A stretch of 33,548 bases of DNA from Puniceicoccales bacterium (GTDB lineage: Bacteria; Verrucomicrobiota; Verrucomicrobiia; Opitutales; UBA953). Position 1 is the stretch's first letter. The number at the start of each line of letters is the position of its first letter. Of the stretch, positions 1 to 33,548 are shown in pieces. The translations under genes were made by a program, and so were the position numbers. Location: contig JAITPT010000232.1 of assembly GCA_031289285.1 (NCBI GenBank), positions 1-33,548 of the forward strand. Direction: 5' to 3'. Under the pieces are notes generated by a model. The model did no database searches and was not told the DNA's origin. It worked only from the letters and a program-made list of their open reading frames with translations.

Positions 1-1570
1 AGATTTCATATCCAAGCCCTCCGAGCCGTTTGCGGATTTCTCCTTCGAGTTTGTGGGAATGTTTGAACATCTCGGAGAGTTCGCTGGTTAGGCGGGTCAT
101 TTTTTCGTCAAAAGGTTCGGCGTCGGCTTCTTGTTCTTCGATGCCGACGTAGCGACCGGGAGTTAAGATAAAATCTTGCTTTGCGATTTCGGCAGTAGCG
201 ACGGCGGCGCAATAGCCGTTTTTATTTTTGAGTGTTCCTTTTTGAAATGCGTTGAAGGTGGCGGCAATTTCGGCGAGGTCGGCGTCGGACATTTCGCGGT
301 TTTTGCGGTTAATCATTGTTCCCATTTTTCGGGCGTCTATAAACAGCGTTTTGCCTTTTTGTTTTTTATTGCGATTGAGAAACCACAGCGTCACAGGGAT
401 AGCAACCGTGTAAAATAGATTGCTTGGCATTGCGATAATGCCTTCTACGATGTCGTCTTCGACAATTTTTCGGCGGATTTCGCCTTCGCCGCCGCTTTGT
501 GAAGAGAGAGAACCGTTGGCGAGCACCATGCCGATTTTTCCATTCGGGGCGAGGTGGTAAATCATGTGTTGGAGCCACGCGAAGTTGGCGTTGCCGGAGG
601 GCGGCAGACCGTATTTCCAGCGCGGGTCATCGTTTAGGGAGCCGTCGTTCCAGTCAGAGAGATTGAAAGGCGGATTGGCGAGGATAAAGTCGGCCTTGAG
701 TTGCGGGTGCAAGTCGTTGTGGAAAGTGTCGGCATTGAAATTGCCGAGATTGGCTTCGATGCCGCGAATGGCGAGGTTCATCAACGCCATTTTGCGGGTG
801 GTGGGGTTGGCGTCTTGTCCGTAGATGGAGAGGTTGCCGATGTTTCCTGCGTGGTGGTTCACGAACTCCGCCGATTGCACAAACATTCCGCCGGAACCGC
901 AGCAGGGGTCATAGACGCGCCCGTTGTAGGGTTGCAACACTTCTACGAGTGTGCGCACGACACAGGCGGGTGTGTAAAACTCGCCAGCGCGTTTGCCCTC
1001 CTGCTCGGCGAACTTGGAGAGACAGTATTCGTAGGCGCGACCGAGGATGTCTTTGCTGTCGCCGTGCGCCGCCATTTGGATGTTGGTAAAAATGTCAACC
1101 ACGTCGCCGAGGCGGCGTTTGTCTAATTCTGCACGGGCGTAGGTCTTCGGCAAAATGTCTTTCAGGCGCGGGTTTTCCTTTTCGATGGTGCGCATGGCGT
1201 TGTCAATGACAGTGCCAATTTCTTCCTTGTGCGCGGCTTTGGCGATAACGCCCCAACGGGCGGAGGGCGGCACAAAGAAGACGTTTTTTTCGGTGTAGGC
1301 GTCCTTATCTTCGACATCGTCGGCGTCGGCTTTGAGTTCGTGGAAACGCTCCTCGAATTTGTCCGAGATGTATTTCAGGAAAATAAGCCCGAGGACGACG
1401 TGCTTGTATTCGGCGGCGTCCATGTTGCCGCGCAAGATGTCGGCGGCTTTCCAGATTTTTTCCTCGAAGCCGATGTCGGCGGTAGAGGAGGCGGCAGCGG
1501 AGAGGCGAGCGGTGCCGGTGGGGACGCGGCGCGGCGGCGGGCGGTGCGTGGTTGGCGGGCGGGCGGTCAT
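1..1570 (-). CDS. hsdM: Type I restriction-modification DNA methyltransferase subunit HsdM (3' end at window edge)
   Basis: This is the N6-adenine methylase subunit of a type I restriction-modification system; it would act with HsdS (specificity) and HsdR (cleavage) in the cytoplasm. The reading frame is missing from the ORF track because it has no stop inside the window; I translated it by hand to 523 codons. Seen: a Pro/Arg-rich leader (about residues 1-30), the HsdM N-terminal block with LRGNMDAAEYKHVVLGLIFL (about 48-67), the SAM-binding motif DPCCGSGGMF (221-230) and the catalytic motif NPPF (299-302). The last visible residues, RKRLGGLGYEI, look like the usual HsdM C terminus, so the stop is probably within a codon or two beyond base 1. 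The ATG at 1570 is chosen because it is the first in-frame start before the conserved block; no Shine-Dalgarno precedes it. hsdS and hsdR would lie to the left, outside the window. Confidence 0.93.
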   Translation of the reverse strand, partial: MTARPPTTHRPPPRRVPTGTARLSAAASSTADIGFEEKIWKAADILRGNMDAAEYKHVVLGLIFLKYISDKFEERFHELKADADDVEDKDAYTEKNVFFVPPSARWGVIAKAAHKEEIGTVIDNAMRTIEKENPRLKDILPKTYARAELDKRRLGDVVDIFTNIQMAAHGDSKDILGRAYEYCLSKFAEQEGKRAGEFYTPACVVRTLVEVLQPYNGRVYDPCCGSGGMFVQSAEFVNHHAGNIGNLSIYGQDANPTTRKMALMNLAIRGIEANLGNFNADTFHNDLHPQLKADFILANPPFNLSDWNDGSLNDDPRWKYGLPPSGNANFAWLQHMIYHLAPNGKIGMVLANGSLSSQSGGEGEIRRKIVEDDIVEGIIAMPSNLFYTVAIPVTLWFLNRNKKQKGKTLFIDARKMGTMINRKNREMSDADLAEIAATFNAFQKGTLKNKNGYCAAVATAEIAKQDFILTPGRYVGIEEQEADAEPFDEKMTRLTSELSEMFKHSHKLEGEIRKRLGGLGYEI

Positions 1571-1659
1571 GGAGAACGGGCAATGATTTGATGAAGGCGC
1601 GGAGGGTGCGGGAGAGGAGGGATTTGGCAAGCGGTTTTTTCGGGGGGTCGTAGGATTAT

Positions 1660-1729
1660 CCTAAAAACGGCAGTTAATGCGGGCGGTTTTGCACAATCTT
1701 TTGGCCGTTTGCAGCTTGCTCTTTCCGCT
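1660..1729. repeat. Dispersed repeat, copy 1 (left-arm copy)
   Basis: About 70 bp beginning cctaaaaacggcagttaatg align with 25141-25210, with only a handful of mismatches. The core gcgggcggttttgcacaatc is identical in both. This copy lacks the right inverted arm seen in copy 2. It sits between the first autotransporter and hsdM and supplies the end of the composite 107-aa ORF. Confidence 0.85.
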
Positions 1730-1732
1730 CCA

Positions 1733-1748
1733 CGCACCGCAAGGTGCG
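1733..1748 (-). terminator. Perfect 6-bp hairpin with four-base loop downstream of the autotransporter unit
   Basis: CGCACC GCAA GGTGCG is a perfect palindrome about 110 bp past the stop of the 2439-aa autotransporter (read on the minus strand). There is no T-run after it, so it is either a weak or factor-assisted terminator, an mRNA 3' stabiliser, or simply part of the repeat that surrounds it. Confidence 0.3.
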
Positions 1749-1756
1749 CGTCGGGA

Positions 1757-1838
1757 AAGCGCAGTCTTGTCAATGTAGGCATAGACTTCTTCGCGCAGTT
1801 CGCTAAATGTCCTGAAAACCAATAGGAAGTTTTTGCAT
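1757..1838 (-). pseudogene. Frameshifted 5' remnant of a PF09820-like AAA-ATPase gene
   Basis: On the minus strand, ATG at 1838 begins MQKLPIGFQ, then hits a stop after two more codons. A one-base shift continues as TFSELREEVYAYIDKTAL. Joined, this matches the typical N terminus of the predicted AAA-ATPase family PF09820 (K-LPIG-Q-F--LRE---YVDKT-L). The segment is only about 27 codons long and then runs into hairpin and repeat DNA, so the Walker motifs and the rest of the protein are gone. The 107-aa ORF in the track (1661-1984) is a composite of this remnant, autotransporter antiframe and repeat. The family match is from memory of its consensus. Confidence 0.6.
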
Positions 1839-1859
1839 GGCGCGGAGCCGGAGGCTGGA

Positions 1860-4800
1860 TCAGAAGCGCCAGCGGAAGCCGACATTGAAGTTGTGATAGA
1901 CGGCACCAGCGAAACTTGTTTCATAACGGTAGCCGAGGAAAACAGACTTTGAGGCGTCAAAAGTATAAGTGATTGACGGCGCAATTTGAATCAACTCGTC
2001 GGGCAAACTTTTTGCAGAGACTTTGGTTTTTCCAGTGCCAAGAACCTCAAAACGCGAAGAGATTTCACTGTCACCATCCAAGATTTCAGAGGTGAAAGAA
2101 ATGTCGAGATTTAGCCTGAGACTGGAATCCATGTTGCCCCAGAAACCACGCCCGTTGCCGTCAGCAAGCCACATAATTCCTGTTCCTACTTTTGTGCGGA
2201 AAGAATCGAAGTCGTAACCATAAACCTTGAGGCGACTCGCCGAACCCGTCTCCGTGAAAGCATCAAAACCATAGTGATTGTATTCAAAATTGATGTAGGG
2301 ATTCAGGTTGAGTTTTTGCCAAACCGGATGATTCATCAGCGCAAAAGCTGTTCCAAATGAGAGAAATCCGCCAGCAGTCCAACCTTCTGGGCTGGCACGA
2401 TTTGCACCCGATTGTGCGCCTTCAACAATTCTTTTAGCGGCGTCGAGCGAGGTGAGGGTTGTTGGCACAGTGTTTCTACGGGCGTCGTAAGAGAGCCAGC
2501 CTGCGTTGACACCAGCATCAACAAAGAACCATTCTGTAAAGAAGTAGCTAAAATAAGCACCACCACGTGCCTCGTCCATTTTGATTTTTCCACCGTTGTC
2601 GTGAAGCGTTGCACTTCCATTTGTATAGTCCGCGACAACACCAAAAAGCGCACGGGGAGAAAGCTGCACATCTGCGCCAACAATACCACCAAATGTTTGA
2701 TACTTAAAAGTGGAGTCTTTTGTGCCACTACCGAGGTCGGCATAACTTCCGAGACCCGCAAGATAAAATTGCCACGATCTATTCGGGAAGAGGTCTTGCG
2801 AGGCTGCGAACTGCGTGTTGTCGTAGCGGCGTTGTTCGATGCGTCCGTGTAGTTGGTCAATCGTGGCAGAGGCGGCGGCGGCGGGCATGGCGGCGAGAGA
2901 GCCGTAGCCGAGCGGAGAGAGATTGTTGACGATGGCAGTGAGGTCTTTGGCGACAGCGGTGTTTAAGTGGGCACCGAGTTCATAGACCGCTTTTTGCGCC
3001 TGCCATTCGGCGACATCCGCCAAGTATTTTTGGCGTGTGGCATAGTCTTGATTAACACCGGAGTTGTCGGGTTTTTCAAAGTCGCCGTATGGAATATCTG
3101 TCGCAATGAAATCAAGGTTTCTGATGAAAGAGCCGAGACCTTTGTGTGGCGTGTAACCGGGCACTTTTGCGAGTTCCCATTGGGTGACAAAAATTGTTGC
3201 GGCGGCGTTAGGATTTTGGGCGAGGATTTCTTCGCGAATTGCTTTTTCGTAAGCAGTTCCTTTTGCGAAGTCTCCTGCGACGAGAATGTAGTTAAGGTTG
3301 TTTGCTTTCGCGACATCGTCGGACACGAGATAGGTGTCTTCGCCAATCTGCACGTCGCTATTTAGCGAGTCGTTGGGATTAAGGCGTTCGAGGAAGACGT
3401 ATTTTTGCCCGCGTGCGGGGATTGCACTTCCGCCCGCGCCATCTTGACGCAAATTGATTTCGATACGACCGTTGAGCGAAGCGGAGCCGCCGTAAAGCAC
3501 CTTATCCCAGATGAAGTTTGCGCCTGCGTCTTTACCGATTTCGATTTTGAGCACGGAGTCGCGCTGTAAGTCTAAATTACCTGCGACAGTGACGGTTCCG
3601 ATATTGCTGGCGGAAGTTCCCGGAGCGAGTGCTGCGCCAGATTGGAAAATGAGATTTGCGGAGTTTCCGGCGGCGCGATTTCCGAGAGTGAAGCTGCCCT
3701 GAATTGCTCCTGCGGCGACGGTGTAAGTGCCGGAGTAATTGGGTTGATTTTCGAGAGTCAGCGAGGAAACATCTTCTTTGAGAACGGGGATGTCTCCGCG
3801 CAGAAGATTTTCGACGAGAGTGGGTTGCGCGGCTTGTGCGGCCTCGTATGGCACCGCGAGGACGATGCGCCCGTCGCCGTAGGATTGCAAAGACTCGACT
3901 CTTGCGAGGTGTGAGTAATCTGTGACGCGGAGTATGCCGGATTCGACGCCGAGAACGCGCACGATGAAGTCGCCACCGGAGAGGAATTGCAGGCGGTCTG
4001 TATTAAGCGTGGCGGTGCCTGTTTTGACAATGTTGCCGGAGTAGTATCTATTTTCTGCCGAGGTGGCGGCAGTGTTTTCTACGCCGTAGAGTGGCCCTCT
4101 ATAATAGGACTTCGCTTCTTCGGTGTCGCGCACATTTATATAGAGCGTGGAGACTTTCCCGTCTTTACTATCTTGGAAACGGATGGCCTTTGTATTCGCG
4201 ATGCCGACCTCAATGGAGCCGCCTTCGAGTGTGATAGTTCCCTCGAAACCTTCTGACGCGCCGGAGACGCCGAGATTTCCTGCGCCGTCGGAACCCTTAT
4301 AGCGCAAGATGCCGTCGCCCTTTATATAGATGTCTGCCTTGCCGATAAAAGAGCCGGAGAAACTGCTATCTTTGGACTGGGTAATATAGAAAGCGTCGCG
4401 CTGAACACCGAAGCTAAGAGCGGAGGTGCTATCGCTGGCGATACCGCCGGGAAGTTCGTTGATGGGGCCGACATCGAGAATGGCACCGTTCTGAAGATAA
4501 GTGACGCCCTTGTGGTCGGGGACGGTGTTAAAGACGAGCGAGTTGCGCACGTCATTGGCGAGGCCGAACTCGCGTTGTTGGCCGTCCACGATAAGGTCTC
4601 CGCCGCCGACGACGAGATTTGAGTAGAGGATTTCGGAGGCTTGGAGATTGACTTGGAGTTGTGCGCCAGCCCAGACATCTACTCGCGGCAAAAGATTGTC
4701 GTTGCGTGCGGTGTCCACGATGAGTCGTCCCTGTTCTACAATGACCTCATTTTTGAGTGCGTCGGTAGGCTGCGAGGCGTCCCATGCGAGCTTAACAGTT

Positions 4801-7800
4801 CCCGTGCCGTATTTGATAACTTTGCCTACGCCGTCAATACGTTCGGAGAAAACTTCTGGGTTTGCGTTCGGGTCGTCGGTGCGCAAATCGTTATCGGAGA
4901 AAATGCGTAGCGTTCCCTTTGACTGGACATCAATGGGGCGGTCGGAAAGGGCGTAAATAGTGGCGTCGAGCACACCTTCGGAGACGACAAACGCGCCGAC
5001 GAAATCGCCCTCATTGCTCCCGCGCAAGATGAGCGTTCCCGGGCCGGCCTTGTTGATTTTTCCGTTGCCTGAAATCGTTCCTTGGTAGGTCTTTACTTGT
5101 CCGGCGGCGGTCTTAAAAGTCAAATCTGCCTCGTCGGCGATAAGTTTTGAGCCGGGTTCGCCGGAGAGGTTGGAGAAAATCTGGCTATAACCGTTTAGGC
5201 GCACTGTGGCGTTTTGGGAGATTTCGAGAACATTGCTTTGTGCGAAAGCGTTTTTGACTTCGATAGAAAGCTCGCCTGCTTTGACATAAATAGAGCCGGT
5301 GAAGTCTTCCTGAGCGTGTGTGACAGCGAGCAGGCCCGGGCCAGCTTTTGAGATGTCGCCTGCGCCCACGAGATTTCCGCCGATGGCGGCGACTGTTTGC
5401 ACATCAATAGGAATATCGAACGTGAGCACTGCGCCAGCGGCGACGCTGTAGCTACTGATATTGGAGGGGACATTTGCGCGGGTTTTGCCGTCGGCGGTGA
5501 GTGCCTTTCCTGCGAAAATTAACTCTCCGGCGAGCACGGTTGTCGTGCCGGAATAATCGAGCCTGTGCGCGACATTGCCGCCCGTCTGGGAGGGGTCAAG
5601 TTCGCCGTAAAGAGTGAGTTTTCCTGCGCCGTCTTTGCCGACATTTCCGTAAGCGCCTTGGGAGTCGGAGTGCTCGCTGTAGCGGTCGGTGATGCTGCTG
5701 TAGAAAACGACATCGCCAGCGGTGTCGGGTATTTCAAAAACGACCGTTCCGGGGGAAGTTGCGAAGACATATTGACCGCCGCCGAAGTAGTCGAGCGGGT
5801 CGGTGTCGGAATAGACGATGTTGCCGAGGACAAAGTTGCCGAGGTTCTGGTGGACGGGCATGTAGAGCGCGCCCTCCTTGACGTAGGTTGTTCCTGTGAA
5901 CGAGTAAGAAGGCACGGCGTCGGCTGCGGCTTTTCCTGCTGGCAGCGAGGCGCTGCGTCCGTCCCAAATGGTTCTTTCACCTGTCACGGTGTTTATAAAG
6001 AATGCGTAAGGGATGCGCATCGGCCCTTGCCCAACCTTTGCGATGTTGCCGTCGTCGCCTGCTTTTGTGGGGTCTGGGTTGCCGCGAATGGGCGTGAGGA
6101 GGAGTGGGAACGGGTCGGCGGCGGTTCCGAGGTAGCTATCCTTTGTTGTGTCGGCGGGGTCTTGAGTTTCTTGGGGGACGATTGTTGAGCCGACGCGGAA
6201 CTCGATAAGAGCGGGGCGGCCTTCGGGCGGTGCGTCCACGAGTGCCCAGTTGGCGTCAAAAACTTTGCCGTGATAATTTGAGACATTGATTTCTCTTGCG
6301 ACGGGGAAGCTATCTGGGCGCATCCGCAGAACGCCCTCTGCGACGTTGACGGTTCCTGTGAAATCGGGGCTTGTGCCGGAGAAGGAAATGCGCTGGTCGC
6401 CGACTTTTTCGATGATACCGGAGCCGATGATTTCTCCGGCGTAGGAGAGTGCGTCGGCGTTGGAGAGACCGCGCCCAGAGTCGGCGTCAACGCCAGCCAT
6501 TTTGCCGAGTGTTTCTTTGAGGTAGTAGATTGAGGCGCCTTTTGAGAAGTCGCTCATCTCGGGATTTGCGGCGAGGCGCACCTCGTCGCCGGTGCGGGTG
6601 GTGTTGAAGAAGTAAGCGGCTTGGGCAGTCGGCACGCGGTTGGGTGCGCTGAGAAGCTCTTGGCTTAGCGCGAGAGTGTGTGAGGTGTCGGTGCCGAGGG
6701 TGAGCGTGGCGTCGCCCATTGTGATTTTAGAACCTTGCTCGCCGAAAAGTGCGCCGAACTTTTGTGGGAGGTAAGTGTGGGAGACGACGCCGTCTTCCGT
6801 GACGTTTTCGAGGATGTTCCCTTGTGTGTCGAGTGCGAGACTGAGGACGCTTGCGCCCTTGTAGAGAATGAGGCCGGAACTGTTTTTGGCGGTGCCGGTG
6901 AGCGTCTGTCCGGGGGTCTGGCCGTTGGGGTAATCGAGCGAGTTGCCGAGGACGAGGGTGGCGGTCGGGTTGGGCTGCTCGGCGGTTGGCGCGGCGAGCG
7001 GTTTGAGAATGGTCGCGCCGAAGTAAGTGTTCCACTCGGCGAGAGTCATCTGCGTCGAAGTGAGGACGATAACGCTGCCGACGCCGGTGATGCGCCCTGC
7101 GTAGATTGTCGGATTATACTGGCGCAGGGTGACGGTGCCGCGCCCCAAATCGAGGCGTGTGAGCGTGTCACCGGAGAAGTTGTTGAGGCGCTGGTCGGTG
7201 TCGGCGAAGGAGAGTGTGGTCTCGCGGTTGGCGGCGCCGCCGCCCATCAACCCTTGGCGCAAAGTGACGGAGCTGGCGTTGATGAGCGCGTCGTTGGGTG
7301 CTCTGGGGTCGCCGTCGCGAGCGGCGAGTAGAACGGTGACGCCGTTTGCGACGACGAAGGAGCCGTAGAAATTTGGCTGAGCGACGGACATCTGCATAAC
7401 GCCTGCCAAGTCGGGTGAACCGACTGCCAAGTTGCCGAACTGATTTGCCCCGCTGTCGTTGGTGGTGACGAGGAGCAGGCCGCCCGTGTCTCCCGTGAGC
7501 GTAGCGAGCAAGGTGCCGGAATTATTTTGCACGATGGTTAGTGAGCCAGCGTTGCCGATGTTGACGGTTCCCTTGCCGAGTGACTGCACGTTTGAGCCGA
7601 CGTGCCCCTCTTGGACGTCGAGAAGCCCCTTGAAGTTTTCGGGGTCGGAGTTGCCGGTGAAGAAGAGAGAGCCGGTTCCTATTTTTCGGAAGACGCTTCC
7701 CGTCTCTCCGATGATGTCTCCCGTGTAGTGTCCGTCGTGCCCCTGTTCCTGATTAACGGTGAGTGTGCTATCAACAATCATTCCCGTGCCGAGGTAATCG

Positions 7801-9179
7801 AGCGTGGAGAGATAGACGGCGGTGCCGGAGCCAGTGCCGATGGAGGCGAACAGCTCATCGGGCGAGCCTGCGAAGTTACAGTAGTTTTGGAAATTGCGGA
7901 TTGTCTGGTTGGTCTCGACGACGAGGACGGTTGCGTAATTTGTGTAGCTGACGCCGCTGGCGGCGGTCTGGTCAACGGAGCCGAGCACCATCGCTGCTGC
8001 GTCGCTTCTACCTGCGGGCGAGACCTCGGCGTAGGTGAGCGTCGGCGGCATATACACCTCGTAGAGGTCCACGCCGCCTGGGAGGGCGTTGCCTTGGTAA
8101 GTGCCCTGCGTGGCCTGCGGGCCTGCGAGTGTGACGGTCTGTGCGGTCTTGAGTGCGCCGCCGCCAGCGGAGGCGAGCTTGCTGACGCCGCCATTGAGGA
8201 TGACGACGCCCTCGAAGTCGCCGTCGTTTTTGACTTTGAAAGTTCCCATCCCCGTTTTGACGAACCAGCCGGAGCCGCGCAGGAAGCCGATGCCGCCCTC
8301 GTTGAAGGTGCCATTTGCGCCGTCGGGAGTGCCGTCGTAGGTTTCGTCTATGTGGACGACGATGCGGTAGGTGTCATCGAGGCCCGTCTGGAGTTCGGTG
8401 TTGTTGCCACGGGACTCGATGTTTTTGGCGATGTTGTAACGGAGGTTTGAATTGGGGACTTGGTAGGCGTCAACAATTGCGTCTTGGGGCAGATTGGCAG
8501 GGGTGTTTTGGAAAGAGATGGCGGCGGCGTCGGAGAGGACGTAACGCTGAACGCCGACGACGGAAGGCTCGTTTTCGTAATTAAGGCCGGAAGCCCAGAC
8601 CCACTGGTTGAGGTAGCCGGAGACGCGCAGCACGGCGTCGTCTTTGATTTCGACGGTGCCGGAGAAAGCTCCGTAGGTGTAGTTCTCGTTGGATTGAGTG
8701 CGCGTTGCCTCGCGGTTGAGCGTCGTGGTGTCGGTGATGATTGAGGGGAGCGGGTGGTCGGTGCTGTTAAAGACGGTGCTAAAAAAGTTACCAGCCAGCT
8801 CGCTTCGCCAGCCGCGATATTCGATGTAAGATTTGCCGACGATTGAGATGACGCCGAGTTTGTCTGGCTCGGTGTAGATGGTGCGGAATGGCAGGATGAC
8901 GTCGGGGCTGGCGGCGGAGAGCCAGCGCGAATAGGTGGTGACGGCCTCCTTGGTGTCTATGATGAGATGCACGGGGTTGCCGCCGTTGTTCGCGTCACTG
9001 GTGTTATATCTTATCGCGTAGTCGGAGTGGCCGTCGAACGCAGTGAGCGTGCTGTCCACATCGTAGATGACGTTGGTTGCGGCGCTGGCGGCACCCGCCG
9101 AGGCGAGAGTTGCGGCGGCGGCGAGTAGGGCTTTTGCCTTGGCGCGGCGCGTTAGGGGGAGAGAGGGACTTGTTTTCAT
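1860..9179 (-). CDS. Giant PATR-repeat autotransporter (2439 aa)
   Basis: A type V (autotransporter) outer-membrane protein: a signal peptide for Sec export, a very long repetitive passenger and a C-terminal beta-barrel. The track start at 9185 is a TTG; the ATG at 9179 (MKTSPSLPLTRRAKAKALLA) gives a better signal peptide, with a basic n-region, an Ala-rich core and a likely cut after ASA near residue 35. The passenger carries many repeats of the passenger-associated-transport (PATR) type, for example GSGIIEKVGDQRISFSGTSP, KAGPGTLILRGSNEGDFVGA and GVIKYGTGTVKLAW-like strings, which are known to form a beta-helix. Just before the barrel is NNLSPLGYGSLAAMPA and then RIEQRRYD. The barrel is about 295 residues and ends FRWRF, with the terminal Phe expected for Bam-dependent assembly. 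It follows the paralogue at 9248-18202 by 68 bp and is probably co-transcribed with it. Passenger function cannot be read. Base composition falls from about 65% GC at the 5' end to about 45% in the barrel. Confidence 0.93.
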   Translation of the reverse strand: MKTSPSLPLTRRAKAKALLAAAATLASAGAASAATNVIYDVDSTLTAFDGHSDYAIRYNTSDANNGGNPVHLIIDTKEAVTTYSRWLSAASPDVILPFRTIYTEPDKLGVISIVGKSYIEYRGWRSELAGNFFSTVFNSTDHPLPSIITDTTTLNREATRTQSNENYTYGAFSGTVEIKDDAVLRVSGYLNQWVWASGLNYENEPSVVGVQRYVLSDAAAISFQNTPANLPQDAIVDAYQVPNSNLRYNIAKNIESRGNNTELQTGLDDTYRIVVHIDETYDGTPDGANGTFNEGGIGFLRGSGWFVKTGMGTFKVKNDGDFEGVVILNGGVSKLASAGGGALKTAQTVTLAGPQATQGTYQGNALPGGVDLYEVYMPPTLTYAEVSPAGRSDAAAMVLGSVDQTAASGVSYTNYATVLVVETNQTIRNFQNYCNFAGSPDELFASIGTGSGTAVYLSTLDYLGTGMIVDSTLTVNQEQGHDGHYTGDIIGETGSVFRKIGTGSLFFTGNSDPENFKGLLDVQEGHVGSNVQSLGKGTVNIGNAGSLTIVQNNSGTLLATLTGDTGGLLLVTTNDSGANQFGNLAVGSPDLAGVMQMSVAQPNFYGSFVVANGVTVLLAARDGDPRAPNDALINASSVTLRQGLMGGGAANRETTLSFADTDQRLNNFSGDTLTRLDLGRGTVTLRQYNPTIYAGRITGVGSVIVLTSTQMTLAEWNTYFGATILKPLAAPTAEQPNPTATLVLGNSLDYPNGQTPGQTLTGTAKNSSGLILYKGASVLSLALDTQGNILENVTEDGVVSHTYLPQKFGALFGEQGSKITMGDATLTLGTDTSHTLALSQELLSAPNRVPTAQAAYFFNTTRTGDEVRLAANPEMSDFSKGASIYYLKETLGKMAGVDADSGRGLSNADALSYAGEIIGSGIIEKVGDQRISFSGTSPDFTGTVNVAEGVLRMRPDSFPVAREINVSNYHGKVFDANWALVDAPPEGRPALIEFRVGSTIVPQETQDPADTTKDSYLGTAADPFPLLLTPIRGNPDPTKAGDDGNIAKVGQGPMRIPYAFFINTVTGERTIWDGRSASLPAGKAAADAVPSYSFTGTTYVKEGALYMPVHQNLGNFVLGNIVYSDTDPLDYFGGGQYVFATSPGTVVFEIPDTAGDVVFYSSITDRYSEHSDSQGAYGNVGKDGAGKLTLYGELDPSQTGGNVAHRLDYSGTTTVLAGELIFAGKALTADGKTRANVPSNISSYSVAAGAVLTFDIPIDVQTVAAIGGNLVGAGDISKAGPGLLAVTHAQEDFTGSIYVKAGELSIEVKNAFAQSNVLEISQNATVRLNGYSQIFSNLSGEPGSKLIADEADLTFKTAAGQVKTYQGTISGNGKINKAGPGTLILRGSNEGDFVGAFVVSEGVLDATIYALSDRPIDVQSKGTLRIFSDNDLRTDDPNANPEVFSERIDGVGKVIKYGTGTVKLAWDASQPTDALKNEVIVEQGRLIVDTARNDNLLPRVDVWAGAQLQVNLQASEILYSNLVVGGGDLIVDGQQREFGLANDVRNSLVFNTVPDHKGVTYLQNGAILDVGPINELPGGIASDSTSALSFGVQRDAFYITQSKDSSFSGSFIGKADIYIKGDGILRYKGSDGAGNLGVSGASEGFEGTITLEGGSIEVGIANTKAIRFQDSKDGKVSTLYINVRDTEEAKSYYRGPLYGVENTAATSAENRYYSGNIVKTGTATLNTDRLQFLSGGDFIVRVLGVESGILRVTDYSHLARVESLQSYGDGRIVLAVPYEAAQAAQPTLVENLLRGDIPVLKEDVSSLTLENQPNYSGTYTVAAGAIQGSFTLGNRAAGNSANLIFQSGAALAPGTSASNIGTVTVAGNLDLQRDSVLKIEIGKDAGANFIWDKVLYGGSASLNGRIEINLRQDGAGGSAIPARGQKYVFLERLNPNDSLNSDVQIGEDTYLVSDDVAKANNLNYILVAGDFAKGTAYEKAIREEILAQNPNAAATIFVTQWELAKVPGYTPHKGLGSFIRNLDFIATDIPYGDFEKPDNSGVNQDYATRQKYLADVAEWQAQKAVYELGAHLNTAVAKDLTAIVNNLSPLGYGSLAAMPAAAASATIDQLHGRIEQRRYDNTQFAASQDLFPNRSWQFYLAGLGSYADLGSGTKDSTFKYQTFGGIVGADVQLSPRALFGVVADYTNGSATLHDNGGKIKMDEARGGAYFSYFFTEWFFVDAGVNAGWLSYDARRNTVPTTLTSLDAAKRIVEGAQSGANRASPEGWTAGGFLSFGTAFALMNHPVWQKLNLNPYINFEYNHYGFDAFTETGSASRLKVYGYDFDSFRTKVGTGIMWLADGNGRGFWGNMDSSLRLNLDISFTSEILDGDSEISSRFEVLGTGKTKVSAKSLPDELIQIAPSITYTFDASKSVFLGYRYETSFAGAVYHNFNVGFRWRF

Positions 9180-9247
9180 TGGCAAGCGGTGTTCGGCGGT
9201 GATTGTTTTTTTGTGGGAGTGAAAAGTGTTTCGGGAGGCGCGGCGAT

Positions 9248-12200
9248 TTAGAAACGGGCGCGCAGGCCGAGGTTGATGTTGTGGCTGGATTCGCCATCGA
9301 AGCCGTATTCAAAACGGTAGCTCGCGAAGAGCGAAATTCTTTCGCTTACGGGATACGAGATGGACGGCGAGACTTGGACGACATCTTTGGGAAGAGCGCG
9401 GGCGGTGACGGTGTTTTTGGTGAAGCCAAATGGGTCGGCGGCGAGGCTTGAGCCGATGTCGGCGTCTGTGTCGAGGAACTCGTGAGCGTAGGAAACGTCG
9501 AGCGAGAGCCGGAGGTTCCATGCGCCGAGGTCGCCGTGCAGGAGCCAGTTGGCACCTATGCCGAGCTTCCCGCGCAGGGAGTCGTGGCTGAAGTCGCCGA
9601 CGCGCAGCGGGACGGAGAAATCTGTGGAGGAGCCGGATTCGGTGAAGTCGGAGAGCGCGAAGTGCGTGTATTCGAGGCCGACGTGTGGCGTGAGGTGGAA
9701 GTCTTCGTGGAGTGCGAAGACGCCGCCGAATTGGGCGAACGCGCCGGCGTTCCAGCCGTTTGGCGAAGCCTTAGCGGTGCCGAGACCGCCGCCGCGACGG
9801 CGCGAGTCGTAAGAGGCGTAGCCGACGGAGACGCCCGCGTCGGTGTAGAAGATGTTGGTGAACTGCTTGGAGAAGTAGCCTGTGGCGCGGACGCTGTTCA
9901 TGCGGATTTTGCCGCCGCCGCTGTCGAGGGTTGCCGAGCCGTTGTCGTATTGGAGGGCGGCGCCGATGGCGGCGCTGTTTCCGACGAGTTTATCGAGACC
10001 GAGGACGCCGCCGAAGGTGTTGAAGTCATAGACGGCGCTATCGCTCCCTGAGCCGTTTTGGTTAACGGAGCCAGTGGCGGCGAGGTAGAACTCCCAAGGT
10101 TTGTTCAGATAATCTTTTTGAAACTGGTTGCTGTCTTCGGTGTGGTCGTAGCGGCGTTGTTCGAGGCGGGAGGTGATTTGGATGTTGCCGTTAGAGACGA
10201 CGGAGGCGGGCATCGCGACGAGCGAGGAGTAGCCGAGCGGAGCGAGGTTGTTGACGAAGCTCGCGAGGCTGGCGGCGTCGGGCATGGTGTTGATGTGTGC
10301 GCCGAGGCTGTAGGCGTATTTTATCCAGTTGTAGATTTGTTTTTGGGCGGGGTCGCGGGGAGCCGTCGCGGGAAGCGAGTTGAGGCCCTCTACCACGCGG
10401 TCAATAGTGCCGTCGCCGTTGTCGTCAAACTCGTGGTAATCGAGTGCGTAGTTGAACAAATCGCGTGCCTCGGCGGCGGGGAGGCGTGAGAGATTTGCGA
10501 AAACGCCTTCTGCGCGACGTGCGTCATACCACGCGATAAATGCGGAGTCGGAGACGGAGGTTTGGTTGGGCGGCACGGGCATGAGCGCGATAGAGTCGAG
10601 CACGGGGACGAGTGGGGAGACGCCGGCGCGGAGCATGTTTCCGACGACGCGCCCAGAGGCGTCGGGCACTTTGGCGATTTCTTTTTGGGCGACGAGGAGA
10701 GCGGGGCCTGCGCGGCCAATCGCTTCGTAGGGAGTGCCGGTGCCGATGCCCGGGCCGACGAGGATGAAGCGCTCGTTGGATTTGTTTTCGGCGTCTGCGC
10801 CGTCGCTGGCGTTGTGCGGGGCGATCCAGAGTTTGGAGCCGTAGGTCGGGACGACTGCGGCGTCGTTGTCGCCGCTGAGCACGTTGCGCAAGCTCTGGAT
10901 GAAGGGAATTGCCGTGCCACGGCGGATGTCGGTGTTGCTGGCACTGACGGCGATTTTGCCGTCGAGGATGATGTTTCCGCCGACGACGATGCGGTCATGT
11001 GCGCTGCCGCTGATTTCGATTTCGAGAACGGCGTCGGGCTTTTGCTCGAAGTTACCCTCGATGACGATTTCGCCGATTGAGTTGCCGGGCGCGAGCGTCG
11101 CGCCGTCGAGAGTGGTAAGCGAACCGGCGACGCGGAAGTTACCTTTGAGGGTGCCCTCGGCGGCTTCGACGTTGACTCGGTTTGGCGCGAGGCCGGTCAG
11201 GCTGTCGCCCACAAGCCCGTTGAGAGAAAGTGTGGCGGCACCGGTTTTGCGGAATGTGCCGTTGCCGGTGATGCGCGAGGCGACGGCGTCGCCGGTGCCC
11301 CAGATGCCCTTGGCGGGGTCGGTGGCGTTGAGCACCGCCGTGTCTGCCGGAGCACCTGCGGGTGTGCGGTCAACGTTGACCTCGACGACGGCGCCCTCGG
11401 CGGCGTTGAGCGAGTTGGCGTGGAAGGTGGCGAGGATGTCGGAGTCGGAGTCTTGGGTATTGAGGCGGAGTGTGCCCGTCTCGGCGGAGAAACTATCGGA
11501 GTTGCTGGTGAGGTTTGCGAAGGAGGTGGATGTCCACGCGATGGTGCCTGCGCCGGCATAGATTTTCAGCTTAAACGTGCCGACGGAATTGGTGATGAGG
11601 CCGGTGTAGGCGACGACGGAGGTGGGGTCGGTCGTGACTTCCTTATCTTCGCCGTAGTTGGCGATGCAGAGTGTGCCGCCGTTGATGACGTCTATGGCGT
11701 GGCGGTTTTCGGCGCCGACTTGGAGGAAGCCGCCGAAGATGGTCTGGCCGGAGGCGTCGCGATACGCGCCGTCCACGGTGATGTTGCCCACGCCTCTGCC
11801 GTCGGAGTTGGTGTCGCGTTTGCCTTCGGGGAATGCGCCGATGTGGCCGTCGCCGTCGGTGCCGAGGAAGGTGAACTTCTCAGGGCCAGCGATTGTGAGT
11901 GCGCTGCCGTAGCCGTAGTAGGGGACGTCTTTTTTCCAATCACCTGGCGCGGGTTGGACGCCCGGGCCGGTGGAGGTGCCCACGATGTCGCCGTCGAAAG
12001 TGCCTTCGAGATTTTGGATGAGCACGAGGCCCCTGATGCTGTTTAGCTGGCCGCCCATGCCGCCGCCTTCTGGCGAGGCGAGGAGCAGGCGCGGCCTATC
12101 CACTGCGGCGTCTGTGCCGAGCACCTCTGCGGCGATGTCTGCGGAGAGGCCGGGGATGGTCGGCGAGCCGGAGAGGCCGCCGACGAGGATGGCGGGGACG

Positions 12201-15200
12201 TCGGCGAAGGTCGTCGCGTCAAACTGTAGCTCGACCGCGCCGATAAGCTGCGTCATGCCCGTGTAGCCCAGCGGGGTGCCGTCCACTTTGAGCGTGGTGT
12301 AAGAGTAGGTGTTATCTGCTTGGAGGATTTTTCTGCCGCTGACTGCGAATGTGCCGTGTTGCTGGACGCCGGAGGCGACTGGGTAATCGAGCACGGAGTT
12401 TGCGGCGACGGAGAGGTAGCTGGTGCCCGTGAGGTTGAGGTGGAAAATCGCGCCTGTCTTTACCCACACGCGGGGAACGATGCCGACAGCCTCGGAGATG
12501 CAGACGTCGTCCACGATGAGGCGGCCTTCTGCGATGCGGAAACGCGCTTGGCTATCGGGGATGGGGGCGAGGCCGTCAAACGCGCCTACTTTGGAAATGC
12601 GGACGACGCCTTCGCCGGATTTGCTGACAAAGCCGTCGCCGGAGATTGTGCCGGGATAGACTTGGTATTCGGGCAGGCCGTTTGCGGCCAGCTCGGTGTA
12701 GAAGCCCAGCTCTGCGCCGTTGAGGATGAGGATGTCGAGCGCGGAGCTGTTTGCGGCTTCGTCGGCGAGGCTCACGCCGAGGGCGCGTGGCGCGGCGCGT
12801 AAAACGCCCTCGCGCACGACGATGCTGGAAAGCTGGTTTGGCTCGCTATCGGCGGGGCGCCAAATGGTGAGTGTGCCTTTGCCGGTTTTTTCGAGGGCGC
12901 TGTCGCCGGTGTTGTCGAGAAATTGCCCACGGAAAACGCGGGTCTCGCCCTCGTTGAGCGGCACCTCGAAATAGAGTTTTGCGCCGCCCATGTTGATGAC
13001 GGAGGACTCTTCGCCGGAGAGGAAGTGGAAAATCTGGTCGTTGCCACGCGAGAGATTGAGGACGGTGCCGTTCGTCCCGTCGCCGCCGAGATAGACCTCT
13101 TGGGCGCGGGCGAGGGCGTTGGGCGTGGCGAGCGTCAAGGTGCCAGCGCCAACACGGAACGCGCCAGTGAACTCGTCTTGGCGTTCGCGGACGACGAGCG
13201 AGCCGGAGCCGGTTTTCTCAAAAACGCCTGCGCCTGTGATTGTCCCGTAAAGCTCCTGCGTGGCGGTGCCGGCGTCTATCACCAACTTTGCGCCAGCTGC
13301 CACCTCGAATTGCCCAGCGCGAATGCCGCTCATGATGTCGCCCGCGTAGGGAAGATTTGCGAGGCGCAGCTCGCCGCCGAGGACGGCGGTGAGGCCGCTG
13401 GAGACGAGTTTCACGTTGCCCGCCGAGTCCACAATCACCGTGTTGTCGCTCTGCGAGAGTGTGCCAGCGGCGTCGCTCAGCCATGCATTCGGGTCGGTGA
13501 AGTAGTTGATGTCGCCCTTGATTTGGTAGCCGCCGGCGGCGGTCGTGACAAACAGGCTGGTGACGGGTTTGCCCTGTAGCTCGATGACTTCGTCGTATTC
13601 GTCGAAGCCGCTGCCAGAGGAGGCGGGGGCGTTTTCTTTGCGGCGTGTGCGCCAGAGAATTGTCTCGGTGATGGTGCCGTCGGCGTTGACGGTCTCGGTG
13701 TAAGCCTCGCGGATAGTCTCGCCGCCTGTGCCTGCGAGGGCGGTGTTCGTCTCGCGGACTTTCACCGTCGTCTCGGCATTGGAGACCGACCAGACGGTGA
13801 TGTTGTTGAGAGATTGGCCAGCGCTATAGACGTTGGCCCACTTGGCACCGGCAGCGTCGCCGCGCTCGATGACGCCGCCGTGGGTGTCGAGGCGGTTGCC
13901 GTCTTTGTCAACAATCGTGCCGTTGACGCGCAGGGAGGCGCCAGCAGTGGCAGGGACGACATCGGTGCCCAACACGATGAGGATGCCGTCTTCGCGGGTG
14001 ACGAGCAGACCGGGGACGTCGGCATAGACGTAGGTGTTGCCGTCGGAGGTGGTGACTTCGCGGACGTTCGTGAGGTTCGCGGGGCTGCAGGCGGTGAAGT
14101 TGAGACCTGTGGCGTCGGTGGGGACGAGGATGTTCCCTGTGACGGAGTCGTATTTGGAGCCTTTCGCGAAACGGATTTGGTTCTTCGAGGCGTCGCCGCC
14201 GAACTGGTCAAAAGAGAGAGTGCCTGCGGGGAGCGGCGCGGAGAGCGCGGAGAGCGTGGTGCCGGTGCTGGTGATGTCTGTCTCGATGCGCCCATAGACA
14301 AGCGACCCTGTGAGGGCGAAAACGCCGTCGCCGGTTTTTTCGACGCCACCGGAGCCGACAATTGGGCCAGCGTGGGTGTATGGCGCGGCACCGACTACGG
14401 GAACGCCGGAGGCATCAAGGGGAGTGTTGTAGCGGATGACGAGTGTGCCGGAGTTTTCGACGCGGGTGTGCGCGTAGGGCGAACCTTCGCCGATGCGCGG
14501 TTTTGAGAGGCCGTCAACATCCGTAAAGACGAGACGCCCGCGCTCGACGAATGTGTTGCCGAAGGTGTTGACATCGGAGAGGACGACCTCGCCGACGCCG
14601 ACCTTATGGATGTCGCCAGAGCCGTTGAGTGCGGGGAGCAGGGTGAGGCGTTGGCCGGCGGGCGCGGAGATTTCGATGTAGCTCGCGGCGATGGCAGGGA
14701 TGTTCACGTAGTCTCGTGCGTAGGTGGCGAGCGAGGGCGTGGCGATTTCGATTTCGGAGGCGGCGTTGAGGCTGTCGGCGTTGAAGCGCAAGATGCCTTG
14801 GTTGATGGTGACTTTGCCGGTGTATTCGGGGCTGCGCCCAGTGAGGGTGAGGCGCTCGACGCCGGTTTTTACGATTTCGGCGGAACCCAAGAAAGAGCCA
14901 GCGTAGGCAAGCTCGGCGGCGGCGGTGGTGTCGAGGCCGACTATCGGGTTGAGCAGGAAGCCGACGGTGGTGCCGTTGGTGGCGCGGACACTCTGGACCT
15001 CCGTCGCGAGCGTGTCGTTGATGTCGCCGGGGACTTTGAAGTTATCGGTGAAGGTGATGTCGTCGTTGTTGTAGCGGGTGAACTCGTCGGAGCGCGTGGC
15101 GAGATACTGCATGTTGAGGATGCCGCCGACGTTCGCGAGGTTGGCGTTGTGAAGCTGGCTGCGGGTGTAGTCAGAAAAACCGATGGTGAACGTTTCGTTC

Positions 15201-18200
15201 AGGATGACGAGTGCGCCCGCCTCGCCGAAGAGTGCGCCAATCGTCTGCGGGGCGTTGATTATCGCGGCACCGCCGCCCTTGATGACGAGGGCAGCGGAGG
15301 AGTTGATGACGTTTGCGACGTTAAGCTCGATGTCGCCTTGGCGCACGACGGTGGCACCGCCGTAACTCGCCGCTTCGCTTTGCACGGTGCCGTTGAGGAC
15401 GAGGCTGCCCGGGCCTTCTTTGACAAGCCCGCCGTCACCCGTGATTTTTCCAGAGTAGATGCAAGTGGCCTCTTGGTTGAGCACGAGGAGCGAGCGCTTG
15501 AGCGTCACGCGGGAGCGCCCGTCACCGGAGAAGTTGCGAATGCGTTGGTCGGAGTTGTTGATTTCGAGAGTAGTCTCGCGGTTACGTTCGCTGGCACCCG
15601 TGCGCAGGGTGAAGGAGGCGACGTGAGGGAAGGAGTCGCAGACTGTGCCCTCGGGGATGAGGATGCCGAGGTCGTCTTCCATCGCGTTGAGGCGGACGGT
15701 CATGCCTTCTTCGATGATGACGTGCCCGTAGTAGGAGCTTTGGCGGCGCTGGATGTCCACGACGCCCGCATCGCCGTTGCTGATGGAAATGGAGCCATTG
15801 ACGATGTCGCCGACCGTGGTGATGAGGAGCGTGGGCAGTGCCTCCATGTTGCCAGACTCGTAGATTTCGCGCCCGCCCGTGACGGTCGCTTTGAGTGTGC
15901 CAGTGGAGTCTTGCACGATGGTTAGCTGGCCGCCGTCTATGGTGACGGTGCCGTAGCCGAGGCCCTGCACGTTCGCCATGAGGGTGCCTTCGAGGATGGT
16001 GATGCCTTTAATCGGGTGCGTGGTGTCTTTGTTAAGGAGCGCGAGGACGGCGGGACCTTTTTTGACGATGTAGCCGGCGGGTTCGTCGCCCGCCGCGACA
16101 CTGAGGTGCTCGTTGAAGTTGCCTTCGTAGAGGCCGTCGTAGTCTTGGATGACGGTGAGGGTGTTATCGCCGAGGCAGATGTTGGTGCCGTCGCCAGTGC
16201 CAGCGATGTAGATTTCGCCCACGGAGTTTTGGTTCTTGGCGTTTTGAATGGCGGAGCGGACGGAGCGGATGGCGTCTGTGGGGGCTTTGCCTTCGGAGAA
16301 CAAGACCTGCAGGTTGTGAATTGTCTGGTCGTTGGTCAGGATGAGCTGCGCGTAGGCCTCGGCCTCGACGGCGGGCACATCGCCCATCTTAAACTCGTAG
16401 TTGCGGTAGTTACGAACAGCGGGCGGGGTCGGCGGGAAACCACCGACGAGCTGGGGCTTGAGCCACTCGCTGCGGTCGCCGGAGTTATCGCCACGCGAGC
16501 CGACTAAGTTGACGCTGGAGACCTCGGCGAGGATTTCTGTCGCGTTGAGACCGACCTTGGGGTCGAGGATGAGCTTGCCGCCGACGACGAATACGTCGCC
16601 GTCGAAGGTGGCTTTGTTAAGCAGCGCGAAGTCGCCCGGTCCGGCTTTGAACCAGCGGGAGCCGACGCCCGGGACGCCGCCAGAATTAGCGGTGCCGGAG
16701 AGTATGCCCACGGAGCCCTGCCAGTCCTTATCTATGTAGGTGATGATGCGGTAGAAACCTTGGGTGCCAGCGGCGTTGGTGATGCCGATTTGTAGCTCCG
16801 TCTGGGGCTGGTCATTCGAGTAGAGAGAGATTTCTCTTGGGAAGGAAACCGTCTCCGGCGCGTTCCCGTCGAGGATGACATCGTAGTAGGTGTATTCCGT
16901 GCGCACCGTGCCTGCGTTCGCCAGATAAACTTTTTGGGGAGCGGTGGGGATGGAGTAATTGGTGTAGTAGTTGACGGGCGAGCCGGTCTGCACGTTGCGG
17001 GCAAAGTTGAGGATGAGGCTGCCAGTGGGAACGTTCGTCGAGATCAAGCCGTCGCGCCAGCCATACAGGCCGTTGGGAACGGCCATGCCGCCGTTGCGGT
17101 AACTGAGTTTTGCGCTGCCGCTGAGCACCATGTTGGAGACGCCCGTCATCTCTGGCGCGACCGCGCCGAGCAGCGCGGTATCAGGCCCCCACGGCAAGAC
17201 GCCGCCCAGTGCCATATCGGGGTATTCGACCCATTGCGACACCATGCCGGAGATGACCAGCTCGCCAGCGTTGACGGTGACGGAGCCGGAGAGGTTGCCG
17301 AAAGTGGCGATGTCGAGCAGCGCGGCTTTCTTCGCCCACAGACCTGCGAGCAATTCCCCCTGCTGCCGCTCGCTGAGTGCGACGTGCGTCGCGCCAGTGT
17401 TCTCTTGCAAGGCGAGAGTTCGCTGCGCGTAGCTGAGCCACTTCACCATGTCCTCTTGCACCTTCGGCAGCCAAGTAGTCTCTATGTAGGCTAGCGGGTC
17501 GGTGTAGCGATAGGGGGTGACTTGCCATGTCTTGGCATATTCGGAGTTGCCGAGCGTCGGCGGCGCGTAGTTGTTGCCCGACGAAAACTGGACGGAATAG
17601 GAGGTGTTGTACTCCCCGTAGCCAATCGCGGAACTCCCGTCGCCGAGACCCATCAGCTGGCCGCCCGTGAGGAATTTGAAATAAACGTTGTTTTCATCAA
17701 TGTCCTCCACGCGCCCAGCGATGCCAGTTGGGGTGGCGGCTGGCCAATACCACGGCGTAGTGCCCACTGTGTAGGTGGGAGACGGAGGAGCGGTGGCAAT
17801 CGTGGTCGGCCAGAGACCCGCCAGCACGCCATAGACGCCGGCGCTATAGCCGGCGGCGTCGTTGTGCGTTAGCTCGAGCGAGCCGGAGCCGTTTTTCACG
17901 ATGTTGCCCTCGCCGTAAAATCCGCCGGAGAACGTGGAGGACATCGTGGCGGTGACCATGAGCGTCGCGCCCTTGTCCACGATTATGTTGGCGCCCCCTG
18001 TGATGTCGCGCACGGTGCTGTCGGAGCCGGCGAAGGTCGTGTCCTTAATGGTAAGGTCGTTGTTGTTGACGTAGTAGCCGATTCGCTCGTCGGTGGTATA
18101 GAGGAAGAAGCCGTTGAGCACTTCGGCGGGCATATCGCCCGCCGCTGCGAGAAAGTTCGCGGCGGCGGCGGCGGCGAAGAGAGAGGTCTTGGAGATGCGC

Positions 18201-18202
18201 AT
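9248..18202 (-). CDS. Giant PATR-repeat autotransporter (2984 aa)
   Basis: Paralogue of the 2439-aa protein and first of the tandem pair. The N terminus MRISKTSLFAAAAAANFLAA is a signal peptide. The passenger (about residues 25-2560) holds repeated PATR blocks of the form KTG-G-L-L-G----TG---V--G-L, for example GVFEKTGSGSLVVRERQDEF, GGLVKEGPGSLVLNGT and EIVKTGVERLTLTGRSPEYT. Near residue 2590 lies DDNGDGTIDRVVE, an EF-hand/dockerin-like loop. The pre-barrel signature NNLAPLGYSSLVAMPA and RLEQRRYD closely matches the sister protein, followed by a barrel of about 285 residues ending GLRARF. ATG at 18202 starts directly at the signal peptide; the upstream 30 bases are pyrimidine-rich with no Shine-Dalgarno. 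The PEGA-domain gene ends 147 bp upstream. It probably displays an adhesin-like beta-helix on the surface; its ligand is unknown. Confidence 0.93.
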   Translation of the reverse strand: MRISKTSLFAAAAAANFLAAAGDMPAEVLNGFFLYTTDERIGYYVNNNDLTIKDTTFAGSDSTVRDITGGANIIVDKGATLMVTATMSSTFSGGFYGEGNIVKNGSGSLELTHNDAAGYSAGVYGVLAGLWPTTIATAPPSPTYTVGTTPWYWPAATPTGIAGRVEDIDENNVYFKFLTGGQLMGLGDGSSAIGYGEYNTSYSVQFSSGNNYAPPTLGNSEYAKTWQVTPYRYTDPLAYIETTWLPKVQEDMVKWLSYAQRTLALQENTGATHVALSERQQGELLAGLWAKKAALLDIATFGNLSGSVTVNAGELVISGMVSQWVEYPDMALGGVLPWGPDTALLGAVAPEMTGVSNMVLSGSAKLSYRNGGMAVPNGLYGWRDGLISTNVPTGSLILNFARNVQTGSPVNYYTNYSIPTAPQKVYLANAGTVRTEYTYYDVILDGNAPETVSFPREISLYSNDQPQTELQIGITNAAGTQGFYRIITYIDKDWQGSVGILSGTANSGGVPGVGSRWFKAGPGDFALLNKATFDGDVFVVGGKLILDPKVGLNATEILAEVSSVNLVGSRGDNSGDRSEWLKPQLVGGFPPTPPAVRNYRNYEFKMGDVPAVEAEAYAQLILTNDQTIHNLQVLFSEGKAPTDAIRSVRSAIQNAKNQNSVGEIYIAGTGDGTNICLGDNTLTVIQDYDGLYEGNFNEHLSVAAGDEPAGYIVKKGPAVLALLNKDTTHPIKGITILEGTLMANVQGLGYGTVTIDGGQLTIVQDSTGTLKATVTGGREIYESGNMEALPTLLITTVGDIVNGSISISNGDAGVVDIQRRQSSYYGHVIIEEGMTVRLNAMEDDLGILIPEGTVCDSFPHVASFTLRTGASERNRETTLEINNSDQRIRNFSGDGRSRVTLKRSLLVLNQEATCIYSGKITGDGGLVKEGPGSLVLNGTVQSEAASYGGATVVRQGDIELNVANVINSSAALVIKGGGAAIINAPQTIGALFGEAGALVILNETFTIGFSDYTRSQLHNANLANVGGILNMQYLATRSDEFTRYNNDDITFTDNFKVPGDINDTLATEVQSVRATNGTTVGFLLNPIVGLDTTAAAELAYAGSFLGSAEIVKTGVERLTLTGRSPEYTGKVTINQGILRFNADSLNAASEIEIATPSLATYARDYVNIPAIAASYIEISAPAGQRLTLLPALNGSGDIHKVGVGEVVLSDVNTFGNTFVERGRLVFTDVDGLSKPRIGEGSPYAHTRVENSGTLVIRYNTPLDASGVPVVGAAPYTHAGPIVGSGGVEKTGDGVFALTGSLVYGRIETDITSTGTTLSALSAPLPAGTLSFDQFGGDASKNQIRFAKGSKYDSVTGNILVPTDATGLNFTACSPANLTNVREVTTSDGNTYVYADVPGLLVTREDGILIVLGTDVVPATAGASLRVNGTIVDKDGNRLDTHGGVIERGDAAGAKWANVYSAGQSLNNITVWSVSNAETTVKVRETNTALAGTGGETIREAYTETVNADGTITETILWRTRRKENAPASSGSGFDEYDEVIELQGKPVTSLFVTTAAGGYQIKGDINYFTDPNAWLSDAAGTLSQSDNTVIVDSAGNVKLVSSGLTAVLGGELRLANLPYAGDIMSGIRAGQFEVAAGAKLVIDAGTATQELYGTITGAGVFEKTGSGSLVVRERQDEFTGAFRVGAGTLTLATPNALARAQEVYLGGDGTNGTVLNLSRGNDQIFHFLSGEESSVINMGGAKLYFEVPLNEGETRVFRGQFLDNTGDSALEKTGKGTLTIWRPADSEPNQLSSIVVREGVLRAAPRALGVSLADEAANSSALDILILNGAELGFYTELAANGLPEYQVYPGTISGDGFVSKSGEGVVRISKVGAFDGLAPIPDSQARFRIAEGRLIVDDVCISEAVGIVPRVWVKTGAIFHLNLTGTSYLSVAANSVLDYPVASGVQQHGTFAVSGRKILQADNTYSYTTLKVDGTPLGYTGMTQLIGAVELQFDATTFADVPAILVGGLSGSPTIPGLSADIAAEVLGTDAAVDRPRLLLASPEGGGMGGQLNSIRGLVLIQNLEGTFDGDIVGTSTGPGVQPAPGDWKKDVPYYGYGSALTIAGPEKFTFLGTDGDGHIGAFPEGKRDTNSDGRGVGNITVDGAYRDASGQTIFGGFLQVGAENRHAIDVINGGTLCIANYGEDKEVTTDPTSVVAYTGLITNSVGTFKLKIYAGAGTIAWTSTSFANLTSNSDSFSAETGTLRLNTQDSDSDILATFHANSLNAAEGAVVEVNVDRTPAGAPADTAVLNATDPAKGIWGTGDAVASRITGNGTFRKTGAATLSLNGLVGDSLTGLAPNRVNVEAAEGTLKGNFRVAGSLTTLDGATLAPGNSIGEIVIEGNFEQKPDAVLEIEISGSAHDRIVVGGNIILDGKIAVSASNTDIRRGTAIPFIQSLRNVLSGDNDAAVVPTYGSKLWIAPHNASDGADAENKSNERFILVGPGIGTGTPYEAIGRAGPALLVAQKEIAKVPDASGRVVGNMLRAGVSPLVPVLDSIALMPVPPNQTSVSDSAFIAWYDARRAEGVFANLSRLPAAEARDLFNYALDYHEFDDNGDGTIDRVVEGLNSLPATAPRDPAQKQIYNWIKYAYSLGAHINTMPDAASLASFVNNLAPLGYSSLVAMPASVVSNGNIQITSRLEQRRYDHTEDSNQFQKDYLNKPWEFYLAATGSVNQNGSGSDSAVYDFNTFGGVLGLDKLVGNSAAIGAALQYDNGSATLDSGGGKIRMNSVRATGYFSKQFTNIFYTDAGVSVGYASYDSRRRGGGLGTAKASPNGWNAGAFAQFGGVFALHEDFHLTPHVGLEYTHFALSDFTESGSSTDFSVPLRVGDFSHDSLRGKLGIGANWLLHGDLGAWNLRLSLDVSYAHEFLDTDADIGSSLAADPFGFTKNTVTARALPKDVVQVSPSISYPVSERISLFASYRFEYGFDGESSHNINLGLRARF

Positions 18203-18311
18203 GGTTGAAGAGAGAAAGATGGGGTGGAAAGGAAAAGGTGTGTGGTTGTCGGTTTTGTTTTGTGAGAAAAGTCAGCCGGAAAAAGCCTGCGGACAGAAGG
18301 CGGCAAAGGTG

Positions 18312-18343
18312 GGAAACCGGCGCGGTTTGTCAACCGAGTTTCC
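18312..18343 (-). other. Two-part stem-loop between PEGA gene and autotransporter
   Basis: Nested complementary segments GGAAAC/GTTTCC (outer) and CGGTT/AACCG (inner) lie just after the stop of the PEGA gene on the minus strand. There is no following T-run. It could attenuate transcription into the autotransporters or protect the upstream mRNA; role not determinable from sequence. Confidence 0.35.
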
Positions 18344-18349
18344 AAAGTG

Positions 18350-20191
18350 TTACGGGGGGAGGAGCGAGACGAGCGCGTCGGCCTCCGGCTTCGGCAACAC
18401 GATGCCGCCCTGTCCGGGCGCGAGTTGGCAGACGACCGAGGTGCCTTTGACGGAGGCGACGACGAGGCGGATGCGCAGTTCGCGCGAGAGCGGCGTGAGC
18501 GAGAGGTGCTGGCCGGGCTTCACGGGTTGGCCGGGGATGTTGCCAAGGACGAGGAGGCCGTGCTCGGCAGAAACACTTTTTACGCGGGTGCGCCATTCGC
18601 GAAGGGCGGTGACCGCCGTGGGGCGCAAAACACAGGTGATGTAAGACTCGCCCGCCGCACGGTAGCGTAGGCGACGCTCTTCGGCGACGTGCCCCGACGC
18701 CTCCACGCGAAGCACACCTGCGCGGCCAACTGGCAGCGGCCACGCGCCAGTTTTGAGCGGGCGGAGCACTTCGCCGTCAAAGGAGACGATGGCATCAGCG
18801 GCGGAAAAGGAGCGACCTGCGGAGTCGAGCAGCGTAAGGCGCAGGCGGACGATGTTGGCGGCGGGCGGCTCGGCGGCGGCGGCGGTGCTGGTGCCGGTGG
18901 TAGTGCCGGTGGCGGCGGCGGTTTGCTGGCGGCGGAGGTTTTCGGGGAGGTCGTCGGAGTTGAAGCTGACAGCGGAACCCGGGGAGATTTTCACGTTGCG
19001 CTCCCAGAGCACGGTGTCGCGAGGGACACCCGCCACAGCACCAAGCTGCGGGAACTCGCGGCGCGTCACGGTGATTTGGCGTTGGCCGGGCGTGATGTCG
19101 CGCACAAGGCCCTGCTCGACGCGGGCCTCACGCCCGTCAACGAGGACGCGGCTGTCGCGGGCGAGCACGAGGCGGCGCATGTCGCCGAGGAAGAGGATGT
19201 CGCCTTTGGGCAAAAGCGCGGTGAGGTTCACGCGCACCGTCTCGCTCTGGCCGGGCTGCACGGTGACCGTGCGCACGACTGGCGCGAGTCCCGCCATGCG
19301 CACTTCGACGCGGTGCGGCACTTTGGGCGTTATCTCGCCAAGCACGACGACGCCGCGCCCACGCGGCACACCGTCCACGAATACTTCCGCATCGGACGGC
19401 TCCGCAATGACCGCAATGCCACCGTTCTGGGGCGGAGGAGGAGCAGCGGGGTTGGCGGGGGGGGGGGAAGCGGCGGGGGGGGAGGTGGTGGAGGGAGGAG
19501 TGGTGGGGGAAGCGGTGGGAGTGGTGGGAGTGGTGGTGGCGGTGGGCGCGGTGGGAGTGGTGGTGGCGGCGGTGGGCGCGGTGGGCGCCGCTGGTGCTGG
19601 TGCCGCAGGCGCTGGTGCAGCAGCGGGTGCAGGTGCAGGTGCAGGTGCAGCAGGTGTAGGCGCGGGTGTTGGCGCGGGTGCGGGTGCCGTAGGTGTCGGC
19701 GCAGGTGCCGCCACCGTGGACGGAGTGGACGGCGTGGACGTTGTGGACTTAGTGGACGGCGGCGTAGCTGCTGGCTTCTCTGCTGGCTTCGTCGTCGGCT
19801 TCGCTGTTGTCGCAGTTTTTCCAGTAGTCGGCGCAGCCTTTCCTGTTTTATCAGCATTTGCCGCTACACCCGTTTTACCCGTCAAAGTATTTTGCTCCGG
19901 CTTCGCCTTTGCATCTGTCTTTTTGCCCGTGTCCGCCAGCGCAGCATTTGCCCCGCCATTCGCAGCATCATTTCCCGAGCCGTTTGCCGAATAATTCACT
20001 GCCGCGAATGCCTCTGGCACGAGAGGCTGGGCGACTGTCGAGGCCTTTCTTGTATTCTCTCCGCCTGTCTTGACGGCGAGCACCCATCCAAAAAGAAACG
20101 CCGCGCAAATACACAGGATAAGCAATGCGCCTTGGGCAAGCGGGTAGGTTCTCCCCGAGGGGAAGTAAAGACTCTCAGTGAAATTGGACAT
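18350..20191 (-). CDS. Single-pass membrane protein with Pro/Ala/Thr linker and PEGA domain (613 aa)
   Basis: Start ATG 20191 (MSNFTESLYFPSGR) is preferred over the track start at 20266, because the 25 extra residues are non-hydrophobic and precede a normal short cytoplasmic tail. Residues about 18-40 form one transmembrane helix (GALLILCICAAFLFGWVLAV). Residues 41-255 are a low-complexity Lys/Thr then Pro/Ala/Thr linker, long enough to span much of the periplasm. Residues about 257-323 are a PEGA domain (AEPSDAEVFVDGVPRGRG), a small beta-fold known from surface-layer and envelope proteins. The remaining 290 residues include a C-terminal block with GLLVLGNIPGQPVKPGQHL, which resembles small beta-barrel domains of FlgT-C type (weak). 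It lies 147 bp upstream of the tandem autotransporters and 105 bp downstream of proA, all on one strand. The linker contains a C11 homopolymer. Exact function unknown; an envelope-tethered role is inferred. Confidence 0.85.
   Translation of the reverse strand: MSNFTESLYFPSGRTYPLAQGALLILCICAAFLFGWVLAVKTGGENTRKASTVAQPLVPEAFAAVNYSANGSGNDAANGGANAALADTGKKTDAKAKPEQNTLTGKTGVAANADKTGKAAPTTGKTATTAKPTTKPAEKPAATPPSTKSTTSTPSTPSTVAAPAPTPTAPAPAPTPAPTPAAPAPAPAPAAAPAPAAPAPAAPTAPTAATTTPTAPTATTTPTTPTASPTTPPSTTSPPAASPPPANPAAPPPPQNGGIAVIAEPSDAEVFVDGVPRGRGVVVLGEITPKVPHRVEVRMAGLAPVVRTVTVQPGQSETVRVNLTALLPKGDILFLGDMRRLVLARDSRVLVDGREARVEQGLVRDITPGQRQITVTRREFPQLGAVAGVPRDTVLWERNVKISPGSAVSFNSDDLPENLRRQQTAAATGTTTGTSTAAAAEPPAANIVRLRLTLLDSAGRSFSAADAIVSFDGEVLRPLKTGAWPLPVGRAGVLRVEASGHVAEERRLRYRAAGESYITCVLRPTAVTALREWRTRVKSVSAEHGLLVLGNIPGQPVKPGQHLSLTPLSRELRIRLVVASVKGTSVVCQLAPGQGGIVLPKPEADALVSLLPP
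19457..19467. repeat. Homopolymer G11 (C11 in coding strand) inside the PEGA gene
   Basis: Eleven consecutive G on the plus strand, followed by a second run of eight G at 19475-19482, encode Pro codons of the linker (ASPPPANPAAPP). A one-base slip would frameshift everything after the linker, including the PEGA domain. Confidence 0.9.
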
Positions 20192-20296
20192 GGCGACGTT
20201 CTTGTTAGGGGCTGACTTATAATTTTCGCCGCCCGTTGCAACCCCCTTCCCGCCTTTCTGTAACACAACGTAATTTCGCCGCCGCGCCAGCCGCCC

Positions 20297-21610
20297 TCAG
20301 CCGCGCACCTGCCCGTCGCCGAGGATTTGGTATTTATAAGAGGTCAACTCCTCCAGACCCATCGGCCCTCTGGCGTGAAGTTTGCCCGTGCTGATGCCAA
20401 TCTCCGCACCAAACCCAAACTCGCCGCCGTCGGTGAAACGTGTGCTGGCGTTCCAATAGACCGCCGCGCTGTCAACGCTGCCAAGAAACTTTTCCGCCTC
20501 GGCGGTGTTGGCGGTGATAATCGCGTCGGAGTGTTTGGAGCTATGGGCGGCGATGTGCGCGAGGGCGGCGGCGGTGTCGGCGACGACGCGGAGGTTCAAA
20601 ACGAGGTCGAGATACTCGGTGTCCCACTCGGGCGGCGGCGCGGCGGCAAGCTCAGGCACAAGGGCGCGGGCAGCAGCATCGGCGCGGACTTCGACATTTT
20701 TCCGGCGAAGCGCAGCGGCAATCTGCGGCACAAATTGCGGCGCGACGGCGGCGTCAACGAGCAAGGTTTCCATCGCGTTGCAAACCCCCGGACGCTGGCA
20801 CTTGGCGTTGAGGACGATTTCCTCCGCCATCGCGAGGTCGGCGTCGCGGTGAACAAAAACGTGGCAGATGCCGTTGTAGTGCTTGATGACGGGCATACGC
20901 GCATGGCGAACAACCGTCTCGACGAGGCCGCGCCCGCCACGCGGGATGAGCAGGTCGAGCAGGTCGTCCATGCGGCAAAGCAGCGGGATGGCGTCGCGGT
21001 CGGTGGTCGGGGCGAGCGAGACGGCACCAGCAAAACCGTGGCGGGCGAGCGCGGTGTCCATGACGGCAGCGATTGCCGTGTTGGAGCGGAAAGCCTCGCT
21101 GCCGCCGCGCAGCAAAACCGCGTTGCCCGCTTTGAGACAGAGAACCGCAGCGTCGGAGGTGACGTTCGGGCGCGATTCGTAGATGATGCCGATGAGGCCG
21201 ATGGGCACACGGCGTTTGCGGATGAGCAGGCCGTTGGGACGCCGCCATTCGCGGAGAAGTTCGCCAACGGGGTCGGGCAATTCGGCGACTTTCCGCACGC
21301 CGTCCGCCATCGCACGGATGCGGTCGGGCGTGAGGCGGAGGCGGTCGAGCAGCGCGGCAGAAACGCCCCGCGCAGCGGCGGCTTCGAGGTCGAGGGCGTT
21401 GGCGGCGAGAATTGTGCTGGCAGGAGGAGAAGCAGCAGCGAGGGCGGCATCGGCGGCGAGGGCGGTGGCGATGTCGAGCAGGGCGGCGTTTTTTGCGGCG
21501 GTGCTGGCGTCGGCGAGTGCGCGGGCGGCGTCGCGGGCACGGATAGCGAGGGCGCGAAGGCTCGCGTCGAGAGCGGGTTTTTCAGCTGCTATGGAATCGG
21601 CGTCGGGCAT
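20297..21610 (-). CDS. proA: Gamma-glutamyl phosphate reductase (glutamate-5-semialdehyde dehydrogenase), ProA
   Basis: ProA catalyses the NADPH-dependent reduction of gamma-glutamyl phosphate to glutamate-5-semialdehyde, the second step of proline synthesis, in the cytoplasm. The start is the ATG at 21610 (MPDADSIAAEKPALD); the 743-aa ORF in the track extends far upstream only by reading the antisense of the GH16 gene. The 437-aa product is close to the usual length of about 420. Seen: the nucleotide-binding region RVPIGLIGIIYESRPNVTSD (about 134-153), LCLKAGNAVLLRGGSEAFRS (157-176), IPRGGRGLVE, and the active-site segment KCQRPGVCNAMETLL with the catalytic Cys near 277. The C terminus has GEFGFGAEIGISTGKLHARG, which is typical of the family. 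proB is not in the window. The neighbouring PEGA gene lies 105 bp downstream on the same strand without an obvious pathway link. Confidence 0.96.
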   Translation of the reverse strand: MPDADSIAAEKPALDASLRALAIRARDAARALADASTAAKNAALLDIATALAADAALAAASPPASTILAANALDLEAAAARGVSAALLDRLRLTPDRIRAMADGVRKVAELPDPVGELLREWRRPNGLLIRKRRVPIGLIGIIYESRPNVTSDAAVLCLKAGNAVLLRGGSEAFRSNTAIAAVMDTALARHGFAGAVSLAPTTDRDAIPLLCRMDDLLDLLIPRGGRGLVETVVRHARMPVIKHYNGICHVFVHRDADLAMAEEIVLNAKCQRPGVCNAMETLLVDAAVAPQFVPQIAAALRRKNVEVRADAAARALVPELAAAPPPEWDTEYLDLVLNLRVVADTAAALAHIAAHSSKHSDAIITANTAEAEKFLGSVDSAAVYWNASTRFTDGGEFGFGAEIGISTGKLHARGPMGLEELTSYKYQILGDGQVRG

Positions 21611-21722
21611 GTCGGGTGGGCGGCGGTGGTAGGCGGTGGGTGGTAGGCGGTGGGTGGCAGGTGGCGGGCGGCAGGTGGTGGGCGGTGGGCGGCGGGTGGG
21701 TGGCGGCAGGTGGTGGGCGGGT
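21611..21722. other. G-rich low-complexity tract upstream of proA
   Basis: The plus strand is a run of short units such as gtgggtggtaggcgg and caggtggcgggcgg, with very few C or A. The many GGG/GG runs could form G-quadruplexes. It occupies the start-proximal side of the divergent interval between proA and the GH16 gene, where both promoters must lie. No clear -35/-10 pair could be assigned to either gene. Confidence 0.6.
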
Positions 21723-21838
21723 GAAGAAGTTTTTTTCGTGGGCGGCGTCAATGACGAAGGCGCACTGGGCGAAGAGGCGGCGTGGTTTGGGCGGATATTT
21801 CGCAACGTTTGCGCGGTGCGGCTGTCCATGCGTTTTCC

Positions 21839-22729
21839 ATGAAAAATCTTTTCCTTTCCGCCCTCTTGTTTGCTGGCACTGCCGCCCTCGCCGCCGCCGC
21901 GCCAAACACGCCCGCCATTGACAAAACAACACCTGCCGCTGTCGCTGCCGCAAAAAAAGACGGCTGGCAGCTTATCTGGAGCGAGGAGTTTAACGCCGCC
22001 GACCCGCGCCCAAACCCTGCCAAATGGACTTACGAAGTGGGTAATTCCATTCGCAACAACGAGGCGCAGTTTTACACCAATGACCGCCGCGAGAACGTCC
22101 GCGTCGAAAAAGGCGTCCTCGTCATCGAAGCGCGGAAGGAAAAATACGACAAAGCGCAGTTCACTTCGGGCAGTGTGACGACTGCTGGCGGGCGACTCTC
22201 GATGCGTTATGGGCGCATGGAGATCCGCGCAAAAATCCCCAACGGGCGTGGTGTCTGGCCTGCCCTCTGGATGCTCGGCACTAACATCGGCAGCACTCGC
22301 ACGGAGGACGGCACACGCATCCCCGGGGTCGGTTGGCCGCGTTGTGGCGAGATAGACATCATGGAGTATGTCGGGCACATCCCGGGCACTGTCCACGCCA
22401 CGATGCACACAGGCAACAAGGAGGCGGCAAACCCGAAAAAGACGCATTTCTCGCGTGGCGGCAGTATCAAGAAAGAGACTCCGTGGGACGGTTTTCATCT
22501 CTACATTCTCGAATGGTCGCCGGAGCAAATCGAAGTTTTCTACGATACGAAAAAAATCCTCACTTACCGCCGCGACCTATCGCGTCCCGACCACTGGCCG
22601 TTTGACAAGCCTCACTATCTAATAATGAACATTGCCATTGGTGGTTCTTGGGGTGGTGCCAAGGGCATTGACGACGCTGCTTTCCCCTGCCGCATGGAAG
22701 TAGATTACGTCCGCGTCTGGAAAAAGTGA
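21839..22729 (+). CDS. Secreted glycoside hydrolase family 16 (beta-glucanase/laminarinase-like)
   Basis: A 296-aa enzyme expected to cleave beta-1,3 or beta-1,3/1,4 glucans (or another GH16 substrate such as carrageenan or agar) outside the cytoplasm. The start ATG at 21839 (MKNLFLSALLFAGTAALAAA) gives a clean Sec signal peptide of about 20 residues; the track start at 21782 adds 19 polar residues and is rejected. The mature domain opens with WQLIWSEEFN, the usual GH16 beginning. It contains the hallmark EIDIMEYVGH, with nucleophile Glu near 171, Asp near 173 and acid/base Glu near 176. It ends in a strand MEVDYVRVWKK, the normal GH16 end, so this is a stand-alone catalytic domain with no carbohydrate-binding module. 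GRGVWPALWMLG is the common GH16 strand before the active site. It is transcribed away from proA and runs into a repeat-rich gap. Fine substrate specificity cannot be assigned. Confidence 0.95.
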   Translation: MKNLFLSALLFAGTAALAAAAPNTPAIDKTTPAAVAAAKKDGWQLIWSEEFNAADPRPNPAKWTYEVGNSIRNNEAQFYTNDRRENVRVEKGVLVIEARKEKYDKAQFTSGSVTTAGGRLSMRYGRMEIRAKIPNGRGVWPALWMLGTNIGSTRTEDGTRIPGVGWPRCGEIDIMEYVGHIPGTVHATMHTGNKEAANPKKTHFSRGGSIKKETPWDGFHLYILEWSPEQIEVFYDTKKILTYRRDLSRPDHWPFDKPHYLIMNIAIGGSWGGAKGIDDAAFPCRMEVDYVRVWKK

Positions 22730-22752
22730 CCTCAAACTGCCAAATCTGCTTC

Positions 22753-22839
22753 GCCCACCACGTCCACAGCGTCCATTTCGTCCACCACGTCCATTTCGTC
22801 CACCACGTCCACTCCGTCCATTTCGTCCACTCTGTCCAC
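22753..22839. repeat. 9-bp minisatellite (cgtccatt/cgtccacca type)
   Basis: About nine imperfect units, such as ttcgtccac, cacgtccat and tccgtccat, follow the GH16 stop by some 25 bp. The minus strand reads as WT-rich nonsense peptide (TEWTKWTEWTWW), so it is not treated as coding. Confidence 0.85.
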
Positions 22840-22885
22840 AATTTCGGTTCCTCGCTACTCTGAGTGGGCAGCTCGGACGCCTCCA

Positions 22886-22982
22886 GCCCCGCATGGGGCG
22901 AGATGTGCATAACCGGAGGTGTAGCACAGCGAAACCTCCGGTCAGCCACGCCCCTACAACAAAGCCCCGCATGGGGCGAGAT
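22886..22982. repeat. Short palindromic element flanked by duplicate 19-mers
   Basis: The 19-mer gccccgcatggggcgagat occurs at 22886-22904 and again at 22964-22982. Each carries a CCCC-GCAT-GGGG mini-hairpin. Between them is a perfect 9-bp stem, ACCGGAGGT (22912-22920) with ACCTCCGGT (22934-22942). The layout suggests a non-autonomous repeat element or a structured intergenic RNA. No protein is encoded. Confidence 0.75.
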
Positions 22983-22983
22983 A

Positions 22984-23046
22984 GTGGGAAAAGTGCCCAA
23001 TGGGAAAAGTGCCTGTCCCTTTTTTGACGACGATACGCTGGCATCG
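22984..23046. repeat. Short partial copies of the 265-bp repeat head
   Basis: Two truncated heads of the large repeat precede the first full copy: gtgggaaaagtgccca, then gggaaaagtgcctgtccctt followed by gacgacgatacgctggca. They show that the head unit alone can duplicate. Confidence 0.75.
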
Positions 23047-23047
23047 T

Positions 23048-23311
23048 GGGAAAAGTGCCTGTCCCTTTTTGACGACGATACGCTGGCAACGTCTCCCGTT
23101 AGCAGTTAGCATGTGTCCCATAGCACAGATGCGCTGCATGTAGGGCGTGAGTGCGCCCTTAACGCAGATTGCCAACTCGTTTCCGATGCAAGCGAAAAAG
23201 GGTCTGGCACTTTATTGCACTTTGCCCTCCAACTGTCGTTTTTAGATTTGGACAGGATGAACAGGATAGACAGGATTTTGATGAGTATTGATATGTTTTC
23301 TTCGTTTTTTT
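23048..23311. repeat. 265-bp intergenic repeat, copy 1
   Basis: Begins gggaaaagtgcctgtccctt, passes through acgcagattgccaactcgtt and ggtctggcactttattgcac, and ends in a T-run after gatatgttttcttcg. Nearly identical to copy 2. No ORF is conserved in frame between copies beyond what the nucleotide identity forces. Confidence 0.9.
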
Positions 23312-23368
23312 GGCACAGTTGTCCCATAGCATTGAGAGTATTTGGAATGGTGTCTGGTAGCTGCATCT

Positions 23369-23606
23369 AACCCCAACGGGGTTTCCCAACAAAGCCCAGG
23401 GGTGGCGAGCGAAGCGAGACTACCCTGGGTAATGCCCACACACACACCACAACCCCAAAGGGGTTGCCCAACGGCCTTGCAAGGGGCTGATGTCCGCGAG
23501 GTTGGGAAACCCCGTTGGGGTTGTGGGAGGGGTGTCCACCTAACCCAGGGTAGGCGCTCGTTCCTCGCGCCAACCCTGGGCTTTGTTGGGAAACCCCGTT
23601 GGGGTT
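23369..23606. repeat. Nested inverted-repeat element with perfect 33-bp arms
   Basis: The left arm (23369-23401, starting aaccccaacggggtttccca) is the exact reverse complement of the right arm (23574-23606). Inside, ctaccctgggt (23420-23430) pairs perfectly with acccagggtag (23543-23553), and further caacccc/ggggttg blocks repeat. The 238-bp element contains no convincing ORF. It looks like a miniature, non-autonomous mobile element or a cruciform/structured RNA locus, lying between copies 1 and 2 of the 265-bp repeat. Confidence 0.9.
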
Positions 23607-23639
23607 GTGAAGCGACGTAGCCCGTAAAGCAGGAAAAGG

Positions 23640-23904
23640 GGGAAAAGTGCCTGTCCCTTTTTGACGACGATACGCAGGCAACGTCTCCCGTTAGCAGTTA
23701 GCATGTGTCCCATAGCACAGATGTGCTGCATGTAGGGCGTGAGTGCGCCCTTAACGCAGATTGCCAACTCGTTTCCGATGCAAGCGAAAAAGGGTCTGGC
23801 ACTTTATTGCACTCTACCCCTCCAACTGTCGCTTTTAGATTTGGACAGGATGAACAGGATAGACAGGATTTTGCTGAGTATTGATATGTTTTCTTCGTTT
23901 TTTT
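23640..23904. repeat. 265-bp intergenic repeat, copy 2
   Basis: Matches copy 1 along its full length with scattered single-base changes (for example gcgctg to gtgctg, and ttttgatg to ttttgctg). It continues into a further inverted repeat shared in theme with its own tail. Confidence 0.9.
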
Positions 23905-23948
23905 GAGATATTTTCGGACGTCATCCTGTTAATCCTGTCCATCCTGTC
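23844..23948. repeat. Inverted repeat of gacagg motifs at the end of copy 2
   Basis: gacaggatgaacaggataga (23844 onward, 24 bp in all) pairs with cctgttaatcctgtccatcc (23925-23948) with three mismatches in 24. The loop of about 57 bp contains the T-rich tail of the 265-bp repeat. Copy 1 has the left arm only. Confidence 0.8.
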
Positions 23949-24024
23949 TAAAAAACACGAGCGTCAGAAAGGGAAAGGCACCTGTCACCTTTTGAAATGA
24001 GAAAAGTGTCTGTCCCTTTTTAGT

Positions 24025-24195
24025 GGGAAAAGTGCCTGTCCCTTTTTGACGACGATACGCAGGCAACGTCTCCTGTTAGCAGTTGGCATGTGCCCGTAGC
24101 ACAGATATGCGCATGTAGGGCGTGAGTGCGCCCTTAACGCAGATTGTCAAGTGGCTTCCGATGCAAGCGAAAAAGTGTCTGGCACTTTATTGCAC
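24025..24195. repeat. 265-bp intergenic repeat, copy 3 (truncated, diverged)
   Basis: Shares the head and middle of copies 1 and 2 but stops after cactttattgcac, which is immediately duplicated (tcatggcactttattgcact). It has more differences (ttggcatgtgcccgtagcac), so it is older or less constrained. It ends some 25 bp before the tRNA-like sequence. Confidence 0.85.
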
Positions 24196-24221
24196 TCATG
24201 GCACTTTATTGCACTTAAGGG

Positions 24222-24268
24222 GGCGATGTAGCTCAAGCAGGAAAGCACTTGCTCCAAAAATCAAACTC
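24222..24268 (+). pseudogene. Degenerate tRNA-like 5' half
   Basis: ggcgatgtagctcaagcagg, followed by aaagcacttgctccaaaaat, has the order acceptor strand, TA, GCTC D-stem, D-loop with a GG-like turn, AGC, then a CTTG anticodon-stem strand and loop. The D-stem (GCTC/AAGC) and the anticodon stem (CTTG/CAAA) each carry a mismatch, and no T-arm (GGTTCGAATC-like) or 3' acceptor strand follows before the stop of the next gene at 24278. It therefore reads as the first half of a tRNA or tRNA-like RNA that has decayed. It lies beside two RlaP-like nucleotidyltransferases, a family I recall as sometimes associated with tRNA-like RNAs. Confidence 0.5.
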
Positions 24269-24277
24269 GGCGCGGTG

Positions 24278-25102
24278 TTATACCTCTCCAAGGCGGATAC
24301 GCACAAGCAGGTCGTTTAAGGCGGTGCGAGTGGTGTCGGAAGGAGCTTCAGGGAGAAGGCTGGTGTCGTGAGCAAGTTGAAGCTCAGCACGCAGACGTTG
24401 ATACTCGTTCTCGTGAAAAATGATGTCTGCGTCAACGAGAGTGGATTGCTCAGCTCCCGCTAATTTTCGAGCAATTAAATCGGGAAGCCACGATAGACGA
24501 AAAGTCTCGTTGAGCGTGACAAGATTTGCCTCAATAATACCCGTGCGTAACAAGAAAATCCCCGTTAACAACACACGATAAACATAAAGCAACGGTTTGA
24601 CACGACGCGGAGTTTCTTTGAGAAACAGATTCCACTGATTTTCCGCAAACCCAAAATAGTGATGCGAGTGATGTCGCGTAATACAACCCACAACTATGCG
24701 TTTTAATTCGGTGTGCGCCGGAGTCGTCGCAACGACGAGCGGCGAATAAACTTGTTCAAGAACGTAACCGTTTTTCTTGAGAAGGAGTGCAAAAAACTTG
24801 CGCACATCGTGGCTAACGATGTCCATTTCCAACCCTTCAATAATGCGCGAATCCTCTACGGTTTCGTCGGCGATGCCCATTCCCAATACGTTGCGCAAGT
24901 GAAGGATGTGTGCGCCGCGCAAATCGAAGTCGGAGTCTGGCGACGGAAATCCGTAGAGGTGTGCGCCACTGATTGTTGCAAAGAGAAGCGGGTAGGGCTG
25001 GCCAGCGACGATGCGCTGGAGACGCGGGTCAATATGCGGCATAACTGTAGAAACAGGCGGCACGGTTTCGACCGTAGTAGAGATGGCGGAAGTAGTTTTC
25101 AT
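24278..25102 (-). CDS. RlaP/YcgL-type nucleotidyltransferase (pol-beta superfamily), 274 aa
   Basis: A predicted nucleotidyltransferase of the DNA polymerase beta superfamily, YcgL/COG3541 type, which the literature on RNA repair calls RlaP (RNA-ligase-associated pol-beta). Seen: the active-site strand ISGAHLYGFPSPDSDFDLRG (about residues 45-64), with the GA(S)-x9-DxD arrangement whose two Asp bind metal. LEMDIVSHDVRKFFALLLKKNG and YVLEQVYSPLVV, both typical of the family, follow, then a helical C-terminal half. The ATG at 25102 is the natural start; a Thr/Ser/Val-rich N-terminal tail of about 25 residues precedes the fold. It follows the second family member by 52 bp on the same strand, probably as an operon. 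The expected partners, RtcB ligase or a release factor, are not in this window. The RNA substrate is unknown; a role in RNA end repair is inference. Confidence 0.85.
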   Translation of the reverse strand: MKTTSAISTTVETVPPVSTVMPHIDPRLQRIVAGQPYPLLFATISGAHLYGFPSPDSDFDLRGAHILHLRNVLGMGIADETVEDSRIIEGLEMDIVSHDVRKFFALLLKKNGYVLEQVYSPLVVATTPAHTELKRIVVGCITRHHSHHYFGFAENQWNLFLKETPRRVKPLLYVYRVLLTGIFLLRTGIIEANLVTLNETFRLSWLPDLIARKLAGAEQSTLVDADIIFHENEYQRLRAELQLAHDTSLLPEAPSDTTRTALNDLLVRIRLGEV

Positions 25103-25140
25103 TGCGTTTGTTTTTGCGGGTTGGAGTCACAGAAGTTGAA

Positions 25141-25234
25141 CCTTAAAACGGCAGTTAATGCGGGCGGTTTTGCACAATCTTTTGAACGTCTGCGGCTTGC
25201 GCTTCCCGCTGAACTGCCGTTTTTAGGTTTAAGG
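25141..25234. repeat. Dispersed repeat, copy 2 (with both inverted arms), overlapping the end of a gene
   Basis: ccttaaaacggcagtt (25141-25156) and aactgccgtttttaggttta (within 25212-25234) are inverted arms. The interior also pairs gcggg with cccgc. The first 70 bp match 1660-1729 with few mismatches. The element supplies the last 20-odd codons and the stop codon of the 337-aa nucleotidyltransferase gene. Confidence 0.85.
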
Positions 25235-26168
25235 ATTTTTTCCAGCGGGCTTCGATTAGAAACTGATTTGCGGCGGCGTAATCGGGACGTTCGGGCAAGG
25301 AAGTGCTGGCGAGTGCTTGTTCAAAATCGAGATGTAGTTGGCGCCGCCAAGCGTCCACCTCTGTCCAAGAAATATCGCCGTGTTTTATTGCGAGTAATTT
25401 TTCTCGCAAGGTTGGCGACGCCACCGCTACCGGCATGTGTCCGTCGCGCAAAGTTGCGGCACCGGTAAGCAACAGACGAACTAAGTGCATTGCGTGTTTC
25501 CAGCGGATTTCGCCTTGATTGCGTCGGTCTTGTTCCAATTTTTTGAACTGGCTTAGCGCATAACCGTTGAAGGTTTGAAAAATCATTTTTGACAGAAACT
25601 TTTCGCGAATAGCGAGTAACTCTTTTGCTATCGGCGCACACTTTTCGACGAGTGGCGAATAGAGACATTCGAGAATGTTGGGGTTCGCTTTGAGTGCCAT
25701 AATTACGAACTTCTGCAATTCCCAATAACAGGCTTGTCCGGCATTGTCCTCGAATTGTTCGGGTGCGCCGTAAAGCGACCAGTGCATCTCGGCGGGCGCG
25801 AGATAAATGCCGCGCAAATCGGTATCGGAAGTTTCCGTGTCGAGACCATAAGCGCGAGAGCCAGTTACGCAGCGATAAATAATGTGTTCATCAAGGCAAA
25901 ACTCCGAAACGGTTGAGGCGTCCGCCGCGCCGAGTCGTTCTTTGAACTCCTTCAAAACTTCCAACGCCTCGGCGGGAAAGACTGTCTCAAAACCATCTGG
26001 GAAGCGCACATGGTAAAGCGACTCGTGACCAGCGGGCGTGCGGGTGATGACGCCCACCGCCCCACTTGGGTGAACGCGCAAGCCATTCGCGCCAAGAATG
26101 GGGGCATTGACGACTACTTGTGTGCCTGCGTGAAGGCGGGCGGCGGCGGGTGCGGGCATGTTGGACAT
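25155..26168 (-). CDS. Nucleotidyltransferase of the YcgL/RlaP type with N-terminal SH3-like domain, 337 aa
   Basis: A second pol-beta-superfamily nucleotidyltransferase, clearly distinct from its neighbour. Residues about 10-72 look like a small KOW/SH3-like beta domain (GTQVVVNAPILGANGLRVHP, then GVITRTPAGHESLYHVRFPD). The catalytic strand is VTGSRAYGLDTETSDTDLRG (about 100-119), with the full GS-x9-DxD signature. NPNILECLYSPLVEKCAPIA and a helical region with RWKHAMHLVRLLLTGAATLR follow. ATG 26168 is the first start; there is no Shine-Dalgarno. The final residues, NLKTAVQREAQAADVQKIVQ and on to the stop, are encoded by the dispersed repeat at 25141-25234, so the native C terminus has probably been replaced or extended. 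Upstream of the 274-aa gene by 52 bp, likely one transcript. Substrate unknown; RNA is inferred from family context. Confidence 0.85.
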   Translation of the reverse strand: MSNMPAPAAARLHAGTQVVVNAPILGANGLRVHPSGAVGVITRTPAGHESLYHVRFPDGFETVFPAEALEVLKEFKERLGAADASTVSEFCLDEHIIYRCVTGSRAYGLDTETSDTDLRGIYLAPAEMHWSLYGAPEQFEDNAGQACYWELQKFVIMALKANPNILECLYSPLVEKCAPIAKELLAIREKFLSKMIFQTFNGYALSQFKKLEQDRRNQGEIRWKHAMHLVRLLLTGAATLRDGHMPVAVASPTLREKLLAIKHGDISWTEVDAWRRQLHLDFEQALASTSLPERPDYAAANQFLIEARWKKSLNLKTAVQREAQAADVQKIVQNRPH

Positions 26169-26318
26169 AGTGGACTGAGAGGACGGGGAGGAGAGGGTGG
26201 AGAGTAGGAAAACCTTGGCAGAGGAAGGAAACGCGGGTTGATGGAGGAGACGCTGGCCTGCGACGCTCGCCGACGCCGACCTGTGGTGGTGGCGGCGGCG
26301 AGGCGCAGTGGCGGGCGG

Positions 26319-29300
26319 CTATTTGGTGGTTTTGAAGTCGCCTTTGCCGTCGAGGGTGCCGTCGGAGATGGAGCCTTTGTTGGAAATGGCGTCGTAACTG
26401 CCACGCAAGACGTAAGAGCCAGACAAACCACTCGTGAAGACAAACTCAAAAACACCCGTTTCAACACGGACAAAAGAGTCATCCCCATAAACAACACTGT
26501 AGACAAGCAAGGCAGTGTTGGGACCCGTGCGGATGTAGTTGTAGTCGCCATTGGGCAACTTCAAACCCGCTAAGAGCGTGAGGACACTGTCGTCAGTTTG
26601 AACAGCAGCCGCCACAGCAGAGTCGGCAAGAACACCGTTCAATTTGATTTTTGTGCCAGCAGGCAAACTCACAGGAGCGTTGCCCGAAACAGTAGTGCTC
26701 GTGCTCGCAGCAGCAGCCGCGCCCGTCGGCGCAAGAGAGAACGTGCCCGTCTTGGCCGATGCGCCCGTAGCAGCCGTAGCACCCGCACCGCCCTGCCCTG
26801 CCGACACGGCCTGCGCGACGGCCTGAGGCGCGGCGGCGATTTGGCCGACATCCGGCGTGACGGCGGTGACTCGCACCGTTACCTCGGAAGACTTGGCGGG
26901 ACGGCCAGCAGGATTGTCAACGATGACATAGTAAATGCCGCCCGTCGCCTGAGTCGCACTGGTGAAGGTCAAGGTCGGTGTTTTCCCGTCGGGCAACTTT
27001 GTGCCGTTGCGATACCACTGGTAAGAGAGCGGGCCGGTGCCAGAAGCGGCGACGGTCAACACGCCAGCTTCGCCTTCCCTCAAATCGAGAGAGACGGGGT
27101 GGCGGTCAATCGCGGGCGCGTGAATGACAGAGACGGCGACCTCGTTACTTGTCGCGCTGCCGACAGCATTCGTGATGCGCACGTAAAACTTGGTGTTGAC
27201 GGAAACGGTCGTCTCATAGACGCGGCTGTTGTTGTCGGTGCCGGGGATTTTGACGCCGTCTTTATACCACTCGAAGGTGAATGGTGCGTCGCCCGTGGCG
27301 GTCGCGGTCAAGGTCACGCGGTTGCTGGCGGGGTCGCCTTGGACGACGACGACATTTCCCGCGCTCGTGGCGAGCGTGACAGCGGGGCCGGAGGCAGAGC
27401 GCAAAGTGGCGATTTCCTGCGTGACAGAACCCGAACCGTTGGAGACGACGACGGTGTATTTGCCAGTTTCCGCCGCGAAGTAAGTGGGGCCAGTTGCGCC
27501 GGCAATCGTCACGCCGTCGCGTTTCCACTCGAAGGAGAGCATGGAGCCGGAGGTCTCGACGCTAAGTTGTGCGCCTCTGCCCGGGTCGGCGATTTCGCCT
27601 TTTGGCAGGGAGAGGATTTTGGGCGGCGCGATGGCGATGAGTGCTGCCGGGCCGAGCGTGAAGCGGTTGGAGCCGCTGACGACGCTGACGGTGTAGTGGC
27701 CGAGCGAGGCGGGCGTGATAGTCGGCAGCGTGAGTGCCGCGCCAGTCGCGCCGTCAATCGCCACGCCGTTCAAACTCCATTGGTAGGAAGGCGCGGGGTC
27801 GCCCGTGACATCCACAGACAACGTGAACGGCCTGCCCAGCCCGCAACCAATCGTCCGTGGCAAATCTTTGTTGACGACGGGTTTTTCGGAAAATCTCACC
27901 TCGAAGGCGACGGGAGTGCTCACCACGGAGCCGACGGTGTTCTCGACGCTGACGCGATACTCGCCGTTGTTGGCGGCGGAGACGCTGTCGAAAATGAGGT
28001 CGGCGCGTGTGCCGTCGCGGACGTTCGACCAAGAGTCGCCCGAACGTTTTTGCCATTGGTAAGTGAGTGCGGCGGTGTCGGTGGCGGCGACGCCGACGGA
28101 GAGCACCAGCTTGCTGCCTGCCCAGACAACCTCTGGCGCGGCGGGTTGGCGGATGATTTCGGGGACGCTGTTCGCCGCGTGGTGGACGTTCAGCGACACC
28201 GTCGAAGACTGCGTTGTCCCCGCGACATTGCTCACGAGCACATCGTAGGAACCGCTCTGTGTCTCGCGCACACCGGAGAGGTGCAGGGTCGCGCCGGTCG
28301 CGCCGGTGAGCGGCACACCGTCGCGCCGCCATTGGTAAGAGAGGGTGGAAGGCTCGCCAGTTATCACCGAGGCCTCGACGGAGAACTCGGCGTCGCCGCC
28401 CTCAAACGGGCTGGCGGAACGCGGCTGGCGGGTGATGACGGGGAGGCCGTAGAGCTTGAGAACGGCCTCGCTGACGATTGTCCCTGCGCTGTTGCTAATC
28501 GTAACTGTGTAGGTGCCCGCGTGGTCGGCGGTGACGTTCTCAATCGTGTGCGAGGAGAAAGTCGCGCCCGGAAGGTTTGCGCCGTTGAACTGCCATTGGA
28601 AAGTCGGCGCGGGTTCGCCACTGGCGGAGACTGCAAAAGTGACCGCGCCGCCAGCGACGACGGTCTGGCTCTGCGGGTCGCGAAGTATCGCGGGCGGCGT
28701 CTGGTTTTTGGCGGCTTTGATGGTGAAGACGGCGGAAACCTCGTCGCTGGGCAACGCGCCAAGCTGGTTGCGGTAGGCGCGGGCGCGGATGGTGACCACG
28801 ATGTCGCTGCTTGTCTCGTTGACGAGCGGGAGCGCGGTGTTGCCGTAAGTGGGCGAATACTGGGTGACCGCCGAGCCGTCTTGCGTGAAATGGACGGTGG
28901 CTTCGCTCTCGATGTTTTTGAACTCGACCCGCACGGAGCCGGTATAGACGCCGCCGTTGGGCGAGATGACGGGCGCGGGGACGGGCGTGCCGCTGCCGGA
29001 GACGCCGCCCGAAGGCTGCCAGCGGTCGGTGCGTGTGCCGTCGCCGAGTTGGCCGTAGGTGTTCGCGCCGAGGCTTTCCACGGAGTCGGCGGAGGTGACG
29101 TAGAGTGTGTGGGCGGCACCGGCGGCGATGGCTTTGACGCCAGCGGCGACGACGCGCACGGGTGCGTTGCCGCCTTCGACGGCGAGCGTGTTGGGAAGAA
29201 TGGCGGGGTCGTTGCCGAGTTGGCCGCGCTCGTTTGCGCCCAAGCCGACGAGGGAGCCGTCGCTCAGGAGCAAGAGGGCGTGTCTCTCGCCAGCGGCGAT

Positions 29301-32105
29301 GGCGGTGACGGCGAGGCCGCCGGGCGTCCTGACTCGTAGCGGAGTGGCGAGGCGTCGCGTGTCTTGGGCGGTGCCGACCTGCCCGCTGTCGTTGGAGCCG
29401 GTGGCATAGACGCTGCCGGCCTCGGTCAAAATCAGGCTGAAGTTACGCCCTGCTGCGACGGCTTTCACCTTGCCGAGGGCGGCGGAAACTTGTGCGCCGC
29501 CTGCGCCAAAGTCGGTGACGGTGGCAATCTTGATTGGGGAGTTGCGGTCGGCGGTGTCGCCGAGGCCGAGCTGCCCGTCGTCGTTGCGTCCGGTCACCCA
29601 GACTGTCCCATCTCCGCGGACGAACAAGGAGTGGAATGTTCCTGCGGCGGCGGTGAGGAAGTATTCGCCGACGAGCGTGGGCTGGAGCACGTAGTCAACG
29701 ATGGTGGAGGTGGTGCCAGCGGGCACGGGTCTGCCGTCGCCGCTGAAACCGAGGCCGAGTTGGCCGTAGTTGTTGCGCCCGACTGCCCAGAACTTGCCAT
29801 CGAAGGTGGTGTAGAAGGAGTGGTAGCCGCCCGCGAAAGCGAGGAGCACCTCGGAGGCGATTTCTTCTGGCGCGGGGCGGTCGGTGGTGTCTTTTGCGCC
29901 GAGTTGGCCGTAGTTGTTGCGGCCAGCGGCCCAGAGTTTGCTATCGCGTGCCACGTAGAGTGAGTGGTCGCCGGAGGCACTCACGGCGGAGATGCCGGAG
30001 CCGATGATGACGGGGGTGTTGACGGTGGTGGTGGTGCCGTTGCCGAGTTGGCCGTAGCGGTTCCAGCCGGAGGCGCGAAGCTCGCTGGCTTCGAGGCTGC
30101 CGGTGAGGAAGAGCGTGTGGTTGCTGCCGCCGGAGATGCGTGTGCCGTATTCGGCGCGGATGCTGTCGGGGGTGCGGACGTTGAAGTCGGCGGAGGTGAC
30201 TTCGCTGGGCAGGAAGTCTATGTCAAACCCTCGCACCTTGACCGTCGCGGGGTGCGCGAGGCGAGGCGGGTTTTGCGGGTCGTAGAGGGCGGAGGTTTCG
30301 GTGGGCGTGGAGCCGTCGAGCGTGTAGCGCAGGAAGGGGCGGGCGGAGCCAGCGGCGAGGCCGGGCGTGTTAGAAGAGAAGATGAGCGTGACGCTGTTGA
30401 CGTAGAGGCCGCCGCCCGGAGTGATGACGGGGCGCGTCACGGGCACGGGGTTGATTTTCACGAGCACGATGCGTTCTTCGCTTGTCTGGTTGTCGGCGCG
30501 CCAGAGGCGGACTTTCACGTTGGCTGTGCGCGTGAGCACAAACGAGCCGGTGTAGATGGGCGAGTCTTCGGTGACTTCGGAGTTATCCACGGTGTAGCGG
30601 ATGATGTCGCCCGGGCGGGCTGCGCCGGAGTCGGGGTGGAGCGTGAGGGAGATGGTCACGGGGCCGTTGTAGGTCTGGCCGTCGCCGCCTGTTTGCGCGG
30701 TGCCTTCGATGTTGACGACTGGGCGCTCGGCGACGGGCAACACGAGGATTGTGTATTCGGCGGAGGTTTGCGGGGCGCGGTTATACTTGGGCAAGAAGGG
30801 GAGCGCTTTGATGACGGTGAGGCCGGTGCGAACAATCTCGAGTGGGCGGTCGTCGCGGTAGATGGAAGAAGTCTCGGTGACATCGGAGCCGTCGAGCGTG
30901 TAGCGGATGACGGCACCGTCGGTCGCGCAGCCGAGCAAGACTTTCACGGAGCCTTTGTATTCGCCGGAGTCGGGCGCGAAGGTGACGGGGGCGAGCGTCC
31001 TGCCGTAGTCAATGTTGATGTTGGCGGAGGCGATAAGGCTGGGCAGGTAGTCTGCTCTGAAAGCGCGGGCGCGGAGGACGGTCGGGTATTTGATGAGGAT
31101 TGGCTCGGTGGGGCGGAACACCAGCGAGGTCTCGTCGGGGTCGGTGCCGTCGGTGGTGTAGAAGATTGTGGCATCGGGGTCGGAGCAGCTGATTGTGACT
31201 ACCTGCTCATCGGGGAAGACGCCGCTAACGGGGTCGAAAACGGGCGTGGGTATGCCGGGCTTGTAGGGGCGGTAGGCGGCGACAAGCGGAATGGTCGCGT
31301 TGAAGACTTGTGCGTTGTTGGCGGGGTAATTGATTTCGGGGGTGCTGGGGTCTGCATCGTTAGTGCCGGTGGGGACGCCGTTGCTCTTCACGTCGGGGTT
31401 GGAGTAGTAGAGAATTGACGTCCCGTTGTAAGACATGATGGTGCCCTGCCCATTTGGTAGGTGGTAGCCGAAGGGAGTGCCGAAGGCACCCGCTGCAAAG
31501 GAGGCTTGCTGACGACCGTCCATAGTCGCAAGCATCGTGCCCCAATCGTGGCAACCGCCCAAGTTGTGCCCAAGCTCGTGGGTAAAAGAGATTCCGTATG
31601 CGACGCTGTAAGCGACACCAGAGTTTCCTGCCGACTCCACGAGAAGCCACGCCAATCCGGCAGTGCCGTTGTCGTAGTCCGGCTTTGAGCGAATGAAGTT
31701 GACGACGTCGGCACCGATTTCCTCGCGCCATTGATGCACTTCGTCCATCTCGCCGTTTGGGTCGCCGTCTGACTTCGAGGCACCGAGCATGTTGAGGTCG
31801 CTTTCAAAATTCACCTCTGTGTAGTTAACCTTTCGGACGGCGGCGCGGCGAATGGCACCAGTGATTAGGCTGTTTTCAAATGCGGTGTTGGTGCGGGCGA
31901 CGATGAGGTTGGCCTGCGCCTTCACGCCGTCGGCCCCGCCGTAGCGGTTTTCGGTTTCCTGCCCATAGACGAAGAGGACATCTATGGTTTGCGCGTCGGT
32001 GGCCTTGGCGTGGGCGTCGGCGGGCTGCGCGAGGAAGGCGGCAGCAGTCGCGACAACAGCAGCGGCGGCGGAGAATGTATTTTTTAGGAAACGAGGGAGT
32101 TTCAT
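26319..32105 (-). CDS. Secreted modular metzincin metalloprotease with RCC1 propeller and Ig-like domains (1928 aa)
   Basis: An exported zinc protease. The signal peptide spans about 1-31 (FSAAAAVVATAAAFLAQPADA). The catalytic domain starts almost at once (about 40-280) and carries HELGHNLGGCHD (176-187), the reprolysin-type zinc motif, and a Met-turn TIMSYNGTS with Met near 224. Then come about four chitobiase-C-terminal/Fn3-associated domains (288-645, marked by YTTDGTDPDETS and RYTLDGS-TETS), seven RCC1 units (650-1030, each with an N-YGQLGxG-like turn), another chitobiase-type domain (about 1045-1130) and about seven Ig-like domains (1137-1750, with GTYTVTISNSAG-type endings). An Ala/Gly/Thr linker and a 100-residue C-terminal domain finish it. 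There is no propeptide between signal peptide and catalytic domain, and no sorting signal at the end. It starts 106 bp after the gene for the propeptide-like membrane protein. The modules probably bind polysaccharide or protein surfaces; the substrate is unknown. Confidence 0.92.
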   Translation of the reverse strand: MKLPRFLKNTFSAAAAVVATAAAFLAQPADAHAKATDAQTIDVLFVYGQETENRYGGADGVKAQANLIVARTNTAFENSLITGAIRRAAVRKVNYTEVNFESDLNMLGASKSDGDPNGEMDEVHQWREEIGADVVNFIRSKPDYDNGTAGLAWLLVESAGNSGVAYSVAYGISFTHELGHNLGGCHDWGTMLATMDGRQQASFAAGAFGTPFGYHLPNGQGTIMSYNGTSILYYSNPDVKSNGVPTGTNDADPSTPEINYPANNAQVFNATIPLVAAYRPYKPGIPTPVFDPVSGVFPDEQVVTISCSDPDATIFYTTDGTDPDETSLVFRPTEPILIKYPTVLRARAFRADYLPSLIASANINIDYGRTLAPVTFAPDSGEYKGSVKVLLGCATDGAVIRYTLDGSDVTETSSIYRDDRPLEIVRTGLTVIKALPFLPKYNRAPQTSAEYTILVLPVAERPVVNIEGTAQTGGDGQTYNGPVTISLTLHPDSGAARPGDIIRYTVDNSEVTEDSPIYTGSFVLTRTANVKVRLWRADNQTSEERIVLVKINPVPVTRPVITPGGGLYVNSVTLIFSSNTPGLAAGSARPFLRYTLDGSTPTETSALYDPQNPPRLAHPATVKVRGFDIDFLPSEVTSADFNVRTPDSIRAEYGTRISGGSNHTLFLTGSLEASELRASGWNRYGQLGNGTTTTVNTPVIIGSGISAVSASGDHSLYVARDSKLWAAGRNNYGQLGAKDTTDRPAPEEIASEVLLAFAGGYHSFYTTFDGKFWAVGRNNYGQLGLGFSGDGRPVPAGTTSTIVDYVLQPTLVGEYFLTAAAGTFHSLFVRGDGTVWVTGRNDDGQLGLGDTADRNSPIKIATVTDFGAGGAQVSAALGKVKAVAAGRNFSLILTEAGSVYATGSNDSGQVGTAQDTRRLATPLRVRTPGGLAVTAIAAGERHALLLLSDGSLVGLGANERGQLGNDPAILPNTLAVEGGNAPVRVVAAGVKAIAAGAAHTLYVTSADSVESLGANTYGQLGDGTRTDRWQPSGGVSGSGTPVPAPVISPNGGVYTGSVRVEFKNIESEATVHFTQDGSAVTQYSPTYGNTALPLVNETSSDIVVTIRARAYRNQLGALPSDEVSAVFTIKAAKNQTPPAILRDPQSQTVVAGGAVTFAVSASGEPAPTFQWQFNGANLPGATFSSHTIENVTADHAGTYTVTISNSAGTIVSEAVLKLYGLPVITRQPRSASPFEGGDAEFSVEASVITGEPSTLSYQWRRDGVPLTGATGATLHLSGVRETQSGSYDVLVSNVAGTTQSSTVSLNVHHAANSVPEIIRQPAAPEVVWAGSKLVLSVGVAATDTAALTYQWQKRSGDSWSNVRDGTRADLIFDSVSAANNGEYRVSVENTVGSVVSTPVAFEVRFSEKPVVNKDLPRTIGCGLGRPFTLSVDVTGDPAPSYQWSLNGVAIDGATGAALTLPTITPASLGHYTVSVVSGSNRFTLGPAALIAIAPPKILSLPKGEIADPGRGAQLSVETSGSMLSFEWKRDGVTIAGATGPTYFAAETGKYTVVVSNGSGSVTQEIATLRSASGPAVTLATSAGNVVVVQGDPASNRVTLTATATGDAPFTFEWYKDGVKIPGTDNNSRVYETTVSVNTKFYVRITNAVGSATSNEVAVSVIHAPAIDRHPVSLDLREGEAGVLTVAASGTGPLSYQWYRNGTKLPDGKTPTLTFTSATQATGGIYYVIVDNPAGRPAKSSEVTVRVTAVTPDVGQIAAAPQAVAQAVSAGQGGAGATAATGASAKTGTFSLAPTGAAAAASTSTTVSGNAPVSLPAGTKIKLNGVLADSAVAAAVQTDDSVLTLLAGLKLPNGDYNYIRTGPNTALLVYSVVYGDDSFVRVETGVFEFVFTSGLSGSYVLRGSYDAISNKGSISDGTLDGKGDFKTTK

Positions 32106-32211
32106 AGCGGCGAAGTTTTTGGGAAAGGTTGTTGAGAAAGGTTTGTTGGGAAGTGGTTGCTGGGAAATGGGAGGAGGTGGCGGTGGGTGCGGTGGCGACG
32201 GCGACGGCGCG

Positions 32212-33066
32212 TTATTTGCCGGAGGCGGCGGTGGCGGGCGACGCGGGTTTTACGGGTGTGAGGTTGACGGTGACTTTGCGCGGGGAGCACTCGCCGCATT
32301 TGAGGCGGGAGGGGTCAATCTGCGCGAGGAAGGTGCGTGTGATGTCGGCACCCGCAGGCGTGGCGGCGTTGCGGATTTCGTAGTAACGCGAGGCGGCGGG
32401 GACAGCGGCGGGGACGTGGATTTCGCCGTTGAGCGTGTTGTTGACGTAGCTGAGAAAGACGTGGTGCGTAGTCTCCACGCCCTTCACTTTTGCCGAAAAC
32501 ACGCCTTCGTTTTTCGGGGCAAACGGGATGAGCTTGAAGTCTGTCAGGGTGACGGTGTTGCCGTCGAAGAGGGGGAACTCGATTTCGGAGGGCGGCGGTG
32601 CGCCGTCGCGGATGCTGTTGCCGATGCGCAGGAACGACTCGCTGAGGTCGCGGCGTTCTTCGCGGAGGATTTCGATGTGCGAGGCGAGCGAGGGGTCGTT
32701 GGCAGGCGTGGGGACGACGTTGCTGGCGAGCACGCGGATGCGCGGCGCAAGCGGGGTAGGTGGCGTGGTGGGGAGCGAGGCGGTGGTGGTGGTGGCGCGG
32801 GTGGAAGCGGTGGGAGAAGTGGCGGCGGGGGAAGAAGGTGTGGAGGCAGGCGCGGGAGTGAGGGGAGCGGTGGTGGTGGCGCGGGTGGTGGAAGGGGAAG
32901 GAGTGGTGGAGGGGGAGGAGGGGGAGGGGGAGGAGTTTTTCCAGTAGAGGAATGCGCCGACAACGAGCACCAGTGCGGCGAGCGCGAGCGTGAACACGGA
33001 CGACAGCGGGAGTGCTTTGCGCTCTGGCCTCGGCTTGGTTCGCGGGGATGCGAGACGGTGTTTCAT
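32212..33066 (-). CDS. Membrane-anchored metalloprotease-propeptide-like protein (284 aa)
   Basis: Start ATG 33066 (MKHRLASPRTKPRPERK) is preferred to the track start at 33087, which adds MPPSPPS. A basic N-terminal tail is followed by one transmembrane helix (about 21-42, SSVFTLALAALVLVVGAFLY), an 80-residue Ser/Pro/Thr linker and a C-terminal globular domain (about 105-270). That domain resembles the N-terminal propeptides of bacterial reprolysin-like proteases: EFPLFDGNTVTLTDFKLIPF, then VFSAKVKGVETTHHVFLSYV, NGEIHVPA, YYEIRNA and FLAQIDPSRLKCGEC. The only two Cys of the protein are in KCGEC (257 and 260), where such propeptides carry the zinc-blocking cysteine. It lies 106 bp upstream of the 1928-aa metzincin, which lacks a propeptide, so a trans-acting chaperone or inhibitor role is inferred. 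The propeptide likeness is by pattern only; an unrelated periplasmic domain remains possible. Confidence 0.75.
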   Translation of the reverse strand: MKHRLASPRTKPRPERKALPLSSVFTLALAALVLVVGAFLYWKNSSPSPSSPSTTPSPSTTRATTTAPLTPAPASTPSSPAATSPTASTRATTTTASLPTTPPTPLAPRIRVLASNVVPTPANDPSLASHIEILREERRDLSESFLRIGNSIRDGAPPPSEIEFPLFDGNTVTLTDFKLIPFAPKNEGVFSAKVKGVETTHHVFLSYVNNTLNGEIHVPAAVPAASRYYEIRNAATPAGADITRTFLAQIDPSRLKCGECSPRKVTVNLTPVKPASPATAASGK

Positions 33067-33548
33067 AGAAGGCGGAGATGGAGGCAAACGAGCGGGGCAT
33101 TGTCAACAGGTTTTTGGCGGGAAGGCGGGGGGGGGTAGCTGGCGGGGGGGCTGGGGCGGAGGGGGGAGGGTAGCTGGCGGGTGGGGCTGGGGCGGAGGGT
33201 AGCTGGCGGGTGGCCGGCACGGACACACGGACACACGGACTAACACGGACTGACACGGACCTACACGGACAAACACGGACACCGCCACCCGCCACTGCAC
33301 TGATGGTGACGAGTGCCCACCCCACACACCGCCAACAGCTGCGCCCCCCCCACCACCGCGCCAACAGCACCCCCCCCGCCAACAGCTGCGCCACACACAC
33401 CGCCAACAGCTGCGCGCCCCCCCCCCCCACCGCGCCAACAGCCACGCCACACCCCACACACCGCCAACAGCCGCCCCCGCCCCCCCCCACACACACCGCG
33501 CCCTACCCGCCCGAGTGCTGTCCGTGTTTTTGTCCGTGTCAGTCCGTG
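33067..33548. other. Low-complexity, repeat-filled region upstream of the protease unit
   Basis: No gene is seen in these 480 bp. A 9-G run lies at 33127-33135, about 60 bp before the propeptide-like gene. Roughly three copies of a 29-bp unit (gtagctggcgggtggggctg and on) follow to about 33210. Period-7 to 10 repeats of cacggac occupy 33218-33280, then C-rich repeats of gccaacagctgcgcc. gtccgtg units in the opposite orientation occupy 33520-33548. The minus-strand ORFs here encode only Gly/Trp/Arg-rich low-complexity peptides. Confidence 0.8.

Follow-up and report, generated by a model that had tools for sequence, protein, structure and literature searches.

The nested palindrome at positions 23369-23606 of the window (the whole 33,548-nucleotide stretch of DNA that was analysed) is probably, with a likelihood that we put at roughly 0.8, a gene-less, non-autonomous copy of a hairpin-ended mobile element of the REPtron/TIRtron-like kind, as judged by sequence comparison. 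Gene-bearing copies in other genomes have the order module(-), gene, module(+), and the palindrome has the order module(-), short centre, module(+). Because modules elsewhere bracket a transposase gene in this same layout, the window copy is best read as the gene-less form.

Structure of the Window Palindrome

The palindrome lies in a repeat-rich gap with ORFs on either side (20297-22528 and 24278-25102). Its two 33-bp arms (23369-23401 and 23574-23606) match each other perfectly in inverted orientation and are separated by 172 bp; wider arms (23369-23418/23557-23606) have 90% complementarity and an inner arm pair (23405-23472/23501-23568) has 75%. Units resembling AACCCCAACGGGGTTTCCCAAC are repeated at the outer and inner positions. 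In single-strand folding, the + strand as DNA reaches z = -13.5 and the - strand as RNA reaches z = -13.7, with 0 of 200 shuffled sequences equally stable in either case. The arm coordinates, the nested pairs and the fold z of about -13.5 thus establish that the nested palindrome with perfect 33-bp arms described in the initial annotation is real, and that both strands are far more stable than shuffled sequences. No Rfam family matches the palindrome, and an ORF running antisense across it matches no Pfam family.

Each half is matched by the covariance model R1, and the palindrome is therefore a head-to-head pair of a module of about 100 nt, in which a hairpin is followed by ACCCAGGGTAG-stemloop-CAACCCTGGGCT and then by another hairpin (Table 1). 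In the right core hairpin, the inner stem has GTAG at its foot (23550-23553), directly 5' of GCGC/GCGC.

Table 1. Parts of the palindrome and of the MITE that encloses it, in window coordinates
Feature	Position	Strand	Basis
Nested palindrome, doublet of two head-to-head three-hairpin modules	23369..23606		arms, folding, dispersed copies
Right module	23506..23608	+	covariance model R1, 73.9 bits, E 2.8e-14
Left module	23367..23467	-	R1 match, 67.4 bits, E 9.7e-13
Core hairpin B, right, ACCCAGGGTAG-GCGC..GCGC-CAACCCTGGGCT	23543..23582	+	core common to >100 stretches of other genomes
Core hairpin B, left	23393..23430	-	sequence
Outer hairpin HP3, right, AACCCCGTTGGGGTT	23592..23606	+	sequence and cross-genome alignment
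Outer hairpin HP3, left	23369..23383	-	sequence
Inner hairpin HP1, right	23508..23522	+	sequence and cross-genome alignment
Inner hairpin HP1, left, AACCCCAAAGGGGTT	23451..23465	-	sequence
Enclosing MITE, left terminal inverted repeat CACAGTTGTCCCATAGC	23314..23330	+	41 own-genome sites vs 2 for the reversed control (<=3 mismatches)
Enclosing MITE, left inner part	23331..23368	+	common to L003, L004, L005, L011, L014, L016, L019
MITE right inner part, remnant; remainder including right terminal repeat missing	23607..23636	+	copy comparison

Elsewhere in the window, the - strand encodes a 2441-aa autotransporter with PATR repeats (1860-9185), two adjacent RlaP genes of the RNA repair DNA polymerase beta family (24278-25102 and 25155-26168), and a 1928-aa protein with reprolysin-like peptidase, chitobiase C-terminal-like, RCC1 and immunoglobulin domains (26319-32105).

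Copies in the Host Genome and the Enclosing MITE

The host assembly is a repeat-rich, fragmented MAG (2.7 Mb, 326 contigs, 75% complete). A 242-bp palindrome query has 75 matches in it, comprising full copies, halves cut at the centre and weak matches. Owing to the symmetry of the palindrome, most full copies are matched on both strands. The R1 module occurs 33 times in this genome. The palindrome is thus not the single-copy sequence that the initial annotation had allowed for, but is present as many dispersed full and partial copies.

The likeness of the two outer arms is 0.815 within a copy, as compared with 0.812 between the left arm of one copy and the right arm of another. Since likeness within copies is not above that between copies, the perfect 33 bp reflect a conserved consensus and not a fresh duplication. 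The earlier suggestion that perfect arms imply recent insertion is therefore unsupported, and recent duplication or gene conversion of the arms is rejected, as arm identity within copies is not in excess. The same figures weigh against an assembly artefact or a recent inverted duplication at a contig repeat, an origin to which the fragmented, repeat-rich assembly and one copy with perfectly inverted flanks would be congenial. In addition, the copies are diverged, their flanks differ, and the same head-to-head doublet layout is found in other genomes, single-chromosome records among them, with modules present in CP030884 and NZ_CP036263. These observations exclude the artefact at a collapsed repeat against which the initial annotation had cautioned, and make any origin of this type extremely improbable.

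Several copies have particular settings. At L020:1350-1700 the palindrome flanks are perfectly inverted over about 75 bp or more, possibly through a large inverted duplication or an assembly fold-back. In three copies (L014, L016, L017) the palindrome halves are split at the centre by a sequence starting with AATCCTAAGAAC and ending with TTTTTAGGATAAT, one repeat being inserted in another, and in three others (L006, L008, L027) a second repeat setting surrounds the palindrome, with flanks TAGTGTCTC ... GAGACACTA.

Many copies in the host genome sit within a MITE of about 405 bp. Flanks starting with CACAGTTGTCCCATAGC are common to at least 8 copies, and the intact ones end in its reverse complement. 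Among 7 two-ended copies, target duplications at the exact MITE ends agree in 9/9, 9/9 and 8/9 bases, so that the target-site duplications sought at the ends are present in sister copies. These 405-bp units resemble MITEs, that is, non-autonomous DDE transposons, in their 17-bp terminal repeats, 9-bp target duplications and lack of a gene; they differ in that a transposase with such ends was not found, the host assembly having no DDE_Tnp_1 match. Terminal inverted repeats, target duplication, multiple copies and absence of genes are all found for the sister copies, and the window copy has the left end only. One MITE copy of 145 bp (C18:26374-26518) is without the palindrome and has a perfect AATTTGTTT duplication; it may be a deletion product instead of the ancestral form.

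In the window, the left end of the MITE is kept (23314) and its right part is gone after about 23636, the position at which a GGGAAAAGTGCCTGTCCC repeat unit begins. The window copy is a MITE that has lost its right end against the neighbouring tandem repeat. A 176-266-bp repeat (GGGAAAAGTGCCTGTCCCTTTTTGACGACGATACG...) is present in three copies that are 93-97% alike (23048-23312, 23640-23905 and 24022-24197), and the palindrome-bearing MITE sits exactly between two of them.

The palindrome might be a mere passenger that arose once in the CACAGTTGTCCC MITE and owes its many copies to a DDE-type transposase, with the Y1 enzyme uninvolved here. The MITE flanks shared by at least 8 copies, the clear terminal repeats with 9-bp target duplications, and a search of the host assembly in which no cognate Y1 transposase was found are in line with this explanation, but copies at L009, L020, L021, L023/L025, L024 and L026 lie in unrelated flanks, some in tandem arrays, and the module is widespread without the CACAGTTGTCCC MITE. 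Moreover, the MITE terminal repeat has no site in 8 genomes of the same genus at up to 2 mismatches, yet 4 of these genomes carry the module. As an account of the palindrome as a whole, the passenger origin is thus unlikely; several doublet copies have nevertheless probably multiplied as passengers of the MITE.

Modules and Transposase Genes in Other Genomes

In one-per-species genomes, the core pattern ACCCAGGGTAG-N5-30-CAACCCTGGGCT matches more than 116 stretches (a lower bound) in Verrucomicrobiota, Planctomycetota, Hydrogenedentota, Prevotella, Acidobacteria, Nitrospinota and others, whereas the exact 26-base palindrome pattern has no match in contigs of other genomes. In most stretches listed, HP1 is followed after about 20 nt by the core, and the core after about 9 nt by HP3. 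Among the matches listed, HP1 is at the expected position in 174 of 194 modules (94 expected with shuffled flanks) and HP3 in 179 of 194 (50 expected). In 77% of cells the inner stem of the core, which was not selected for pairing, is base-paired, as against 44% after arm shuffling, and RNAalifold gives 17 consensus pairs, 11 of them with double changes, the counts for HP1 and HP3 depending in part on row choice. GTAG at the stem foot recurs in this cross-phylum set, whose search pattern included it. Among the matches listed, 53 of the 73 module pairs less than 1 kb apart are head-to-head, mostly at distances of 95-130 nt, and most of 24 module pairs shown, from different contigs, fold as a long palindrome.

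The initial annotation had also proposed selection on a long hairpin; this is borne out in part, in that the local small hairpins covary across phyla. A functional regulatory hairpin under selection (terminator, mRNA stabiliser or structured RNA) would account for the strong covariation of the small stems and for the great stability of the folds on both strands. However, the symmetrical structure favours neither strand and lacks an Rfam match, its copy number is patchy and very uneven between genomes of one genus, and bracketing of a transposase gene is not expected of a regulator. Regulation is thus quite an improbable general explanation, although some palindrome copies may have acquired a regulatory role.

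Modules adjoin several genes for HUH/Y1 (IS200-like) transposases of about 150 aa, in which the HUH and tyrosine residues are conserved. In a set of 54 transposase genes that includes loci known beforehand as flanked, 22 have R1 modules on each side at distances of up to 150 nt, mostly 60 nt or less, and 19 of these 22 have a reversed (-) module on the left and a forward (+) module on the right, whichever strand the gene is on; 3 close pairs depart from the -/+ rule. Where loci were picked by transposase score alone (L242-L261), 9 of 20 are bracketed, all 9 in the -/+ layout. No R1 module is nearby in 24 of the 54, which may reflect the sensitivity of the R1 model or a different end type.

Seven module-flanked transposases fall on one side of a single tree branch (1 change, 0/500 shuffles); the support of this branch is 44, and that of a wider clade including two unflanked members is 98. 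Y1_Tnp genes are present in 16/16 module-bearing genomes and in 5/14 control genomes. Modules and transposase also occur together (both/module only/transposase only/neither) in 57 relatives (7/6/4/40, p 0.0014) and in 115 members of the phylum (8/3/5/99, p 3e-7), both p-values being without correction for shared ancestry. In one genome (G150), a gene-bearing copy and gene-less dimers are both present, alike in layout and with little sequence in common. The outer flanks of the gene-less doublets in this genome (L262-L269) are conserved and have inverted ends near GTGCAAAATA, as if these doublets again sat inside a larger element. An integron attC site, considered on account of RYYYAAC-like strings, was dropped in view of the transposase bracketing.

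The earlier proposal of a miniature element is thus borne out: the palindrome is multi-copy, the MITE around it has terminal repeats and 9-bp target duplications, and its modules, paired head-to-head, elsewhere bracket a transposase gene.

No transposase of the module-associated clade was found in the 75% complete host assembly. This assembly has 18 Y1_Tnp matches at 18 places (for example L028, L029 and L031), which belong to another class, judged by the one tested. RAYT-type genes are usually single copy; several of the host Y1_Tnp proteins (about 340-450 aa) are nearly identical to one another, and some of the genes adjoin CCTAAAAACGGCAGTT repeats (L030, L034). The multi-copy host RAYTs were rejected as mobilisers, since the module is absent near 8 of 8 loci examined.

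Relation to Known Elements and Proposed Origin

The nearest descriptions, as far as the available parts of the two papers extend, are those of TIRtrons (PMC3733652) and class 3 TnpA_Y1 (PMC6006769). TIRtrons (TIRYT) consist of a Y1 tyrosine transposase gene with long inverted repeats at short distance; dimers or clusters of the repeats are present at other sites as well, and a GGGGWSAS motif is described (Di Nocera et al., 2013, PMC3733652, available portion). Acidobacteria and S. maltophilia are among the bacteria for which they are reported, and R. baltica is described as rich in the genes and flanking repeats (same portion of PMC3733652). The elements described here are alike in that inverted copies of one repeat flank a Y1 gene in other genomes (19/22), the window copy being gene-less, and in that gene-less dimers are found elsewhere in the genome, as in G150, with the same layout and diverged sequence. 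The three-hairpin module, the core sequence and the spread over many phyla are absent from the portion of PMC3733652 that was available.

For class 3 TnpA_Y1, the available part of the source gives the 5' foot as CnGA (Quentin et al., 2018, PMC6006769), which differs from GTAG in the core here; the CnGA-like foot that precedes HP3 (CGGA, for instance) is a resemblance only. Protein length and a Y...Q motif are alike, the comparison being by description in that part of the text.

REPINs/BIMEs with RAYT (TnpA_REP) are likewise inverted doublets of palindromic units in many dispersed copies, with GTAG at the 5' foot of the stem, as at 23550-23553, and a Y1-domain transposase flanked by the same units (here in other genomes). 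They differ in having a single hairpin of 21-65 nt instead of a three-hairpin module of about 100 nt; the bracketing transposase scores just above the NCBIfam IS200 cut-off and not as a REP-associated transposase; and a cognate module-flanked RAYT was not found in the host genome (75% complete; 8 RAYT loci without a module). In non-autonomous IS200/IS605 elements the end hairpins have the same orientation and there is no target duplication, whereas the end modules here are inverted. Part of the module system may already be illustrated in PMC3733652 or PMC6006769, and the claim to novelty is therefore modest; the literature matches listed for the core sequence were all unrelated work on eukaryotes and viruses.

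Each half of the palindrome corresponds to one end module (HP1, spacer of about 20 nt, GTAG core hairpin, spacer of about 9 nt, HP3), and the window copy has no gene, with only the two ends and a short centre left. A Y1 transposase supplied in trans, now or in the past, would recognise the small hairpins on single-stranded DNA, cut and rejoin them, and so spread the doublet, as TnpA_REP is thought to do for REP doublets. We infer from the layout and from published work on TnpA_REP that the transposase moves the palindrome. Because the cognate gene was not found in the host genome, any movement today may rely on the MITE, or movement may have stopped.

More tentatively, and with slightly less than even chances, the modules may define a trans-phylum class of HUH/Y1 elements with inverted three-hairpin ends of about 100 nt, distinct from IS200/IS605 and from ordinary REPs, in which gene-less palindromes far outnumber gene-bearing copies and also ride in unrelated DDE-type MITEs. 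As gene-less forms are also carried in such MITEs, one sequence would then be subject to two transposition chemistries.

The palindrome is an abundant, apparently undescribed intergenic sequence of PVC bacteria and several other phyla that is tied to a specific transposase clade, and the bracketing layout provides a cheap computational test. The module would offer a defined substrate for poorly known Y1 proteins between the IS200 and REP systems. Many repeats that confuse annotation in these genomes would be explained, and two kinds of mobile DNA would be seen nested in one another.

Follow-up and report, generated by a model that had tools for sequence, protein, structure and literature searches.

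The small membrane-tethered protein P0001, encoded just upstream of the 1928-aa metzincin P0002 in the window (i.e., the whole analysed stretch of 33,548 nucleotides from a Puniceicoccales bacterium), carries a domain that, judged by its homologues, is the prodomain of bacterial reprolysin-type metzincins. We consider it likely that this prodomain was split off a reprolysin/ADAM-type metzincin by gene fission and that it now acts in trans, as an anchored chaperone-inhibitor of the inner membrane.

The protease and its upstream partner

On the minus strand, the P0001 gene is followed by 106 nt and then by the P0002 gene, the two being in different frames. The features are as follows.

32212..33066, minus strand: P0001 gene (284 aa, membrane-tethered prodomain protein), with its ATG at 33066 and its stop at 32212
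32941..33003, minus strand: predicted signal-anchor/TM stretch of P0001, around residues 22-42 (hydropathy 2.42 over 19 residues)
32743..32931, minus strand: P/S/T/A-rich flexible linker of P0001, residues 46-108, read from the sequence
32263..32733, minus strand: detached prodomain of P0001, residues 112-268 (alignments A1/A2, fused homologues, AlphaFold2)
32287..32298, minus strand: CGEC of P0001, candidate cysteine switch (alignment of 12; the only cysteines of the protein)
32106..32211, minus strand: 106-nt spacer between the two genes, in which a terminator-like site was sought and none found
26319..32105, minus strand: P0002 gene, 1928-aa metzincin (signal peptide, Reprolysin_4, five CHB_HEX_C_1, RCC1 repeats, Ig domains)
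31416..31991, minus strand: catalytic domain of P0002, residues 39-230, directly behind the signal peptide (PF13583, PF13688)
31548..31580, minus strand: zinc-binding motif HELGHNLGGCH of P0002, residues 176-186 (zinc-motif columns invariant in protease alignment A3)

P0002 begins with a signal peptide that looks classical by eye (MKLPRFLKNTFSAAAAVVATAAAFLAQPADAHA) and scores 47.4 bits with PF13583 (cut-off 22) and 45.6 bits with PF13688 (cut-off 27). With HExxHxxGxxH, a Met-turn and scores above the curated cut-offs, it is a reprolysin-type (M12B-like) metzincin. Since the Reprolysin_4 match spans residues 43-230, with HELGHNLGGCHD from residue 176 and IMSY as the Met-turn at 223, there is no space for a prodomain in P0002 itself.

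In P0001, a basic N-terminus precedes the hydrophobic stretch (mean Kyte-Doolittle around 2.4 over 19 residues), and the predicted topology is N-in with the C-terminus in the periplasm. By hydropathy, a TM-like stretch lies ahead of the domain in all split homologues. Cys257 (32296-32298) and Cys260 (32287-32289) lie within DPSRLKCGEC. The sequence-only reading had described both proteins accurately, i.e., a protease going from signal peptide straight into its catalytic domain, and a partner made of a TM helix, a linker and a domain with the only two cysteines.

Elsewhere in the window, imperfect tandem repeats rich in G or C overlap one another at 33124-33490, immediately upstream of the P0001 gene at the end of the contig; two tandem adjacent RlaP-family (PF10127) nucleotidyltransferase-like genes lie at 24281-26168; and 1863-9185 encodes a protein of 2441 aa that has a PATR repeat as well as an autotransporter beta-domain.

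The same domain stands before the catalytic domain in fused proteases

A Pfam search of P0001 gave no family at E<=1, and NCBIfam and Pfam together left its small domain without any family. The identity of the domain comes from its homologues. We built the profile A2 solely from 12 stand-alone domains, with no fused protein included, and ran it against all ORFs of 30 metzincin loci from the order-level search. There it found the same domain within protease ORFs, right ahead of the catalytic domain. In a control run, this first-round profile matched 19 different metzincin ORFs (E<=1e-3), every time immediately N-terminal to the catalytic domain, with no match elsewhere and none in 9131 reversed ORFs. 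When 80 metzincin loci from a public-genome scan were added in later rounds and the profile was iterated, 68 different fused prodomains were found, at a median gap of 30 residues from the catalytic domain. By MAG labels, the fused forms are spread over about ten phyla, including Planctomycetota, Chloroflexota, Acidobacteriota, Nitrospirota, Pseudomonadota, Myxococcota and Verrucomicrobiota. Because a profile made from stand-alone domains finds the same domain before the catalytic domain in fused proteases, we identify P0001 as a detached prodomain. In a Nitrospira and an Acidobacteria MAG, extra stand-alone prodomain-like ORFs with signal-like N-termini lie beside fused metzincins (L128:4828-5355 and L092:2198-2719); they are possibly dedicated inhibitors.

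The kinship to animal prodomains is weaker than that to the fused bacterial ones. The best PDB sequence matches of the domain profile are all to the ADAM17 prodomain, at marginal E values (0.085-0.5), and PF01562 (M12B/ADAM prodomain) is absent from the Pfam matches of 71 members. For L075, a relative that is fused in nature, the AlphaFold2 model (pLDDT 86.9, pTM 0.87) aligns over 466-482 columns with ADAM17 zymogens (E 7e-9 to 2e-8), and its catalytic part matches CpaA of the CpaA-CpaB complex (E 2e-12). The isolated P0001 domain is modelled with one helix and eight strands (pLDDT 81), and this model has no fold match among PDB structures (best E 0.28). We discounted the weak Aha1/SRPBCC matches of the domain model (E 0.3, TM-score 0.19) as noise, despite the SRPBCC-like character ascribed to CpaB. 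Like the P0001 domain, the ADAM17 prodomain is beta-rich with a cysteine near its C-terminal end, and like the bacterial fused homologues it directly precedes a reprolysin-type catalytic domain (PMC11248996). The difference is that an ADAM prodomain is part of the same chain and is cut by furin, whereas P0001 is a separate anchored protein.

The pairing is conserved

When 57 related genomes were searched with the small domain, it turned up twice in the window's genome and also in six further genomes of that genus; a profile search of the phylum (289 genomes) added four loci in three more distant genomes. P0001 thus has 11 homologues: seven at other loci of the genus, of which one is in the window's genome, and four at more distant loci. 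A metzincin gene directly adjoins 10 of these 11, a count that excludes the window and uses only loci found through the small protein, adjacency taken from the collection scan with the protease alignment being biased. The ten neighbours have HE/QxGH and the same layout of a signal peptide followed by the catalytic domain. This recurrence argues that the arrangement of P0001 and P0002 is not due to chance. In these pairs, the distance between the two genes is -4 nt at the least and about 150 nt at the most; in L033 and L034, stop and start codons overlap by 4 nt.

The only homologue without an adjacent metzincin is the window genome's second copy, a stand-alone prodomain gene (L018:4464-5435, contig C243). 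The same genome holds a metzincin without an adjacent prodomain gene (L023, contig C271) and another at a contig end (L022, contig C324); the L018 prodomain and these two metzincins are possibly partners in trans. In L038 (G373), the order is reversed, with the prodomain gene downstream of the protease gene as in cpaA-cpaB. At L021:3270-8954 (G001, same genus), the metzincin has HQIGHNLGCGH in place of HELGH, with Gln for the catalytic Glu, while the paired prodomain gene has a normal CGTC; it is either a pseudo-protease that has retained its partner or the product of a sequence error.

The sequence-only reading had taken P0001 for a propeptide turned into an independent membrane protein, to be checked by profiles against protease propeptides and by a survey for the same gene pair, fused versions included. 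Both checks came out in its favour, through the 19 and then 68 fused metzincins and the adjacency in 10 of 11 homologues, and together with the sequence-predicted anchor they bear this part of the proposal out.

Evolutionary history

A tree built from 110 catalytic domains contains one clade of 18 Verrucomicrobiota rows (SH-aLRT 95) that has no fused member and consists of 13 split proteases and five others. For these five, no intact neighbouring prodomain gene was found; among them, one is cut by a contig end, one lies near one, and L071 has only the start of a prodomain gene upstream. L023 and L070 are clade proteases beside which no prodomain gene was detected. The G139 pair may also belong to this clade, where its placement has a support of 19. 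That the split proteases form a Verrucomicrobiota clade suggests an old gene fission. Fused forms are widespread, and those of Verrucomicrobiota (L045, L054, L059) already have an N-terminal hydrophobic stretch and a linker ahead of the prodomain and catalytic domain, so that the simplest account is an ancestral fused protein whose gene underwent fission.

A split pair also occurs in a Bryobacterales MAG (Acidobacteria, L136), with a cysteine-less prodomain gene (533-1291) and, after it, a metzincin gene (910-4956) encoding LRR-like repeats before the catalytic domain. This split may have a separate origin, but one origin for all split pairs, L136 included, is not rejected by the AU test (p 0.10).

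The cysteines as a candidate switch

In the core alignment of 12 sequences, Cys257 is invariant and Cys260 nearly so. Further away, conservation is looser. The more distant split pairs L040 and L136 have no cysteine at the switch position, and 40 of the 68 fused prodomains have one near the position of Cys257, the remaining 28 or so having none and often an acidic residue instead. In ADAM17, Cys184 of the prodomain ligates the zinc and the prodomain is still bound after cleavage, and mutants without the switch cysteine remain inhibitory (PMC11248996), which makes the variation among prodomains compatible with a detached prodomain. From these patterns, a cysteine switch in P0001 appears likely but not essential, and Cys257 is a plausible candidate for a zinc ligand of P0002.

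Proposed mechanism and alternatives

From the homology, the anchor seen in the sequence and the conserved pairing, we infer binding, help in folding, latency, zinc ligation, an export route and recycling. The signal-anchor would keep P0001 in the inner membrane, and a flexible tether would hold its prodomain in the periplasm. P0002 emerging from Sec would be bound at its catalytic domain by the tethered prodomain, which would aid its folding and keep it latent. The C-terminal segment of P0001 would plug the active site, with Cys257 probably at the zinc or close to it. Once folded, the protease would exit, most likely via the type II secretion system (T2SS), leaving behind an anchored and reusable P0001. 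The release of P0002 from its partner at the outer membrane, already proposed from the sequence, is plausible. A type II route is probable from the gene content: the secretion genes seen in the genome are two GspD-like secretins only, both under the GspD cut-off (294 vs 351 bits). Against this overall reading we counted these sub-threshold secretins, the missing cysteines of L040 and L136, the lack of a PDB match for the isolated-domain model and of any Pfam match, L018 without a metzincin, and L023 and L070 without a prodomain gene.

P0001 might instead be solely an immunity-like inhibitor that shields the periplasm from leaked protease and is dispensable for folding and export. Co-expressed BamI does relieve the toxicity of Mep72 in E. 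coli (PMC4334185), and isolated ADAM-type prodomains can antagonise, as does recombinant ADAM17 prodomain supplied separately to ADAM17 (PMC2802003). However, P0001 has kept an anchor and a tether that resemble Lif and CpaB, both needed for secretion (PMC4713064), the whole prodomain was split off rather than a short inhibitory peptide, and L021 retains the partner beside an HQIGH protease without its catalytic Glu. We therefore regard a pure inhibitor as rather unlikely. Lower still do we place a role of the CGxC as a thiol-disulfide or metal-handing factor, for redox control or zinc loading, in place of a cysteine switch. CxxC is indeed more frequent in stand-alone ORFs (12 of 18) than in fused prodomains (15 of 68), and Cys185 of P0002 falls inside the zinc motif, but the second cysteine is gone in L035 and both are missing in L040 and L136, several fused forms have a single cysteine at the same position, as a switch predicts, and the predicted fold of one helix and eight strands is not thioredoxin-like.

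The fused forms in relatives could also mean that P0001 and P0002 are a single gene that a recent frameshift, or an error in sequencing or assembly, has cut in two. This is refuted by the recurrence of the split in about ten other independent assemblies from several families of the order, with start/stop overlaps in two, and P0002 moreover has its own signal peptide behind a spacer of 106 nt; we give this reading practically no weight. An anchored prodomain that acts as chaperone and inhibitor remains our preferred reading. An extension of it is that P0001 works in trans as a steric foldase that can be used again, a single anchored copy serving many protease molecules and also the C271 and C324 metzincins, and that CpaB and BamI maybe share this origin; we hold this tentatively, as doubtful.

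Comparison with known systems

The sequence-only reading knew of no described bacterial example, which was wrong, as CpaA/CpaB (PMC4713064, PMC7542363) and Mep72/BamI (PMC4334185) are metzincins with separate partners. CpaB is a TM-anchored chaperone encoded by the adjacent gene, needed by the metzincin CpaA for T2SS secretion (PMC4713064, PMC7542363), and its C-terminal tail is described as sitting zymogen-like in the catalytic site of CpaA (PDB 6O38; PMC7542363). CpaA/CpaB of Acinetobacter resembles P0002/P0001 in joining a metzincin to a neighbouring gene whose product has both an N-terminal TM and a periplasmic domain. It differs in that cpaB lies downstream of cpaA whereas the P0001 gene lies upstream, and in that CpaB has been likened to SRPBCC proteins rather than regarded as a prodomain. 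The CpaB chain gave no sequence match to the P0001 domain with profiles A1 and A6, and CpaB is absent from the 50 best Foldseek matches of the domain model.

Mep72 of Pseudomonas aeruginosa is likewise a secreted metzincin with a co-transcribed adjacent partner, BamI, which binds it directly and relieves its toxicity (PMC4334185); BamI has a predicted TM, as P0001 does, and a spacing of 77 bp (Table 1, PMC4713064). P0002 scores 47.7 bits with the Mep72 model across the catalytic domain. P0001 as a BamI (NF052435) was considered and dropped, because the match (11.7 bits, cut-off 180) covers just the TM and linker; the BamI model has no match in the window's own genome, and no homology is shown between the folded parts. 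Taken together, profile, family-model and (for CpaB) structure searches detected no prodomain-type homology in CpaB or BamI.

The lipase-specific foldases (Lif/LipB) are also anchored in the inner membrane, periplasmic, and encoded beside their substrate. Their substrate is a different one and so is their fold, and they are not known to derive from a prodomain. They are steric chaperones of a T2SS substrate (PMC4713064). In Pseudomonas savastanoi, RhpC is a separate small inhibitor and chaperone of RhpP, a metalloprotease without a propeptide, and was called by its authors a functional mimic of propeptides (PMC6490944); there, unlike in P0002/P0001, the protease belongs to M4 and the partner is an 11-kDa cytoplasmic protein without a TM.

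A class of membrane-bound T2SS chaperones has been proposed for several further type II substrates, and P0001 has two of its defining traits, a gene adjoining that of the effector and an N-terminal TM helix (PMC4713064). A further trait of the class, being required for the type II secretion of the effector, is one that P0001 may share. A literature search of incomplete coverage found no paper on a pair of this type in Verrucomicrobiota. The arrangement as such was already known from CpaA/CpaB and Mep72/BamI; what is new is a partner that can be shown to be a prodomain, the fused forms being available for comparison.

The chaperones that assist type II secreted enzymes from a membrane anchor have been described as a class by function, of obscure origin. 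Here, an origin can be read from the sequence: what is anchored next to the enzyme is a prodomain of its own kind, which occurs fused in many phyla and split in a clade of Verrucomicrobiota. This raises directly the question of whether a single-use intramolecular chaperone turned reusable after fission, and a second one, whether a prodomain of ADAM type acting in trans is as good at restraining the zinc. If P0001 is a reusable foldase, gene fission would have made a catalyst out of a single-use intramolecular chaperone.
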